Source: Gemmatimonadota bacterium
GTDB lineage: Bacteria; Gemmatimonadota; Gemmatimonadetes; Gemmatimonadales; Gemmatimonadaceae
Direction: 5' to 3'
NCBI GenBank assembly: GCA_026387915.1
Contig: JAPLKS010000017.1
Coordinates: 62,001 to 126,000, forward strand
DNA length: 64,000 bases
Within the stretch, counting starts at the first letter, position 1; each line of letters opens with the position of its first letter. The translations under genes and the position numbers were made by a program. Of this stretch, positions 1-64,000 are shown piece after piece. The notes under the pieces are model-generated. The model worked only from the letters and a program-made list of their open reading frames with translations, searched no databases and was not told where the DNA came from.

Positions 1-4
1 GGCG

Positions 5-748
5 GTGATGATTGCGTCATCGAGTGCTGGGGCCAGTGTGTATGCGACGCGGCGCGAGGCATTTCGGGAGCTGGATGAGCCGAGTTTTGTGCTGCGTCGT
101 GCGGAGCCATTGGCGTTGTTGTCGCGCCCTGCGCTCGTGGGATCGCAGCTGGTGATTAAGCGGGCGATGGACATGGTCGGATCGCTGTTGGGATTGATTG
201 TGTTGTCGCCGGTGATGCTCTTTGTGGCATTGTCGGTGCGCCTGACCTCAAAGGGGCCGGTCTTCTTCCGGCAGACGCGAGTCGGGCTTGGCGGCGATCC
301 CTTTATGATGCTCAAGTTCCGCACGATGGTGCACGACGCTGAGCGGCAGCAGGAGGCGCTGGAGCAGGCGAACGTCTATTCTGGCACGCCGTTGTTTAAG
401 CTGGCGCACGATCCACGGCTGACGTCGATTGGGATGTTCATGCGCCGCTCGTCGTTGGATGAATTGCCGCAGTTATTCAACGTGTTGAACGGCGAAATGT
501 CGTTGGTCGGGCCACGTCCGGCGGTGCCGGCAGAGGTGCTGAAGTACAAACAGCATCATTTTGTTCGATTTGAAGTGTTGCCCGGCATGACCGGTCCGTG
601 GCAGGTGAGTGGTCGGAATGCGATTCGCGACTTTGAAGACGTGGTTCGGTTGGATGCGGCCTACATTCGCGGTTGGACGGTGTGGAAAGATCTCGCGATT
701 CTGCTGCGGACAATTCCAGCCGTTCTGAGCATGAAAGGGGCGTATTAG
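5..748 (+). CDS. Priming sugar transferase (polyprenyl-phosphate glycosylphosphotransferase), possibly 5'-truncated
   Basis: Transfers a sugar-1-phosphate from a nucleotide sugar to undecaprenyl phosphate at the inner membrane, the first step of exopolysaccharide repeat-unit assembly. The 247 visible residues contain the bacterial sugar transferase domain: an amphipathic or membrane helix at about 54-78 beginning 'KRAMDMVGSLLGL', then 'VFFRQTRVG', 'LKFRTM', 'SSLDELPQLFNVL' and 'MSLVGPRP', ending with the usual 'GRNAI' and 'YIRGW' elements. It matches the short WcaJ/WbaP C-terminal half and lacks the N-terminal four-helix region. The first start in frame is GTG at 5 followed by ATG at 8, but the frame is open to the window edge, so the protein may begin further upstream. 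It heads the polysaccharide locus. Confidence 0.9.
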   Translation: MMIASSSAGASVYATRREAFRELDEPSFVLRRAEPLALLSRPALVGSQLVIKRAMDMVGSLLGLIVLSPVMLFVALSVRLTSKGPVFFRQTRVGLGGDPFMMLKFRTMVHDAERQQEALEQANVYSGTPLFKLAHDPRLTSIGMFMRRSSLDELPQLFNVLNGEMSLVGPRPAVPAEVLKYKQHHFVRFEVLPGMTGPWQVSGRNAIRDFEDVVRLDAAYIRGWTVWKDLAILLRTIPAVLSMKGAY

Positions 749-881
749 CGTCCTCGGACGGCCGAACACCGGATTTACGGTGACGTGGACCTGTGGGACA
801 TCGTTAAAGGAAGAAGGGGTGCGGGCCATTCTGGGCAGGGGCTCGCCGTTGGGATTTCACCAGAGGATTGGCATCGACATC

Positions 882-1544
882 ATGAGTTTCTCACGGTTGA
901 GCAGGATGGGTTCGGCGATTGCCGCAGCGTTGCTGCTGTCCGCCTGTGCCGCGCGCCGGCCGGAGACAGTGGTTTCGCCGTTGCCGGTGTCCCCGACGCC
1001 GGTGTGGCGTTTGGAGACGGGCGATCAGGTGAAGGTGAAGTTCTACCGTGAACCAGAGTTGACGACCGATGCGACGGTGAATCGGAATGGAGATGTGTAT
1101 TTCGCTGGCCTCGGTCGGGTGCACGTGGCCGGATTGATGTTGGATTCCTTACAAACCGATTTACAGGCGCGGTATGAGCGGTTAGTGCTGGAGCCGACGC
1201 TGGATGTTTCGATGTCACGCGACATCGTGTTTTATGGTCAGGTGCGGACGCCGGGCACGGTGGTGGCGGATCAGGCGCTGACGGTGCTGGGGGCGTTGGC
1301 CAAGGCGGGCGGGTCGACCGCGCTCGAGCGTGATCCGACGATCTGGTTGGTGAAGGCGAATCGCCGTACGTACGCGCTCGCGGGTGACGCGCGACTGTCG
1401 TCGATCGATCTCGAGCATGGCGACGCGATATTTGTGCAGGGCCAAGGATTTCTCAGTCGTAATCAACAGAACCTCGCGCTTGTGGGGTCGATGTCGCAGC
1501 TGCTCTTGACGTCGATTTCTCTTATTTTCACCGTGCTCAAGTAG
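882..1544 (+). CDS. Polysaccharide export lipoprotein, Wza/SLBB family
   Basis: Outer-membrane or periplasmic polysaccharide export protein of the Wza family, expected to form or line the exit channel for the glycan. 220 residues from ATG 882. This start gives a lipoprotein signal with lipobox 'LLLSAC' near residue 20; the frame is open upstream to 780, but that extension has no signal character. The poly-export motif region begins 'WRLETGDQVKVKFYREPEL', followed by a soluble ligand-binding beta-grasp segment ('GQVRTPGTV', then 'ALAKAGG'). It is shorter than E. coli Wza (about 380 residues), with one SLBB repeat, as in many Wza-like proteins outside enterobacteria. The C-terminus is hydrophobic ('LLLTSISLIFTVLK'). 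The Wzz/BY-kinase gene begins 8 bp downstream. Confidence 0.9.
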   Translation: MSFSRLSRMGSAIAAALLLSACAARRPETVVSPLPVSPTPVWRLETGDQVKVKFYREPELTTDATVNRNGDVYFAGLGRVHVAGLMLDSLQTDLQARYERLVLEPTLDVSMSRDIVFYGQVRTPGTVVADQALTVLGALAKAGGSTALERDPTIWLVKANRRTYALAGDARLSSIDLEHGDAIFVQGQGFLSRNQQNLALVGSMSQLLLTSISLIFTVLK

Positions 1545-1552
1545 GCGATTTC

Positions 1553-3925
1553 GTGGAACAACTCCCCGCCGCGTCTCAGGCGTTTGCTGAGCCAACCGAT
1601 GAAATTGATCTTCGCCGCGCATGGCAGACGATCGCGCGGAGCGCGTGGATCATTGTCGTCTGCGTTGGCTTGGCGGTGTCCGCGGCGGTGATCGCGGCGC
1701 GGCAGCTGGAGCCGAGTTATTCGGCGTCGGCGACGGTACGTGTGGAAGACAAGCGTAATTCGCAAGGCTCTGGCGGGCCGATGGCGATGTATTCGTTTGG
1801 CGGTGATAATCAAGCCACGCTCGCTATGGCTGGTGAAGTGATCACGAGCCGGACGTTGGCGGCCGAAGTGGTGGACTCGCTCGGGCTCCGGCTGTCAGTG
1901 GCTCAGCCGCAAACGCCGGTGCGGAGCCGGTACATTTTGTGGGCGAGACTCTCGTCGGACGCACCGTCGGTGCAGTACCGCGTGGTGCGGACTGCGGACG
2001 GGTCGGCCCGTGAAGTGCACGTGGTGCAGTCACAGGATTCGCTGTTGGGCACGTACCCAGATTCCCTGCCGGTCCGGATTATCGGTGGCGAGATTGGGCT
2101 GACGAGCGATGGCCGGATGCTGGACCACTTTTCGTTGAACGTGGACCCCCGGACGCAAATCGCGGAAGGGCTTCGCGGATTGATCGTCGTGGAGCCGACC
2201 AACAAGGACGCCAACGTCCTGCGCATTTCGTATAGCGGGAAAGATTCGGCGCTGGCGCGAACCATTCCCAACGTGGTGGCGCGTCGATTCGTGCACCGGA
2301 AAATGGAACTCGATCGCAGCGGTGCGCGCACCCAGGTGGATTATCTCACGCGCCAGCTGGCGACATTGACGGCTGATGTCGAAGACAAAGAAGCCCAGAT
2401 GAAGGCCTACCTGGAGCGCCTCGGCATTACGGGCGTGCAACAGGAGCAGGCGGTGTTGTCGCAGGAGATGGTGCTCTTGCAGAACTCGATGCGCGAGATG
2501 GAGCGCGAACGAGAGAATCTGACGCGGGCGATGGAGCCGTTGCAGGATCCGGACACCCTCGCGGGACGCACGCAGTTCCTGCAGAAATTGCTGGCCACGC
2601 CCGATTTCGGGAAAGCCAGCATTGGTGGTGGCGAGACGCAACGCTACGAGGCATTGATGGCGCAGCGTTCGCAAGAGCTCACGCGCTACATGCCAAACAA
2701 TCTGGTCGTTCGTAATCTGGACAAGCAGATTCGCGAGTCGCAGGACAATATTCGGCGTCGCGTCGTGACGTACCTCGCGAATATTGATGAACAGATGCGC
2801 GCGCTTCGTCCGCGTTTGGCACGGACCGAGGCAAAATTGCAGCAGGTGCCGGAACACCTGACCGAGTTCGGACGGCTCGAGCGTGACCGGCACATCGTTG
2901 AACAGATGATGACGCTGATGCAGGGGCGTCTGAAGGAAGCGGAAATCGCGACGGCCGTGCAGGATTCCACGGCGACGGTGCTCGACGAGGCGGTCAACCC
3001 GTCGCGTATTGGCGGCAGTTCGGAGACGTTGATCTTTGCGGTGGCGATCTTCAGCGGTCTGTTTGTTGGCGTGCTGGTAGCGTTTCTCCGCGACTGGCTT
3101 GATACCACAATTCGCTCGGAGACCGATCTGGCGAATATCGTGGGCGTGGCGGTGGTCGGCATCATTCCAAACTTGATGCAGCAGGCGCGAAGCGTTGGCT
3201 ATCGATTGCCGTCGCCCAAGACCGGGGCCGACGAACCGAAGCCAGCGGCGGGGCGTGAATATCAAACGCCGGCCGCCGAGGCGTATCGTACGTTGCGTAC
3301 GAATCTAAATTATTTGACACCGCCGCGGGCGCCGCGCGTGATTGTGGTCACCAGTGCGTTGCCGGGTGATGGAAAGACGACCACTGTGGTGAATCTCGCG
3401 GTGACGCTGGCGCACCAAGGGCAGCGCGTGATTCTGATTGACGCGGAAACGCGCCGAGGAACGGTGCACGATGTGTTCGGGATTCCGTCCGCTCCTGGTT
3501 TCTTTGACTTGATGTATGGGCAGGCGTCGCCGGGCGAGTGCATTCGTCGTGTGCAGATGGAAGGGGGCGGCACGATTGACGTATTGCCGCTGGGCAGCTC
3601 GCCGAGCGTGAACCCCGCCGATCTCTTGGTGGCTGGGCGCCTGCAGCCGTTGTTTGAGCGACTGCGTGGGCAGTACGACTTTGTGCTCATCGACACGCCG
3701 CCGCTGAATTTGTTCACGGATGGCGCGCTGATTGGCGCGCACGCCGACGCGTTGCTACTCGTCGCACGTGCGGACAAGACGGACAAGGACGAACTGCGCT
3801 ATGCGGTGCAGCAGCTCCGCAATGTGCAGGTGACGCTGGCGGGGACGATTCTCAACGATGTCGAGTTCCGCCGCAGTTCGCGGTATCGGCTCGGCTACGG
3901 CTACTACTACGATTATGCCCGCTGA
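1553..3925 (+). CDS. Polysaccharide co-polymerase fused to BY-family tyrosine autokinase (Wzc-like)
   Basis: Inner-membrane chain-length regulator and tyrosine kinase that controls polymerisation and export together with the Wza-like protein. 790 residues from GTG 1553. A Wzz domain with two membrane segments (about 29-47 and 491-513) flanks a large periplasmic coiled-coil region. A cytoplasmic BY-kinase domain follows: Walker A 'PGDGKTTT' near 604-611 (K608), Walker A' 'LIDAETRRG' near 629-637, and Walker B 'FVLIDTPPL' near 709-717. The tail 'RYRLGYGYYYDYAR' carries six tyrosines within the last 13 residues, the usual autophosphorylation cluster. The Walker A' motif has E where the common form is 'DxDxR'. 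No cognate low-molecular-weight phosphatase is encoded in the window. Confidence 0.93.
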   Translation: MEQLPAASQAFAEPTDEIDLRRAWQTIARSAWIIVVCVGLAVSAAVIAARQLEPSYSASATVRVEDKRNSQGSGGPMAMYSFGGDNQATLAMAGEVITSRTLAAEVVDSLGLRLSVAQPQTPVRSRYILWARLSSDAPSVQYRVVRTADGSAREVHVVQSQDSLLGTYPDSLPVRIIGGEIGLTSDGRMLDHFSLNVDPRTQIAEGLRGLIVVEPTNKDANVLRISYSGKDSALARTIPNVVARRFVHRKMELDRSGARTQVDYLTRQLATLTADVEDKEAQMKAYLERLGITGVQQEQAVLSQEMVLLQNSMREMERERENLTRAMEPLQDPDTLAGRTQFLQKLLATPDFGKASIGGGETQRYEALMAQRSQELTRYMPNNLVVRNLDKQIRESQDNIRRRVVTYLANIDEQMRALRPRLARTEAKLQQVPEHLTEFGRLERDRHIVEQMMTLMQGRLKEAEIATAVQDSTATVLDEAVNPSRIGGSSETLIFAVAIFSGLFVGVLVAFLRDWLDTTIRSETDLANIVGVAVVGIIPNLMQQARSVGYRLPSPKTGADEPKPAAGREYQTPAAEAYRTLRTNLNYLTPPRAPRVIVVTSALPGDGKTTTVVNLAVTLAHQGQRVILIDAETRRGTVHDVFGIPSAPGFFDLMYGQASPGECIRRVQMEGGGTIDVLPLGSSPSVNPADLLVAGRLQPLFERLRGQYDFVLIDTPPLNLFTDGALIGAHADALLLVARADKTDKDELRYAVQQLRNVQVTLAGTILNDVEFRRSSRYRLGYGYYYDYAR

Positions 3926-4583
3926 TCATTTTCGGAATAGCGGCCGCGTGCCGCTCTCGGTCTCGGACCGCTCCCCTTCTGAACTCGTGCCGGATCTTCT
4001 CGACACGGGGGTCGAGCGCTTGCCGTCGAGCGGTCAGTTCAGTGCCGCGTCGATTTCGGGGCTCGTTTTGTTTGCGCTCGAATTATTCGCCGCGCCGCTG
4101 ACGTTCGGCATTACGCTCGTGGTGTCGGTGCTGTTCTGGTGGATGCTCGATCAGCCATGGTCGGGTCGCCGGAAGCGGACGCGCCGGCGCGGGATCACCT
4201 CGCGGCTGTTGTACTTGAGCACGATGTTGCTGATCGGGATGTGGCTAACGGTCATGCTGATTTTCCGGGCGAGCGATCCGACGCTATCGTCCGGTTTCTC
4301 GGCGACGTTGCCCACGGCGATGTTCGGTGTGGATATTGGTGCGCTGTCGGCGCTCAATGGCATGCGGCAATACCGGGCGAGTACAGCACCAATCGATATG
4401 GGGCAGACGAGCGTTGCGCCCTTTAGTTTGTTTGCGCATGGCGCGGCGTCAACGATTGCCATCAGCCTCTTGGCGTATTCGGTGGTGCTGGGGCGTCGGC
4501 GCCTGCGCCGTCGATTGCGAGAGGTTGACCCCCGCAGTGGCCGTGGTGGCGGCGGTGCCTCGCGCCGCATCATTGATTCGTAG
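3915..4583 (+). CDS. Hypothetical membrane protein of the polysaccharide locus
   Basis: Not recognised as a named family. 222 residues from ATG 3915, which overlaps the end of the Wzz/BY-kinase gene by 11 bp, so translation is probably coupled. A polar N-terminus of about 45 residues is followed by hydrophobic segments near 47-80 (probably two helices separated by a short turn), 100-118 and 176-193. Basic loops ('RRKRTRRRG', 'RRRLRRRLR') suggest cytoplasmic connections. The C-terminus is Arg/Gly-rich. Position between the co-polymerase and the polymerase suggests an accessory role in glycan assembly; that is inference from context only. Confidence 0.7.
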   Translation: MPADHFRNSGRVPLSVSDRSPSELVPDLLDTGVERLPSSGQFSAASISGLVLFALELFAAPLTFGITLVVSVLFWWMLDQPWSGRRKRTRRRGITSRLLYLSTMLLIGMWLTVMLIFRASDPTLSSGFSATLPTAMFGVDIGALSALNGMRQYRASTAPIDMGQTSVAPFSLFAHGAASTIAISLLAYSVVLGRRRLRRRLREVDPRSGRGGGGASRRIIDS

Positions 4584-4598
4584 CGGCGCGCTGTCCTG

Positions 4599-6131
4599 AT
4601 GAGCAGCGTGCGCGTGGAACCGTCCAGCCCAGCGGCAGCGACGTTTGTGGCGCCGTCGGTGGGACTGCGGCCGCGTGTGGCGCAGCGCCGTGCGTCGTTT
4701 ACCAACGTGCTGATCGGTGGTTTTTCCCTGCTCACGCTCTTGCTCTTGTCCGGCGTTGGTGGCCGTCCGGCGGCAATCGTGTACGCGTTGGCAGCGGGGT
4801 TTGTGGCGCTGGTGCTCCATACGCGCGATCCGGTAGCGTATATGAGTTTCACGCTCTGGATGTGGTTTGTGTCGCCGTTTGTGCGGCGCGTGCTCGACAT
4901 GCACCATGGGTGGAACCCGACCAGTCCGGCGCTCCTCGCCCCCCAGTTTGCCGCTGCCGTGGCGGTGATGACGTTGGCGCGTCGTGCCCGATCGCTACGA
5001 AATCCTCTGTTTGCGCCGTATCTGCTGGTGTTGGCGGCACTCGCGTATGGCTATTCGGTGGGAATCATTAATGCAGGGATTGTGCCCGCTACGTATGCGC
5101 TCGTGACGTGGCTCGCGCCGGCGTTCTTCGGTTTGTTTTTGGCGGTCGAGTGGCGGCGGTACCCCGCCATGCGCGAGGAGCTCTTGCACACCTTTCGTAT
5201 TGCCCTGCCGCTCCTTGCCGCGTACGGCGTGTATCAGTTTGTTCGGCTGCCGCAATGGGATTCTGGCTGGATGCGGAACGCCGATTTGCGAAGCATCGGG
5301 CTGCCGTTGCCCTTTCTGGTGCGCGTGTTCGGGACGCTCAACACGCCTGGGCCGTTTGCGGCCGTGCTGCTGACGGGCGTGTTGATGATTCTGCCAACGA
5401 AAGGATGGTTTCGGTATGTGTCGGTGACGCTGTCGCTGCTCGCGCTGTTGTTAACGCGCACCCGGTCCGCTTGGGTGGCATTCATTGTCGGGTTGTTTGT
5501 GTCGCAGCTGTCGCAGCCCCTATCGCAAATGCCGAAGCGCACGATCACGCTTATTGCGGTGGCGTTGATGGCGCTTCCGTTGGCGACCATGCCGCAATTT
5601 CGGTCGTCGATTGCGTCGCGACTCAATACGTTTTCGAATCTGCGTGGTGACAACAGCTTTATGAAGCGCGTGGCGTTTTCGTCGGTGACGGCAAGCAATA
5701 TTGTCGAATCGGCGGAGGGTGCCGGCCTCGGCTCCACCGGCGGCGCGACCAAGCTCTCGAATACGAAAGGCATGCGCTCCCTCGACAACGGATTTCTTGA
5801 AATCTTCTACGTGCTCGGCTGGCCGGGCGGCACGGCGTTTTTTCTCGGTATTGCCGGACTGCTCGTGCAGTCGGCGCGCTTTGCGGAGACGCGAGCCGAC
5901 TCGTTTGCGGGGACGGCGCGCGCCACCGCGGTCGCGTTGCTCTCCATGATTCCCGTGGGAGACGTGTTCACGGGCGCGACCGGGCTGTTGCTCTGGGCGA
6001 TGGTCGGCTTTGGGATTAGCGCGCACGCGTATCACACCACGACTGGGCTCGCAATCAAATCGCAGGCTCGTCGATTTGCCGAACGGCAGCGAGCGCGGGT
6101 GCCGGTCACTCGCGTTCCCTCTGTCATCTGA
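4599..6131 (+). CDS. O-antigen polymerase/ligase family membrane protein (Wzy/WaaL-like)
   Basis: Polytopic inner-membrane protein expected to polymerise repeat units or ligate the finished glycan. 510 residues from ATG 4599, with about ten or more hydrophobic segments and a longer periplasmic loop around 330-395. The family's characteristic stretch is present: 'LLLTRTRSAWVAFIVGL', resembling the 'TxSRg/aw' helix of Wzy_C proteins, followed by 'LDNGFLEIFYVLGWPGG', which matches the 'DNxyL..l...GlpGl' element. Wzy and WaaL enzymes cannot be separated by sequence at this level. The preceding membrane-protein gene ends 15 bp upstream. Confidence 0.85.
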   Translation: MSSVRVEPSSPAAATFVAPSVGLRPRVAQRRASFTNVLIGGFSLLTLLLLSGVGGRPAAIVYALAAGFVALVLHTRDPVAYMSFTLWMWFVSPFVRRVLDMHHGWNPTSPALLAPQFAAAVAVMTLARRARSLRNPLFAPYLLVLAALAYGYSVGIINAGIVPATYALVTWLAPAFFGLFLAVEWRRYPAMREELLHTFRIALPLLAAYGVYQFVRLPQWDSGWMRNADLRSIGLPLPFLVRVFGTLNTPGPFAAVLLTGVLMILPTKGWFRYVSVTLSLLALLLTRTRSAWVAFIVGLFVSQLSQPLSQMPKRTITLIAVALMALPLATMPQFRSSIASRLNTFSNLRGDNSFMKRVAFSSVTASNIVESAEGAGLGSTGGATKLSNTKGMRSLDNGFLEIFYVLGWPGGTAFFLGIAGLLVQSARFAETRADSFAGTARATAVALLSMIPVGDVFTGATGLLLWAMVGFGISAHAYHTTTGLAIKSQARRFAERQRARVPVTRVPSVI

Positions 6132-6152
6132 CGGACGAAAAGGACACGCGAC

Positions 6153-6554
6153 ATGGAACAGATTGAACACATCGTCTCCAATGGTCAGCCACTGGCCTAT
6201 ATCATCCGCGCCTCGCTGGTACCGGAACGCACCACGTTTCTGACGCCGCCCGAGTTCAAGCAGCAGGTGGGCTATGTGGTGTATCCGGCGGGCGGCGAGA
6301 TTCAACGGCACGTGCATTTGCCGCTCCAACGCCGGCTCGTGGGAACGTCTGAAGTGCTGATCGTGAAGCAGGGGCGTTGCGAGATGGACGTGTATAACGA
6401 TGCGCGTGAATTGGTCGCCACGCGCGAGCTCGCGACGGGCGACGTGATGTTGATGGTGGGCGGCGGACACGGATTTCGGATGCTGGAACCGACGGTGCTG
6501 CTCGAAGTGAAGCAGGGTCCATATACTGGACTCGAAGAAAAAGAACGCTTCTAG
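6153..6554 (+). CDS. Cupin-fold protein, probable sugar-modification or regulatory enzyme
   Basis: 133 residues with a double-stranded beta-helix (cupin) pattern. 'YPAGGEIQRHVHLP' supplies the His pair of cupin motif 1, and 'GDVMLMVGGGHGFRM' supplies the motif 2 glycine and histidine. The protein looks complete as a single-domain cupin. Similar small cupins occur in lipopolysaccharide and capsule clusters, often with sugar aminotransferases, which is the arrangement here: the DegT aminotransferase starts 18 bp downstream. Substrate and activity (isomerase, epimerase or metal-binding accessory protein) cannot be read from the sequence. Confidence 0.75.
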   Translation: MEQIEHIVSNGQPLAYIIRASLVPERTTFLTPPEFKQQVGYVVYPAGGEIQRHVHLPLQRRLVGTSEVLIVKQGRCEMDVYNDARELVATRELATGDVMLMVGGGHGFRMLEPTVLLEVKQGPYTGLEEKERF

Positions 6555-6571
6555 TCATCTCGGACTGCATC

Positions 6572-7708
6572 ATGATTCCCGTGAATGAGCCGGTGATCGG
6601 CGAGCGTGAACTTGCCAATGTGACGGAGTGCATCCGTACAGGCTGGATCTCTTCTGCTGGCCGGTTCATCGACGCCTTTGAGTCGGGCTGGTCCTCCTAC
6701 TGCGACCGCGCGCACGGTGTGGCCGTCGCCAATGGAACGGTCGCCCTTCGATTGGCGGTGGCCGCCCTCGATCTACAGCCCGGTGACGAAGTGATCATGC
6801 CGACGTTCACGATCATTTCGTGCGCGGCGGCGGTGGTGGAGTGCGGCGGCGTGCCGGTGCTCGTGGATGCGGACCCTGAGACGTTCGGCATGAACGTCGC
6901 GCAGGTGGCGGCCAAGATTACGCCGCGGACGCGGGCGATTATGCCGGTGCATTTATATGGGCACCCGGTGGACATGGACCCGTTGCTCGCGCTCGCCGCG
7001 GAACATCGCCTTGCGGTGATCGAAGATGCGGCCGAGGCGCACGGCGCCGAGTACCTCACATCGTTTGGACGTTCCGCTCCGACCTGGCGTCGGTGCGGCA
7101 GCTTTGGCGATGCGAGTGTGTTCAGCTTTTACGCCAACAAGCTGATCACCACCGGCGAAGGTGGCATGTTGGTGACGGACAGCGACGCGATGGCCGCGCG
7201 CACCCGATCGCTCCGCAACCTCTGCTTTCAGCCCAAGCGTCGGTTCTATCACGAGGAACTCGGTTTCAATTTCCGACTCACCAACCTGCAGGCCGCCGTG
7301 GGCGTGGCGCAGTTGGAGCGGATGCCAGACGTCCTGAAGCAGAAACGATGGATGGGGCAGGCGTACGGGGAACGGCTCGCGGGGATTCCGGGGTTGCAGA
7401 TTCCGATGACGAAACCCTGGGCGCGGCACGTCTTTTGGATGTACGGCCTCGTGGTGGACGAGAGCACCGGACTCAATGCGGTGACATTCGCCGAACGCTT
7501 GGCTGCCCAAGGGGTGGAAACGCGGCCGTTCTTCCTTGGAATGCACGAACAGCCCGTGCTGCAACAGCGTGGCCTATTTGGCGGCGAGCACTATCCCGTA
7601 GCGGAGCGATTGGCGCGGCAAGGGTTGTATCTCCCGTCTGGCGTCGCGCTGACGCCGACTCAACTGGACGCCGTGTGCGTGGCGGTGCGAGAGGTGCTTG
7701 GCGCATGA
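6572..7708 (+). CDS. DegT/DnrJ/EryC1/StrS-family PLP-dependent sugar aminotransferase
   Basis: Transfers an amino group to a keto-sugar nucleotide to make an amino-sugar precursor. 378 residues, the usual family length. The start reads 'MIPVNEPVIGERELANV', typical of the family. Further motifs are 'GVAVANGTVALRLA', 'PTFTIISCAAAV', 'IEDAAEAHGA', and the PLP-lysine element 'FYANKLITTGEGGM', with K190 as the likely Schiff-base lysine. 'LGFNFRLTNLQAAVGVAQL' completes the signature. The stop overlaps the next methyltransferase start as ATGA, so the two are probably co-translated. The aminated sugar may be the substrate of the downstream methyltransferases. Confidence 0.93.
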   Translation: MIPVNEPVIGERELANVTECIRTGWISSAGRFIDAFESGWSSYCDRAHGVAVANGTVALRLAVAALDLQPGDEVIMPTFTIISCAAAVVECGGVPVLVDADPETFGMNVAQVAAKITPRTRAIMPVHLYGHPVDMDPLLALAAEHRLAVIEDAAEAHGAEYLTSFGRSAPTWRRCGSFGDASVFSFYANKLITTGEGGMLVTDSDAMAARTRSLRNLCFQPKRRFYHEELGFNFRLTNLQAAVGVAQLERMPDVLKQKRWMGQAYGERLAGIPGLQIPMTKPWARHVFWMYGLVVDESTGLNAVTFAERLAAQGVETRPFFLGMHEQPVLQQRGLFGGEHYPVAERLARQGLYLPSGVALTPTQLDAVCVAVREVLGA

Positions 7709-8475
7709 CGGCTCCATTCGGTGCGGCCTATTCGGGCAGTTACGACGCGATCTACGGGGAAAAGGACTACGCGGCGGAGTGCACGCTGATTGAATCACTG
7801 CTCCGGTCGCACGCCGGCGGGCCGGTTGCGTCGATACTCGATCTCGGTTGTGGGACCGGAAATCATGCGATTCCGCTGGCGCAGCGCGGCTATGCGGTGA
7901 CCGGTGTCGACCGATCGGAGGCGATGTTGGCGATTGCGCGTACGAAGGCCGCGACCGCCGGCGTTGCGCCAACGTTCGCCATAGCCGACGTGCGCACCGT
8001 GCAGCTGGGGCGCGAGTTTGACGCGGCGTTGATGATGTTCGCCGTACTCGGATATCAAATTGACAATGCCGATGTGCTCGCGACGTTGCGGGCCGTCCGT
8101 GCCCACCTTGCGGTGGGATCGCTGTTCATCTTTGATGTGTGGCACGGGCCAGCGGTGGTGCGCATCGGTCCATCACCTCGCGTGAAAGTGATCGAGGCCG
8201 GCGGCGATACGTTGTTGCGTGCGGCGGACGGCACGCTCGACAGTGCCCAACAGACCTGCTTGGTGAAGTACCAGCTCTGGCGTCTTCGCGGGTCTCAACT
8301 TGTGGACCGAAGCGAAGAAGCACATGTGATGCGGTACTTCTTTCTGCAGGAAATCAGGTTGTTCCTGCAGGTGGCCGGGTTTGAGTTGGTTGAGGCACGT
8401 ACGCAGGAGAATGCCGCGGCCCCAACGGAAAACGACTGGAATATGGTGTGTGTCGCACGCGCCATACTGACGTGA
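7705..8475 (+). CDS. Class I SAM-dependent methyltransferase
   Basis: 256 residues from ATG 7705, which overlaps the aminotransferase stop by 4 bp. The frame is open far upstream, but only this start gives a normal methyltransferase N-terminus ('MTAPFGAAYSGSYDAIYGEK'). Motif I 'ILDLGCGTGNHAIPLA' binds SAM, 'VTGVDRSEAMLAIA' supplies the acidic residue of motif II, and 'FDAALMMFAVLGY' the motif IV region. This arrangement resembles N-methyltransferases of amino sugars such as DesVI-like enzymes, and the neighbouring DegT aminotransferase fits that, but O-methylation cannot be excluded. Confidence 0.88.
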   Translation: MTAPFGAAYSGSYDAIYGEKDYAAECTLIESLLRSHAGGPVASILDLGCGTGNHAIPLAQRGYAVTGVDRSEAMLAIARTKAATAGVAPTFAIADVRTVQLGREFDAALMMFAVLGYQIDNADVLATLRAVRAHLAVGSLFIFDVWHGPAVVRIGPSPRVKVIEAGGDTLLRAADGTLDSAQQTCLVKYQLWRLRGSQLVDRSEEAHVMRYFFLQEIRLFLQVAGFELVEARTQENAAAPTENDWNMVCVARAILT

Positions 8476-9311
8476 TGAGTCGCGAGGCGATCGAGCACAA
8501 CCGCGTCGCGCACGATCAATACGCCGAGTCGTACGACAGCGGCCATCCCGAAATCTTTAATTCCGTGGAGCAGGAACGGCTCGCGGATGCACTCGCGCGT
8601 GCTGTTGGCGCTGTGGGTGCCACGCGCGACGGGGACGGTGCCATGCGCGCCCTCGACGTTGGAAGCGGTTCGGGGAATCTCACCAATCATCTCCTGCGCC
8701 TCGGCGCGCGTGTGACGGCAGCGGATCTCTCAACGAAACTGCTTGAGGTGACGCGCCGTCGGTTTGCCTCCACCGGCCGACTCGAAACGCAAGCGCTCAA
8801 TGGGACCGATCTGCAACCGTTGCCAACTGAGTCGTTCGACCTCGTCGCCGCATACTCCGTGCTACACCACGTGCCGGATTATTTGACGCTGGTAGCGGAG
8901 ATGGCGCGCGTGACGCGGCCGGGTGGCGTGGTGTATATCGATCACGAGCGGAACGATGCGTCGTGGACCAGTGAGAGTTATCGGAAATTTCAGGGGGAGG
9001 CGGTCGTGTGGCCGCCCCGTCGCTGGTACTACTGGTTGCAACCGAGCCGCTACTGGAACAGGATCAAGCCAAAGCTGCAGTGGCGGCTGTGGCAGGATCC
9101 GCGTTGGATGCCGGAGGGCGATCTTCACATCTGGCCGGACGATCATATTGAGTGGGCGCGCGTCGAGGAGGTGCTTGCCGCCTCTGGCTGTCGGCCGATG
9201 GTGAGCGAAGAGTACTTATTGTTTGAATCGCGGTATCAGCGGTCGGTATGGAATTCGTGGCGCACGCGCACGAGCGACATGCGTCTGCTCATTGCGCGAA
9301 AGGACGGCTGA
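8475..9311 (+). CDS. Class I SAM-dependent methyltransferase (UbiE/Methyltransf_11 type)
   Basis: 278 residues from ATG 8475, whose first base is the last base of the preceding stop (TGATG). Motif I reads 'ALDVGSGSGNLTNHLL', motif II 'VTAADLSTKLLEVTRRRF', and 'FDLVAAYSVLHHVPDY' plus 'VTRPGGVVYIDHE' follow the Methyltransf_11 pattern. The C-terminal third is Trp-rich ('WPPRRWYYWLQPSRYWNR'), unusual for the family and possibly part of a carbohydrate- or membrane-facing surface. It sits between another methyltransferase and a glycosyltransferase, suggesting a second glycan methylation. The acceptor is unknown. Confidence 0.87.
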   Translation: MSREAIEHNRVAHDQYAESYDSGHPEIFNSVEQERLADALARAVGAVGATRDGDGAMRALDVGSGSGNLTNHLLRLGARVTAADLSTKLLEVTRRRFASTGRLETQALNGTDLQPLPTESFDLVAAYSVLHHVPDYLTLVAEMARVTRPGGVVYIDHERNDASWTSESYRKFQGEAVVWPPRRWYYWLQPSRYWNRIKPKLQWRLWQDPRWMPEGDLHIWPDDHIEWARVEEVLAASGCRPMVSEEYLLFESRYQRSVWNSWRTRTSDMRLLIARKDG

Positions 9312-10471
9312 TGTCCTCGACCGCACGCCCGATCCGCGTTTTCTTTCCATGCACCGGACTCGGCCGCGTGGCGCGCGGATTCGAGACCTTCACGCGCGAT
9401 TGTGCGGACGCCCTGCGCGGGCGCGACGATGTGGCGCTGACGGTGTTCGGTGGCGGCCAGGAGCTGACCGAAGGAGAGCGGCACATTGCCTCGTTGTCAC
9501 GACGGGGCGCAGCGGCTGGCCTGTTGGGCAAGCTCTTGCATCGTGATCCGTACTTCGTGGAGCAAGCGAGCTTTGCGGCCGCATTTCTTCCTGCCCTGAT
9601 TGCCGGTGATCCGGACGTGGTCTATTTCGCGGATCTCAACGTGGGGAATGCCTGTTGGCATTGGCGGCGGATCAGCGGTCAACGCTTTCGCTTGCTGTTT
9701 TACAACGGGGGCGCAACGACCAAGCCTTTCACGCGCTGTGATTTGGTGCAGCAGGTGAGTCCCGAGCACTATGACGCCGCGCTCGCTCGCGGAGAGTCGG
9801 CGGAGCGGCAAGTGCTGCTGCCGCACGGGCTGCAGGTGTCCGCACAGTTTACACCGGTGACGAATGACGAACGTCGCGCCACGCGCGCGGCACTTGGTGT
9901 GCCCCTTGAAGGGCCCTTGGTGCTGAGTGTCGGTATGCTCGACCAGCAGGTGAAGCGCATGGATCTCGTGATCCGTGAGACCGCCGCATTGACCAGCGTG
10001 CGACCCCATCTGCTGTTGCTGGGCGAGGAGACGCCGGAAACGCCAACTGTTCGCGCACTGGCCGAACGTGAACTGGGCGCGGGGCGCTACACCATGCGCA
10101 CTGTCCATCGGACGCTGGCGATGGCGGCGTATCGTGCGGCGGATACCTTTGTGCTGGCGTCGCCACGCGAAGGATTCGGTCTCGCATACTTGGAAGCGCT
10201 TATGAGCGGTGTGCCATGCGTCGTGCAGGATACGCCGACCACCGCGTATGTATACGGCGCCTTTGGTCACCGCGCGGATCTGTCAGTGCCGGGCGTGCTC
10301 GCCGGGCACCTCGAGCCGTTGCTTGCAACGCCGCCCGAGCTTGCCGTGTCCGTTGCGCAGCACGCCTGGGTGCGTGACCGATTTGGATGGGCCAACCTGG
10401 CGCCGCGTTACGCCGCGATGCTGCACGCCTGCGCCGAGGGGCGGCGCCCCGTAGTGTTACCGACCGACTAA
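9311..10471 (+). CDS. Glycosyltransferase family 4
   Basis: Retaining GT-B glycosyltransferase, expected to add one sugar to the lipid-linked repeat unit on the cytoplasmic face. 386 residues from ATG 9311, overlapping the previous stop by one base (TGATG). The C-terminal nucleotide-binding domain has 'LVLSVGMLDQQVKRMDLVI' (the strand before the phosphate-binding K), and 'SPREGFGLAYLEALMSGVP', which carries the EX7E motif and the acidic residues that contact the donor. The N-terminal domain is diverged. The stop overlaps the convergent gene at 10468 by 4 bp, ending the first plus-strand block. Confidence 0.88.
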   Translation: MSSTARPIRVFFPCTGLGRVARGFETFTRDCADALRGRDDVALTVFGGGQELTEGERHIASLSRRGAAAGLLGKLLHRDPYFVEQASFAAAFLPALIAGDPDVVYFADLNVGNACWHWRRISGQRFRLLFYNGGATTKPFTRCDLVQQVSPEHYDAALARGESAERQVLLPHGLQVSAQFTPVTNDERRATRAALGVPLEGPLVLSVGMLDQQVKRMDLVIRETAALTSVRPHLLLLGEETPETPTVRALAERELGAGRYTMRTVHRTLAMAAYRAADTFVLASPREGFGLAYLEALMSGVPCVVQDTPTTAYVYGAFGHRADLSVPGVLAGHLEPLLATPPELAVSVAQHAWVRDRFGWANLAPRYAAMLHACAEGRRPVVLPTD

Positions 10472-11637
10472 GCGTGCGGCGCTTGGCGCACGCCGCGTTC
10501 CACCGCGGAGAGTAGCGCTGGCGCGAATCCGTTGAGGTCGAGGTGGCTGCTGAAGAAGTCCACACATCGACGTGAGTATGCGTCGCGCGAAAACGCGATG
10601 AGGAACGGCGCAATATCGCTGACGTTCGTAATGACGAACCCGAGGTTGTACCGTCGCACAAGGTCGCTCAGTTCGCCCACCTCGTTAACGAGCACCGGTA
10701 GGCCGTGCTGCAGATAGGTGCTGATTTTCCCAGAGGCGAGGCCGATGTGCTGCAGATTCTTCCCCGTGTAGCGACTCTGAAAATCTGGTGTGTAGAGCGC
10801 GATGCCCAGATCCGCGCTCCGGAGGAGCTGGCCAATATCGCGTACGTCAGGAATGTCCCAGTTCGACACGTAGACACGCGCGTTGCCGGCACGTTTTTGA
10901 AAATCCGCAGCGCTCGCCGCGGCGTACCGATCGTGCAGCACCAAAACCCAATCACTGGGCCAATCTCCAACGCTGGCGGCCAGTGGCCCGATGCCCGACC
11001 AGTGTTCGATGGACCCAGAGACCAGCGCGATCTTCTTACTCCGATCAATCCCTAGGCGATCGTGCAGGAGAAAGGTGCGATCGCCATCCTTCGCAGTGCG
11101 GCCAGCAACGGGTACGCAGAGGATCTTCTCAACGGGAATGTTGTTTTCGCGTGCAAGGAATCCGGCGCGCACGGCGTCTTGGCAGATGGCAAACTGGAGG
11201 GTGCGCGCCGCTTCACGCTCCACGTCTTTGAATCCCGGGCTGCACTCATCGGCAAAAAAGATTTCGTAGGAAATCAGCGCGGTGGGGATGCCGAGTAATC
11301 GGCCAATGGCCGAGGCCTCCACGAGGCCGTAGCGATCGACGCCGATCACGAGCGCGTAGCGCTGGAAGAGAATCTTGGGATCGCACAGTAGCGCGACGAG
11401 TCCGGTGAGTAGATGGAAACGGAATCGGTCAATGAGCCGCGGTTGCCGTCTGGAGAACGGGCCCAATTCAAAGCGAAGCCGCACGTGGTCGCAGGGCGCC
11501 GTCTGGCTGATGGGCATGCGTGGGCACTTCACATCAACGGAATAACCCGCCTCGACGAGCAGCTCGACAATCCCCGTCAGATTGGGATTGTTGTTGAGAT
11601 TGCCCTCGGGGTGGATGATCAGCACGCGTGGACGCAT
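10468..11637 (-). CDS. Glycosyltransferase, GT-B fold (family 4-like)
   Basis: 389 residues from ATG 11637, reading 'MRPRVLIIHPEGNLNNNPNL'. The frame continues upstream into the Wzt gene, but this start is typical and lies 5 bp after the Wzt stop. The N-terminal Rossmann half begins with a beta-strand and glycine/asparagine loop. The C-terminal half has 'IALVSGSIEHWSGIGPLA', 'ALYTPDFQSRYTGKNLQ' and 'KISTYLQHGLPVLVNEVGE', resembling group 1 glycosyltransferases but with a weak EX7E motif. It is third in the minus-strand Wzm-Wzt block and probably builds the glycan exported by that transporter. Confidence 0.8.
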   Translation of the reverse strand: MRPRVLIIHPEGNLNNNPNLTGIVELLVEAGYSVDVKCPRMPISQTAPCDHVRLRFELGPFSRRQPRLIDRFRFHLLTGLVALLCDPKILFQRYALVIGVDRYGLVEASAIGRLLGIPTALISYEIFFADECSPGFKDVEREAARTLQFAICQDAVRAGFLARENNIPVEKILCVPVAGRTAKDGDRTFLLHDRLGIDRSKKIALVSGSIEHWSGIGPLAASVGDWPSDWVLVLHDRYAAASAADFQKRAGNARVYVSNWDIPDVRDIGQLLRSADLGIALYTPDFQSRYTGKNLQHIGLASGKISTYLQHGLPVLVNEVGELSDLVRRYNLGFVITNVSDIAPFLIAFSRDAYSRRCVDFFSSHLDLNGFAPALLSAVERGVRQAPHA

Positions 11638-11642
11638 GGTGG

Positions 11643-12887
11643 TCAGCCGGTCACGTCCCACGAGTGGTCGACGAGGAAATACCTCGGTGCTTCTGGGTTG
11701 GTGCGCCCCGTGCCATAGAAGTCGCCCGGCTCCACATTCATCGCGCCCGCATGCCACACGAAATCCGCGATGTCGCCGTTCACCGTGCTGAACAGCGAGA
11801 CGCGGTAGGTGCCGGGTTCAAAGGGCAGTCGTGGGATGCTGCACGTAAAGACGCCGGATCCGGGGACGCTGGCAAAATCGCCGCGCTGCGCGTCGCTCGA
11901 GAGCTCGCAGAGCTGCTCGTCCACGAATCCGTGGATCACGACGTCGATGTGCACATTCTGCAGGGCGCTGGCTTCGGCGTGGTACCGAACCTCAATGCGC
12001 ACGCTGTCGCCCGAGCGGATCAATCCGCCGCCGCTGGCCGCATTCACGACCGCAAACGATTCAAAGCGGAGCGCTCCGTTCCCCGTGCGATCCGTGCGAT
12101 TCTGCAACGGAATCTCACCGATCGTTTCGATGGAGCGCAGATACTGCTGCACCACGGCTCCCGCTGGCCCGTCGGCGGAGACCTGCCCGCCTTCAAGGAG
12201 AATGCCGCGCGCACAAAGCGCCGTGACGGCGACCATGTTGTGGCTCACAAACAAGACGGCGCGCCCTTCTTCTCGCGCCACTTCGCCCATCTTGCCAAGG
12301 CATTTGCGTTGGAACGCAGCGTCGCCGACGGCGAGCACTTCGTCCACCACAAGAATTTCTGGATTGAGATGCGCGGCCACCGCAAAGGCGAGGCGCACGT
12401 ACATCCCGCTGCTGTAGCGCTTGACCGGCGTGTCGAGAAAGCGCTCGATCTCGGCGAACTCCACAATCTCGTCGAAACGCTGCTGAATTTCGTGACGGCG
12501 CATGCCGAGGATGGTGCCATTGAGAAATATATTCTCGCGGCCGGTGAGCTCTGGATGAAACCCAGTGCCTACCTCGAGCAGGCTCCCGATACGACCATAC
12601 AAACGTATTTCACCTTCCGTGGGCCAGGTGATGCGCGAGAGCAGCTTGAGCAAGGTGCTCTTGCCCGCGCCGTTGCGGCCAATGATGCCGACCGTTTCGC
12701 CGCGCTGAATGTTGAACGACACATCCCGGAGTGCCCACAATAGGTCGGTCGCGTCCTTTGAACTACCGGACACCTTATTGATGAGTGCTTCGCGTATGGT
12801 CGTCGCCCCAGTATCCATGCCGAGGCGGTACGCCTTGGAAAGGCCGGCAACGGCAATCGCGAGTTCGCTCGGCGCGTTAGATGACAT
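11643..12887 (-). CDS. Polysaccharide ABC exporter ATPase with C-terminal glycan-binding domain (Wzt-like)
   Basis: Energises export of a lipid-linked glycan through the Wzm-like permease. 414 residues from ATG 12887, overlapping the permease end by 11 bp. The nucleotide-binding domain covers residues 1-250: Walker A 'GRNGAGKST' at 70-78, signature 'YSSGMYVRLAF' at 158-168, Walker B 'ILVVDE' at 178-183, and H-loop H216. Residues about 265-414 form an additional beta-rich domain ('GDSVRIEVRYHAEA', 'FEPGTYRVSLFS'), matching the Wzt_C carbohydrate-binding module. In E. coli O8/O9a this module recognises the modified non-reducing terminus of the chain, so export here may depend on chain capping, possibly by the nearby methyltransferases. 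Confidence 0.92.
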   Translation of the reverse strand: MSSNAPSELAIAVAGLSKAYRLGMDTGATTIREALINKVSGSSKDATDLLWALRDVSFNIQRGETVGIIGRNGAGKSTLLKLLSRITWPTEGEIRLYGRIGSLLEVGTGFHPELTGRENIFLNGTILGMRRHEIQQRFDEIVEFAEIERFLDTPVKRYSSGMYVRLAFAVAAHLNPEILVVDEVLAVGDAAFQRKCLGKMGEVAREEGRAVLFVSHNMVAVTALCARGILLEGGQVSADGPAGAVVQQYLRSIETIGEIPLQNRTDRTGNGALRFESFAVVNAASGGGLIRSGDSVRIEVRYHAEASALQNVHIDVVIHGFVDEQLCELSSDAQRGDFASVPGSGVFTCSIPRLPFEPGTYRVSLFSTVNGDIADFVWHAGAMNVEPGDFYGTGRTNPEAPRYFLVDHSWDVTG

Positions 12888-13701
12888 CGGCCAGCCGGCG
12901 CTCAAAACGCGCGAAGAATACACAGCCCACGGTGAGCGCCACGAGGACGCCAACCACGGACATCATCACCGACAACGATGTCGGAGGAGCCGTGCCAGCT
13001 ACCGACCAGCGAAAGCCGTCGAGCATACCCGCGAGTGGGTTCAGCACAAAGAGTGCGCGAAAGCGTTCGGGTACGGCGGCCGTGCCGTATGCCACGGGAC
13101 TCGCATAGAGTAACAACTGGACGAGCACCGGGAGCGCGTACTGTAAATCGCGGTACCGCACCGACAGCGCCGCCGAGAGAGTGCCGATGCCGAGTCCGGT
13201 GAGGAGGAGCAGGGCGACCCACACGGGTAGTAGCAACAATGGCCAGCTGAGCGGAACGTGGTAGATCACCATCAAGACAACGAGCGAGCCCATGCCGACC
13301 AGGAAATCCATGGTCGTGCTCCAGAGCGCGGACAACGGAAGCACGAGGCGCGGAAAGTACACTTTAGTGACCAAGCTACTTTGGGCGAGTAGCGATCCAC
13401 TGCTCCGGACGAGCGCATTCTGGAATGCGGTCCAGGCGATAAAGCCCGCATAGGCAAAGAGGAAATACGGAATGCCGTCGCTGGGAAGCTTGGCCACTTT
13501 ACCGAAGACGACCGTGAAGAGCCCACCGGCGATCAGCGGTTGCAGGACCACCCACACGACGCCGAGGAGCGTCTGGCGGTAGCGTAGCGTGACATCGCGC
13601 CGGCCAAGAGCCGCGGCGAGGTCGCGAAAGCGCCACACTTCCACAAAGTCGGGGAAGCGGTGAGTCCCGACGGGCCGGATGACCTCGAGGGGTTCGCTCA
13701 C
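12877..13701 (-). CDS. Polysaccharide ABC-2 type permease (Wzm-like)
   Basis: Membrane subunit of the glycan exporter. 274 residues if started at GTG 13701 ('VSEPLEVIRPVGTHRF'), which matches the usual start of the family. A TTG at 13824 in the same frame would add 41 residues but would overlap the divergent glycosyltransferase gene. The cytoplasmic N-terminus has 'RDVTLRYRQTLLGVVWVVLQP', the standard ABC-2 exporter element, followed by about six membrane helices and the 'NPLAGMLDGFRW' C-terminal element. It is the first gene of the minus-strand export block, with its probable promoter in the 80 bp divergent gap 13702-13781. Confidence 0.9.
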   Translation of the reverse strand: MSEPLEVIRPVGTHRFPDFVEVWRFRDLAAALGRRDVTLRYRQTLLGVVWVVLQPLIAGGLFTVVFGKVAKLPSDGIPYFLFAYAGFIAWTAFQNALVRSSGSLLAQSSLVTKVYFPRLVLPLSALWSTTMDFLVGMGSLVVLMVIYHVPLSWPLLLLPVWVALLLLTGLGIGTLSAALSVRYRDLQYALPVLVQLLLYASPVAYGTAAVPERFRALFVLNPLAGMLDGFRWSVAGTAPPTSLSVMMSVVGVLVALTVGCVFFARFERRLADVI

Positions 13702-13781
13702 GCTCGACGGGGGGTTGATCGCTGGACGTCCATATCCTGTGGATTCTACCCCACGCGCCCTCGTAAGGAAGGGCTCGCCGC

Positions 13782-14777
13782 TTGGCTCGGGCCCGCTCCT
13801 CGGTGCATACTGTGGCTGTGCCAACCGTCTCGGTTCTTGTGCCCACCTGGCGCCGTCCAGAATCGCTCGCGCGGTGCCTGCGGGCGCTTGCCGCTCAGAG
13901 CCAGCCGCCGGTGGAGATTGTGGTGGGGTGGAGGGCCGACGACTCGGAAACGGCGCTGGCGTTGGCCACCCTCACCCTAGAGCTGGGCGTCCCCGTCCGT
14001 CAGGCGATGACCGCCGAACCCGGGGTGGTGGCGGCCATGAATGCCGCGCTGGAGCTCTGCACGGGGACCGTGATTGCGCTTACCGACGACGATGCCGAGC
14101 CCCGTCCTGATTGGCTGGAGCGCCTTGGACGCTGCTTTGACGACCCCGCCGTGGGCGGGGCCGGGGGGCGGGACTGGCAGCCAACGGAACGGGGCTCCCG
14201 CGAGGAGGTGGGGCGGATCCAGTGGTTTGGTCGCGTGATTGGCCATCATCACTTGGGGGTGGGGCCGGCGAGGCCGGTGGATGTGCTGAAAGGGGTCAAT
14301 GCGGCTTTTCGGGCACCACTACTGCGGACGCTGCGATTCGACAGCCGATTGCAGGGGGCGGGGGCGCAGATGTTCTGGGAGTTGGCGCTCTGCCTGCCGC
14401 TACGCCGTGCCGGGTGGACGCTCGTATACGATCCAGCGATTGCCGTGGAGCATCACATTGAGCCGCGGCACGATGCGGACCAGCGGCATCGCGGCACCTT
14501 CGTGCCCGAACCGCAGGTGCAGGCGGTGCACAACGAGACGTTGATTCTCCTCGAGCATCAGCGGGGGTTCCGCCGTTTGGCGTTCATAGCATGGGCCCTG
14601 CTGGTCGGGACTCGCATGGAGCCTGGGCTGGCGCAGATACCGCGGCTCTGGCTGATGGGGGATGCCCTTGCCGTGGCGCGCTGGCGCTGGACGCTGGTAG
14701 GCCGCGTCCGAGGATGGAAATCGTGGTGCGGGTCCGGAGGGGATCCGGCTCGGAGTGTTCCGCGTCCGACGGTGTGA
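13782..14777 (+). CDS. Glycosyltransferase family 2
   Basis: Inverting GT-A glycosyltransferase. 331 residues from TTG 13782, supported by a good ribosome binding site 'AAGGAAGGG' at 13766-13774; GTG codons at 13803 and just after are alternatives. The start of the GT2 domain reads 'VSVLVPTWRRPESLARCLRAL', then 'VVAAMNAALELC' and the metal-binding 'ALTDDDAEPRPDWL' (DXD-like). A later 'ARPVDVLKGVNAAFRAPLL' matches the acceptor-loop region. A C-terminal hydrophobic helix near 265-285 may attach it to the membrane. It is first in the third polysaccharide block and is transcribed divergently from the ABC exporter. Confidence 0.88.
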   Translation: MARARSSVHTVAVPTVSVLVPTWRRPESLARCLRALAAQSQPPVEIVVGWRADDSETALALATLTLELGVPVRQAMTAEPGVVAAMNAALELCTGTVIALTDDDAEPRPDWLERLGRCFDDPAVGGAGGRDWQPTERGSREEVGRIQWFGRVIGHHHLGVGPARPVDVLKGVNAAFRAPLLRTLRFDSRLQGAGAQMFWELALCLPLRRAGWTLVYDPAIAVEHHIEPRHDADQRHRGTFVPEPQVQAVHNETLILLEHQRGFRRLAFIAWALLVGTRMEPGLAQIPRLWLMGDALAVARWRWTLVGRVRGWKSWCGSGGDPARSVPRPTV

Positions 14778-14926
14778 CGACGCGGGTGCGTGCCGCTGCG
14801 GCGTGCCCTAACTTTCGGGAGTCAACAGCGGGGGCACGGCGCCGTGTGGCGGCGGTTCCCGAGGGATGACATGTGCGGCGTGCGTCCCCCCAACACTTTT
14901 TCCGCCGCGTCGCGGGTGAGGCTCTC

Positions 14927-16066
14927 GTGACACCGTTCTCGCTGGCCTTTGTGGCTCACGATGTGCATCGGCAGGGCGGCATGGAGCGCGCCGCCGCCGA
15001 GGTGCTGTCGCGTTTGGCCACGCGTATATCAGTGACGGTGATCGCGCGCTCCTGTGCACTGGGCGACGCGCCCGTCCGTTGGATTCCGGTGACGGGCCCC
15101 ACGCGTCCCGCACCGTTGCGCACGTGGGCGTTTGCACGCGCCGCGCGGGCGGCGGAGCGGCGTGCGGGATGCACCATCACCAATAGCATTGGCGCGGCCG
15201 CGATCGATGCGGAGGTGATTACGGCGCAGTTCTGTCACGCGGCATTCACCAAACGATTTGGCGGATTGCGGGGCGGCTCAGGTGTGCGTGCGCTGTATCA
15301 GCGCTTTGCGCAGTCGCGGTTCGTGGCGGAAGAACGGGTGGCGTATGGGTCGCGACGCTTGCGGCAGGTGATTGCGGTGTCGCGCGGCACGGCGCGCGAA
15401 CTGCAGGAATCGTACGGGGTGCCGGAGTCGCGCATCACCGTGGTACCAAACGGTGTGGACCGCGCGGTGTTTCGCCCGGCGGCCGACGCGGCGGCGCGTC
15501 TGGCCCTGCGAGCGCAACTCGGCTTGCCGCGCGATGCCTTCTTAGCGTTGCTCGTGGGCGGCGACTGGGAGCGCAAAGGGGTGCGCGACGCGATCGATGC
15601 GATTGCTGGGATTGCTGACGGACATCTCGTGGTGCTGGGTCGCGGCGACGTGGCCGCGATGCAAGCGCATGTCTCGCGTGCCGGCGCCGCTGGGCGCGTG
15701 ACATTCGCGCCGCCGAGCCAGACGCCCGAGGCGTACTACGCGGCGTGTGATGCCTTTTGTTTTCCTTCGCGCTACGAGGCGTTTTCGCTGGTGACGCTCG
15801 AGGCCGCGGCGTCGGGTTTGCCGATTGTAGCGCACGCGATCAACGGCACCGAAGAGTTGGTGCGTGACGGCGAAAATGGGTGGCTCGTGCCCTTTGGCGC
15901 GGAGGCGCTGCGCGAAAAACTCCTATTGCTCCGCGACGATCGTGCGCTGCGTGAGCGTTTGTCGGCGGGGGCGGTGGCGTCGTCCGCACGCTACGACTGG
16001 AGCCGGATTGCCGACGAGCAGTATGCGGTGTTGGCCGCGGCGGCGGCCGAACGGAGTCACGGGTAG
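14927..16066 (+). CDS. Glycosyltransferase family 4
   Basis: GT-B glycosyltransferase of 379 residues from GTG 14927 ('VTPFSLAFVAHDVHRQGGME'), preceded by 'GTGAG' at 14916-14920. An upstream GTG at 14873 is possible but gives an Arg-rich extension unlike the family. The glycine-rich 'RQGGMERAAAEVLSRLA' acceptor loop, 'VIAVSRGTARELQ' and 'VVPNGVDRAVF' lead into the donor domain, with 'FLALLVGGDWERKGV' and 'FPSRYEAFSLVTLEAAASG' (EX7E). It lies immediately upstream of the asparagine-synthase fusion with no gap. Confidence 0.9.
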   Translation: MTPFSLAFVAHDVHRQGGMERAAAEVLSRLATRISVTVIARSCALGDAPVRWIPVTGPTRPAPLRTWAFARAARAAERRAGCTITNSIGAAAIDAEVITAQFCHAAFTKRFGGLRGGSGVRALYQRFAQSRFVAEERVAYGSRRLRQVIAVSRGTARELQESYGVPESRITVVPNGVDRAVFRPAADAAARLALRAQLGLPRDAFLALLVGGDWERKGVRDAIDAIAGIADGHLVVLGRGDVAAMQAHVSRAGAAGRVTFAPPSQTPEAYYAACDAFCFPSRYEAFSLVTLEAAASGLPIVAHAINGTEELVRDGENGWLVPFGAEALREKLLLLRDDRALRERLSAGAVASSARYDWSRIADEQYAVLAAAAAERSHG

Positions 16067-19000
16067 ATGTGCGGCATCATCGGCGTCGTGAAGGAAGGAG
16101 CGGCCGCCTCGCGCGACCGACTCGTGGCGGCGCGCGAACTGATGTGGCACCGCGGCCCGGATGACGCGGGCGTGTGGGCCGGCGAGCATGCCTGCGTCGG
16201 TGCGCGACGGTTGTCGATTATCGATCTCTCCAAGACAGGGCACCAACCGTTGGTCAGTTCGGACGCCAAGCGCGTCTTGGTGTTCAATGGCGAGATCTAC
16301 AACTACCGCGCGCTCCGCAAGGAACTGGAAGGAGATTTTGTTTTTCAGTCGCACACGGATTCCGAAGTTGTGCTCCACGGCTATCGGAAATGGGGCGGTA
16401 CTGGACTCGTGCAGCGGCTCGATGGCATGTTCGCATTTTCGTTGTGGGACGAAGACACGCGCACGCTCTTTGCGGCGCGCGACCGCGCGGGGAAGAAGCC
16501 GTTTTACTATCGGCATGAAGACCGCCAGTTTCATTTTGCGTCCACGTTGAATGCACTCCTGGCATTTTTGCCCGGTACGCCGCCCGTGGACCCGATGGCC
16601 GTTGACGCATTCCTTGTGTACCAGGCCGTGCCGTCGCCCTTGAGCATTTTTCGTGGCGTTCGCCAGTTACGGCCGGCGCACCATCTGACATTCCACGCGA
16701 ACACCGGTGCGTGTCAGGAAGAGCGGTACTGGCAGCTCTCGTACGCGACCAAGACCGATGAATCGGAAGCGGAAGTGCTCGAGCACATTGAACGGTTGGC
16801 GCGCGCGGCGGTCACCAAGCGTTTGGAAAGCGACGTGCCGGTGGGGCTGTTCCTTTCGGGCGGCGTGGATTCCTCGCTCGTGGCGGCGTTGGCGTCGCAG
16901 GAAAGTACCAAGCCCATCGAAGCCATGACGCTCGGGTTCGAAGAACCAGCGTTCGACGAACGACAGTACGCGCGCGCCGTGACGCAGCACCTGAAGATGC
17001 CGCTTCACGAAGAGACGCTGCGCCCGGCGCTGGTGGCCGACTTGCCGTCGATCGTCTGGCATTACGGGCAACCCGTGGCTGACGTGTCGATTGTGCCGAA
17101 CCACTATCTGGCGCGCGCGGCGCGACGGTGGATGACCGTGGCCCTGAACGGCGATGGTGGCGACGAACTATTTGGCGGCTATGCGCGGCCGATGCTCGCG
17201 CGTGTTACGGCGCCGTACCGGCGTGCGATACCGGAGCTAATGCGAAATGCCCTGGGCGGACTCTTCGCCCAGACATCCGACGGCCCGCTGCGGCGCTTTG
17301 GGTTGCTGGCACGCGCCGGCGCCGGCAGCGCCGCTGACGCCTTTACGTATGATCGCGCCTTCCGGCCGTTCCGCGCTGAAGCGTATTCCGAAGTGCTCAA
17401 GAATCTCGTGGGCAACACGCATCCGGATGCGCTGTATCGGACGGTGTGGAATGAAGCCGACGGGCTGGACGATGTGGACCGTGCGCTCTATGGAGATTTT
17501 AATACCTATCTCCCCGATCAGTTGCTCGCGAAAGCGGATCGTGCGTCGATGGCGCATAGTCTCGAAGCGCGATCGCCGCTGCTGGATCGTGAGTTGATTG
17601 AGTATGCGGCGACCATCCCCACGGCGCTCCGCCTGCGGCATTTTCAAACGAAGTATCTGCTCAAAAAACTCGCGGGACGTTTCGTTCCGCCCGAGGTGCT
17701 CTTCCGCCGCAAACGCGGATTCGTCATGCCCGCCGCCCGTTGGCTGCGCGGCGAACTCGCCCCGTTCGTACGCGCGGCACTCGACAACCGCACGTTCTTT
17801 GATCGCGGGTGGGTGCGGCCGGAGTTCGTGCGCCGCATCCTCGCCGAACACTTTACGGGCGTGCGCGACTGGGGTGAGCAGATATGGACGTTGCTCGTAC
17901 TCGAAGTGTGGGCGCGCCTCGTCCTCGATCGCACGCTCGATCGTGACGCGCGCATGGATGATTTCCTGCGAAAGCCGGAGCGCGCGCGCCGGACGACGCT
18001 TCGCACGCTACAGCTCGGTATGGAATGGTTCGCTGAGAAGCCCGGCGGTTTGAATCGCGTGTACTTCGAGTTGATGCGGCACCTCCCAGACGCCGGCGTG
18101 GATGTGCACGGCCTTGTGGCGGGCACCTCGCAAGTGACGGTGGACGCTCGCGGAATGATTGAAGGATTCGCGCCGCACTCCGAGCGACTCTTACCCCGCC
18201 TGCTTGCGGTGCGCCGAAAAGCGGGGCCGCTGCTTCGCTCTGATCCCGGTGTGCTGGTGGTGAGTCATTTTGCGCTCTACACGGCGCCACTCCTCGACGA
18301 ACTCGCCGACCATCCACTGGTCGTGCACTTTCAGGGCCCGTGGGGACTTGAAGGGCGAGCGGAACGTCAGTCGAAGTTCACCGAGATGGCCAAGTCCGCC
18401 GTCGAGCGGGCGGTGTATTCGCGCGCGAAAGCCTTCATCGTGCTCTCGACGCCCTTTGGCCGGATTCTCGAGTCGCGCTTCGGCATTCCACGCGAGCGCA
18501 TTCATGTGATTCCCGGTGGTGTGGATGTGCCACGCTTTGCGATTCAGGATTCTCCTGAGGAGTGCCGCCTGCGACTGGACTGGCCCACGGATCGGCCAAT
18601 TGTCCTCGCCGTACGGCGCCTCATGCGCCGCATGGGGCTCGACGACCTCATTGCCGCCGTGCCGAAGCTGCGCGAGACCATTCCGAATGTGTTGGTGCTG
18701 ATTGCGGGACGCGGACCGATTGCCGGCGAGTTGCAGGCGCGCATTGATGCCGCTGGGCTCGCGGATCACGTGCGCCTGCTGGGGTTTGTGCCCGATGCGC
18801 TGTTGCCGCAGGCGTACCGCGCCGCCACGATCACGATCGTGCCGACGGTGGAACTCGAAGGATTCGGATTGATCGTCGCGGAATCGCTGGCCGCCGGCAC
18901 ACCCGCGATGGTCACTCCCGTCGGCGGATTGCCGGAAGCGGTATCGGGACTCTCGCCGAGCTTGGTGTTGCCGAGCACCGGCGCTGAAGCGATTGCCGCC

Positions 19001-19135
19001 GGGCTCGCGAACGCGCTGAGCGGTAAACTGGTGCTCCCAGATGCGCGCACCTGTACTGAGTACGCGCGCCGCCACTATGACTGGCCGGTGATCGCGGAAC
19101 GCACGCGACTCGTGTACGAAGAGGCCATGCGATGA
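16067..19135 (+). CDS. Fusion protein: glutamine-dependent asparagine-synthase-like amidotransferase plus family 4 glycosyltransferase
   Basis: A single 1022-residue frame with two enzymes. Residues 1 to about 622 are AsnB-like: 'MCGIIGVV' places the catalytic cysteine at position 2 after Met removal, then 'HRGPDDAGVW', 'NGEIYNYRAL', the ATP pyrophosphatase loop 'SGGVDSSLVAAL' near 264-275, 'LNGDGGDELFGGY' near 360, and the usual C-terminal 'EQIWTLLVLEVWARLVLD'. Residues about 640-1022 are a complete GT4 domain: 'GGLNRVYFELMRHL', 'IVLAVRRLMRRMGLDDLI', and 'EGFGLIVAESLAAGTP' near 931. AsnB paralogues in glycan loci are thought to amidate sugar acids, so the fusion may couple amidation and sugar transfer. 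ATG 16067 abuts the previous stop. Confidence 0.92.
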   Translation: MCGIIGVVKEGAAASRDRLVAARELMWHRGPDDAGVWAGEHACVGARRLSIIDLSKTGHQPLVSSDAKRVLVFNGEIYNYRALRKELEGDFVFQSHTDSEVVLHGYRKWGGTGLVQRLDGMFAFSLWDEDTRTLFAARDRAGKKPFYYRHEDRQFHFASTLNALLAFLPGTPPVDPMAVDAFLVYQAVPSPLSIFRGVRQLRPAHHLTFHANTGACQEERYWQLSYATKTDESEAEVLEHIERLARAAVTKRLESDVPVGLFLSGGVDSSLVAALASQESTKPIEAMTLGFEEPAFDERQYARAVTQHLKMPLHEETLRPALVADLPSIVWHYGQPVADVSIVPNHYLARAARRWMTVALNGDGGDELFGGYARPMLARVTAPYRRAIPELMRNALGGLFAQTSDGPLRRFGLLARAGAGSAADAFTYDRAFRPFRAEAYSEVLKNLVGNTHPDALYRTVWNEADGLDDVDRALYGDFNTYLPDQLLAKADRASMAHSLEARSPLLDRELIEYAATIPTALRLRHFQTKYLLKKLAGRFVPPEVLFRRKRGFVMPAARWLRGELAPFVRAALDNRTFFDRGWVRPEFVRRILAEHFTGVRDWGEQIWTLLVLEVWARLVLDRTLDRDARMDDFLRKPERARRTTLRTLQLGMEWFAEKPGGLNRVYFELMRHLPDAGVDVHGLVAGTSQVTVDARGMIEGFAPHSERLLPRLLAVRRKAGPLLRSDPGVLVVSHFALYTAPLLDELADHPLVVHFQGPWGLEGRAERQSKFTEMAKSAVERAVYSRAKAFIVLSTPFGRILESRFGIPRERIHVIPGGVDVPRFAIQDSPEECRLRLDWPTDRPIVLAVRRLMRRMGLDDLIAAVPKLRETIPNVLVLIAGRGPIAGELQARIDAAGLADHVRLLGFVPDALLPQAYRAATITIVPTVELEGFGLIVAESLAAGTPAMVTPVGGLPEAVSGLSPSLVLPSTGAEAIAAGLANALSGKLVLPDARTCTEYARRHYDWPVIAERTRLVYEEAMR

Positions 19136-20283
19136 GCGCGCCGCGCCGATTCGTGTTTGTCGATCACGCTGGCGTCTTGGGTGGTGCAGAGTTGTCGTTG
19201 CTCGACCTGGCTACGGCGCTCGGCAGTCGGGCGCGGGTGGCGTTGTTGGCTGACGGTCCGTTTGCCGATCGGCTGCGCGCGCGTGGCGTACGCGTGACGA
19301 CGACGTCGATGGGCGCGCTGGCCGAGGTGCGCAAGGATACGCGGCTTCCGTCGCTCGGGGCTGTCGCCGCCGCCTGGCGTGCGGCCGGCGCATTAGGTGT
19401 GACGGTGGACCCATCGGAACTGCTCTGCGCAAATTCGCAGAAAGCGTTCGTCGTCAGTGCGCTGGCTGGCTGGCGCGCGGGGCGACCCGTGGCGTGGATG
19501 CTGCGGGACATTCTGGCGCCACCGCATTTTAGCAGGGCAAACATCCGGGCCGTGATCACGCTCGCGAACTGGCGCGCCTGTTGTGTGGTGGCCAACTCGC
19601 AGGCGACCGCCGACGCCTTCGTGGCCGCCGGTGGGCGCCGCTCGCTCGTGCGGGTGGTGCACAACGGCATTGATGCGGCGCCATTTGATGCGGTGACGGA
19701 GGCTGATGGTCGCGCGGTGCGTCTGGCGTTGCACATTCCCGACGACGCCTTCACCGTGGCAATGCCGGGGCGCTTTCACGCGTGGAAAGGGCAGCACGTG
19801 CTGCTGGATGCGCTCGCGCAGTTGCCCAGCGTGCACGCCATCATTGCGGGCGCGCCACTCTTCGGCGAGCACGCGTTCGCCGATGAACTGCGCGCGCGCG
19901 CCGCTCGACTGGGCGTGATGGATCGCGTGCACTTCACCGGGTTTCGCGACGACGTGCCCGCGTTGCTGACGGCCGCCGATGTGGTGGTGCATGCCTCGAC
20001 GCTGCCGGAACCATTCGGCCGCGTGGTGGTGGAGGGAATGCTGGCACACCGACCGGTGGTGGCGAGCAATGCGGGCGGTGTTCCCGAACTCATCGTGGAC
20101 GGCGAGTCCGGCGTGTTAGTTCCCCCCGGTGACGCGGCCGCGCTCGCGGCGGCCATCGCGGCGCTGCGTGATGACGCGCCGCGCGCTGCGCGCATTGCGG
20201 CGGCAGGGGCTCGGCGCGCGCGGACGCTGTTCACCGTTGGCGCGATGGCTCGCGGAATTGAAGAGGCGCTGGCAGCCTGTTGA
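19132..20283 (+). CDS. Glycosyltransferase family 4
   Basis: 383 residues. ATG 19132 overlaps the fusion gene's stop as ATGA, so the two are probably translated together. The N-terminal domain has the acceptor loop 'HAGVLGGAELSLLDLATAL'. The hinge 'VVHNGIDAAPFD' is followed by the donor domain, with 'FTVAMPGRFHAWKGQHVLL' (phosphate-binding R and K) and 'LPEPFGRVVVEGMLAHRP' (EX7E). It is the last gene of the polysaccharide locus and is followed by a stem-loop shared with the convergent beta-barrel gene. Confidence 0.9.
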   Translation: MSAPRRFVFVDHAGVLGGAELSLLDLATALGSRARVALLADGPFADRLRARGVRVTTTSMGALAEVRKDTRLPSLGAVAAAWRAAGALGVTVDPSELLCANSQKAFVVSALAGWRAGRPVAWMLRDILAPPHFSRANIRAVITLANWRACCVVANSQATADAFVAAGGRRSLVRVVHNGIDAAPFDAVTEADGRAVRLALHIPDDAFTVAMPGRFHAWKGQHVLLDALAQLPSVHAIIAGAPLFGEHAFADELRARAARLGVMDRVHFTGFRDDVPALLTAADVVVHASTLPEPFGRVVVEGMLAHRPVVASNAGGVPELIVDGESGVLVPPGDAAALAAAIAALRDDAPRAARIAAAGARRARTLFTVGAMARGIEEALAAC

Positions 20284-20292
20284 GCCGCCAGC

Positions 20293-20329
20293 GCCGAGAA
20301 CCAGCCCCGAGAGAGGGCTAGTTCTTGGC
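20293..20329. terminator. Stem-loop between convergent genes
   Basis: The arms 20293-20307 and 20315-20329 pair over 15 positions with one mismatch and one G-T pair, leaving a 7-base loop. The stem covers the stop codon of the minus-strand barrel gene and follows the plus-strand glycosyltransferase by 10 bp, so it could end transcription from both sides. There is no strong T-run, so strength is uncertain. Confidence 0.5.
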
Positions 20330-21109
20330 CATCTTGAAGCCGCCAAAGCCCATCAGCACACGGAGGGTGCCACCGGTGGGGCCCAAATCGGGTCCGCCGA
20401 ACACTTCGTGCCCACGGTAGGTCCACGTGGTGCGATTGGGTGTGATGGCCGACCCGAAACGCAGCCCGACGGTAAAGCCGGTGTGAGAGGTCGATTCTTT
20501 GAGGAGCAACCAATCCACGCCAATGCCAGGCTGCACCATCAGATAGTTGCCCAAGATCTGACTTTCGAGCCCGGGGTTGAGAATGATCTCGTCAAACGTC
20601 GGATCACTCCGCAACGAGACGGTGCCACCGCCGTCGCGATTCTTGAGTGACAGACGCACGTTGCCGCCGCCAATTCCGAGGAACGGAAAAATGGTGAGGC
20701 GCCACGTGGTGTAGACCGGCATCGCAGCTGTTGCCATGAGGTAGGACGTTTCGAGCCGATTCGTCTTTCCCTTGGGACTTGTTTCATACCCGAAATCGCC
20801 ATAATGCCACTCGCCGCCAAGCATGACGCGGCCAAGCGACACGTAGCCACCGACGCCGTAGGAATACGCGTCGTTCGACAGGCTCGAGAAGCCCGTCCCG
20901 CCGGCAAGGTCGGTGCGATTGAAATGCGCGTTCAGGCTCGACACATCCATGCCCATCGAGCCTACGGCGAAATACCCGTGGGAGAAGGGCACAATAAAGT
21001 CGCTCACCGGCTTTACGGGCTCGGTGGACGCCTGTGCGGCTAACGAACCGGTGCTCACCAAGAGCAGGCCGGCCAGCGCCAGGGAGAAGCGACGAATCGT
21101 CAACGTCAC
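20318..21109 (-). CDS. Outer-membrane beta-barrel protein
   Basis: 263 residues from GTG 21109, chosen because it gives a clean Sec signal peptide ('RRFSLALAGLLLVSTGSLAAQA'). ATG 21166 in the same frame would put 19 residues before it, and neither start has a clear ribosome binding site. The mature protein alternates polar and hydrophobic residues in strands typical of an 8-stranded or somewhat larger barrel ('VGGYVSLGRVMLGGEWHYGD', 'TWRLTIFPFLGIGGGNVRL', 'GFTVGLRFGSAI'). It ends 'VLMGFGGFKMAKN', not the canonical terminal phenylalanine. No specific family is recognised; function is unknown. Confidence 0.75.
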   Translation of the reverse strand: MTLTIRRFSLALAGLLLVSTGSLAAQASTEPVKPVSDFIVPFSHGYFAVGSMGMDVSSLNAHFNRTDLAGGTGFSSLSNDAYSYGVGGYVSLGRVMLGGEWHYGDFGYETSPKGKTNRLETSYLMATAAMPVYTTWRLTIFPFLGIGGGNVRLSLKNRDGGGTVSLRSDPTFDEIILNPGLESQILGNYLMVQPGIGVDWLLLKESTSHTGFTVGLRFGSAITPNRTTWTYRGHEVFGGPDLGPTGGTLRVLMGFGGFKMAKN

Positions 21110-21412
21110 GTGCGGCAAGTTCAAGCGTTTCGGGGGAAGTGGTCTTGATGAATCAAAACAAAGCATCGGCGTAAATCTAGCCAATTTGTGCGGGGTTAGG
21201 GGCAAAATAGGGTGAAATCCAGGCCTAAGGAGGGTCGCACCACCGAGTGGATGGCGCTCCAAGGAGTGGGTCCTTGGTAATAGACGATTCAGGGCAGCTG
21301 CTCGGCTCACTTAGGGGATTGGCCCGTGAGGCGCCGCATCCGTGTATTTTCCAAGGCGATGGTCCCTGTGAGTGACGGGGTCGAGCATAAACGACCGTTT
21401 GGAGTGCTTCTC
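21110..21412. other. Divergent intergenic region of 303 bp
   Basis: Separates the minus-strand barrel gene from the plus-strand small conserved gene, so it should contain promoters for both. A perfect 7-bp inverted repeat (21259-21265 with 21271-21277, 5-base loop) could be an operator or leader hairpin. I see no coding signal with a convincing start; short frames here extend the flanking genes upstream. No strong -10/-35 pair stands out. Confidence 0.4.
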
Positions 21413-21907
21413 ATGCCGCTGGTTCCCTTTGAAACGCTGCCGGACGACGCCCGCCTTTGGGTTTTTGGCGCTGCCGCGCCGGTCGACGAGGTGGATGCCC
21501 CACGGCTTCTTGCCGCGGTGGACGCCTTTTTGTTTGGCTGGAAGGCGCACGGCCATCCGCTGACCTGCGCTCGCCACTGGCGCGACGACCACTTTTTGGT
21601 GGTCGGGGTGGACCAGCGGACGGAAGGCGCGAGCGGGTGCTCGGTGGACGGGCTGTTTCGAACGCTTCAGTCAATCGAAAAAGGGATCGGTACCTCGCTG
21701 GTGGCCGGTGGATTGGTCTTTTTTCGCGACGAGGTTGGGCTCGTCCATGCGCTGCCGCGCGCGGCGTTTGAACGACTGGCGGCTACCGGGAACGTGGGGC
21801 CCAGCACGACGGTGTTTGATCAGACCATCACGACACTGGCCGACTATAACGAGCGATTTGTGACGACCGCTGGCGCAGGGTGGCACAAATCGCTGCTGGG
21901 CGGCTAA
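21413..21907 (+). CDS. Conserved small protein of the family often mislabelled 'ABC transporter ATPase'
   Basis: 164 residues from ATG 21413, with 'GGAG' at 21401-21404 as ribosome binding site. The start 'MPLVPFETLPDDARLWVFGA' and the central motif 'EGASGCSVDGLFRTLQSIE' closely follow a family common in Bacteroidota (form 'PxeeLPddArvWiyq', 'GaSGCSiD'). That family is widely annotated as an ABC transporter ATPase although it has no Walker A, signature or Walker B motif, and none is present here. The conserved Cys within 'SGCS' may be functional. It stands alone, with no operon partner on its strand. Confidence 0.75.
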   Translation: MPLVPFETLPDDARLWVFGAAAPVDEVDAPRLLAAVDAFLFGWKAHGHPLTCARHWRDDHFLVVGVDQRTEGASGCSVDGLFRTLQSIEKGIGTSLVAGGLVFFRDEVGLVHALPRAAFERLAATGNVGPSTTVFDQTITTLADYNERFVTTAGAGWHKSLLGG

Positions 21908-21928
21908 CACCACCGACGTAGCCGGCGT

Positions 21929-22675
21929 TCAGACGCCCGCTTCCAACTCGCGCAGCAACTGTGTGTGTGCCGCTGCAATCAGGTCGCGCGTACGATCGCG
22001 CAGTGCGGCGACGTCATCAATCGAAAGCCCAGCGGTATCAATCGGGTCGAGCACGCGGAGTCGCGCGTGTGCGCGGGTGAACCGCATACTTCCCTTAGCC
22101 ATGGCGTGGCGGGTGCCCGCGATCACCATCGGCAGAATGGGGGCACCGCTTTCGATGGCGAGGCGGAAGGCGCCGTCTTTGAAGGGCAGGAGGGAGCCAT
22201 CGCGCGAGCGAGTGCCCTCCGGAAACACCATCACAGAAACGTGATTGGAGAGTCGCTCCCGAGCGGCGGCGAGCGCCTGCACGCCGCTGCCGCGTTCGCC
22301 GCGGCGAATGGAGATGTCGCCGGCCATCCGCATCATCCATCCAAAGAACGGAATCTTGAACATGGCATCTTTGGACAGCCATTTCATTTCCCACGGCAGG
22401 TGGGAGATGAGGAACACGTCGGCCCATGACTCGTGGTTGCTGACCGCGACATACGGACGTCGCGGGTCGCGCACCATGGTGCCTGACACTTCGAAGGTCC
22501 AGAGCGGATTCAACTTCACCTGCGTGACGCCGATCAACCGAAAGGTTCGGCCCGCGGCATACCGTCCGCGGTCAAACGGCGCCGTGCACGCCCAGACCAG
22601 GGCGACGACGGGGGTACCGGCAATGACCAGTCCCACCGTCGTCACCCAGATCCATGCGTTCGCGAGCCAGTTCAC
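21929..22675 (-). CDS. 1-acyl-sn-glycerol-3-phosphate acyltransferase (PlsC family)
   Basis: Acylates lysophosphatidic acid at position 2 to make phosphatidic acid at the inner membrane. 248 residues. An N-terminal hydrophobic segment (about 5-29) anchors it. The four acyltransferase motifs are visible: 'VSNHESWADVFL' (HX4D, block I), 'GDISIRRGERG' (block II), 'VFPEGTRSRDGSL' (block III) and 'ILPMVIAGTRHAM' (block IV). ATG 22675 overlaps the stop of the CDGSH gene as ATGA, so it is the third gene of a coupled trio. PlsC paralogues with other acyl acceptors are possible. Confidence 0.9.
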   Translation of the reverse strand: MNWLANAWIWVTTVGLVIAGTPVVALVWACTAPFDRGRYAAGRTFRLIGVTQVKLNPLWTFEVSGTMVRDPRRPYVAVSNHESWADVFLISHLPWEMKWLSKDAMFKIPFFGWMMRMAGDISIRRGERGSGVQALAAARERLSNHVSVMVFPEGTRSRDGSLLPFKDGAFRLAIESGAPILPMVIAGTRHAMAKGSMRFTRAHARLRVLDPIDTAGLSIDDVAALRDRTRDLIAAAHTQLLRELEAGV

Positions 22676-22899
22676 GGAGCGGTGACGGGGTCAGCGTCCG
22701 GCGGGTCAATAAACCCGACCGACTTGTGTGCGCCGTCGCAGAACGGTTTGCGCTGGGAATGTCCGCATCGGCAGAGCGCCACATTTGGCTTGCCGGGCGT
22801 GCGCGGAATCTCGAGCCCCGTGTAGTCGACGAGCGTGATGTCGCCAGTCACGAGGAGCGAACCATTCTTGCGGACAGTGATCGTCACCGGCTGTGTCAT
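22672..22899 (-). CDS. CDGSH iron-sulfur domain protein
   Basis: 75 residues from ATG 22899, which overlaps the stop of the DUF6526 gene as ATGA. The single CDGSH motif reads 'CRCGHSQRKPFCDGAHK': three Cys and one His (C-X-C...C-D-G-X-H) that ligate a labile [2Fe-2S] cluster. The preceding 'VTITVRKNGSLLVTGDI' is the common beta-strand region. The role is probably redox or electron transfer; bacterial members are poorly defined. Tight coupling to both a membrane protein and an acyltransferase gene is notable. Confidence 0.9.
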   Translation of the reverse strand: MTQPVTITVRKNGSLLVTGDITLVDYTGLEIPRTPGKPNVALCRCGHSQRKPFCDGAHKSVGFIDPPDADPVTAP

Positions 22900-23336
22900 G
22901 CGCGCAGCCAGTCCGCCTGCCAATTCTTGACAGCCTTCTTGACGTCGCCGGCGCTCTTCAACTCACCCTTGAGGCAGCGATCCACCAGCGCGGGCAGTTC
23001 GTCGTCGCCGGCAAAGCGCAGGCCCACCAACTGTCCGACGGTGAGGCTGAGGATCTGCGCGTGCATCGACGCCGGGAGCAGTTCGCGCAGGCGGAGGCGC
23101 ATTTCGAGACGAATGATGCGGTTCTGCACGATCAGCGCTTCGCCGCGCGCGGCAAACACGGCCAGGAACACGCCGAGGGCGAACGCCACGCCCCAGAGAT
23201 TGAATCGCGACTGCTCATGCCACCAATGGCGCGCGGCCACAAACACGTTGAGCATCACGATCGGGAACGCCACGAAGTGCCACAGCGGATGGAAGCGGAC
23301 GTGGTTGCCGTAGTTCTGTGGACGGGTGTCAGCCAT
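22896..23336 (-). CDS. DUF6526 family membrane protein
   Basis: 146 residues. The start 'RPQNYGNHVRFHPLWHFVAF' matches the 'QNY.NH.r..P.fHf' opening of this uncharacterised family. Two hydrophobic segments follow (about 20-36 and 49-64), then a soluble amphipathic C-terminus rich in Arg and Leu ('RIIRLEMRLRLRELLP') with a predicted helical bundle. It is the first gene of the DUF6526-CDGSH-PlsC trio, all joined by 4-bp overlaps. Function is unknown; the conserved His/Tyr-rich N-terminus could bind a cofactor, but that is speculation. Confidence 0.8.
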   Translation of the reverse strand: MADTRPQNYGNHVRFHPLWHFVAFPIVMLNVFVAARHWWHEQSRFNLWGVAFALGVFLAVFAARGEALIVQNRIIRLEMRLRLRELLPASMHAQILSLTVGQLVGLRFAGDDELPALVDRCLKGELKSAGDVKKAVKNWQADWLRA

Positions 23337-23445
23337 AGTGCAAAGCCTCGGGAAGGGGGGTGGGCGGATGAACGAATCTGGGGGGTGGAGAGTTCCGTGG
23401 CGAGTGTAGGGCCGCCTCGCGAGGCTGCGCCAGACCGCGCGGGGT

Positions 23446-23472
23446 CCCGCCCTTTGGTCGAAGCAGGGCGGG
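23446..23472 (-). terminator. Stem-loop downstream of the MscS gene
   Basis: Perfect 8-bp inverted repeat, 23446-23453 with 23465-23472, G+C-rich, with an 11-base loop. It lies 9 bp after the stop of the minus-strand mechanosensitive channel gene and 110 bp before the DUF6526 gene, so it probably separates two transcription units. There is no strong T-tract. Confidence 0.45.
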
Positions 23473-23480
23473 CTCGCTCG

Positions 23481-24575
23481 TTAGCTCGCTGGCGGAGCCG
23501 CGACGGCAACCACGGGGCGGGCGAGGGCAATGCCCTCGCGTTCAAACCGCGCAAACATCGAGAGGAGCACGCGTTGGCGGGCCTCCATGGCGAGTTTGTA
23601 ATCGGGGTTGTCGACAATCACGACGGTCTCGAATTCAAATCCAATCGCCCCAGTGCCATTGAGATGCGTGCGCACGAGCGTGGCGTGCGGCTCCGTGGCC
23701 ACCGCTTCGGCGATCAGCGGGGCAACGCGTGCGAGTCGCTCGCTCGTTGTGCCCGGCGCGATCGATAACGTCATCACGAGACGACGCCCTTCGCGGCGCG
23801 AAAAGTTGCGGATGCGGCTCCGCAGAAGATCGGCATTCGAGAAGATCAACTGCTCGCCGTTGATGCTCCGCACACGCGTCGTCTTAAGGCCAATGTGTTC
23901 GACCGTGCCTTCAAAGGCATCCACGGAGATCGTGTCGCCGCCGATGAACGGTTTGTCGAGCCAAATCGAGAGCGCGGCAAAGAGGTCGCCGAGGATGTTT
24001 TGAACGGCCAGCGCGATGGCAATGCCGCCAACGCTGAGCGCGCTGATGAACGTGCCAACGGGGAAGTGCAGCGTCTCGAGCGCCACCAATACGACGGTGG
24101 TCCACAGCACCATGCGCGAGACGAACTTGAGCACGCCAACAGCCGACGCTTCAATGTGGGTATCGGGCCGGTCCGTGTACGCCCCAACCCAAAAATCCAC
24201 CGTCTTGCTTGCCCACCGGAGCCCCTGCACGGCAAACGCAATCACCATCAACGTCGTTGCGACTTTGTCGACGTTTGCGGGCAAGTCGAGGAAACGCTCC
24301 GAGATGGCGATGGAGATGGCCACCACCAAGGGGGTGCGAATGGCTTTCAGGAGGACGACGATGTAGTCGTCGGCCATCGTGTCGGTTTTGGCGGCCGCGA
24401 CTTCGAGGTAGCGAACGACGTAGCGGCGCAGCAACGCAATGGTGAGCGTTGCCGCAATCGCGCCGCCGAGCGCGAAGAGCCAGTCGTGGAGCGAGTTGCC
24501 GTACCACATGGAGTTCATGGAGGCAGAAAACATCAATGTTTCGGTCAAAAGGGAGGCAACAGCTGAACCCTGCAC
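23481..24575 (-). CDS. MscS-family mechanosensitive ion channel
   Basis: Inner-membrane channel that opens on membrane tension to release solutes in osmotic downshock. Up to 364 residues from GTG 24575; ATG codons at 24533, 24518 and 24509 are alternative starts, and no ribosome binding site decides between them. Four hydrophobic segments precede the pore-lining helix 'SALSVGGIAIALAVQNILG', followed by the MscS signature 'DLFAALSIWLDKPFIGGDTI' and the beta domain 'GTVEHIGLKTTRVRSINGE'. The C-terminal alpha/beta domain is complete, ending with Ala/Pro residues. It is divergent from msrP. Confidence 0.93.
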   Translation of the reverse strand: MQGSAVASLLTETLMFSASMNSMWYGNSLHDWLFALGGAIAATLTIALLRRYVVRYLEVAAAKTDTMADDYIVVLLKAIRTPLVVAISIAISERFLDLPANVDKVATTLMVIAFAVQGLRWASKTVDFWVGAYTDRPDTHIEASAVGVLKFVSRMVLWTTVVLVALETLHFPVGTFISALSVGGIAIALAVQNILGDLFAALSIWLDKPFIGGDTISVDAFEGTVEHIGLKTTRVRSINGEQLIFSNADLLRSRIRNFSRREGRRLVMTLSIAPGTTSERLARVAPLIAEAVATEPHATLVRTHLNGTGAIGFEFETVVIVDNPDYKLAMEARQRVLLSMFARFEREGIALARPVVAVAAPPAS

Positions 24576-24587
24576 GGTGCCAATATG

Positions 24588-24593
24588 TATAAT
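24588..24593 (+). promoter_or_regulatory. Consensus-like -10 box upstream of msrP
   Basis: A perfect TATAAT at 24588-24593, in an otherwise G+C-rich divergent gap, lies 26 bp before the msrP start. It would give a short leader containing the ribosome binding site 'CGGAG'. No good -35 hexamer is present at 17-18 bp (the best is TGAACC at 24564), so activation may need a regulator. Confidence 0.4.
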
Positions 24594-24619
24594 ATGGTTG
24601 ACCCCTCCCGGAGTTACAG

Positions 24620-25573
24620 ATGCTGGTACGTCGCACCGACCCTCTTGGGTCGTCTGAGATCACCCCTGAATCACACTATTTAAACCGGCGAGAGTTCCTG
24701 GCGGCCGCAGGCCTGCTCGGCGCTGGCCTCACCGGCGTGGCCCTGCCAACCTCGGCAAACGCCGCTGGGCGCGCGCAGGAACCGAAGGCGCTGGGGAAGC
24801 CCTACGGACTGCAGTCGGACGACAAGCCGACGCCGTACAAGGACGTGACGAGCTACAATAATTTCTACGAATTTGGGACGGGGAAAGACGAACCGATCGA
24901 GAACGCCCGTGGCTTTGTGCCGCGCCCGTGGACGGTGCAGGTGGATGGACTGGTGGCCAAGCCGGCCAGCTATCAGCTCGAAGATTTCCTCAAACCGTCG
25001 GCGGTTGAAGATCGCATTTACCGACACCGGTGCGTGGAAGCGTGGTCCATGGTCATACCGTGGCGCGGGATTCAGCTCGCAGATGTCATCAAGCGCGCGC
25101 AGCCGACGGCAGCGGCCAAGTTCGTGGAGTTCACCACGCTCATGGATCCCAAGCGCATGCCGGGCCAGCGTTCGAATGTTTTGCAGTGGCCGTACGTCGA
25201 AGGGCTACGCCTCGACGAGGCGCTCAATCCGCTGGCCCTGCTGGCCACTGGGGTGTACGGACGCGATCTCCCCAACCAGAATGGCGCGCCGCTTCGCTTG
25301 GTTGTGCCCTGGAAGTACGGCTTCAAGGGGATCAAGTCGATTGTGCGCATCCGGTTCGTGGACAAAATGCCCAACAGCGCGTGGAATCTCGCGGCGCCGC
25401 AGGAATATGGGTTCTACTCAAACGTGAACCCCGACGTCGATCATCCACGCTGGAGTCAGGCCAAGGAGCGCCGGATTGGCGAGTTCTCGCGGCGCCCCAC
25501 ATTGATGTTCAACGGATACGCCGAGCAGGTGGCTTCGATGTACGCCGGTATGGACCTCCGCAAGAATTATTGA
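24620..25573 (+). CDS. msrP: Protein-methionine-sulfoxide reductase catalytic subunit MsrP (YedY)
   Basis: Periplasmic molybdopterin enzyme that reduces oxidised methionines in envelope proteins. 317 residues from ATG 24620, with 'CCCGGAG' just upstream. The N-terminus has a TAT signal: twin arginine '[15 protein letters not shown]', then a hydrophobic stretch and 'ANAAG'. The mature protein is typical of the sulfite-oxidase-fold family. C138 in '[17 protein letters not shown]' is the molybdenum ligand. Further family motifs are '[11 protein letters not shown]', 'WTVQVDGLV' and '[13 protein letters not shown]'. It is followed one base after its stop by msrQ. Confidence 0.96.
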
Positions 25574-25574
25574 G

Positions 25575-26219
25575 GTGAGCGACAGCCTCAACGCGATGCG
25601 ACGACGGTCGGTGCTCGAACCCCAGTGGTTCGTGCCCGCGCTTTTTGTGGTCGCATTGCTACCGGCGGTCATCGGCGTTGCGGGCACGGCCTCCGATTTG
25701 CTCGCGGATACGCGCTTCTTTGGGTCGAACCCGATCAAAGCGGTCGAGCACTACTTCGGCCAGTGGACGCTCCGGTTTATTCTCGCCACGCTTTGCATCA
25801 CGCCGGCGCGTCATTTGTTGGGGTGGAATTGGCTCGCCAAACAGCGGCGTACGCTCGGGCTGTTCGCCTTTGGGTACCTGATGCTGCACTGGCTCGCGTA
25901 TGCCGTGCTCGACGTCCAACTCGACTGGCACGATCTCACCATCGACCTCGCGAAGCGGCCGTACATCATGATCGGCATGGCGGCGTTGCTCTTGATGGTG
26001 CCGCTCGCGGTCACCTCCACCAAGGGAATGATCCGACGCCTTGGCGGGCAACGGTGGAACCGTCTGCACCAGCTCATCTACGTGATCAGCGTGCTTGGCG
26101 TGATCCATTTCTTTATGGCCGTGAAGAAGGACATTGGCCAGCCCGCCCTGTTTGCTGCTGGGCTCGCCGTACTCTTTACGTTTCGCGTACAGCGGTGGCG
26201 CGCGCGGCGCGCGGTATGA
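25575..26219 (+). CDS. msrQ: Heme-binding membrane subunit MsrQ (YedZ)
   Basis: Inner-membrane cytochrome that passes electrons from the quinone pool or a flavin to MsrP. 214 residues from GTG 25575, or from ATG 25596. Six hydrophobic segments are visible, with family features 'NPIKAVEHYFGQWTLRFIL', 'LCITPARHLLGW', 'RRTLGLFAFGYLMLHWLAY' and 'WNRLHQLIYVISVLGVIHFF'. The His residues in these helices are the expected heme ligands. The stop overlaps the start of the downstream methyltransferase gene as ATGA. Confidence 0.95.
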   Translation: MSDSLNAMRRRSVLEPQWFVPALFVVALLPAVIGVAGTASDLLADTRFFGSNPIKAVEHYFGQWTLRFILATLCITPARHLLGWNWLAKQRRTLGLFAFGYLMLHWLAYAVLDVQLDWHDLTIDLAKRPYIMIGMAALLLMVPLAVTSTKGMIRRLGGQRWNRLHQLIYVISVLGVIHFFMAVKKDIGQPALFAAGLAVLFTFRVQRWRARRAV

Positions 26220-27403
26220 GCGTGCCGCAGCATAGCTGTTGGGCTGTATCTGCTCCGGGACTGGAGCCCGTGACCGTCGCTGAACTGCGCGCGCTCGGCG
26301 TGACCGCCCTCGCACCGGAGACCGGCGGCGTCGCGTTCAGCGCGACGGACGATCTGCTGGCCGCCGCGAATGTCCAGCTCCGCACCGCGAGCCGCATCAT
26401 TGTCCGCGCCGCGGAGTTTCAGGCCAAGGCGTTTCACGAACTCGAGCGGTTTTCGCGTGCCGTGCGCTGGAATCAATACGTGGCGCCGGGGCGCGCGGTG
26501 AAACTGCGCGTGACGTGCAAGAAATCGCGGCTCTATCACTCCGACGCGGTGGCCGAGCGCGTGGGCGCGGCGATTATGCGCGCCGTGCCCGGGTCACGCG
26601 TGGTGACGGGCGCCACGGATGATGACGAGGATGTCGTCGCCGAAGGCGGCGCTGAGCGTGCCCCTGATGACGGCGCTTTGCTGATCATCGTGCGACTCTC
26701 TCACGATGTGTGCACCATTAGCGTGGACAGTTCCGGCGAACCGCTGCATAAGCGCGGGTACCGGCTCGCGACCGCGAAGGCGCCGATTCGTGAAACGCTG
26801 GCCGCCGGAATGCTCCTGGCCCTCGACTGGAATGGCTCAACGCCGTTACTCGATCCGATGTGCGGGGCGGGGACGATCGCCATTGAAGCGGCGATGATCG
26901 CCCGCCGGGTCGCACCGGGGGCGACTCGCCGGTTTGCCTTTGAAACGTGGCCATCGGTGCCACCGACGGTGGGGGATAACGCGCGCCGCGTGGCACGGGC
27001 GGCGGCGCTTCCGCGCGCGGGGGTGCGCATTCTGGCCTCGGATCGTGACGCGGGGGCCATTGTGGCCGCGTCGGCGAATGCGGTGCGCGCTGGGGTCGCC
27101 GAGGATATTGAGTTCCGCGAGTGCGCCCTCTCGGCCATCGAGGTGCCGTCCGCGCCGGGGTTACTCCTCACGAACCCGCCGTATGGCGACCGGATTGGCG
27201 ACCGCACCCAAGTCCGAAACCTGTACGCCCAGTTAGGGAAGGTGGCCCGAGTGCAGGGCGGCGGGTGGACGTTGGCCTTTTTGTCGGCCGACCATGCCTT
27301 TGATATGCAGCTTCGGCTCCCGCTGACCGAGGTGTCCCGTTTTCGAAACGGGGGAATCCCAGTGCGGCTGCTTCGGGCTCAGGTGCCGTTGCCCAAAAGG
27401 TGA
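26216..27403 (+). CDS. THUMP-domain class I SAM-dependent RNA methyltransferase (RlmL/YpsC type)
   Basis: Probable 23S rRNA guanine-N2 methyltransferase. 395 residues from ATG 26216, which overlaps the msrQ stop; the frame is open far upstream inside msrQ but without family similarity. The N-terminal ferredoxin-like and THUMP region (about 1-165) begins 'CWAVSAPGLEPVTVAELRAL' and contains 'LERFSRAVRWNQYV'. The methyltransferase domain has motif I 'LLDPMCGAGTIAIEAAM', a substrate motif 'LLTNPPYGDRIGD' (NPPY) for exocyclic N2 methylation, and the 'FLSADHAFDMQL' C-terminus. It is shorter than E. coli RlmL because it lacks the second methyltransferase half, as in YpsC. Confidence 0.9.
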   Translation: MSVPQHSCWAVSAPGLEPVTVAELRALGVTALAPETGGVAFSATDDLLAAANVQLRTASRIIVRAAEFQAKAFHELERFSRAVRWNQYVAPGRAVKLRVTCKKSRLYHSDAVAERVGAAIMRAVPGSRVVTGATDDDEDVVAEGGAERAPDDGALLIIVRLSHDVCTISVDSSGEPLHKRGYRLATAKAPIRETLAAGMLLALDWNGSTPLLDPMCGAGTIAIEAAMIARRVAPGATRRFAFETWPSVPPTVGDNARRVARAAALPRAGVRILASDRDAGAIVAASANAVRAGVAEDIEFRECALSAIEVPSAPGLLLTNPPYGDRIGDRTQVRNLYAQLGKVARVQGGGWTLAFLSADHAFDMQLRLPLTEVSRFRNGGIPVRLLRAQVPLPKR

Positions 27404-27483
27404 TGGGATAGCCGGTTTGGGCCCCTCTGCGGGGTGATCCACGGCCTCGCCGTGTCCCTTGGAATTGAGATTAGATTTCAAGA

Positions 27484-30216
27484 ATGTCCGATACTGTGAG
27501 CAGCGCGTTCAACGACGCGTACATCGAAGAGGTTTTTGAGGCCTATCGTCGCGATCCGGGTTCTGTGGACGAGTCGTGGCGTCAATTTTTCCGGCTTGCC
27601 GCGCGTTTTGGTGGAGGCAACTCTGCTGGCGCCGACGATCAGGATTTTGCACGCAAAGTGGCCGGTGTCGCGCGGTACACCAACGCGATCCGACAGTACG
27701 GCCATTTGGCGGTGCAGCTTGATCCACTTGGGTCGTCGCCGCCAGGCGCCGCCGAGCTGACGCCTGAGTTTCACGGCATCACCGACGCGGATCTCGACGT
27801 CGTGACGGGCGCCGCGCTGGGCTGGCCGCATCTCCCCACGGGGCGCGATGTCGCCGAACGGTTGCGCTTCCGCTACTGCCGCAACTTGGGCGTGGAGTAC
27901 ACGCACCTTGGATCGGAAGAGGAGCGCGCCTGGTTCCGCGCGCTCTTCACCGCCGAGCAACTCACGCGTCCGCTGAATGCGGACGAGAAGAAGCGGCTGT
28001 TGGTACGATTGAGCGAAGTGGACGGGCTCGAGCGTTTTCTCGGCCGTGCCTTTCCCAACTACAAACGTTTTTCCATTGAGGGCACGGACACCCTCGTGCC
28101 GTTGCTCGACACGGCGATTGACGAAGCATCGGCGAGCGGCGCACAGCATGTGGCCATTTCGATGGCGCACCGTGGCCGCATCAACGTGCTCGCGCACGTG
28201 CTAGGCAAGCCGGCGGAGCAGATTTTCGGCGAGTTCCAGGGGCGGCACGATCACCTCGAAGGCGACATCTCTACCGGCGACGTGAAGTACCACCTCGGCT
28301 ACGAGGGTGCGCGCACGACGATTGCCGGTCGGTCGGTGCACGTGTCGTTGGTTCCGAACCCGAGCCATCTCGAGATTGTGAACCCCGTGCTGCAGGGCTA
28401 CGTGCGCGCGCATCAGCGTGAGGGCGGCGTGAGCGCGGTCGTGCCCGTGTGCATTCACGGTGACGCCGCGTTTCCTGGCGAAGGGATTGTGTCGGAGACG
28501 TTCAACCTCGCGCGGCTGCGCGCGTACGGGGTGGGCGGGACGCTGCACATTATTGTGAACAATCAGGTGGGCTTTACCACCGATCCCATTGATTCGCGTT
28601 CGACGCGCTATGCGAGCGACGTGGCCAAGGGTTTTGAGTGCCCGATTATCCACGTGAACGCGGACGATGCCGAAGCGTGCGTCATTGCGATGCGCATTGC
28701 GGTGGCGTATCGCAATCAGTTCGGCAAAGATTTTCTGGTGGATCTTGTGGGCTATCGCCGACACGGCCACAACGAAGCCGACGAGCCGGCGTACACGCAG
28801 CCGCAGTTGTACGACAAGGTCAAGGCGCATCCCACGCAGCGGCAAGTGTGGGGCGCACGGTTGGTGCACGAGGGCGTGTGCACGCAGGGCGACGTGGACG
28901 CCGCTGAAAAGCAGGTGGCCGCACACTTCAGCGCGCTCTTTGATCAGTCGAAAGCCGACAACGACACGACGCACAGCGACTACGAGGGCACTGAACTACC
29001 GGTGGTGATTCCGCCCACGGCGGTGAGCGCCGACAGTTTGGTGGCGCTCAATGACGCGATGCTTGCGTGGCCGGCGTCGCTGACGCCGCATCCGCGACTC
29101 GCCAAGCAGTTGCTCCGGCGCAAGGACGCCGTGACCGCCGGTGGCATTGACTGGGGGCACGCCGAAGCGCTGGCGTATGCTTCGATTCTCTCCGACGGCA
29201 TGCACGTGCGACTCAGTGGACAGGATGCGGAGCGCGGCACGTTTTCGCATCGGCATTCGGTGCTGCATGATGTGGCGAATGGCGACACCTACACGCCGTT
29301 GCAACACTTACCGGGTGTGTCGTCGCGCTTTGAGGTGTACAACTCCGCGCTCAGCGAAATGGCGGTGATGGGCTTTGAGTACGGCTATAGCTGTGCAGCG
29401 GAAGACACGCTGACGCTGTGGGAAGCGCAGTTCGGCGATTTTGCGAATGTGGCGCAGCCGATTATCGATCAGTTCTTGAGTGCCGACCGCGCCAAGTGGG
29501 GGCAGGACTCTGGGCTCGTGCTCTTGTTGCCGCACGGCTACGAGGGGCAGGGCCCTGAGCATTCGAGCGCGCGTCTCGAGCGCTTTTTGCAGATGTGTGC
29601 CGAAGGCAATTTCCGCGTGGCGTACCCCTCCACGCCGGCGCAGTACTTTCACATTCTCCGCTTGCAGGCGCGACTCACGCCGCGTCGGCCGATGGTGCTG
29701 ATGCAGCCGAAGTCGTTGCTCCGGCTCGCCGATGCGTCGTCGGTGCTCGCGGACCTCGCACACGGCGGCTTCCAGACGGTGATCGACGATCCGGCGGGTG
29801 CGTCGAAGCGTGGTACGGTACGCCGGATCGTCTTCTGTACGGGCAAGGTGTACTACGACCTCGTGGCGAAGGCGGTGCCGGCTGAGGTTGCGGTGGTGCG
29901 TGTGGAAGAGCTGTATCCGTGGCCGCACGGCGACGTGTCGCGCGTGCTGGATCATTATCCACAGGCGACGGAGATCGTGTGGGCACAAGAGGAACCGAAG
30001 AACATGGGCGCGTGGACCTATGTGGCGCCTCGGTTGCGCGGATCCGTGGGGAACGCGCTCGCCATTCGGTACGTTGGTCGTCCGGAACGCGCGAGCCCGG
30101 CTGAGGGGTATCAGCAGCACCACGCCGAAGAACAGGCGCGGATTGTTGAGGATGCGCTCAGCGCCTCTCGTGCTGGCGGCAACAAACGGGCGTCCGGGGT
30201 GATGGGCGCGGTCTGA
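27484..30216 (+). CDS. sucA: 2-oxoglutarate dehydrogenase E1 component
   Basis: Thiamine-diphosphate-dependent decarboxylase of the citric acid cycle; converts 2-oxoglutarate to succinyl groups for the E2 partner. 910 residues, close to the 930 of E. coli SucA. The start 'MSDTVSSAFNDAYIEEVFEA' leads to 'DPGSVDESWRQFF', the E2-interacting N-terminus. Then come 'ISMAHRGRINVLAHVLGKP', 'NPSHLEIVNPVLQG', 'VCIHGDAAFPGEGIVSETFN' and the TPP/Mg motif 'GYRRHGHNEADEPAYTQP' near 420-440. The C-terminal transketolase half ends 'ASPAEGYQQHHAEEQ'. No E2 (sucB) or E3 gene is adjacent. It is alone on its strand except for the PIG-L gene that follows 23 bp later. Confidence 0.97.
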   Translation: MSDTVSSAFNDAYIEEVFEAYRRDPGSVDESWRQFFRLAARFGGGNSAGADDQDFARKVAGVARYTNAIRQYGHLAVQLDPLGSSPPGAAELTPEFHGITDADLDVVTGAALGWPHLPTGRDVAERLRFRYCRNLGVEYTHLGSEEERAWFRALFTAEQLTRPLNADEKKRLLVRLSEVDGLERFLGRAFPNYKRFSIEGTDTLVPLLDTAIDEASASGAQHVAISMAHRGRINVLAHVLGKPAEQIFGEFQGRHDHLEGDISTGDVKYHLGYEGARTTIAGRSVHVSLVPNPSHLEIVNPVLQGYVRAHQREGGVSAVVPVCIHGDAAFPGEGIVSETFNLARLRAYGVGGTLHIIVNNQVGFTTDPIDSRSTRYASDVAKGFECPIIHVNADDAEACVIAMRIAVAYRNQFGKDFLVDLVGYRRHGHNEADEPAYTQPQLYDKVKAHPTQRQVWGARLVHEGVCTQGDVDAAEKQVAAHFSALFDQSKADNDTTHSDYEGTELPVVIPPTAVSADSLVALNDAMLAWPASLTPHPRLAKQLLRRKDAVTAGGIDWGHAEALAYASILSDGMHVRLSGQDAERGTFSHRHSVLHDVANGDTYTPLQHLPGVSSRFEVYNSALSEMAVMGFEYGYSCAAEDTLTLWEAQFGDFANVAQPIIDQFLSADRAKWGQDSGLVLLLPHGYEGQGPEHSSARLERFLQMCAEGNFRVAYPSTPAQYFHILRLQARLTPRRPMVLMQPKSLLRLADASSVLADLAHGGFQTVIDDPAGASKRGTVRRIVFCTGKVYYDLVAKAVPAEVAVVRVEELYPWPHGDVSRVLDHYPQATEIVWAQEEPKNMGAWTYVAPRLRGSVGNALAIRYVGRPERASPAEGYQQHHAEEQARIVEDALSASRAGGNKRASGVMGAV

Positions 30217-30239
30217 GTTTACCTCCCACGGGAGTTTGC

Positions 30240-32915
30240 ATGTCCGCACTTCGCCGCCTCGCTTCGGCTGCGCTCGTTCTCGGCCTGTGTGCGCCGCGCC
30301 CTGCCCATGCGCAGGAGCGCGGCGCGGTGGCGGTGGAGCAAACGGTTCACGGCCTCACCGCCACTGGCCGCGTGCTCGTGATTGGCGCGCATCCCGATGA
30401 CGAAGACACGTTTCTTATTACGTGGCTCACGCGTGGCCGCCACGTGGAAACCGCGTATCTCGCGCTGACGCGCGGCGACGGCGGGCAAAACATTATTGGC
30501 AACGAACTCGGCGAAGCGCTCGGCGCGATTCGCACCGAGGAGCTGTTGGCGGCACGTCGGCTCGACGGTGGCCGGCAGTACTTCAGTCGCGCGTACGATT
30601 TTGGTTTTTCGAAGAACGCCGAGGAAACGTACAAGCACTGGGCCCACGACTCGCTCCTCGGCGACGTCGTGACGGTCATGCGTTCTTTCCGGCCGCAGGT
30701 GGTGGTCGCGATTTTCAGCGGCACGCCCGCCGACGGCCACGGGCACCATCAGGTGTCCGGACTGCTGGCGCAAGAAGCGTACGAGTTGGCCGGCGACACC
30801 GTGCGTTTTCCGGTGGCGAAGTACGGGCAACTGTGGACGCCGTCCAAGTTGTATCGCAATGCGCGATTTGGCCGCGCGCCACGGACGATGACGTTCAACG
30901 TGGGCGAGTTTGATCCGGTCATTGGGCGCAGTTATGCGGAGATTGCCGGCGAGAGCCGCTCGCAGCACCGCTCGCAGGGGCAGGGAACGGCGCAGCCCAA
31001 GGGTGTGTCGCTCACTGGCGTGTCGCGGGCGGCGTCGCGCGTGAACGAAGCGACGCCAGCGACCGACGAGAAATCGTTGTTCGACGGCGTGGACACCACC
31101 TACGCGCGGCTCGGAGCAGGCGCGAGCGAGTATGTACGCTCGCTCGTGAAACGCGCCGGAGTGCTCGCCGACTCGGCGCGTGCGCAACTCGACTTGATGG
31201 CGCCCTGGAAGATCACGCCGTTGCTCGCCCGGGCCGCTGAGGCCGTGCAGTGGGCGAGAGCGGATACGCCGCGCTGTGGTTTTGGTCCCACCCGCACCGT
31301 CCGACGCCCCGAGGAACAACGCGCGGCGACGTGCGATGCCGCCGCGGCCGATCTCGATGCGGCGCTCGATGTGATGAACCGGAGAATCAGCGAGGCGCTC
31401 CTGGCCTCGTCCAGCGTGGCCATTGAAGCCACGGCAGAAAAAGAACTCCTCGCCTTTGGCGACTCGATGCCAGTGACGGTGTCGTTGTACAATCGCGGGC
31501 CGATTCCAGTGGTGATCACCGACATTCGGATGTCCGGCACGATGCCCCATCCGTTTACCGCGATTCCCGTGGCACCGGATAGCACCGCGCGCTTCACGCG
31601 CCCCGTGATTGGGTTGGTGGACAAGCGGCCGTGGTGGATTGGTGGTCGCGTGACCGACATGTTCCCGACGCATCAAGTGCCGGCCGATGGGCTCGCGCGG
31701 CTTTCGACCGCTGGGGAACCGCCTCTGGTGCCAGCGGTGTCGGTGCCCGAAGATGCGCGGCGCGAATCGGATGTGAACGTGACGTTGCGCGTGGCAGGTG
31801 CGACGGTGACCGTGCCGCTCGGTGTGATCAACTATCGCTACACCGATCGCGTGCTTGGTGAAGCGCGCCGCCCTATTGGAGGCGTACCACCTGTGACGAT
31901 GGCGTTCGGTTCTGGCTTAGAGTGGATGCCCGCGGGTAAGCCGATCGATCGACTGCTCCGTCTCTCGCTCAAGTCGTATTCGTCTTCCACAAAAACGCTG
32001 ACGTTCCAACTGGTGTCTCCGCCCGGCATCAAGGTGGATTCGCTCCCCGCAACGCTGACGTTGGCGCCGATGGAAGAACGCGAACTCTTTTTGCGCCTCC
32101 GCGGCACGCTCAAGCCCGGACGCTACGAGTTCGGGCTGATTGCGATGACCGAGACCGGCAAGTCGTACGAAGGCATTACCGCAATCGAGTATCCGCATAT
32201 TCGCCCGATCAATCTGTATCGGTCGTCGGCGCTGTACTTGCAGGCGGTGGAGATCTCCATTCCCACAACACTGGCCGTGGCCTACGTGCAGGGTGTCGGC
32301 GACGTAGTAGCAACGTATCTGCGGCAACTCGGCATTCCGGTGGCGATTATCAGCCCCGAAGAACTCGCCGTGACCGATCTCTCGCGCTTCAGCACGCTGG
32401 TGGTGGGGCCGCGCGCGTACGAGGCTCACAAAGCCCTCGTCACGTACAACAATCGCGTGCTCGATTTTGCGAAGAAGGGCGGCACGGTCGTGGTGCAGTA
32501 CGGCCAGAATGAAATGGCGCGCCCAGGCATTATGCCGTATCCGGTGGCGTTCACCGCTCCGGCGGCGCGCGTGACGATTGAAGAAGCGCCGGTGACGGTG
32601 CTCGATTCAAGGGCGCGCCTGCTCAACGGCCCAAACAAAATCGGTGACGACGACTGGGCCGACTGGGTGCAGGAGCGCGCGCTGTATATGCCGAGCACGA
32701 TTGACGCGCACTATGCGACCCCGCTCGAGATGCACGACCCTAATGAGCCTGAGAACAAGGGCGCCGTGCTCGTCACGCCGCTGGGCAAGGGGACGTATGT
32801 GTACACCACGCTCTCGCTCTTTCGGCAGATTCCGGGCGGCGTGAATGGCGGTCCGCGCTTGTTTGTGAATCTCCTGAGCATTGGTCTCGACCTGCCCAAG
32901 AAGGTGCAGCCGTGA
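30240..32915 (+). CDS. Secreted PIG-L family deacetylase with C-terminal NEW3-like and GATase-like domains
   Basis: 891 residues from ATG 30240 with 'GGGAG' as ribosome binding site. A signal peptide spans about 1-24 ('ALVLGLCAPRPAHAQ'). The PIG-L zinc-deacetylase domain occupies about 37-300: 'VLVIGAHPDDEDTFLI' gives the His/Asp/Asp metal motif and 'DGHGHHQVSGLLAQEAY' the distal His. Residues about 400-650 are beta-rich, with repeats such as 'PGIKVDSLPATLTLAPME' and 'LKPGRYEFGLIAM' resembling NPCBM-associated NEW3 sandwiches. Residues about 680-860 have a glutamine-amidotransferase-like Rossmann fold ('YVQGVGDVVATYLRQLGI', 'VVGPRAYEAH'), without a clear nucleophile. Substrate is unknown; N-acetylated sugar or a mycothiol-like conjugate is conceivable. 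Confidence 0.88.
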   Translation: MSALRRLASAALVLGLCAPRPAHAQERGAVAVEQTVHGLTATGRVLVIGAHPDDEDTFLITWLTRGRHVETAYLALTRGDGGQNIIGNELGEALGAIRTEELLAARRLDGGRQYFSRAYDFGFSKNAEETYKHWAHDSLLGDVVTVMRSFRPQVVVAIFSGTPADGHGHHQVSGLLAQEAYELAGDTVRFPVAKYGQLWTPSKLYRNARFGRAPRTMTFNVGEFDPVIGRSYAEIAGESRSQHRSQGQGTAQPKGVSLTGVSRAASRVNEATPATDEKSLFDGVDTTYARLGAGASEYVRSLVKRAGVLADSARAQLDLMAPWKITPLLARAAEAVQWARADTPRCGFGPTRTVRRPEEQRAATCDAAAADLDAALDVMNRRISEALLASSSVAIEATAEKELLAFGDSMPVTVSLYNRGPIPVVITDIRMSGTMPHPFTAIPVAPDSTARFTRPVIGLVDKRPWWIGGRVTDMFPTHQVPADGLARLSTAGEPPLVPAVSVPEDARRESDVNVTLRVAGATVTVPLGVINYRYTDRVLGEARRPIGGVPPVTMAFGSGLEWMPAGKPIDRLLRLSLKSYSSSTKTLTFQLVSPPGIKVDSLPATLTLAPMEERELFLRLRGTLKPGRYEFGLIAMTETGKSYEGITAIEYPHIRPINLYRSSALYLQAVEISIPTTLAVAYVQGVGDVVATYLRQLGIPVAIISPEELAVTDLSRFSTLVVGPRAYEAHKALVTYNNRVLDFAKKGGTVVVQYGQNEMARPGIMPYPVAFTAPAARVTIEEAPVTVLDSRARLLNGPNKIGDDDWADWVQERALYMPSTIDAHYATPLEMHDPNEPENKGAVLVTPLGKGTYVYTTLSLFRQIPGGVNGGPRLFVNLLSIGLDLPKKVQP

Positions 32916-33028
32916 GCGCCGACGGGTCGAGGCACGGCTCGTTCCGAATGTTAGCCGTGAAGGTGCTGGGGGTTGAAGTGCTGGTGTTGCTGTTGCTCTG
33001 GTGGTTGCAGTCCACGTACAACCACTAG
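32912..33028 (+). CDS. 38-residue single-transmembrane protein preceding the SSS symporter
   Basis: A short frame from GTG 32912 to TAG 33028. The start overlaps the PIG-L stop as GTGA. The translation has a polar N-terminus of about 12 residues, then one strongly hydrophobic helix ('VLGVEVLVLLLLWWLQS') ending in 'TYNH'. The downstream symporter starts 8 bp after the stop, and 'TAGGG' at 33026-33030 is its ribosome binding site. The layout fits a small membrane subunit or assembly partner of the symporter, as known for MetS-type subunits of other sodium symporters; assignment is by context. It could also be a translation-coupling leader. Confidence 0.6.
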   Translation: MSADGSRHGSFRMLAVKVLGVEVLVLLLLWWLQSTYNH

Positions 33029-33036
33029 GGTCTCCT

Positions 33037-34719
33037 ATGCACTGGATCAACTGGCTGATTGTGATCGGTTGGCTCGCGTTCGTGTTTATCGACGGACTGC
33101 GCCGGTCACGTGGCACCACAAAACTCGACGGCTACTTCTTGGGCAACCGCTCGCTGCCGTGGTGGGCCGTGGGGCTGAGCGTGATGGCCACGCAGCTCTC
33201 GGCGGTCACGCTCATTGGCACCACGGGGCAGGGCGCCACGGACGGCATGCGGTTTATTCAGTTCTATTTTGGATTGCCGGTGGCGATGCTCATCCTCGGC
33301 GTCACTATCGTTCCGTTTCTGATGAAGGCGCGGGTCTACACGGCGTACGAGTTTCTCGAAAAGCGCTTTGACGCCAAGACACGGTCGCTCACGGCGTTTT
33401 TGTTTTTGCTGTCGCGCGGATTGAGTTGCGGCACCATCATCGCGGCGCCCGCGGTGGTGTTTTCCACCGTATTTGGCTGGTCGATGTGGGCGAGCGTCGC
33501 GTTCATTGGTATTCCGACGGTGGTCTACACAATGATTGGTGGTGTGCAGGCCGTGGCGTGGGCCGACGTCAAGCAGATGGTGCTCGTGATCGGTGCGCTG
33601 ATCGCGGTCGTCGCAGTACTGCTCCTGCGCTTGCCCATGCACCCGGCTGATGCGCTCCGCGTAGCGGGCGCCGCTGGCCGGCTCAACGTGTTCGATTTCC
33701 GTTTTACTTTCACGGAGACCTACACGTTCTGGAGCGGACTCATCGGCGGCACCTTCTTGATGCTGTCGTACTTCGGCACCGACCAGAGTCAGGTGCAGCG
33801 CTATCTCACGGCCAAGAATGTAGATGAAGCGCGGTCGTCACACTTGATCAGCGCGTACTGGAAGATTCCGCTCCAAGCACTGGTGCTGCTCGTGGGCGTA
33901 TTGGTGTTTGTGTATTACCTGCTGGTGCCGCCACCGCTGTATTGGAATCCGGCGCAGGACCGTGCGGTGCGCGAGAAAGCGCCCGACGCCTACGTGCAAC
34001 TCGAACGCTTGCACAGCGCCGCGTGGGTGAACCAGCAGCAGGCGCTCGCTGCGCTGATGAGCACGCGCGCGGACAACGATATTCCCGAACGGCAACTCCT
34101 GAAGAAGGCGGACCGCGAGGCCGCAACGATCCATGCCGACGCGCTCGAAGAAGCGCGCAAAGCCACGGGGCAGCCGCCGAAGGATGTGAACTACATCATC
34201 CCGTATTTCATTCTGCACGAGCTGCCCATTGGCTTGACTGGGCTGTTCATTGCGGCGGTGATCGCGGCGGCGATGTCTGCGGTAGCGGGCGAGTTGGCCT
34301 CGCTCTCGAGCGCGACGGTGATCGATTTCTACCGGCGATGGGTGCGTGCGGAGGCGAGTGATGCGCATTTTCTGCGCGTGTCCCGTTTTGCGACGGCCGC
34401 GTGGGGGCTCTTTGCGTGCGTGGTGGCAACATATGCCGTCTCGCTCGGTTCGCTGATCGAAGTCGTGAACCGCTTCGGTTCCTTCTTCTACGGCTCGATC
34501 CTCGGGGTCTTTGTTCTCGCGATGATCAAGCGCGCGACGGCGACCGGCGCCTTTGTGGGACTGCTCGCGGGAATGTCAGCGGTGGCCGCGGTAAGCTTTG
34601 GCGCGCCAACGGTGAGCTTTCTTTGGCACAACGTGGTGGGCGCACTCACCGTCGTCTTGGTGGGTGTGGTGCTCGGGCGGCGTCCGTCGAACGCGGCCAT
34701 CACCTCCGAAGCGATCTGA
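33037..34719 (+). CDS. Sodium:solute symporter (SSS family)
   Basis: Inner-membrane Na+-coupled transporter of 560 residues from ATG 33037. About 13 transmembrane helices: 'GYFLGNRSLPWWAVGLSVMA' is the characteristic SSS TM1-2 element, followed by 'SYFGTDQSQVQRYLTAK' and 'FIAAVIAAAMSAVAGELASL', close to the SSS signature. A hydrophilic, charged insert of about 80 residues (about 304-386; 'ALEEARKATGQ') sits between two helices near the middle; such loops occur in SSS members of Bacteroidota-like genomes. The substrate is not predictable; PIG-L products or sugars are possible from context. Confidence 0.92.
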   Translation: MHWINWLIVIGWLAFVFIDGLRRSRGTTKLDGYFLGNRSLPWWAVGLSVMATQLSAVTLIGTTGQGATDGMRFIQFYFGLPVAMLILGVTIVPFLMKARVYTAYEFLEKRFDAKTRSLTAFLFLLSRGLSCGTIIAAPAVVFSTVFGWSMWASVAFIGIPTVVYTMIGGVQAVAWADVKQMVLVIGALIAVVAVLLLRLPMHPADALRVAGAAGRLNVFDFRFTFTETYTFWSGLIGGTFLMLSYFGTDQSQVQRYLTAKNVDEARSSHLISAYWKIPLQALVLLVGVLVFVYYLLVPPPLYWNPAQDRAVREKAPDAYVQLERLHSAAWVNQQQALAALMSTRADNDIPERQLLKKADREAATIHADALEEARKATGQPPKDVNYIIPYFILHELPIGLTGLFIAAVIAAAMSAVAGELASLSSATVIDFYRRWVRAEASDAHFLRVSRFATAAWGLFACVVATYAVSLGSLIEVVNRFGSFFYGSILGVFVLAMIKRATATGAFVGLLAGMSAVAAVSFGAPTVSFLWHNVVGALTVVLVGVVLGRRPSNAAITSEAI

Positions 34720-34735
34720 TCGCTCCGTAAATCAC

Positions 34736-34771
34736 GCGGAGTCCGCGACGGCCTCAGCCGACGGACTCCGC
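34736..34771. terminator. Stem-loop between convergent symporter and MFS genes
   Basis: A perfect 10-bp inverted repeat (34736-34745 with 34762-34771) encloses a 16-base loop that itself contains a 4-bp hairpin (34749-34752 with 34757-34760). It lies 17 bp after the symporter stop and 10 bp beyond the MFS stop. The long G+C-rich stem without a T-run could act in both directions. Confidence 0.5.
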
Positions 34772-34780
34772 ACCCCAGAC

Positions 34781-36049
34781 TCAGGCCGCGTTCGCCTTGG
34801 CCGTCTCGGCGTACTTCTCCATGTCGAGCCCGAGCAGAATCGTGGCGAGCACAATGCCGCCGGCGGTGAAGTACGGCACGCCGTGGCCGAGATGATCAAA
34901 CGCCCATCCCGCGTAAATGGGGCCGAGCACCCGCGCGAGCCCACCGAAGGTCTGCTGCACGCCCATGTACAGTCCGCGCTCATGCTGTGGCACGATGCGC
35001 GACAGCAGACCAGTGACGCAGGGGAAGGTGAACGCCGTTCCCAGTGGCACGAGCGCCACGCTCAGCGCAAAGCCGGGGATTGTGGAGTGCAGCGGCATCG
35101 TGCCGAGCCCGATGGCGAGCAAGACCATGCCAAAGCGAGAGAGTCGAGCTTCGCCGAGCCAGTCCACCATTTTGCCAAGGACGAGCGCGCGGGTGACGAC
35201 GGAGATCACACCCACATACGTGTAGAAGTAGCCGATGGTGTGCTCGGTGACGCCGAACTTGCCCGAGAGAAAGAGTGCGAGCACGGTGTTCATGCCTTGG
35301 AACGCGCCCATCGTGATGGCATAAATCCAGATGAGGCGTGACGCCGGTTCACCGGCGTGACTCACCACGCGCGCCACAGCCTCACGGCCTTTGCGCACAA
35401 CTTTCCCGGCGGCTTTCGCTGCGCCCGCGTCGTGTGATTCGCTCAGGTAGAACCAAGCGAACACCATGTTCACGAGCGAAAGCGCCGCGGCCGCCAGCCC
35501 TGGGCCGGACGAACCGAAGCTCATCATCACCGACCCAATCACGGGGCCGATTGCTACGCCTGCATTGGTGGCAGCGGAGAGCCAACCGAGTGCTTTGGCA
35601 CGGTCTTCGGGCTTGGTGGCGTCGGCCACGTAGGCCTGAATCACGCCAACCGTACCACCGCCAGCGCCCTGCACGATGCGGCAGAGAAAGAGCAGCTCGA
35701 GTGAGTTGGCAAAGGCGAAAATCGAATACGCGATCACCGAGGCGCCGAGTCCAATCATCATCGCGGGGCGGCGTCCGTATTTGTCCGAGACGCGCCCCCA
35801 GGCCGGCGCGCTCGCGAGCTGCGCCAGCGCGAACATCATGACGAGCAGTGACACCACCGTTCCGGAACCACCCATGCCCATAGAATCGAGGGCGGTCCAC
35901 AGCGGTCCATGACCGAGGAAACGTTTGGCGTAGAACGGCAGGAGAGGCATGACCATCAGCACTCCCAGCATGTCCACGAACCCCGTTACCATTAGCACGA
36001 CAAGTTTGCCCAAAGCGACGCTCCGCCCGTAGGGCGATAGTGGCGACAC
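34781..36049 (-). CDS. MFS transporter, drug:proton antiporter type
   Basis: 12-helix major facilitator of 422 residues from GTG 36049. Motif A is intact in the loop after helix 2: 'GRVSDKYGRRPAMMIGLGAS'. Helix 4-5 features 'LCRIVQGAGGGTVGVIQAYV' and 'RAKALGWLSAATNAGVAIGP' match TetA-like efflux proteins (motif C-like 'GPVIGSVM'). The second-half repeat 'LLSRIVPQHERGLYMGVQQT' is also typical. The likely role is export of small amphipathic compounds. It is divergent from the gamma-glutamyltransferase gene and convergent with the symporter. Confidence 0.9.
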   Translation of the reverse strand: MSPLSPYGRSVALGKLVVLMVTGFVDMLGVLMVMPLLPFYAKRFLGHGPLWTALDSMGMGGSGTVVSLLVMMFALAQLASAPAWGRVSDKYGRRPAMMIGLGASVIAYSIFAFANSLELLFLCRIVQGAGGGTVGVIQAYVADATKPEDRAKALGWLSAATNAGVAIGPVIGSVMMSFGSSGPGLAAAALSLVNMVFAWFYLSESHDAGAAKAAGKVVRKGREAVARVVSHAGEPASRLIWIYAITMGAFQGMNTVLALFLSGKFGVTEHTIGYFYTYVGVISVVTRALVLGKMVDWLGEARLSRFGMVLLAIGLGTMPLHSTIPGFALSVALVPLGTAFTFPCVTGLLSRIVPQHERGLYMGVQQTFGGLARVLGPIYAGWAFDHLGHGVPYFTAGGIVLATILLGLDMEKYAETAKANAA

Positions 36050-36079
36050 GGAATCTCAACGATTGGCCGAAAAGCGGAC

Positions 36080-36087
36080 TATATACT
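36080..36087. promoter_or_regulatory. AT-rich -10-like element in the MFS/GGT divergent gap
   Basis: The 128 bp between the two starts has one AT-rich spot, TATATACT at 36080-36087. On the plus strand TATACT is a 5/6 match to a -10 box; on the minus strand TATAGT overlaps it and lies about 30 bp before the MFS start. No convincing -35 hexamer accompanies either, so this is only a candidate shared control site. Confidence 0.3.
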
Positions 36088-36177
36088 TCACGAACCGCCG
36101 TTTCCGAGCCCCGTCCAATCTACAGCTTTTCGGTCGTGGAAGACGGGCCTTCACGCCTCCCCACACAGTTGGTGACT

Positions 36178-37974
36178 ATGACTTCACATACGCCCGCGGT
36201 TGGCGACTGGTTCCCCGCCGCTCCGGCGCGGTTGGCTATCGCGCTCCTCGCCACCTTTGCCCTGGCCTGTGCTCGCGGCACGCCGCCGGCCTCCGTGGGT
36301 CCTGATATCGGAAAGCGCGTGGTCGCCGAGCATGGTGTGGTCGCGGCGGGCAACGCGTATGCCAGCGACGCGGGACTCGAAATGTTGCGACAGGGCGGCA
36401 GCGCCGTCGATGCCGCGGTCGCGACGGCTTTTGCGCTCGGCGTGACGGAGCCGATGATGAGCGGACTCGGTGCCGGTGGCGGTCTCTTGTATTGGGACGC
36501 CAAGACGCGCCACGCCGAATATCTGAATTTTTATAGTGCGGCGGGGAGTCTTCCGGATTCGGGGCTACGCGCTTCGACGGCTGCGAACGCGACGTACACG
36601 CCCCGCGGGGTCGGAATTCCAGGCGCGGTGCGTGGACTGCTCTCTGCCCATGCGAAGTACGGCAAGTTGCCGCGCGCCACGGTGCTTGGGCCTGCGATTC
36701 GCCTCGCGGCAGAGGGGTTCACGGTGAATGCGTTGCTGGCACGTGAGATTGCGTCGAGCACAGAAAAGCTCGCGACCTCGCCTGGGGCGAGTCGCCTGTT
36801 CATGCCTGATGCCAAACCGCTGCGCGCCGGTGATCACCTAGTGCAAGCCGAACTCGCCGCCACGTTGCGTCGCATTGCAGGCGAAGGGGCCGATGTGTTT
36901 TACGCCGGCGAGATTGGTGGCCACATTGTGGAAACACTACGCGCGGCCGGCTCGACCATCACGCGCGCCGACTTTGCGGCCTATCAGCCGCGGTGGACGC
37001 GTCCCGTGTGCACGACGTATCACGGCCGCGTGGTACTCTCGGCCGCGGCGCCACAGTCTGGCGTGCAGGTGGTGGAGGCGCTCAATCTTGTGGCCGATCA
37101 CAACATGCCGGCGCTTGGGCTGCCGAGTCGTTCGCCCGACGCGTTCCGCGTGATGACCGGTGCATTGCGCGTGGCGGTCACCGACCGCGATGCGATTATC
37201 GGCGATCCCGACAAAGTCGGCGTGCCGATGTCCGGCATCACCAGCAAGGCGTACGCGGCATCGCGCGCGGCGCAGGTGGAAGCGCCCGTGAAGGGCCGTC
37301 TCGCGGCCGGCGATCCGTGGGCGTTCGATCGTGCCGCCACCGGTGAGTGCGCGGCGCTCGATGCGGCCGCGCCCGCGACCGTGCGCCCGCGTCCGTCAGC
37401 CCCTGGTGCGCCGGGCGATGGATCGATGGCGGAGACCACGCACATGTCGGTGGTGGATGCTGACGGCAACGCGGTGTCGATTACCAATACACTCGGCTTG
37501 GCCTTCGGCACGGGGACGTGGGTGGACGGCGTGTTCCTGAACAGCGCGTTGTTCAATTTTGCGCGCGATGGAGCGTCGCCCAATGCTTGGGGCCCTGGGC
37601 GTGTACCCGCCTCGACCATTGCGCCGACGATTGTGCTGCACAACGGCCTCGTCGAGATGGTGGTCGGTTGCCCCGGCTCGCCGGCGATTCCCCCGGCGAT
37701 CGTGCAGACGATCGTGTATCGCTTGGACTATGGGCTCGATCCGCTGCAGTCACTGCGGATGCCGCGGATGATTCCCGGCGCGGGGCCGCAGTTGCGCATG
37801 GAAGATGGGTTTGCCGAAGTCGTATACGCCGAAGCGCGCCGGTTAGGCTACGAAGTGAGCGTGGCGCCCGCGGTGGACATGAATTTTGGCGGCGTGCATG
37901 TCATTGCGCGCATTGGAAACCGCTGGGTGGGCGCGGCTGACCCGCGGCGCGATGGCGAGGTGCGCGGCTGGTAA
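36178..37974 (+). CDS. ggt: Gamma-glutamyltransferase (GGT, N-terminal nucleophile hydrolase)
   Basis: Envelope enzyme that cleaves gamma-glutamyl bonds of glutathione and related peptides. 598 residues from ATG 36178; the frame is open upstream into the MFS start, but this ATG gives an export signal with 'LLATFALACARG', possibly a lipoprotein Cys at about residue 30. The large-subunit region has 'VVAAGNAYASDAGLEMLRQG' and 'VTEPMMSGLGAGGGLL'. Autoprocessing occurs before the nucleophile T420 in 'ETTHMSVVDADGNAVSIT', and the small subunit contains 'GCPGSPAIPPAIVQTI', matching the oxyanion and glycine-rich element. The lid-loop region is short. It is monocistronic. Confidence 0.94.
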   Translation: MTSHTPAVGDWFPAAPARLAIALLATFALACARGTPPASVGPDIGKRVVAEHGVVAAGNAYASDAGLEMLRQGGSAVDAAVATAFALGVTEPMMSGLGAGGGLLYWDAKTRHAEYLNFYSAAGSLPDSGLRASTAANATYTPRGVGIPGAVRGLLSAHAKYGKLPRATVLGPAIRLAAEGFTVNALLAREIASSTEKLATSPGASRLFMPDAKPLRAGDHLVQAELAATLRRIAGEGADVFYAGEIGGHIVETLRAAGSTITRADFAAYQPRWTRPVCTTYHGRVVLSAAAPQSGVQVVEALNLVADHNMPALGLPSRSPDAFRVMTGALRVAVTDRDAIIGDPDKVGVPMSGITSKAYAASRAAQVEAPVKGRLAAGDPWAFDRAATGECAALDAAAPATVRPRPSAPGAPGDGSMAETTHMSVVDADGNAVSITNTLGLAFGTGTWVDGVFLNSALFNFARDGASPNAWGPGRVPASTIAPTIVLHNGLVEMVVGCPGSPAIPPAIVQTIVYRLDYGLDPLQSLRMPRMIPGAGPQLRMEDGFAEVVYAEARRLGYEVSVAPAVDMNFGGVHVIARIGNRWVGAADPRRDGEVRGW

Positions 37975-38117
37975 TTAGGTTACCGCGCTGGGATTCTTCC
38001 CTGACTCATTTCGCGGTGAAACCCTGACAGAAATAGTACCGAATAACCATATCGTTCAGGCTTTGTTGCCACTGGTTCGGACCTGAATACAACACTCCGC
38101 TGGAAGGGGATTTTCTC
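37975..38117 (+). promoter_or_regulatory. Leader and probable promoter region of the susC/susD operon
   Basis: 143 bp between ggt and susC, clearly more AT-rich than the flanking genes. A CTGACA (-35-like) near 38025 is followed by an AT-rich stretch to 38050, and a second candidate lies nearer the gene around 38063-38092. Neither has a good -10. The ribosome binding site is 'AAGGGGA' at 38104-38110, 7 bp before ATG 38118. Confidence 0.35.
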
Positions 38118-41066
38118 ATGACACGATTGAAGAGAGGGCGCGCATTCTGGCTAGCGATGTTGCTGGCGGTGTTCGCACCTTTCGCCTTGCGCGCTCAGGG
38201 CGGCGCAACGGTTGCCGGTTCGGTGACCGAGCGTGGTTCGAACACGCCGCTCGAAGGGGCGCAGGTGAGCATCCCAGGCACACGCCTTGGGGCTGCCAGC
38301 GATAAGTCGGGTGCATTCAGCATTCGTGGCGTTGGGGCTGGCGCGGTGAAAGTGCGCGCGCAACTCATCGGCTACGAGCCGCTGGAACAGACGGTGCAGG
38401 TGCCGGCGTCCGGCACGGTGCGCGTGTCGTTCGCGCTGAGTCGCGCGGCGGTCACGCTGTCGGGCGTGGTCGTCACGGCCACAGGCGAAGAGCGTCGTCG
38501 CTCGGTCGGTACGGCAATGGCCACCATCGACACGGCGCAGATCGCACGGTCCGCGGCCACCAACCCGCAGGACTTGCTCGCCGGCTCGACGCCTGGCGTC
38601 ACGGTGCTGGCCAACGGCGGTCAGCCCGGTTCGGGCGGCACGATTCGCCTGCGCGGCGTCAACAGCGTGAGCCAAGGGAATAGCCCACTCATTTATATCG
38701 ACGGTGTGCGCGTCTTCAACGGCCGCACGCCGACGAACGTCGGTGGCCGTCAGTTCATCTCGCCGCTCAATGACATTGCGGCTGAAGACATTGACCACAT
38801 TGAAATCGTCAAGGGCCCCGCAGCTACCACGCTGTACGGCACCGAGGCGTCGGGTGGTGTGCTGCAGATCTTTACCAAGCAGGGGCGCGAAGGCGCCGCA
38901 GCGTGGAACGTCAGCATGACGAGTGGGTTCACCAATATGGGCCACGTCGGACCGTCGTCGGATCCGAACGGTCAGTTCTTCAATAACTGCAGTGGCACAC
39001 TGACGATCGGAGATGGCACCAAGTTCCAGGATGCTACCTGCCCCTCGAGCGGGAGCTGGTTGCACAACGGCCCGATTGCGCGCCTCAACATTGGCGTGCG
39101 CGGCGGCAGTGCGGGCGGCGTGACGTATCAGGTGTCGGCCAACGCTGATAATGAAGAAGGCGTGCTCCCCACCGGCGGCGCCTTCAATCGCGGCCTCCGC
39201 GCCAACCTCGGCTTCAAGCCGGCGAAGGGGCTCACGGTCAACATCAATCAGTCGATCACGAACAGCCGCACCATCGGTTTCGCGGACGGCAACAGCGCCA
39301 ACGGCGCGATGCTCAATATCTCCCGCGGCGCCGGCTCCAACTATAAGGGTATTGGTTGTGCCGATGCGACCGTCGTGTGCATCAACAACGACAGCCTCTT
39401 CACGAACCAGATCAACAACACCACCAATCACTTCATCACCGGTGTCACGCTCACGTATCAGCCGGTTGAGGCGCTCACGAACCGCCTCGCGGTTGGATTC
39501 GATTACAACAACGCGGACATCCGCTATGTGGTGCCGTTCGGCAACTATCGTGTGCCGCTCGGCTCGATGTTCGAGACGCTCTGGCAGCGTCAGTTCCTCT
39601 CTGCCGACTTTGCGTCGACCTATCGCCGCCAGGTGGCGAGCAACTGGAGCACCAGTACATCGGTGGGTGGCCAGGTGTTCGAGAGCAAGTTGTACTCGAC
39701 CGATCTCCAGTCCGACAACTTTGCGGGTCCCGGCGATCCGACGCTCGTATCGGGCGCGCTCCGCTTGATCAACAGCGTGGATCAGCAGCGCGTGATCAAC
39801 GCCGGTTTCTTTGCACAGGAAATGATCGGCTGGCGCGACATTCTGTTCGTGACGGTCGGCGTGCGTATGGACGGCAACAGCGCGTTCGGCAAGAGCTTCG
39901 GATTACAGACCTACCCGAAGATCAGCGCCTCGTACGTGATCTCGGACGAAGCCTTCTGGCCGCGTCGCTGGATTGAGACCATGAAGATCCGCGGCGCCGT
40001 GGGCGACGCGGGCAAGGCGCCAGGCGCGTTTGACGCCGTGCGCACCTGGACACCGGTCGCTGCTGAAAACGGCAAGCCGGCGTTCAGCACCAATCAGATT
40101 GGCAATCCGGCGCTCGGGCCGGAACGTACGCGCGAAATCGAACTCGGCTTTGACGCCAGCGCGCTCGACGGGCGCATCAGTCTGCAGTACTCGCACTTCG
40201 ACGATCACACCTATAAGGCGCTGATCCCGGTGCAGCAGTCGCCGTCGCTCGGCTTCTCGGGCTCGCAGCTCATCAACGTCGGTGAGCTGATGAACTCGGG
40301 ACACGAAGTGATGCTGACGGCGGAAGTGTTCCGTCACAAGCTCGTGGACGTGACCGCGCGCGTTGGGTTGATGAACCTGCACAGCGAAGCGGGCAACGTC
40401 GGTGGACAGACGCTGACCATCTTTGCGCTCGGCCGCACGTATGTGCAGCAGGGGCTTCCGGTGCCGTCGTATTACGGTCTGAAGGTGATGAACCCGAATG
40501 ATTTTGCGAATCCGATCATTCAGGCCAATCAGTATCTTGGCTCGGCATACCCGACGCGCATCTGGACGCCGGGTCTCTCGGTGAAGGTGCTGGATCGTAT
40601 CACGCTCGACATGCAGGGTGAATGGCAGATCGGTGGCCACAACCTGAATGCCGTCGGCTATCAGAACGCCAACCTCGTGGCATGGCAGCCGTGCTACGCA
40701 GCGCAGGCCAAGATGCGTCAGGCCGCCGCGGGTGACTCCTCGGGTCTCAGCAGTGTCACGGCGCTTGAGCGTGCGCGTTGCACGATCAACACGAAGATTG
40801 CGCGCGACTACAGCTTCTGGGTTGAAGCGAACGACTTCTTCAAGCTCCGCAGCGTGTCGGTGACCGTCGATCTGCCATCCAAGTATCTCTTGGGCGCCAA
40901 GAGCGGTTCCCTCGCCTTCGCCGGTCGCAACCTCTGGACCAGCACCAAGTACACCGGCAACGATCCGGAAACTTCCGATCAACGCGACGACACATTCGCA
41001 CGTCGCGACTACTACGTGTTCCCGACCTCTCGGTCGTTCACGATGACCCTCCGCCTGGGCTTCTGA
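38118..41066 (+). CDS. SusC/RagA-type TonB-linked outer-membrane transporter
   Basis: Outer-membrane nutrient importer of 982 residues. It has a signal peptide (about 1-27, 'FAPFALRAQG') and an N-terminal carboxypeptidase-regulatory-like domain ('VAGSVTERGSNTPLEGAQVS'). The SusC plug has the family hallmarks 'NPQDLLAGSTPGVTVLANGG', 'GTIRLRGVNSVSQGNSPLIY' and 'IEIVKGPAATTLYGTEASGG'. The long C-terminal barrel ends 'SFTMTLRLGF', with a terminal Phe. No N-terminal STN domain is present, so no FecA-like sigma signalling is expected. The SusD partner starts 3 bp after the stop. No glycan-degrading enzymes are adjacent, so the substrate is unclear. Confidence 0.95.
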   Translation: MTRLKRGRAFWLAMLLAVFAPFALRAQGGATVAGSVTERGSNTPLEGAQVSIPGTRLGAASDKSGAFSIRGVGAGAVKVRAQLIGYEPLEQTVQVPASGTVRVSFALSRAAVTLSGVVVTATGEERRRSVGTAMATIDTAQIARSAATNPQDLLAGSTPGVTVLANGGQPGSGGTIRLRGVNSVSQGNSPLIYIDGVRVFNGRTPTNVGGRQFISPLNDIAAEDIDHIEIVKGPAATTLYGTEASGGVLQIFTKQGREGAAAWNVSMTSGFTNMGHVGPSSDPNGQFFNNCSGTLTIGDGTKFQDATCPSSGSWLHNGPIARLNIGVRGGSAGGVTYQVSANADNEEGVLPTGGAFNRGLRANLGFKPAKGLTVNINQSITNSRTIGFADGNSANGAMLNISRGAGSNYKGIGCADATVVCINNDSLFTNQINNTTNHFITGVTLTYQPVEALTNRLAVGFDYNNADIRYVVPFGNYRVPLGSMFETLWQRQFLSADFASTYRRQVASNWSTSTSVGGQVFESKLYSTDLQSDNFAGPGDPTLVSGALRLINSVDQQRVINAGFFAQEMIGWRDILFVTVGVRMDGNSAFGKSFGLQTYPKISASYVISDEAFWPRRWIETMKIRGAVGDAGKAPGAFDAVRTWTPVAAENGKPAFSTNQIGNPALGPERTREIELGFDASALDGRISLQYSHFDDHTYKALIPVQQSPSLGFSGSQLINVGELMNSGHEVMLTAEVFRHKLVDVTARVGLMNLHSEAGNVGGQTLTIFALGRTYVQQGLPVPSYYGLKVMNPNDFANPIIQANQYLGSAYPTRIWTPGLSVKVLDRITLDMQGEWQIGGHNLNAVGYQNANLVAWQPCYAAQAKMRQAAAGDSSGLSSVTALERARCTINTKIARDYSFWVEANDFFKLRSVSVTVDLPSKYLLGAKSGSLAFAGRNLWTSTKYTGNDPETSDQRDDTFARRDYYVFPTSRSFTMTLRLGF

Positions 41067-41068
41067 TC

Positions 41069-42280
41069 ATGACGACCCTTCGCAACTTCGGACGCCATTC
41101 GGTTGGCGTCGTCGCCGTGCTCTGCGCGGCGTGCAATATGACGGTCACCAATCCGGGGCCGCTGCAGGACGCACAGCTCAACACCCCGACCGCCATGCCG
41201 GCGCTGGTCAACGGCATGTCGGGCGATCTCTCCTTTGCGCTTGGTAACTACATCGACCGCGGCGGGCTCGCGTCGGGCGAACTCTCCGAGGCCGGCAACT
41301 TCTCCGCCGAACAGCAGTTTTTCATTGGCGTCATTCGGCCGGAAGATGTGAACCCCGACTGGTCCAACATGCAGCAGGCGCGTTGGTCGGCGGAGAACGG
41401 ACTGGATCGCATGAAGTCGGTGCTCGGTGCGAATTTTGAAAAGAACGCCGACACGCCGCGCGCGTATCTGTACGGCGCGTTCGCCAACCGGATGCTCGGC
41501 GAGAACGTCTGCACGGCCGTCATCGACGGCGGGCCGGCGCAGAGCGACAGCGTGTACTTCGTGCGCGCGGAAAGTCTGTTTACGCGAGCCTACACACTGG
41601 CCGCGGCGCTCAATAACACCACCGTCGCCAATGCCGCATTGGGCGGCCGTGCTTCGGTGCGCGCTTGGCAGGGCAACTGGACGGGCGCCGTAACGGACGC
41701 CGCGTTGGTGCCGAATACGTTTGTCTACAACGCGATCTTCGGCACGGGCACGGCGCGCGAGAATAACGATCTGGCCAACCAGACCATCACGCGTCGCGAA
41801 ACGACGGTGTTTGGTACGGTGTATGCCTCGATCTTCAAGGATCTTCGCACCCCGTGGGATACGATCAAGACAACGTCCGGTGCCGTGCAGACGGGGCAGG
41901 ACGGCAAGACGAAGTTCTTCCGTCAGACCAAGTACACGTCGCTCGCGAGCAACGTGCCGCTGGTGAAGGGAGCAGAAATGTTGATGCTCCGCGCCGAGGC
42001 TGCTCTGCGGAACGGCGACATTGCTGGCATGACCACGCTGATCAATCAGCAGCGTGCGCTCTACGCCGGCCTCACAGCGGTTACGGCTCCGGCCACGACG
42101 GATGCCGCGTGGACATTGCTCCAGGCCGAGCGGGGCTCGGTCGTGTGGCTCGAAGGCCGCCGGTTGTGGGATCTTCGCCGTTGGAACGCGGCTGGTACCA
42201 ACAGCTTCCTGACCGGTCGCAGCAAGTGCGTGCCGATCAGCACCAACGAACTGGCGTCGAATCCGAATCTGTCGAAGTAA
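41069..42280 (+). CDS. SusD/RagB-like nutrient-binding outer-membrane lipoprotein
   Basis: Surface lipoprotein that forms the lid of the SusC transporter and captures substrate. 403 residues. The signal peptide ends in 'VLCAACNMTVTNPGPLQDA', where the cysteine before 'NMTV' is the likely lipidation site and 'TNPGPL' is a motif seen in many RagB-like proteins. TPR-like helices follow ('FVRAESLFTRAYTLAAALNN', 'ANAALGGRASVRAWQGNW', 'GAEMLMLRAEAALRNGDIAG') and the C-terminal 'VWLEGRRLWDLRRW' element is clear. It is shorter than Bacteroidota SusD proteins (about 500 or more). Translation is probably coupled to susC. Confidence 0.9.
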   Translation: MTTLRNFGRHSVGVVAVLCAACNMTVTNPGPLQDAQLNTPTAMPALVNGMSGDLSFALGNYIDRGGLASGELSEAGNFSAEQQFFIGVIRPEDVNPDWSNMQQARWSAENGLDRMKSVLGANFEKNADTPRAYLYGAFANRMLGENVCTAVIDGGPAQSDSVYFVRAESLFTRAYTLAAALNNTTVANAALGGRASVRAWQGNWTGAVTDAALVPNTFVYNAIFGTGTARENNDLANQTITRRETTVFGTVYASIFKDLRTPWDTIKTTSGAVQTGQDGKTKFFRQTKYTSLASNVPLVKGAEMLMLRAEAALRNGDIAGMTTLINQQRALYAGLTAVTAPATTDAAWTLLQAERGSVVWLEGRRLWDLRRWNAAGTNSFLTGRSKCVPISTNELASNPNLSK

Positions 42281-42298
42281 CACGTTGGCAGAGAACGC

Positions 42299-42330
42299 AA
42301 AGGGGCGCCGTCTTCGGACGGCGCCCCTTT
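42299..42330 (+). terminator. Strong hairpin terminator after susD
   Basis: Perfect 14-bp stem (42299-42312 with 42317-42330) closed by a TTCG tetraloop, with A and T runs of three at the stem base followed by a T-rich stretch. It lies 18 bp after the susD stop and also faces the convergent ABC permease gene ending at 42377, so it may stop transcription from both sides. Confidence 0.8.
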
Positions 42331-42376
42331 GTCGTTTCGGTGGGTGCGCGGCGGCGAGATAGGCCGCGCGTGATCG

Positions 42377-43258
42377 TTAGTCGGTGGTGCGACCGAGCGC
42401 TGCAGGCGGCGTGGAGCGTCCCACGACGCCTGCCACAGCCACGATGGTCAGTACGTAGGGAATCATCGCCACGAACTGCGACGGAATGAGCTGCGCGGCC
42501 TGTAGCTGAATCTGGAGCGTCTCTGCGGCAGCGAACAACAGGCATGCCACCCCGGCGCGCAGCGGATCCCAGCGCCCAAAGATCACGGCGGCGAGCGCAA
42601 TGAAGCCGCGCCCGGCTGTCATGGAATCGGTGAACTGGTGTTGGTCGAGCGCGAGGTACACACCGCCGAGCGCCGCGAGCGCGCCGGACGCGAGCACTGC
42701 TACATAGCGCACACGGCTCACGGGAACCCCCACGCTCGCCGCAGCCTGCGGATGCTCGCCCACGGCACGCACGCGCAAGCCGAAGGTGGTTTTCTGCACC
42801 AGCCACCAGAGCGCTGGCATCACGATAATCCCGAGCCATACGAGCGGATTCAGCAAGAAGCCGAAGGTGCTGGCGGCGGTGCCTTCGGTGCCAAAGCCCA
42901 CCACGCGCGGCGAGTTGGAACTCGAGCCAAAGGCCAACTGCAAGAAGAAGCGCGTGATGCCAACCGTGAACAGATTGATGGCCACGCCCATGACCACGTG
43001 ATCGGCTTTGTAGCGGATAGTGCACATTGCGTGCACCAGTGCGAGCGCGAGCCCCGCGCTCACGCCCGTCACGACGCCAATCCACGCGCTGCCGGCATAG
43101 TGCGCGCCCAGCACCGCGCCAAAAGCGCCGCCGAGCATAAAGCCTTCGAGCGTCAAGCTGACGATGCCCGCTCGCTCGGCGAGTGCGCCACCAGCGGCGG
43201 CGAACAAGTACGGGATGGCAATGCGCACCGTCTGTGCGAGAAAGAGCAGGAGACTCAT
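42377..43258 (-). CDS. BMP-type nucleoside ABC importer, membrane subunit 2
   Basis: Inner-membrane permease of the BPD_transp_2 family, 293 residues with about eight hydrophobic segments. Motifs 'GGALAERAGIVSLTLEGFML' and 'GRGFIALAAVIFGRWDPLRA' are characteristic of NupQ/YufQ-like permeases. ATG 43258 overlaps the stop of the first permease as ATGA. It is the last gene of a four-gene operon (binding protein, double ATPase, two permeases). Such systems in other bacteria import purine nucleosides; here the substrate is inferred only from family. Confidence 0.92.
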   Translation of the reverse strand: MSLLLFLAQTVRIAIPYLFAAAGGALAERAGIVSLTLEGFMLGGAFGAVLGAHYAGSAWIGVVTGVSAGLALALVHAMCTIRYKADHVVMGVAINLFTVGITRFFLQLAFGSSSNSPRVVGFGTEGTAASTFGFLLNPLVWLGIIVMPALWWLVQKTTFGLRVRAVGEHPQAAASVGVPVSRVRYVAVLASGALAALGGVYLALDQHQFTDSMTAGRGFIALAAVIFGRWDPLRAGVACLLFAAAETLQIQLQAAQLIPSQFVAMIPYVLTIVAVAGVVGRSTPPAALGRTTD

Positions 43259-44328
43259 GCGCGTCCTCCGGCCATCTTGCCTGCAGCTTGGCGCACAATG
43301 CGCCGTACTTCCGGCACGGAGGTGGCCACCGCAACTATGACGATGCCCTGCAGTGCCTCAACGAGCTGCTTGGGCACCATCGCGTTGATAGCGAGGCCGC
43401 CCTGCGAGAGCGTGGCAAAGAAGAGCGCCGCGAGAATCACGCCGAACGGATGATTGCGGCCAACCAGCGCGACGGCAATACCGAGGAAGCCGGCGCCACC
43501 CGCAAAGCCGTCTTCGTAATAGCCTTTGTAGCCCAGCACGAAATTGATGCCGCCGAGTGCGGCGAGTGCGCCGGACAGCATCATCGCGTTGCGCCAGACG
43601 GCGCCTACTTTCACGCCGGCGTTCTCAGCGGCGTCGGGCTGCAGCCCTACGGCGCGCAGTTCATAGCCAGCGCGCGTGCGGAAGAGAAACCACCAGAGTG
43701 CGGCCGCGGCTGCGGCCACAATCACGAGCGTCCAGTTTGCCGCGGAGCCATGGAAGACGGCGAATGTGCCCGAGAGTCGCGACACCACACCCGCGTGCAG
43801 CTCTGGCGTGTGCAGCGTTTCGGGGACGTGCAGCTTGGTGCTCACGATATAGTTGAGCAACGCGAGCACGATGAAGTTGAGCATGATCGTGACAATGACT
43901 TCGTGTGCGCCGAACTTTGCGCGCAACACGCCAGGCACGGCGCCCACGGCGCCGCCGGCGAGGCACGCAGCCAACACGCACACTGGCACGGCGAAGAACG
44001 CGGGCGTTCCCGTGGGCATGGCGAGTCCGGCAACCGCTGCCGCAAAACCGCCGGCCGCCAACTGCCCTTCGGCGCCGATGCTAAACAGTCCAGCGCGCAG
44101 CGACACGGCGACGGCCAAACCCGTGCAGGTGAGCGTGGTGGCTTTGTAGAGCACTTGGCCAAAGCCGTAGGCGTTGCCCCACGTGCCTTCGATCAACATG
44201 CGCCACACCGCGCCGGGCGCTTGCCCGTACATCAGGATGAGCAGATCGCCGGCGACCATCGCGATGGCCAGTGCGACGAGCGGCGGGAGCACCCCTTCTT
44301 CGAGAATCGTCCGGAATCGGGCGTTCAC
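43255..44328 (-). CDS. BMP-type nucleoside ABC importer, membrane subunit 1
   Basis: Permease of 357 residues, NupP/YufP type. N-terminal 'PPLVALAIAMVAGDLLILMY' and 'APGAVWRMLIEGTWGNAYGF' are typical, followed by 'LAVAVSLRAGLFSIGAEGQL' and 'LRAKFGAHEVIVTIMLNFI', the conserved EAA-like coupling region for contact with the ATPase. About nine or ten hydrophobic helices. It overlaps both neighbours by 4 bp, so the stoichiometric subunits are probably co-translated. Confidence 0.92.
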   Translation of the reverse strand: MNARFRTILEEGVLPPLVALAIAMVAGDLLILMYGQAPGAVWRMLIEGTWGNAYGFGQVLYKATTLTCTGLAVAVSLRAGLFSIGAEGQLAAGGFAAAVAGLAMPTGTPAFFAVPVCVLAACLAGGAVGAVPGVLRAKFGAHEVIVTIMLNFIVLALLNYIVSTKLHVPETLHTPELHAGVVSRLSGTFAVFHGSAANWTLVIVAAAAAALWWFLFRTRAGYELRAVGLQPDAAENAGVKVGAVWRNAMMLSGALAALGGINFVLGYKGYYEDGFAGGAGFLGIAVALVGRNHPFGVILAALFFATLSQGGLAINAMVPKQLVEALQGIVIVAVATSVPEVRRIVRQAAGKMAGGRA

Positions 44329-45878
44329 GCGGCACTCTCCTGCTTGGCGCCGGTCATGAACGGTCCGAGAATTTCTTCGTTGGCTTCGGCGCGGGAGAGC
44401 ACGGTGACGAACCGCCCGCCGTACATCACGGCAATGCGATCGGCCAGCGTGAGCACTTCGCGCAGTTCCGCACTCACCAAGAGAATCGCTTTGCCAGCGT
44501 CGCGGGCCTTTCGGAGTTCATCGTGAATAAACTCAATGGCGCCCACGTCCACGCCGCGCGTGGGTTGCGCGGCGAGCAGGGCGGAAAAAGAACGCGACAT
44601 TTCGCGTGCAATCACAATCTTCTGCTGATTGCCACCCGAGAGCGCGCCGGCGGCGAGCGCGGCATCGGTGGGGCGGATGTCGTAGGCGGCGATCTGCTTG
44701 GCTGCATTCGCCGCGATCGCGGCCGCATCGAGCACGCCGTGGCGTTGATAATGATGCTGCTGCCCGAGAATCAGATTGTCGGCAATCGAATACTCGAGAA
44801 TGAGGCCGCGGCGATGCCGGTCCTCAGGGATGTGCGAGAGTCCGGCGTCGCCGCGGTCGCGAACGGCAAGTGCGGTGATGTCGCGCTGGCCGAGCAGGAT
44901 CTGTCCGCTGGTGGCTGCGCGAAGTCCGGCAATCGCCTCGAGGAGCTCAGTCTGCCCGTTGCCTTCCACGCCGGCAATGCCAAGGATTTCCCCTGGAGCA
45001 ACGCTGAAGGAAATGTCGTTGACGGCGCGTGCCACGCGTGGGCCGCGTACCACCAGGTTGCGCACTTCGAGCGCGGGAGCGGTGCTCGTGTTGTTGGCCG
45101 TGCTCGGTGCACGACGCCCTTCGCGCACGGAGAGATCCACCGCTCGCCCGACCATCGCATGGGCGATCCCTTCCGGGGTCGTGTCCTTGGTGGCCATTTG
45201 CGCCACGGTCTCGCCCTGTCGCATCACCGTCACATGCTCCGTGACGTGCATGACTTCGTCGAGCTTGTGCGTGATTAACACGATCGTCGCGCCGCCATCG
45301 CGCACGCGGCGCAATACTTTCCAGAGTTCGGTGACTTCCGGCGGGGAGAGCACGGCCGTCGGTTCGTCGAGCAGGAGAATTCGCGCGCCGCGATAGAGCG
45401 TCTTAAGGATTTCCACGCGCTGCGCTTCACCTACCGAGAGATCGGCCACCAGCCGATCTGCGCCCACCATCAAGCCGCTCTGTTCGCAGAGTCGTTCCAC
45501 GTCCTGCATGGCACGGGCGCGGTCAAACATTCCGACACTCACGGGCTCGCGGCCGAGCACAACATTTTCGGCCACGGTCAGCGTAGGCACGAGCATAAAG
45601 TGCTGGTGCACCATCCCCACGCCTGACGCGATAGCTTCGGCGGTGGTCCAGCCCGTGACGTTGCGTCCGCCGACTTCGATAGTGCCGCCGTCACAGGGGA
45701 GCGCGCCGCTGAGGATTTTCATCAGCGTACTTTTCCCAGCGCCATTCTCGCCGACGAGCGCGTGGATCTCGCCCTGCCGCACCTCGAGCGTGGCGCCGCG
45801 ATTCGCGCGCACGGCGCCGAAACGTTTGTCGATGCCCGTGAGGCGCACCGCAGGAACCTGCTTCGAAGGACTGGTCAT
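44325..45878 (-). CDS. BMP-type nucleoside ABC importer, ATPase with two nucleotide-binding domains
   Basis: 517 residues with two ABC cassettes in one chain, as in NupO and sugar importers such as RbsA. Domain 1: Walker A 'GENGAGKSTLMKIL' near 39-52, signature 'LSVGEAQRVEILK', Walker B 'ILLLDEPTAVLSP'. Domain 2: a degenerate Walker A 'GVEGNGQTELLEAI' lacking the usual GKS/T lysine, signature 'LSGGNQQKIVIARE', and 'AAQPTRGVDVGAIEF' in place of Walker B. Asymmetry between domains is normal for this family. Both ends overlap neighbouring genes by 4 bp. Confidence 0.94.
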   Translation of the reverse strand: MTSPSKQVPAVRLTGIDKRFGAVRANRGATLEVRQGEIHALVGENGAGKSTLMKILSGALPCDGGTIEVGGRNVTGWTTAEAIASGVGMVHQHFMLVPTLTVAENVVLGREPVSVGMFDRARAMQDVERLCEQSGLMVGADRLVADLSVGEAQRVEILKTLYRGARILLLDEPTAVLSPPEVTELWKVLRRVRDGGATIVLITHKLDEVMHVTEHVTVMRQGETVAQMATKDTTPEGIAHAMVGRAVDLSVREGRRAPSTANNTSTAPALEVRNLVVRGPRVARAVNDISFSVAPGEILGIAGVEGNGQTELLEAIAGLRAATSGQILLGQRDITALAVRDRGDAGLSHIPEDRHRRGLILEYSIADNLILGQQHHYQRHGVLDAAAIAANAAKQIAAYDIRPTDAALAAGALSGGNQQKIVIAREMSRSFSALLAAQPTRGVDVGAIEFIHDELRKARDAGKAILLVSAELREVLTLADRIAVMYGGRFVTVLSRAEANEEILGPFMTGAKQESAA

Positions 45879-46912
45879 CGAGTGGCCGGCACGGTGATGC
45901 GTCCCGCCACGATGTCGGCCTTGAGCGCCTCGAGGCGCTGGCGCACCGCATCGGGGATGAGCGCCTTGTTGTGTTCGTCGTACACGTAGCCCACGCCGTC
46001 TTCGGCAAGGCCAAACGAATAGATGCCGCCGGTGAAGGTCTTGGCGTTCACGCGCCGGATGACGTCGAACACGGCGTTGTCCACGCGCTTGACCATCGAC
46101 GACAGCACAAAGCCGGGCGCTTCTTTGTATTGGTCCGCGTCCACGCCAATGCCGAACTTCTTGAGCGTGCGTGCGGCTTCAAAGACGCCGAGCCCTGTGG
46201 AGCCCGACGCGTGATAGATGACGTTGACGCCCTGCTGATACTGCGACAGCGCGAGCTCTTTGCCGCGTCCCGGATTGCGGAAGGCCTCGGGGGTGACGCC
46301 CGCGTACTGGGCGATCACCGTGCAGTCCGCGCAGACCTGTTTGACGCCGGCGCGGTAGCCCGCCTCAAACTTGTGAATGAGTGGCGAGTCCATGCCGCCC
46401 ACGAAGCCAACTTTCTTGGAGTCGCCTACAAGCGCGGCCAGCGCACCCACCAGGAAAGAACCCTGTTCTTCGCGGAATTTGAGTGCCGCGAGGTTCTTGG
46501 GTGGCGCAACCGCGTTGCCGTCTGGCCCGATCGTGACGGCGTAGTCCACCCCAGCGAACGCGACGTTCGGGTATTCCTTGGCGAGCTCGGTGAGGTCGTC
46601 GGTAAAGATGAAGCCCACGCCGACCACCAGATCCATCCCTTCGGCGGCTAGCAGGCGAAGGCCTGCCTCGCGGTCAGACCCCTCGCCGGGCTCCACAAAG
46701 CGCACGCGGGCGCCGAGTTGTTCGGCGGCGCGCATGGCGCCAATGTAGGCGCCGTCGTTAAACGACTTGTCGCCACGGCCGCCCAGGTCGAATACCACGC
46801 CGATGTCCAGCGCGTGCCCAGTGGGCACCGCCGCCGCCCCTGCAGGGTGGACGAACAGCAGCGCCACGTGCACCGCCAGCAGGACCCCGACAAACCCGAA
46901 GAGCTTGCGCAT
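45875..46912 (-). CDS. BMP family substrate-binding protein (nucleoside ABC importer)
   Basis: Periplasmic binding protein of the Bmp/Med family, 345 residues from ATG 46912. A Sec signal peptide ('FGFVGVLLAVHVALLFVHPA') ends in 'AGAAA'. It has no lipobox cysteine, unlike Gram-positive BmpA lipoproteins, which suits a diderm cell. Family motifs: 'IGVVFDLGGRGDKSFNDGAY', 'LVVGVGFIFTDDLTELAKEY', 'GSFLVGALAALVGDSKKVGF' and 'NVIYHASGSTGLGVFEAA'. It heads the importer operon and is divergent from nadB with a 67-bp gap. Confidence 0.93.
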   Translation of the reverse strand: MRKLFGFVGVLLAVHVALLFVHPAGAAAVPTGHALDIGVVFDLGGRGDKSFNDGAYIGAMRAAEQLGARVRFVEPGEGSDREAGLRLLAAEGMDLVVGVGFIFTDDLTELAKEYPNVAFAGVDYAVTIGPDGNAVAPPKNLAALKFREEQGSFLVGALAALVGDSKKVGFVGGMDSPLIHKFEAGYRAGVKQVCADCTVIAQYAGVTPEAFRNPGRGKELALSQYQQGVNVIYHASGSTGLGVFEAARTLKKFGIGVDADQYKEAPGFVLSSMVKRVDNAVFDVIRRVNAKTFTGGIYSFGLAEDGVGYVYDEHNKALIPDAVRQRLEALKADIVAGRITVPATR

Positions 46913-46979
46913 AAGAACCTGTACAATCGCGCCCGGGGCAGACCGTCGCAAGCAGGCGGCCATCCGCTAGATTCCAGCC

Positions 46980-48491
46980 ATGGCCGACCGTATCCGCACG
47001 CGCTTTCTCGTTATCGGTTCGGGCGTCGCCGGGCTGCACACCGCATGGCGCGCCTCCGAGCACGGCGACGTGTGCGTGCTCACCAAACGGTCACTGTTCG
47101 ATAGCGCCACGGCCTACGCCCAAGGGGGCATCGCCGCGGCGCTTGGGGCGGGGGACAGCGCCGAGCTCCACCGCAAGGACACGCTGGCGGCGGGGGCGGC
47201 GCTTTGCGACGCGGCCGCGGTCGAGGTACTCGTGGCTGAGGGCCCCCAGCGCGTGCGCGAACTTGCCTCCATGGGCGCTCGCTTCGACACCGACGACACC
47301 GGCCGCCTCTCGCTCGGCAAAGAAGCCGCCCATTCGCGCAATCGCATTGTGCACGCGCACGGCGACCAGACGGGGGCCGAGGTAGCGCGGACGTTGATCG
47401 AGCGAGTGCGCGAAAGCCGTAACATTTCGGTGATCGAATGGGCGCGCGCCCTCGATCTTATTATCTCCAACGGGCGCTGCATTGGCGTGCGGGCGAGCGT
47501 GTCCGGGCGCGCGGTCGAGATTATTGCCGACGCCACCGTGCTCGCCACGGGCGGCTGTGGGCAAGTGTACCGCCACACGACGAACCCCGAAGTCGCCACC
47601 GGAGATGGCTTTGCCATTGCGCATCGCGCCGGTGCTCGACTCGCCGACATGGAGTTCGTGCAGTTCCATCCCACCGCGCTCGACACGCCGGAAAATCCGC
47701 TGTCGCTGATTTCCGAGGCGGTGCGCGGCGAAGGGGCCGTGTTGGTGAATGATCGCGGGCAGCGATTTATGACACGCAAACACCGGCTCGCAGAACTTGC
47801 GCCGCGCGATATTGTGGCGCGCGAAATTTTCCGCGAGCAGCGCGGCGGCTCGCGTGTCTGGCTCGACGCGCGCAAACTCGGCCGCACCTTTACGCGCCGC
47901 TTTCCTGGCATCAGCGCCATCTGCATGGCGCGCGGCATCGATCCCAGAAAAGAACGCATCCCCGTCACACCTGCTGCCCACTATATGATGGGCGGTGTCG
48001 TCACCGATCTGGCCGGGCGATCGTCGCTCGAGCGGTTGTACGCCTGCGGTGAGGTGAGCTGCACCGGTGTGCATGGTGCCAACCGACTGGCGTCCAATTC
48101 ATTGCTCGAAGGGCTCGTCTTTGCCGAACGCGTGGCGCGCGACATAGTTGCCGCGCCGCGGCTGCCGCGCGTCCCCAAGGCCGAGGCGTGGGCGGTGCCA
48201 CCGCTGGTGGATCGTGGCGCCGCGCAGGTCGCGGCCGACACGGTGCGAATGCTGATGTGGGAACACGCTGGCATCGACCGCACCGCCAAGGGACTGCGTC
48301 AATGCGTCGAGCGGCTCGGAGACATCACCTCCCGTTTGCCCGAAGGAGCCACCGAGGAGCGCAATCTCGCCGACACCGCGCTGCTGATTGCCGAGGCCGC
48401 GTTGCTGCGCAAGGAATCGCGTGGCGGTCACTTTCGAAGCGACTTTCCAAGGGAAAAGCGGAAATGGCGCGGCAAGCATATCGAGTGGTAG
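46980..48491 (+). CDS. nadB: L-aspartate oxidase
   Basis: FAD enzyme that oxidises L-aspartate to iminoaspartate, the first step of de novo NAD synthesis. 503 residues. The FAD Rossmann motif is 'FLVIGSGVAGLHTAWRAS'. Further motifs are 'ATAYAQGGIAAALGAGDS', 'EAAHSRNRIVHAHGDQTGAE', 'FVQFHPTALD', and the C-terminal 'AAHYMMGGVVTDLAGRSS' and 'GANRLASNSLLEGLVFAERV'. The 'HPTAL' and 'R-rich' features fit NadB rather than SdhA. The other pathway genes, nadA and nadC, lie about 3.3 kb downstream. Confidence 0.96.
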   Translation: MADRIRTRFLVIGSGVAGLHTAWRASEHGDVCVLTKRSLFDSATAYAQGGIAAALGAGDSAELHRKDTLAAGAALCDAAAVEVLVAEGPQRVRELASMGARFDTDDTGRLSLGKEAAHSRNRIVHAHGDQTGAEVARTLIERVRESRNISVIEWARALDLIISNGRCIGVRASVSGRAVEIIADATVLATGGCGQVYRHTTNPEVATGDGFAIAHRAGARLADMEFVQFHPTALDTPENPLSLISEAVRGEGAVLVNDRGQRFMTRKHRLAELAPRDIVAREIFREQRGGSRVWLDARKLGRTFTRRFPGISAICMARGIDPRKERIPVTPAAHYMMGGVVTDLAGRSSLERLYACGEVSCTGVHGANRLASNSLLEGLVFAERVARDIVAAPRLPRVPKAEAWAVPPLVDRGAAQVAADTVRMLMWEHAGIDRTAKGLRQCVERLGDITSRLPEGATEERNLADTALLIAEAALLRKESRGGHFRSDFPREKRKWRGKHIEW

Positions 48492-48570
48492 TCGCCGTGT
48501 GGTCGGCCGCAAGAGCGTTCGGTTGCGAGAACTTCCGCTGAGCGCACGGGTATCCAAGAGAGGAGGCATC

Positions 48571-48996
48571 ATGCGCATCTCGCGTCGGTTGGCCCTTTTT
48601 GTAATCGTTGCTGTTGTGGCCTCGGCGCCGCTTGGCGCACAGAAGTATCGTGGCCCGCAGGGGGACACAGTGCCGACCACTCCGTCCGCGCGGCGCGCCA
48701 ACGCCACACGAACGACAACGTCATCCGCCGCGGTAACGGCGAGCCCGTCTGCCGCACGTGCGGCGAGCATGACGGTGGACCCGACGCTTTCCGTTGCGCC
48801 GGCTCGGAATCCCCGTGACACGCCAGTCCCGAAAGCTTCGGGCGGTGGCTCGTGGGGCGCCATTTCCGTCAGCAGTTGGGGTGGATCGCCCGGCACGAAT
48901 AACGCGACAGCCGCTCCGAGTGCGGCGAAGAGTGCGGAGGTGCGTCCCGCATCCGCGCCGGCTGTCAACACCAAGCCGGCGCCGGCGAAACCGTAG
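48571..48996 (+). CDS. Secreted Ala/Ser/Thr/Pro-rich low-complexity protein
   Basis: 141 residues from ATG 48571, with an excellent ribosome binding site 'GAGGAGG' at 48560-48566. The N-terminus is a Sec signal ('RRLALFVIVAVVASAPLGAQ'). The rest is low complexity: Thr/Ala/Ser-rich ('ARRANATRTTTSSAAV'), then a Gly/Ser/Trp motif 'GGGSWGAISVSSWGGSPGT' and an Ala/Pro/Lys tail. No known domain. It is probably a periplasmic or surface spacer-like protein. The strong ribosome binding site and signal peptide argue that it is real. Confidence 0.7.
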   Translation: MRISRRLALFVIVAVVASAPLGAQKYRGPQGDTVPTTPSARRANATRTTTSSAAVTASPSAARAASMTVDPTLSVAPARNPRDTPVPKASGGGSWGAISVSSWGGSPGTNNATAAPSAAKSAEVRPASAPAVNTKPAPAKP

Positions 48997-49232
48997 CGCC
49001 GAGCGGGGAAATGGCGTCACGGAAACAACCACCAAACCGGTGTTGATCGTCGCGCACATGAGAAGCACAATCAACCGCCGCCGTGAGAAATTTTTCTCGG
49101 CGCGTGCTTGCTTGTACTCGCCACGTAGCAATGGCATACTGCGAGGGTAGACTGCGTCCACCCGTGCCGACTATGGGCGTGCGCCGAACCATCCATGGCA
49201 AGCACGACCATCCCCCGTTTCATAGGCCGATC
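48997..49232. other. Intergenic region with a candidate promoter
   Basis: 236 bp before the DUF4920 gene. A candidate promoter reads TTGTAC (49112-49117), a 17-bp spacer and CATACT (49135-49140), which would start RNA near 49147. An AT-rich run 'GAGAAATTTTTCTC' at 49085-49098 is an inverted repeat (6-bp arms) just upstream and might be an operator. No credible coding frame is seen; frames open here simply extend the DUF4920 gene upstream. Confidence 0.35.
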
Positions 49233-49712
49233 ATGAATATCCAACGAGCTGTTGCGATCGTTTTTGCGTCCGTTGCGCTTTCTGCCACCTCTGCGCTGGC
49301 GCAAGCCAACACGGACTACGGCAAAGCACTGACGCTCAAGACCAAGACGCCAATTTCCGCCATTCTCAAAGACCCCAAGGCCTACCACGGCAAGCGTGTA
49401 CTCGTCGAAGGGACGATTGTTGAGGTCTGCGAAGAGCGGGGCTGCTGGATTCGCATTGCGAGCGACAAGGAGTTCGAGTCCATGCGCTTCAAGGTGGAAG
49501 ACGGGCTCATCACCTTCCCGCTAGACGCCAAAGGAAAGCTCGTGCTGGCCGAGGGGATTGTGTCGATGAAGACGTTGACGCGCGAGCAAGCCGTGGCGCA
49601 GGCACGCGAAGCCGCCAAGGAACGCGGTCAGCTCGCCACCTTCGACCCGGCGCGTATCAAAGGACCGGTGACAGATGTCCAGCTGACGGGAGAAGGCGCG
49701 CGGGTCAAGTAG
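49233..49712 (+). CDS. DUF4920 domain exported protein
   Basis: 159 residues from ATG 49233. A Sec signal peptide ('IVFASVALSATSALAQ') is followed by 'YGKALTLKTKTPISAIL', then 'YHGKRVLVEGTIVEVCEERG', continuing 'CWIRI'. This 'GK.V.VeG.v..VC...GCW' pattern is typical of DUF4920, an OB-like small domain in diderm bacteria. The paired cysteines suggest metal or disulfide chemistry in the periplasm. The TAG stop overlaps the GTG start of the next gene by one base. The neighbouring Cop genes make a metal-linked role plausible, but that is inference. Confidence 0.82.
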   Translation: MNIQRAVAIVFASVALSATSALAQANTDYGKALTLKTKTPISAILKDPKAYHGKRVLVEGTIVEVCEERGCWIRIASDKEFESMRFKVEDGLITFPLDAKGKLVLAEGIVSMKTLTREQAVAQAREAAKERGQLATFDPARIKGPVTDVQLTGEGARVK

Positions 49713-50284
49713 TGCGCGGCGCACACATTCCGTGGCGGCGGTGGAGCATCGTGCTCCACCGCGACATCGGCTACCTCGCGGCTGCGCTCACGCTGGCGTA
49801 CGCGATCTCGGGGATTGCCGTCAATCACATTGCAGACTGGAATCCGAATTACCGGATTACCAAGTCATTCGTGGACATCGCGCCGATCACCGCGCCCACG
49901 TCGCCGGAGATTGTCGCGGTGGCCGTCGCGCAGCTCGGGCTTGCCACTGCGCCTAAGAGCACCTTCCGCCCCGATCCCCAAACCGTACAGCTGTTTTACC
50001 CGGAGAAGGTGTACCACGTAGACCTGCCGACGGGAAAGGTCATGGTCGAGTCCACCGTCCCGCGGCGCGTGCTCTACGAACTGAACCAACTTCACCTCAA
50101 TCACCCGAAGCGCGTCTGGACGTACGTGGCCGACATCTTTGGGGCGGCGTTGATTGTGCTCGCCATCACTGGTCTGTTTGTGCTCAAGGGGAAACTCGGG
50201 GTCACCGGGCGCGGCGGATGGCTCACGGCGCTGGGAACCGTAGTGCCGCTTGTTTTCTGGTTCTGGTACCTGCGGCGCGGCTAA
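49712..50284 (+). CDS. PepSY-associated transmembrane protein
   Basis: 190 residues from GTG 49712. One N-terminal helix ('LHRDIGYLAAALTLAYAISG') resembles the first helix of PepSY-associated TM proteins, with the conserved His-Arg-Asp. A periplasmic segment of about 80 residues follows ('YPEKVYHVDLPTGKVMVEST' is PepSY-like), then 'LNQLHLNHPKRVWTYVADIF' and two more helices ending in 'FWFWYLRRG'. Related proteins are linked to ferric or cupric reduction and metal uptake. It is in operon with the DUF4920 gene and convergent with copD. Confidence 0.78.
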   Translation: MRGAHIPWRRWSIVLHRDIGYLAAALTLAYAISGIAVNHIADWNPNYRITKSFVDIAPITAPTSPEIVAVAVAQLGLATAPKSTFRPDPQTVQLFYPEKVYHVDLPTGKVMVESTVPRRVLYELNQLHLNHPKRVWTYVADIFGAALIVLAITGLFVLKGKLGVTGRGGWLTALGTVVPLVFWFWYLRRG

Positions 50285-50351
50285 AATGCGCGCGGCATGG
50301 CAGTCGCTGACACCACCGTAGTCACGGCGATCGGCACAACCAAAGGCGCGC

Positions 50352-51251
50352 TTACGCGTCCGGTTCGGGCGACGTTCCCACGAGCACTGCCGTCGCGATG
50401 ATCGTCAACGCCGCAAAGAACACTTCGAGCTGTAGCGACTGCGCGAGCGTGGGCGCCTGCTGCCGTGCGGCTGCAGGCGCGCGACGCGAGTGCCACGCTC
50501 CGAGCGCTACGACCACGCCAACCGCCACGAGTTTCGCAAACAGGAGCAGTCCGTAATCGCTCTGGAGCAACGTGCCAAGCCGCTGCACGCGGAGCCACAC
50601 ACCGGCGGCCCCAGTCGCTATAAGGAGCGCGGCACTCCCGAGTGCCACGCGGTGAAATCGCTCAATCCACGCGGCGAGTCGCGCGCCACCGTCGGAGCTT
50701 TGGAGTAAAGCGGGAGCGCGCCACGCGAAGATCGCCAGGGTGCCCGTCCAGCTCGCCGCCGCGGCCACATGCACTGCATCGGTGCCGATCGCCAACCAGC
50801 GCGTCGACGGAACCGCCGCGGCATGACCCATGAGGGCAGGGGCGAGGCACAGCGCACTCACGCCGAGAATGGCCAACAGTTCACCAGTCCGCGTGGTGCG
50901 ACGTGCCAACACAAAGCCGACGCCAGCCAATGCCGCCCCTCCGAGCTGCAGGAGCCACCCACGCCCCCAGCCGGTTTGCAACACGTTCGCCATCATGGGC
51001 GTGACGGGGTCGCCAACATCAACGAATCCACGCGCCTGCAGCCAGAGCCGCGGTGCTGCGGCAAGCACGAGAGCCATCGCCGCCGCCCAACCCATTGGGG
51101 TCGCGCTGGCCCGATCCTCGTGGGAGCGCGCGAGCGCGAGTCGAAACACCACGGTGCCCGCCGCGACAATCGTCGCCACGAACACGAGGGCGCGCAAAGC
51201 GACCGTGGCGGTGCCGCCGGCGGCTTGGAACAGCGCGCCCAGTACGCTCAC
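50352..51251 (-). CDS. CopD family copper resistance membrane protein
   Basis: Inner-membrane protein thought to import or handle copper together with CopC. 299 residues with about eight hydrophobic segments and His/Met residues typical of the family: 'ALMGHAAAVPSTRWLAIGTD', 'VHVAAAASWTGTLAIFAW' (the CopD 'HvlaaavWvGGl' element) and 'RFHRVALGSAALLIATGA'. ATG 51251 overlaps the copC stop as ATGA. The C-terminus ends shortly after a last helix. Confidence 0.87.
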   Translation of the reverse strand: MSVLGALFQAAGGTATVALRALVFVATIVAAGTVVFRLALARSHEDRASATPMGWAAAMALVLAAAPRLWLQARGFVDVGDPVTPMMANVLQTGWGRGWLLQLGGAALAGVGFVLARRTTRTGELLAILGVSALCLAPALMGHAAAVPSTRWLAIGTDAVHVAAAASWTGTLAIFAWRAPALLQSSDGGARLAAWIERFHRVALGSAALLIATGAAGVWLRVQRLGTLLQSDYGLLLFAKLVAVGVVVALGAWHSRRAPAAARQQAPTLAQSLQLEVFFAALTIIATAVLVGTSPEPDA

Positions 51252-51631
51252 TTCACGACGAAGAAGAACGTGCCCTTTACCGGATGTCCGTCATCGGCCG
51301 AGACGTTCCACTGCACATCGTACCTGCCATGCTCCATCGCCCCCGTGATCGGAATAAGAATAGGAGCGCTCTTTTGTTTGACATCGTTTGTGGCGGGTCC
51401 GAGCGCGACGGCTCCCTTGGGGCCGACGAGCTTGAAGGTGCTCACGCGGAGTTCGAGACGTTCCGAATACCACAATGAGAGCTGCGTCGGGGCCGTTGTC
51501 AGTGTGTCGTGGGCGGCCGGTTGGCTTTTCACGAGTTGAGTATGGCGGCGCACCGGAGTCGCGGCCGTCGACAGCGCGAGCGCCGCCGCCATACCGCCGC
51601 CGCCGACCAACGAACGAAAACGCATCAACAT
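51248..51631 (-). CDS. CopC domain periplasmic copper-binding protein
   Basis: 127 residues from ATG 51631 (or 51625), with 'AGGTG' upstream. The signal peptide ('FRSLVGGGGMAAALALSTAA') is followed by 'HTQLVKSQPAAHDTLTTAPT' and 'LSLWYSERLELRVSTFKLVG', the standard CopC beta-sandwich opening. The C-terminus 'YDVQWNVSADDGHPVKGTF' completes the fold, with His and Asp candidates for Cu(II). The first His-rich site is present, but the Met-rich Cu(I) site is absent, as in many CopC proteins. The frame is open far upstream, but only this start gives a signal peptide. Confidence 0.9.
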   Translation of the reverse strand: MLMRFRSLVGGGGMAAALALSTAATPVRRHTQLVKSQPAAHDTLTTAPTQLSLWYSERLELRVSTFKLVGPKGAVALGPATNDVKQKSAPILIPITGAMEHGRYDVQWNVSADDGHPVKGTFFFVVK

Positions 51632-51756
51632 GCACCTGTGTTTGGAGTTGGAGCGGTACCGACCGGCTGTAAAGATGCCCCATGCGATGCGTACCGCGCC
51701 ACGGCAACCGCCCTCACCGACTCCCTCGGCGGCGGAGCGGCGGCTATCATTACAGG

Positions 51757-52773
51757 ATGCCGCCAGAAGCCCCGCAGCCTCGTTACGCCGAGCTGCACGA
51801 GGAGATCCGCCGCACCGCACGTGACCGGAACGCGGTCATCCTCGCTCACAACTATGAACGCCCCGAAGTCCAAGATGTCGCCGACTACGTCGGAGACTCC
51901 CTCGGACTGTCCCGAGAAGCCGCCCGCACCAGCGCCGACGTCATCGTCTTTGCGGGCGTCCACTTCATGGCCGAAACCGCGGCCATTCTCTCGCCCACCA
52001 AGCAGGTGCTCCTGCCGGATCTCGCGGCGGGTTGTTCACTCGCTTCGACGATCAACGCCGCTCAGTTACGCGAGTGGAAGGCCGAGCATCCAGGCGCGAC
52101 GGTCGTCTCCTACGTGAATACGACCGCCGAGGTAAAGGCGGAGAGTGATTATTGCTGCACGTCGGGGAACGCGGTTGAGGTGATCAACGCAATCCCGGCA
52201 GACCAAGAGATTCTTTTTTTGCCTGACATGTTTCTTGGCGCACACGTGCGCCGCGTCACGGGGCGCCGCAATATCCATGTGTGGATGGGCGAGTGTCACG
52301 TGCACGCGGGTATTGATCCGGAGAACATCCGGCTTCAGCGCTCGTTGCACCCGGACGCCGAATTCTTGATTCACCCCGAATGTGGGTGTGCGACGAGCGT
52401 GGTGGAGGCGATCTCCGCTGGCGATGTGGACCCCAACAACGCGTTCATTCTCTCGACCGAGGGGATGATCAAACGTCCCGGCGAGAGCTCGGCCAACGCG
52501 TTTATTGTTGCGACCGAAGTGGGCATTCTGCACCGTCTGCAGCGCGCCTATCCCACGAAACAGTTCTACGCGGCCAATGAGCGCGCGTCGTGCGCGTACA
52601 TGAAAGTGACGACGCTTCCGAAGGTGCTCGAGTCGCTGCAGCAGTTGACGCATCGCATCACCGTTCCTGCCGACATTGCGGCGCGAGCGCAGTTGGCGAT
52701 TGAGCGCATGGTGTCGATTGGTGGTGCCGTCTCAGCGACGCCGCCGGCGCCGGGCGTCGATCCCGGCGAGTAG
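51757..52773 (+). CDS. nadA: Quinolinate synthase
   Basis: [4Fe-4S] enzyme that condenses iminoaspartate with dihydroxyacetone phosphate to quinolinate. 338 residues from ATG 51757. The opening 'ILAHNYERPEVQDVADYVGD' and 'SLGLSREAART' is diagnostic. The three expected cluster cysteines are C93 ('AAGCSLAS'), C180 ('GECHVHAG') and C279 ('RASCAYMK'). 'HPECGCATSVVEAI' and 'FIVATEVGILHRLQRAYPTK' are also present. Its stop overlaps the nadC start by one base (TAGTG). It is divergent from copC with a 125-bp gap that probably holds its promoter. Confidence 0.97.
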   Translation: MPPEAPQPRYAELHEEIRRTARDRNAVILAHNYERPEVQDVADYVGDSLGLSREAARTSADVIVFAGVHFMAETAAILSPTKQVLLPDLAAGCSLASTINAAQLREWKAEHPGATVVSYVNTTAEVKAESDYCCTSGNAVEVINAIPADQEILFLPDMFLGAHVRRVTGRRNIHVWMGECHVHAGIDPENIRLQRSLHPDAEFLIHPECGCATSVVEAISAGDVDPNNAFILSTEGMIKRPGESSANAFIVATEVGILHRLQRAYPTKQFYAANERASCAYMKVTTLPKVLESLQQLTHRITVPADIAARAQLAIERMVSIGGAVSATPPAPGVDPGE

Positions 52774-53684
52774 TGGCCGATCAGCCGAATCCGCCTCGGC
52801 GCATTTCGCCGTCTGGGCCGCCCCACTATGCGGGCGGCTCGGCGTTTCCGCTGAGTGACACGGAGATTGTGGCGTTGGTGCGAAGCGCGCTCGACGAAGA
52901 TCGTGCCTTCGAGGATGTCACCACGCTCGCGACGGTACTCTCGGTACGTCACCAGCGCTCGCGGTTGGTTGCGCGGGCGCCCGGAGTGATTGCTGGCGTG
53001 CCGCTGGCGCTCGCGGCGTTTCGGTTGCTCGACGAACGCGTGGAGATTCGTGTGGACGCCGAGGATGGCACGTCGGTGCGCCCCGGCAGTGCCGTGCTCT
53101 TTATTTCGGGGCACGCGCGCGGCGTGCTCTCAGCGGAACGTGTTGCGCTTAACTTTTTGCAGCGCCTCAGTGGAATCGCCACGCTCACGCAGCGATACGT
53201 GGAGGCGGTGCGCGGCACGCAGGCCGCGATTCTCGACACGCGCAAGACGACTCCGAACTGGCGTCGCCTCGAGAAATACGCGGTGTTGTGTGGTGGCGGC
53301 ACGAACCATCGCATGGATCTCGCGGCGGCGGTGCTCATCAAGGACAATCACCTCGCGGCGGTGGATGGTGATGTGGCAATGGCCGTGCGGCGCGTGCGAG
53401 AGTTTGCTGACCGCCCCCTAGCGGTGCAGGTTGAGTGCGACCGGCCAGAGCAGGTGCGTGCGGCGGTGGATGCCGGCGCCGACAGCGTGTTGCTCGACAA
53501 CATGACGCTCGATCAACTGCACGAATGCGTGACCATCGCGCGCGGGCACTGTGTGACGGAGGCCAGCGGTGGCGTGACGCTCAGCACCGTGCGCGCCATT
53601 GCCGAAACTGGCGTGGATCGCATTAGCGTTGGGGCACTCACGCATTCGGCGGGCGCCCTCGACCTCGCTCTGGATTTCGACTAG
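52773..53684 (+). CDS. nadC: Nicotinate-nucleotide pyrophosphorylase (carboxylating)
   Basis: Converts quinolinate and PRPP to nicotinate mononucleotide, the last step of the de novo branch encoded here. 303 residues from GTG 52773. After a Pro-rich N-terminus of about 25 residues the standard fold follows: 'RSALDEDRAFEDVTTLATV', 'LNFLQRLSGIATLTQRYVE', 'ILDTRKTTPNWRRLEKYAV' and 'GGTNHRMDLAAAVLIKDNH', then 'VQVECDRPEQVRAAVDAGAD' and 'DRISVGALTHS'. Active-site Arg, Lys and His residues are in place. It is co-transcribed with nadA. Confidence 0.97.
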   Translation: MADQPNPPRRISPSGPPHYAGGSAFPLSDTEIVALVRSALDEDRAFEDVTTLATVLSVRHQRSRLVARAPGVIAGVPLALAAFRLLDERVEIRVDAEDGTSVRPGSAVLFISGHARGVLSAERVALNFLQRLSGIATLTQRYVEAVRGTQAAILDTRKTTPNWRRLEKYAVLCGGGTNHRMDLAAAVLIKDNHLAAVDGDVAMAVRRVREFADRPLAVQVECDRPEQVRAAVDAGADSVLLDNMTLDQLHECVTIARGHCVTEASGGVTLSTVRAIAETGVDRISVGALTHSAGALDLALDFD

Positions 53685-53708
53685 CCGGTTCTGACGCGCC
53701 GCCGGCTA
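53682..53708. terminator. Inverted repeat spanning both stop codons of convergent genes
   Basis: TAGCCGG at 53682-53688 pairs perfectly with CCGGCTA at 53702-53708, with a 13-base loop. The arms contain the nadC stop codon and, on the other strand, the stop of the DUF255 gene. A 7-bp stem with no T-tract would be weak, so terminator activity is tentative. Confidence 0.35.
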
Positions 53709-55724
53709 TCGTGCCGCGGCGCGCTTCAGTTGCGATCGCAGTTCGCGTGGGTCACTCGTGGGCGCATCGCAGGCATAATGTCGACAGACGTACGCCACGG
53801 CCGTTCCCACCGGGGTGTCGCGGCCCGCGAGCAACGCATTGCCATCAGCGGGAACTCCCCCCGCAAGCACCAGCGACGGTACGTAGCAATCGGCGGCGGC
53901 GCGCGCGAGTGCACGAAATGCGTCTGACGCCGGATCGCCGGCGATCACTACTTCAATGGCGCCATGCACAAGCCCATCGGCAGCGCCGAGCGCGTGCCCG
54001 AACATCACGCCGTACTCCCGCATCGGGGTGGCCGCGTTGTTGAGTGTGCGCTCCGCAATCGAGCGCCACGCATCGCGCCCGGTGTATTCGGCGGCGAACA
54101 ACAGGAGTTCGGCGGCCAGCGACGCGCCCGCAGGGGTGGCATTGTCCATGACGTCGCGGGGCCGCACCACCAACGGCTCGTGGTCGTCCGCGGTGTCGTA
54201 GAAACAGCCTTCGGTCTCACTCCAGAAATGCTGCACACACGCCGCGGCGAGCGTGAGCGCGCGATCGAGCCACTGTTGATCGAAGGTCAGCTGGTAGAGG
54301 CCGACGAACCCGAGCCCGACGGCCGCGTGGTCTTCAAGAAATCCGGAAATGTGCGTCACGCCGCGCGCGTGAATGCGCAGGACGCGCCCGTCGCGCACCA
54401 TCGTGTTCCAGAGAAAGTGTCCGTTGGTCAGCGCGGAGGCGTGGGCGTCATTGTCCTGAAAGACGCGCGCGGCTTCGGCCATCGCGCGCAGCATCAGCCC
54501 GTTCCACGAGGCAATCACTTTGTCGTCGCGCGCCGGCCACACGCGGTCGGCGCGTACATCGTACAGGCGTTTACGGAGTGCCGTGCGGCGGTCGTCGTTG
54601 ACAACGGCGTCTTCCGCGCTCGGTGCGCGCGCTGTGAGAATGTTGGCGCCCTCAAAATTCCCAGCGACGGTCACCCCGTAGGCGCGCATCGCCCAGTCGG
54701 CGTCGTCGCCGGCGATGCGCGCAAACTCCTCGAGCGACCACACATAGAACTTGCCTTCTTCGTGTTCGCTGTCGGCATCGAGCGAGGAATACCAGCCGCC
54801 CTGAGCGTCAGTCATTTCGCGGCGCACCCACTGGAGCGCGGCTTCGGTGGCGCGCCGAACCTCGGCGTTCCCAGTGGCCTGCCAGAGGTGCACGCCCAAC
54901 CGTGCGAGGAGGGCGTTGTCGTAAAGCATTTTTTCGAAGTGCGGCACAAGCCAGAGTGCGTCTACCGTGTACCGGTGAAAGCCGCCGCCGATTTGATCGC
55001 AAATTCCGCCGCGTGCCATGGTGAGGAACGAGTGCTGCGCGATGTGCAGCGCATGGGTGTCGCCAGAACGTGCCCACTGCCGCAGCGCCGCGTCGAGCGC
55101 CATCGCGTGCGGAAACTTGGGCGCCCCGCCAAAGCCGCCGGCGAGCGGTTCAAAGCGTCGGGCCATCCCTTTCCACGCCTCGTCCAGCACCATCGCGTCG
55201 AGCGTGCCCCCTCGCGCCGCGTCGTCCGCAGCGACAAATACCTGCGCCACCGACGTCACCGCGCGCGCCACTTCCTCGCGGTTGGTCGTCCACGCATCAC
55301 TCACCGACTGAAGGACTCGGCGAAACCCCGGCATGCCGTGCCGGTCGGCAGGCGGAAAATAGGTGCCGCCATAAAACGGCTCACCCGCCGGAGTGAGAAA
55401 TACGGTCATCGGCCAGCCGCCCTGACCGGTCATCGCCTGAACGGCCTGCATGTAGATGGCATCGAGATCGGGGCGCTCTTCTCGGTCCACTTTCACATTC
55501 ACGTAGAGCGCGTTCATCAACTGCGCCGTCTGTGGGTCTTCAAACGACTCACGCGCCATCACGTGGCACCAATGGCAGGCCGCGTAACCCACGGAGAGGA
55601 GAATCGGCCGGTCGAGGCGCTTGGCCTCGGCCATCGCATCAGGGCCCCAGGGATACCAATCCACCGGATTCTCCGCGTGCTGCAGCAAATAGGGGCTGGT
55701 AGACGAGGCGAGGCGATTTGACAT
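53706..55724 (-). CDS. DUF255 thioredoxin-fold protein with (alpha/alpha)6 barrel domain (YyaL/SPATA20 family)
   Basis: 672 residues. The N-terminal thioredoxin-like domain has '[18 protein letters not shown]' and '[20 protein letters not shown]', with a CXXC in the usual family form. It is followed by '[18 protein letters not shown]' and '[20 protein letters not shown]'. The rest is an N-acylglucosamine-2-epimerase-like helical barrel ('[18 protein letters not shown]', '[17 protein letters not shown]'). The family is highly conserved, yet its function is unsettled (redox or sugar related). The length is typical. It is divergent from the GT39 gene, with 13 bp between starts. Confidence 0.92.
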
Positions 55725-55737
55725 GAGAGGGCGCTGA

Positions 55738-57336
55738 GTGGCGTTCGGCGTGCGCGATGGAGAAGTTTACGGGGTGACAAACTCGCGCGCCTGGCGCCAC
55801 GCGCTCGCAATCATTGCCGGCACCACCGTTCTGCGCCTCATTCTTGGCGCGGTGGTGCCGCTCTTTCCCGACGAGACCTACTACTGGGACTGGTCGCGCT
55901 CGCTCGCGGCCGGCTATTTCGATCATCCCCCGATGATCGCGCTACTCGTGCGGGCCGGCACCACACTCTTTGGCCAAACTCCGTTCGGCGTGCGTCTGTT
56001 CCCGATTCTCGCCGGTGGTTTTACTGCGCTCGCTATCGCCCAAACGGCTCGGCGCATCGAAGGGGACGAGGCCGCGCGCACCGCGTCGCTCATCTTTGCC
56101 TGCCTGCCACTGGCCGCCGCGGGTTCGGTGCTCGCCACCCCCGATGCGCCCATGCTCTGCTTTGTGGCCTGGACGCTGTACTGCACCATCCGCGCGCTCG
56201 ACACCGACGCAGACACCACCCACGCGCAGGACGCCCGCCGTCGCGAAACCCGATGGTGGGCTCTCACGGGCCTCTGCATTGGCCTCGCCATGGCCTCGAA
56301 GTTCACCAGCGTGCTCGTGCCCGCTGGTATCGCGCTGGCCTGCCTGCTGCACGCCCGCTTGCAGAACCGCTTCGGGCATCCGGGGCCCTACCTCGCGATT
56401 GCCATTGCCTCCGCCGTGCTTGCGCCCGTGCTCATCTGGAATGGCCAACACGACTGGGTGTCCTTTGCCTTCCAACTGGGCCATGGCCTCGGCGCGCCAA
56501 AGGGCGGCGCACTCGGCGCCCTCAACCGTGAACTCGAACTCGTGGGCGGACAGATCGGACTCGTCACGCCGGTGCTGTTCTTTTTTGTAGTCCGTGGAAT
56601 TCGGCGCGCCTTTGATCCCACCCCGAGCGGACTTCGCGTGGTATTGGGTACGGTTGCGGTCACCTGTATCGCTTTCTTTGTATACAGCGCCACGCGGCGC
56701 TCCGTGGAAGCCAACTGGCCCGCGCTCGCTTGGATCCCCGCGATGGTGCTGGCGGCGGTCGAACCGCCCACGTCCGATCGGGGACGCCGATGGATGAATG
56801 GCGGTCTCATCTTTGCGGCCGCACTCTCGCTTGTCGTGTACGTGCACGTGGTGACGCCCATTCTCCCGCTCCGCGCCGATCGCGATCAGGTGGCGAAGGC
56901 GTTTGGATGGGACGAAGTCGCAAAGGCCGTGGATCGGAGACGAGTTTTTTACGAGGATCGCGCCAAGTTCGGCGTCACGACGTTGTATTTTGCGGCGGAA
57001 CGATATCAGGATGCCAGCGAACTCGCGTTCCACCTCAAGGGGCAGCCGCACGTCCTCTCGCTAAACCTGATGGGGCGCCCCAATCAGTACGACCTGTGGG
57101 ATACGTTTAAAGGTTCGGCCGAAATCGGCGCCAGCATCTTGCTGGTCCTCGACGACGAAGTCGCCGAACCCAAGCTCATCCAGAAGTTAGGCTGCTGCTT
57201 TCAGCGCATTGATCAGGGCGAGCGCGTCGCGATGGTGCGCGACGGTGCGCTGGTTTCGCGCAAGCGGCTCTGGTTCCTCGGCGTGTGGAACGGTGAATGG
57301 CCTACACGCGCACAACCTTTTCCCTGGACTGATTGA
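55738..57336 (+). CDS. Glycosyltransferase family 39 membrane protein (PMT_2/ArnT-like)
   Basis: Polyprenyl-phosphate-sugar-dependent transferase of the ArnT/PMT superfamily, 532 residues. GTG 55738 is chosen because 'GAGAGG' lies 7 bp upstream; GTG 55774 is an alternative, also with a good site. '[20 protein letters not shown]' contains the catalytic DE of the first periplasmic loop, followed by '[12 protein letters not shown]'. About ten hydrophobic helices follow and then a soluble C-terminal domain of about 130 residues. The acceptor may be lipid A, protein or the surface glycan of the first region. Its stop is 5 bp before the M20 peptidase start. Confidence 0.9.
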
Positions 57337-57341
57337 CCGCT

Positions 57342-58727
57342 ATGACCAAGCCCACCATTCCCGCCGATCTCGAGCAGTGGCTCTCGGCCAACGATCAGCG
57401 CATTCACGACGAGCTCTTTGAGTTTCTGCGCATTCCGAGCGTCAGCGCTCGGAGCGAACACAACGGCGATATGCGCGCCGCCGCCGACTGGCTCCGCGGC
57501 AAACTGACCGCGATTGGTTTCACCGCCGAAACTATTCCGACCGCAGGACACCCCGTGGTGCTCGCGGAATGGAAAAAGGCGCCGGCCGGTGCACCCACCG
57601 TGCTCGTGTACGGCCACTATGACGTGCAGCCGCCCGAACCGCTCGAGCTCTGGACCTCGCCGGCGTTCGAACCCACCATCCGCGACGGCAAACTCTTTGC
57701 GCGCGGCTCGGTGGACGACAAAGGCCAGCTCTGGATTCACGTGAAGGCGCTCGAAGCGCATCTCGCCACGCGCGGCACGTTGCCCTGCAACGTCATCGTC
57801 CTCGCCGAAGGCGAAGAAGAAGTTGGGAGCGAGAATCTTGAACCGTTCATTCGGCAGCATGCGCAGCGCCTCGCGTGCGACGCCGTGGTGATTTCCGATT
57901 CGACGATGTTCGCCCCCGGCATCCCGAGCATTCTCAGCTCACTCCGTGGCCTGGCGTATTTTCAGATTGACGTCACCGGCCCGGCCAGCGACCTCCATTC
58001 GGGCATGTACGGCGGCGCCGTCGTGAACCCCGGCATGGCGCTCGCGCGCATCCTCGCCACCTTCCACGACGCGCGCGGCAAAGTGGCCATCAAAGGCTTC
58101 TATGACGCTATCAAGCCGTTCAGCGCCGCGGTGCGCAAAGGGATGAAGAAGCTACCGTTCAGCGATGCGCGGTTCAAAAAAGAAATCGGTGTGAAGGCGC
58201 TCGGCGGTGAGCCAGGGTATACGACACTCGAAAAACTCTGGACGCGTCCCACCTGCGAAGTAAATGGCCTGCTCAGCGGCTACACCGGCGAGGGCGCCAA
58301 GACCGTGCTCCCCGGAAAGGCGATGGCGAAGGTCAGTTGCCGTCTCGTGCCGGGGCAGTCGCCAGCGAAGATCGAAAAACTGATGAAAGCGCACGTCAAG
58401 AAAGTCGCACCGCCGGGCGTCACCGTGCACGTGCAACATTTGCATGGCGGTCATCCGTGGCGTGCCGAGCTCGACGGCCCGATTTTCGACGCCGCGCGCC
58501 GCGCACTGCGCGCCGCCTTCGGCAAGGAGACAGTGATCGTCGGGGAAGGGGGGAGTATTCCAGTGGTCGGCGATTTCGAACGCATCCTCAAAGTGCCGGT
58601 GTTGCTCGTGGGCTTTGGGCTCCCCGGTGAGAACGCACACGCGCCGGACGAGTGGATTAGCGTTGCCAACCTGCGTGGCGGCATGCGCGCTATGGCAGCG
58701 CTCTGGGATGAGTACGTAAAAGCGTAG
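57342..58727 (+). CDS. M20 family dipeptidase
   Basis: Zinc dipeptidase of the PepV/carnosinase-like M20 group, 461 residues from ATG 57342. The motif 'VLVYGHYDVQPPEPLELW' contains the first zinc His and the catalytic Asp, 'LFARGSVDDKGQLWIHVKAL' the bridging Asp, and 'LAEGEEEVGSENLEPFI' the catalytic Glu and a metal Glu. The 'VTGPASDLHSGMYGGAVVNP' segment starts the dimerisation lid. The C-terminal 'VGFGLPGENAHAPDEWI' holds the last zinc His. No signal peptide is seen, so it is cytoplasmic. Confidence 0.94.
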   Translation: MTKPTIPADLEQWLSANDQRIHDELFEFLRIPSVSARSEHNGDMRAAADWLRGKLTAIGFTAETIPTAGHPVVLAEWKKAPAGAPTVLVYGHYDVQPPEPLELWTSPAFEPTIRDGKLFARGSVDDKGQLWIHVKALEAHLATRGTLPCNVIVLAEGEEEVGSENLEPFIRQHAQRLACDAVVISDSTMFAPGIPSILSSLRGLAYFQIDVTGPASDLHSGMYGGAVVNPGMALARILATFHDARGKVAIKGFYDAIKPFSAAVRKGMKKLPFSDARFKKEIGVKALGGEPGYTTLEKLWTRPTCEVNGLLSGYTGEGAKTVLPGKAMAKVSCRLVPGQSPAKIEKLMKAHVKKVAPPGVTVHVQHLHGGHPWRAELDGPIFDAARRALRAAFGKETVIVGEGGSIPVVGDFERILKVPVLLVGFGLPGENAHAPDEWISVANLRGGMRAMAALWDEYVKA

Positions 58728-58754
58728 CGGCTGAGGTCACGCGCTCGCACCAAA

Positions 58755-58790
58755 AAAAGTGCCGCCGGCTGTAGAGCCGGCGGCACTTTT
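58755..58790. terminator. Bidirectional rho-independent terminator
   Basis: Perfect 16-bp stem (58755-58770 with 58775-58790) with a GTAG tetraloop, flanked by seven A residues on the left and four T residues on the right. It therefore has a T-run on both strands. It lies 28 bp after the M20 peptidase stop and 44 bp beyond the rho stop, and is the clearest terminator in the window. Confidence 0.9.
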
Positions 58791-58833
58791 ACTTGTGGAG
58801 GCCAGTCCGTCACCCGACGGCTGTCTCGTTGTG

Positions 58834-60435
<1,602 letters not shown>

Positions 60436-60725
60436 TACGGTGTGTGATGGAGCTGGTGGTACGTTGGAACCTGAAATGGACGGACGAATCACTCGTCAGC
60501 GTCACGGATGCGCACAAAGCGCGGCACAAACGGTATGGATGCGGTCTGATGCAACGGCTGCCCGCAACTGTGCGGGCGATTCGCGGGGACATGAGCGGAA
60601 AAAACACGCGCAGTCCGGCGATCTTGCTCCCCATGGCCCGAACACCTGCCGGGCGAGGCGTACCCCCTGATTATGCCTCCAGACCCTCCATCGCGCAACC
60701 CTTCGCCAAGATGGGGGGGTGGATT
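60436..60725 (-). promoter_or_regulatory. Long leader region upstream of rho
   Basis: 290 bp with no credible gene, between rho and the histidine-kinase-like gene on the same strand. It contains several stem-forming pairs, including a perfect 7-bp hairpin with ACTG loop at 60569-60586 and a more distant pair GGTCTG/CAGACC (60545-60550 with 60680-60685). Rho is autoregulated through its leader in other bacteria, so a structured leader is plausible. On the plus strand the same segment resembles parts of a cobalamin riboswitch (see findings). Confidence 0.45.
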
Positions 60726-61322
60726 TTAGATTTTTCGCTCGCCAATCCCGTCGAGTGAGCGCAGAATGACCACCATTCGCCGACACATCACCACAATCCG
60801 CTCCAGCGCCGCCTGCTGCTCCACGCTCGAGGGTTCGAGTTGCATCAGTTGGGTTTCCGCCAGAATCGCCGCGAGCGGATTGTTGACCGCGTGCTGCAGT
60901 CCGAGGGCGACTTGGCCGGCCGCGACTAGTCGACGCGACTGGCGCACGGCGTCAGCGAATGGCGTTTCGGTCTGTTCCATCCCAGTGGTCAGCGCGGCCA
61001 TGAGCTCTTCCGGCAGCCGGTGCGGGGCGGCGTGACCAATACCTAGTGGCGCACCGAGCGCATCGTCCACCGCCGAGCCCACCAGCACGAGCGCCCCACC
61101 AAATCCCATCGCCCGCATCCGGCGTGCCCGGTCGACCGTGGCCGTGGGTTCGTCGCGCGCGTCGATCACTAGTGCCTCGGCGTTCGGTGCCGAGCGCAGC
61201 TGATCCGCCTGAACGCGTTCGCAGGTGGACCCAGGCAACTGGACTTGGAGCACGGCGCCGACCGTCGCGGCAAACGGCTCGTCGACGCTCGAAACCAGCA
61301 CGCGCCACGGTCTGATCACCAT
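60726..61322 (-). CDS. Histidine-kinase-like DHp protein lacking an ATPase domain
   Basis: 198 residues from ATG 61322, supported by 'GGAGGG' 6 bp upstream. The first 115 residues look like a receiver-like or Rossmann fold ('WRVLVSSVDEPFAATVGAVL', 'EALVIDARDE', 'GGALVLVGSAVD') without a clear phospho-acceptor set. Residues about 130-195 resemble a HisKA dimerisation helix pair: 'AAGQVALGLQHAVNNPLAAI' has the H-box form (H followed by NNPL). The protein ends at 'LDGIGERKI', right after the second helix, so no HATPase domain exists. It may be a scaffold, phosphotransfer domain or phosphatase. The rho leader follows it on the same strand. Confidence 0.65.
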   Translation of the reverse strand: MVIRPWRVLVSSVDEPFAATVGAVLQVQLPGSTCERVQADQLRSAPNAEALVIDARDEPTATVDRARRMRAMGFGGALVLVGSAVDDALGAPLGIGHAAPHRLPEELMAALTTGMEQTETPFADAVRQSRRLVAAGQVALGLQHAVNNPLAAILAETQLMQLEPSSVEQQAALERIVVMCRRMVVILRSLDGIGERKI

Positions 61323-61362
61323 CTGGCTCCCTCCCGAGTGTCGCCCGGGTAAATTCCCAGTC

Positions 61363-61974
61363 ATGGACATTCTGATCCCCACCGGTGACGCCGGCGCGCG
61401 CGCCCAGCTCGACGCAATCGTTCAAGAGTATCGGCATCGGGGCGATGTCCCACGACTCCTTGAAGAGGTCACGCGCCTCGCGCGCCTCGCGCCGATCGAC
61501 GAACTCGTTGCGGCCGCTGAGTTTTATCAGGACCTGCACGAGGTTGCGGGCCCGATTTTCGAAGTCGTGGTGTCACGCCATCCCGACCACGTGCGCGCAC
61601 TGGTTGGACTCGCCAACGCCTTCTGGCTCACGGGTCGCGGCCCTGATGTGGTGGGCGACCTCGCCTCACGCATCATTGCCCTCGACCCGGCGAATCGCGC
61701 GGGCTGGCATATGTGGGCGCTCACCGAAGGGACGCCACGCGGCAGAGTGCAGCGCTGGCAGCAGGTGGTGGATCGCTTTCCCGACGATCCGCTCGCCAAA
61801 GTGAACCTTGCCGACAACGCCGCCGGTCTCGCTGGCGCCGAAGACGATCCCGTGGCGCTCAAGACGGCGATTACCACCTACGAGTCGCTACTCAAGGCCA
61901 CCACGAACACGGCGCAACGCGTGGCCTTGCAGCAGGCGATCGACGCGCTACGTCCGTCGGGCAAGAAATCCTGA
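61363..61974 (+). CDS. TPR-like helical repeat protein
   Basis: 203 residues from ATG 61363. The sequence consists of amphipathic helices with TPR-like spacing and Ala/Leu/Tyr positions ('VVVSRHPDHVRALVGLANAF', 'RIIALDPANRAGWHMWALTE', 'VVDRFPDDPLAKVNLADNAA'). 'PEHxxAL'-type turns suggest three to four tetratricopeptide repeats after an N-terminal helical cap. There is no signal peptide, so it is probably a cytoplasmic scaffold. It is divergent from the DHp-like gene with a 40-bp gap, so the two may share control and act together. Confidence 0.65.
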   Translation: MDILIPTGDAGARAQLDAIVQEYRHRGDVPRLLEEVTRLARLAPIDELVAAAEFYQDLHEVAGPIFEVVVSRHPDHVRALVGLANAFWLTGRGPDVVGDLASRIIALDPANRAGWHMWALTEGTPRGRVQRWQQVVDRFPDDPLAKVNLADNAAGLAGAEDDPVALKTAITTYESLLKATTNTAQRVALQQAIDALRPSGKKS

Positions 61975-61992
61975 TGCCGTAATTGCACAGCG

Positions 61993-62015
61993 CCCTCGGA
62001 CGCCGTGTCCGGGGG
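61993..62015. terminator. Stem-loop between convergent TPR and deacetylase genes
   Basis: A 9-bp stem with one G-T pair (61993-62001 with 62007-62015) and a 5-base loop, G+C-rich, 19 bp after the TPR gene and 43 bp beyond the deacetylase stop. No T-tract, so efficiency is unknown. Confidence 0.4.
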
Positions 62016-62057
62016 AGCTGCGTTGCATTGGGAGGTGTCGAGTCGGGTGGACTCGCG

Positions 62058-63014
62058 CTACTTCTTGGCGCCCGCCGTCACCAGTCGGTCGTTGCGCTTG
62101 TCGAGATCGTCCAACGTCTTCTCAAGCTCCGTGCCCACAATCTGAATGCGCGGCAACGAGAGTGGATTGAACTTGCCCGATGAAGGGTTCGGCGCCGCAG
62201 CGCCCGACACTTCAAGAATCGCGTCGAAGTTATAGCGGACTTCTTGCCCATTCTTGGGATTGCGCCACACGCCGGACTTGGCCAGCGCACGGTTCCTGGG
62301 CCAGATGCCCAACGGCAACGCAAAGGTGCGCACCTTGTAGCCGGCAACCGCGGAATCAATCGCCAGCACGCCACGTGCAATCTGTTCCTGCACCACGGCG
62401 TCGCTGTACTTCGCAAGATTGGCGTGCCAGAGCGTGTGATTGCACAGCTCAAAGCCCTGCTCGGCGAGGAACTTCACTTTTTGCAGGCGCCACGCGGTTT
62501 TCTGTCCGTCGATGCCTTTGTCGCCAAAGAATGCATGGCCAGCGGAAGCACCCGGCAGCATGCAAAACGTGGCGCGCTTCCCCCAGTCCGGGTGCGCACG
62601 ATTGAAGTCGAGCCAAATGCCAACGGCGCTCGCGGGGTCCACTTCGAGCGTGCCGTTTTTTTCGATGTAGCGGAACTGCCCTGGCGACGAATCGTCGAAC
62701 GTGAACACCACGGGCGTCGTACCCGCCGGGATGTCGTACTTGCCGTCAATAAACTGCGCGACGGTCACTGGGCGATAGCCGCGCTGATAGAGCAACTCGA
62801 GATCGCGTCGGAAATGCTCGACGGAACGCCCCCAGCGACTGTCCTTGTCGCTGACGAGGTGATACTCGAGAATCGGCACGCGGCCGTTGGGGTTCGGGGC
62901 GCGGGTGCCGGATTGCGCGGGGGCGCTCGCGGCAGTGAGCGCGAGCGAGACGATGGTGGCAAGGCGGAGTGAGTTCACGCGCGAAAAATAACGACTCGTC
63001 ACGCGAGAAGGCAT
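62058..63014 (-). CDS. Exported polysaccharide deacetylase (NodB homology)
   Basis: Carbohydrate esterase family 4-type protein of 318 residues from ATG 63014, or GTG 62978, which would leave a shorter signal peptide. The signal ends near 'SLALTAASAPAQ'. Catalytic motif 1 is 'PVVFTFDDSSPGQFRYI' (T-F-D-D), motif 2 'CNHTLWHANLAKY' (H-X3-H zinc ligands), and a later 'VRTFALPLGIWPRN' matches the usual motif 3 (R-x-P-x-G) only loosely. The substrate may be a surface polysaccharide, peptidoglycan or the exopolysaccharide of the first region. No partner gene is adjacent. Confidence 0.87.
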   Translation of the reverse strand: MPSRVTSRYFSRVNSLRLATIVSLALTAASAPAQSGTRAPNPNGRVPILEYHLVSDKDSRWGRSVEHFRRDLELLYQRGYRPVTVAQFIDGKYDIPAGTTPVVFTFDDSSPGQFRYIEKNGTLEVDPASAVGIWLDFNRAHPDWGKRATFCMLPGASAGHAFFGDKGIDGQKTAWRLQKVKFLAEQGFELCNHTLWHANLAKYSDAVVQEQIARGVLAIDSAVAGYKVRTFALPLGIWPRNRALAKSGVWRNPKNGQEVRYNFDAILEVSGAAAPNPSSGKFNPLSLPRIQIVGTELEKTLDDLDKRNDRLVTAGAKK

Positions 63015-63065
63015 CACCCGCGTGTTGGAGGTCGGCAATCTGTTGCGTCGCCGCGCCACTCAGCG

Positions 63066-64000
63066 CTATCCGAGCAACCCCAGCCCCGCACGCGGTGAGA
63101 ACCCAGGAAAGAGCGCGTCCATCTTGGACGCCCCAAGATGGCGCCCTGCTATTTCCGCAAAGACCGTGCGAAAATCGGTCGTCAGCGCGAGGTCGCGCCC
63201 CTCGTACAGTTGCTCCGGCGCCAAGCCGGGCCATTTGCAGTACACCTGCTTCCCCCGCACATGGCCGCCGATCACGAACATCGCGCCGGCGTGGCCATGG
63301 TCGGTGCCGCCATTCCCATTTTGGCGCGCCATCCGCCCAAACTCGCTCATCGTCAGAATCACCACGTCGTCCATACGGTCGCCGAGGTCGGCGGTGAGCG
63401 CGGCAATCGACTTGGCAAAATCGTCAAGCCGCTGCGCGAGCGCACCCGTCACCGCGCCCTGATTCACATGCGTATCCCAGCCGCCGATATCCGCAAACGC
63501 CACTTCGAGTCCGACGTTGCTCTTGATCAACTGCGCGATCTGCTTGAGATGGTTGCCAAAGGGCGACTTGGGATATTCGGCGCTGTTCTGTGGTTGGTAC
63601 TGCAGCGGATTGGCGGACTTGAGCATCTTCACGGCTTCGAACATGTCTTTGCCGGCGCCGTGAATGACGTCGGCCGACCCGGTGCGGTAGAGTGCTTCGA
63701 GCCGCGCGGTTTGATCGCCGCCGCCGCGCACGGTGAACTCTTCGAGCGTGTTCATCGCGACGGTCGGCGCTATGCCGGCTAGGATTCGCGGCGTCTGCTG
63801 TGTCATGGCCACTGCGCGGAACGGCGACGGCTCGCAGGACGCCTCGCAGGTGCCGCTCGTAGCGAGATACCGATTGAGCCAGCCGTCGTTCGTGGCTTTG
63901 AGATCGGGGGTGCCGCTCTCCATGTAATCCTGCGCGTCGAAGTGCGAGCGCGTGCTGCTCGGACTTCCTACGGCGTGGATCGGTGCGAGCAAGCCGCGAT
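63066..64000 (-). CDS. DUF1501 domain protein, 5' end outside the window
   Basis: About 310 C-terminal residues of a DUF1501 protein. The visible part starts 'LLAPIHAVGSPSSTRSHFDA' and continues 'QDYMESGTP', the diagnostic element of the family, then 'VGLEVAFADIGGWDTHVNQG', 'VVILTMSEFGRMARQNGNGG' and 'TDHGHAGAMFVIGGHVRG'. It ends 'PRAGLGLLG'. The upper part of the alkaline-phosphatase-like fold and the TAT signal lie beyond 64000. The family is exported and often paired with a DUF1800 gene, which would be expected outside this window. Confidence 0.9.
   Translation of the reverse strand, partial: RGLLAPIHAVGSPSSTRSHFDAQDYMESGTPDLKATNDGWLNRYLATSGTCEASCEPSPFRAVAMTQQTPRILAGIAPTVAMNTLEEFTVRGGGDQTARLEALYRTGSADVIHGAGKDMFEAVKMLKSANPLQYQPQNSAEYPKSPFGNHLKQIAQLIKSNVGLEVAFADIGGWDTHVNQGAVTGALAQRLDDFAKSIAALTADLGDRMDDVVILTMSEFGRMARQNGNGGTDHGHAGAMFVIGGHVRGKQVYCKWPGLAPEQLYEGRDLALTTDFRTVFAEIAGRHLGASKMDALFPGFSPRAGLGLLG

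Follow-up and report, generated by a model that had tools for sequence, protein, structure and literature searches.

Uronamides alter the charge of capsules and O-antigens. In P. gingivalis, deletion of PGN_1234, which encodes an amidotransferase related to family TIGR03108, abolishes a uronamide (PMC7468200). In a wbpS mutant of H. pullorum, HexNAcA remains instead of HexNAcAN and chain extension stops (PMC6025236), and Sphingomonas colonies change in morphology when insertions hit the exosortase-associated amidotransferase gene, a GT4 glycosyltransferase gene, or Wbp-like sugar genes of an exopolysaccharide locus (PMC11340318). As long as the enzymes are separate, it is hard to settle at which level amidation takes place, nucleotide sugar or chain, and which transferase recognizes the uronamide. 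In this study, we examined a Gemmatimonadaceae gene that joins an asparagine synthetase (AsnB)-like amidotransferase and a GT4 glycosyltransferase in a single chain, i.e., two familiar kinds of enzyme in a new, lineage-specific domain combination. A natural fusion of this kind identifies the partner glycosyltransferase directly and makes both steps testable in one protein.

The fusion gene occupies positions 16067 to 19135 (stop codon included) on the plus strand of the window, the whole 64,000-nucleotide stretch of DNA that was analyzed; all features below lie on this strand unless stated otherwise. Its translation starts with MCGIIGVV and is uninterrupted over 1022 codons. The original prediction, one unbroken frame of 1022 residues with AsnB motifs in the first ~620 residues and a full GT4 domain from about residue 640, was exact in frame, length, and coordinates, and its two domain assignments held as well. 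Residues 1 to 620 represent a complete class II glutamine amidotransferase/AsnB-like unit, residues 621 to 643 (17927 to 17995) a linker, and residues 644 to 1022 (17996 to 19132) a complete GT-B/GT4 glycosyltransferase. Pfam analysis identified GATase_7 at residues 47 to 166 (7.6e-42), Asn_synthase at 241 to 617 (7e-93), Glyco_transf_4 at 659 to 821 (1.2e-18), and Glycos_transf_1 at 837 to 1002 (5.5e-30), all four well beyond the cut-offs.

The glutaminase domain (residues 2 to 166; 16070 to 16564) was delimited by Pfam and by its invariant residues. Cys2, Arg48, Asn74, Glu76, and Asp98, which form the glutaminase site, do not vary among 15 fusion orthologues. The ATP-dependent amide synthetase domain, i.e., the Asn_synthase match (16787 to 17917), was also supported by fold matches to 7ylz and 1ct9 and contains the PP-loop SGGVDSS (residues 264 to 270; 16856 to 16876), which is near-invariant in the 15 fusions, with Ser270 replaced by Gly in one. 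One fusion orthologue (G033, locus L052) carries Tyr for the conserved Asp363 (D363Y) in a synthetase motif, making the activity of this copy doubtful. In the GT4 half, the GT-B fold extends across the whole domain, and both glutamates of the EX7E motif, EGFGLIVAE (residues 931 to 939; 18857 to 18883), are invariant in the 15 fusions. This half reaches no equivalog cut-off.

The top NCBIfam match of the fusion is TIGR03108 (XrtA amidotransferase) with 526.9 bits, under the curated cut-off of 816.9. The broad asparagine synthetase model TIGR01536 scores 448 bits, over its cut-off of 267, and the AsnB-specific model NF006949 scores 268 bits, under its cut-off of 499. The AsnB half shares 35% identity (342 bits) with a Vibrio XrtA amidotransferase and 30% identity (144 bits) with E. 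coli AsnB. True asparagine synthetases have in common a Thr-Thr-x-Arg segment whose residues bind aspartate and ATP (PMC5775275). It reads TTIR at positions 322 to 325 of E. coli AsnB, ADVS in all 15 fusions (here residues 338 to 341; 17078 to 17089), and ADSS in the Vibrio XrtA enzyme. Similarly, Glu348 of E. coli AsnB is Asp in both the fusion and the Vibrio enzyme. By sequence, the AsnB half is closer to uronamide synthases of the XrtA/WbpS type than to asparagine synthetase, and it is located in a polysaccharide locus; the original prediction had pointed to AsnB-like genes of capsule and exosortase-type loci.

Exosortase_EpsH had no match in the fusion's own genome or in any of the 17 congeners searched (genus g1), and in G031, G013, and G094, the exosortase match sits on a different contig from the fusion or gene pair. 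Because the TIGR03108 cut-off is not reached and the exosortase context is missing, we did not file the AsnB half under this family; judged from sequence, it probably works like one of its members. A second AsnB-like protein is encoded elsewhere in the same genome (contig C13, L100:3707-5503, minus strand); its best NCBIfam match is a lasso-peptide cyclase model, below the cut-off, and this region is a possible RiPP locus.

Full-protein searches revealed single-frame, full-length orthologues with 57 to 97% identity in 14 other Gemmatimonadaceae genomes; genera with full-length orthologues are g1, g13, g31, and g33. A query consisting only of residues 561 to 760 (200 residues across the junction), run over 179 Gemmatimonadaceae genomes, was spanned in one open frame in 19, with 53 to 100% identity over the junction. 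The frame is complete, with at least 1020 codons, in 17 of these genomes; the other two have shorter frames of 583 and 629 codons, the latter (G112) reaching the contig end. Judging from their record titles, the named carriers are mostly independent Gemmatimonadetes metagenome-assembled genomes from lakes, a reservoir, and groundwater. With 19 genomes reading through, a chance or spurious long frame is ruled out, and the stop or frameshift at the junction that had been named as one way to refute the prediction was not seen. Values of dN/dS in six pairwise comparisons were 0.05 to 0.12 for the AsnB half and 0.04 to 0.16 for the GT half; by this measure, purifying selection acts on both.

Among 395 genomes sampled from the phylum, none outside the Gemmatimonadaceae matched the fusion at 1e-15. 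Four genomes of other phyla yielded no fusion, and viral contigs gave no match. We also examined 20 AsnB-like genes in long open frames of the phylum as candidates for other AsnB fusions. None was real; all are ordinary proteins of ~607 to 668 aa that lack a C-terminal domain and whose frames are merely open, spuriously, beyond the N terminus. Several genera of the Gemmatimonadaceae have the fusion as a lineage trait. The predicted combination of AsnB and GT4 is a genuine, conserved fusion in a polysaccharide locus, and it is not peculiar to the genome in which it was noticed. The original prediction knew of no characterized enzyme with this exact architecture, and we likewise found no description or characterized example of an AsnB-GT4 fusion in the literature searched, a search that covered few subscription journals.

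In the orthologue alignment, few stretches are less conserved than the linker, which carries insertions in orthologues. Between the last residue of the AsnB half and the core of the GT half lie 39 to 54 residues, a difference of up to 15. Structure prediction of the junction near residue 625, suggested as a check, was performed with AlphaFold2 on the basis of 16 sequences. The model has a mean pLDDT of 84 and a pTM of 0.62; both halves were modeled confidently, and pLDDT is below 50 at residues 624 to 642. Structural comparison of the model matched the AsnB half to TsnB9 (7ylz; Z of 37.8) and E. coli AsnB (1ct9; Z of 34.6) and the GT half to MshA (3c4q) and PimB' (3oka), with a Z of 33 over 359 residues. 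The relative arrangement of the halves is unreliable in this model, which leaves room for a transient interface between them. A variable, low-confidence linker of differing length fits tethering better than channeling via a fixed interface, and the channeling of an intermediate put forward in the original prediction is not supported in this form. In the model and the alignment, the linker reads as a flexible tether, not a rigid channel.

The gene is tightly embedded in a polysaccharide cluster. The upstream GT4 gene (cluster c3; 14873 to 16066, Pfam), whose TAG stop abuts the ATG of the fusion, is found immediately 5' in 14 of 15 orthologous loci, and the downstream GT4 gene (cluster c1; 19132 to 20283, Pfam), whose ATG overlaps the fusion stop (ATGA), adjoins the 3' side in all 15. 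The same cluster includes a GT2 glycosyltransferase (13782 to 14777, Pfam) and, on the minus strand, an ABC-2 polysaccharide exporter pair (11643 to 13824) consisting of a Wzt-like ATPase (11643 to 12953) and a Wzm-like permease (12877 to 13824). The remainder (5 to 10471) encodes an initiating sugar-phosphate transferase, a Wza-like exporter, a Wzc-like kinase, a Wzy_C protein, a DegT aminotransferase, methyltransferases, and a GT4 enzyme. A LegC-family-like sugar aminotransferase beside the methyltransferases (6572 to 7708) has an orthologue in no other locus at the clustering threshold used. The protein encoded at 10468 to 11757 (minus strand) has no Pfam match and weak glycosyltransferase similarity, and among the loci compared, its orthologue occurs only in the nearest relative, G066.

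Furthermore, the same locus exists in other forms in related genera. In genus g14 (G105, G013, and G094; L053, L054, and L056), the same two proteins are encoded by adjacent separate genes. In G013 and G094, stop and start codons of the two genes overlap as ATGA; an ATGA overlap is also present in G105, where the gene caller picked a later start. In genus g23 (G087, G099, and G122; L060, L061, and L058), GT4 alone lies between c3 and c1, without the AsnB half. GT-only, split, and fused forms of one locus indicate that the GT step is conserved and that the AsnB part is added to it optionally. The split pairs nest within the fusions in the AsnB tree (support of 95/96), and AU tests of fusion followed by fission versus the reverse gave p values of 0.10 and 0.21. 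A more distant second pair, an AsnB-like gene followed after 3 bases by a GT4 gene, occurs in another genus of the family (G028, L067:8723-11890).

As the original prediction had stated for AsnB-like genes of such loci, the amidotransferase is also found as a separate gene, and the adjacent AsnB-GT4 pair recurs in other phyla. On a Vibrio alfacsensis plasmid, an XrtA amidotransferase gene is followed by a GT4 gene after a 5-base gap within an XrtA operon, and on a plasmid of Isosphaeraceae EP7, the corresponding gap is 10 bases. Of the GT4 genes compared in the Vibrio operon, none matches the fused GT half better than the one that directly follows the amidotransferase gene. The same is true in EP7, clearly for G031, G105, and G099 and by 80.9 versus 80.5 bits for the window's own protein; the paralogues c1, c3, c12, and c29 best match a different gene. 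Since the order AsnB-GT4 recurs unfused elsewhere, the fusion looks, on the basis of these two operons, like a recurring functional pair that has become fixed.

Within the annotated parts of the cluster, no uronate-forming dehydrogenase was identified. Elsewhere in the genome, a compact operon (L099:93-5689; G000:C14 from about position 238092) encodes WbpD-, WbpB-, WbpE-, and WbpA-like enzymes and a UDP-glucose dehydrogenase. The WbpD-like protein matches 3mqg (8e-72), the WbpB-like protein 3q2k (1e-132), and the WbpE-like protein 3nyu (2e-82); 3mqg and 3q2k are enzymes of the Wlb/Wbp pathway. The fourth enzyme is a UDP-sugar dehydrogenase; the UDP-glucose dehydrogenase gene follows, and next comes a UDP-xylose synthase/dehydratase-like gene. 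From these matches, the genome likely encodes a complete Wbp-type uronic-acid pathway, with UDP-GlcNAc(3NAc)A as a plausible metabolite of the cell. WbpB-like genes are present in 162 of 178 Gemmatimonadaceae genomes. A nucleotide-sugar dehydrogenase, considered as a discriminating partner, was uninformative, as 143 of 148 genomes of the family have one. Being near-universal in the family, the supply genes do not point to a uronic acid in particular. Such a substrate is plausible by analogy with the characterized amidotransferases, the genomic supply genes being permissive.

Taken together, the original observation is confirmed and its interpretation supported in part. The fusion is probably a bifunctional surface-polysaccharide enzyme in which one half amidates the carboxylate of a sugar and the other transfers this sugar or extends it, the two being joined by a flexible tether. 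We infer the substrates, the sequence of the steps, and what tethering contributes as follows. The N-terminal half would hydrolyze glutamine, activate a carboxylate with ATP at the PP-loop, and amidate it. The carboxylate would most likely be the acid group at C6 of a uronic sugar (UDP-HexNAcA or UDP-GlcNAc(3NAc)A type), which would yield a uronamide. The GT4 half would then place the uronamide onto a growing lipid-linked repeat unit or add the next sugar onto it, and the linker of ~20 residues would hold the two activities together at a 1:1 ratio without a rigid tunnel.

Several other explanations deserve consideration. The GT4 half might add the uronic acid first, after which the tethered AsnB half would amidate the lipid-linked chain and let the next transferase extend it. 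The wbpS mutants of H. pullorum, which still transfer unamidated HexNAcA before extension stops, and the GT4 standing alone in genus g23 would suit this order; against it, published proposals, as far as they are cited from King 2010 in PMC6025236, place WbpS at the UDP-sugar level. Sequence alone cannot tell the two orders apart, and we regard amidation after transfer as unlikely. Another unlikely variant concerns the amine: instead of ammonia, the AsnB half could use an amino acid, an amino sugar, or a hydroxylamine-type donor and so give a substituted amide of the sugar carboxylate. The closest solved relative in both sequence and fold, TsnB9, is called a hydroxyamidotransferase, and cyclases such as lasso-peptide and beta-lactam synthetases also belong to the AsnB superfamily, but the fully conserved glutaminase site is what would be expected for an enzyme using glutamine-derived ammonia.

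A housekeeping asparagine synthetase incidentally fused to a GT4 enzyme is quite an improbable identity for the N-terminal half, even though no other Asn_synthase protein of the genome is both full-length and high-scoring (316 bits, versus 80 bits for the runner-up, a 629-aa frame) and even though it passes the broad TIGR01536 cut-off, and coexists with AsnRS. The replacement of Thr-Thr-x-Arg in every fusion and the location in a polysaccharide operon speak against it; moreover, fusion-less congeners (e.g., G019, G126, and G137) keep AsnRS and GatB, and asparagine supply is thus not tied to the fusion. An assembly or annotation artefact, or the production of two proteins from the one frame by internal initiation, is highly improbable. 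The GT gene of the split version does begin at the ATGA overlap, and most fusions have Met at residue 652. Nevertheless, the frame crosses the junction in the 19 genomes, the window has ACG at the split-gene start position, the fusions preserve no start codon at this place, a consistent Shine-Dalgarno-like site is absent, and residue 652 falls within the GT fold.

Beyond the preferred reading of a tethered amidotransferase and glycosyltransferase, we tentatively consider that the one polypeptide makes a uronamide and builds a polysaccharide with it, the tethered amidotransferase serving as a quality step that restricts addition or extension to the amidated sugar; we hold this to be possible rather than probable. 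Related genera, in which this locus holds the split form or the form without AsnB, provide a natural comparison set. If the quality-step reading is true, fusion, split, and GT-only loci would form a natural series in which the charge of a surface polysaccharide is switched on and off.

Compared with described systems, the fusion stands closest to WbpS, WbqG, PGN_1234, and the XrtA amidotransferases (TIGR03108, eps_aminotran_1). They share a class II amidotransferase plus PP-loop synthetase of ~620 to 630 aa and residence in polysaccharide loci, and these members are needed for uronamide formation where tested. The Vibrio XrtA enzyme and the fusion both have ADxS and GDGGDE motifs in place of the aspartate-binding set. 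Known WbpS/XrtA-type members are separate proteins, whereas the fusion runs on into GT4, stays under the family cut-off (527 versus 817), and occurs without an exosortase in its own genus. The V. alfacsensis and EP7 pairs consist of the same two enzymes in the same order, but as two unfused genes 5 to 10 bases apart, and the Vibrio locus also has exosortase A, a deacetylase, and FemAB. E. coli AsnB (1CT9) and human ASNS have the overall fold, catalytic Cys, and PP-loop in common with the fusion; E. coli AsnB differs in its Thr-Thr-x-Arg segment, in Glu348, and in having no GT domain. TsnB9 (7YLZ) is related at ~25% identity and also has no GT domain. Finally, retaining GT4 enzymes of the MshA, PimA/PimB', TuaC, and EpsE families share the full-length GT-B fold and EX7E motif with the C-terminal half, a class assignment by fold and motif; in the fusion, this GT4 domain is carried on an amidotransferase.
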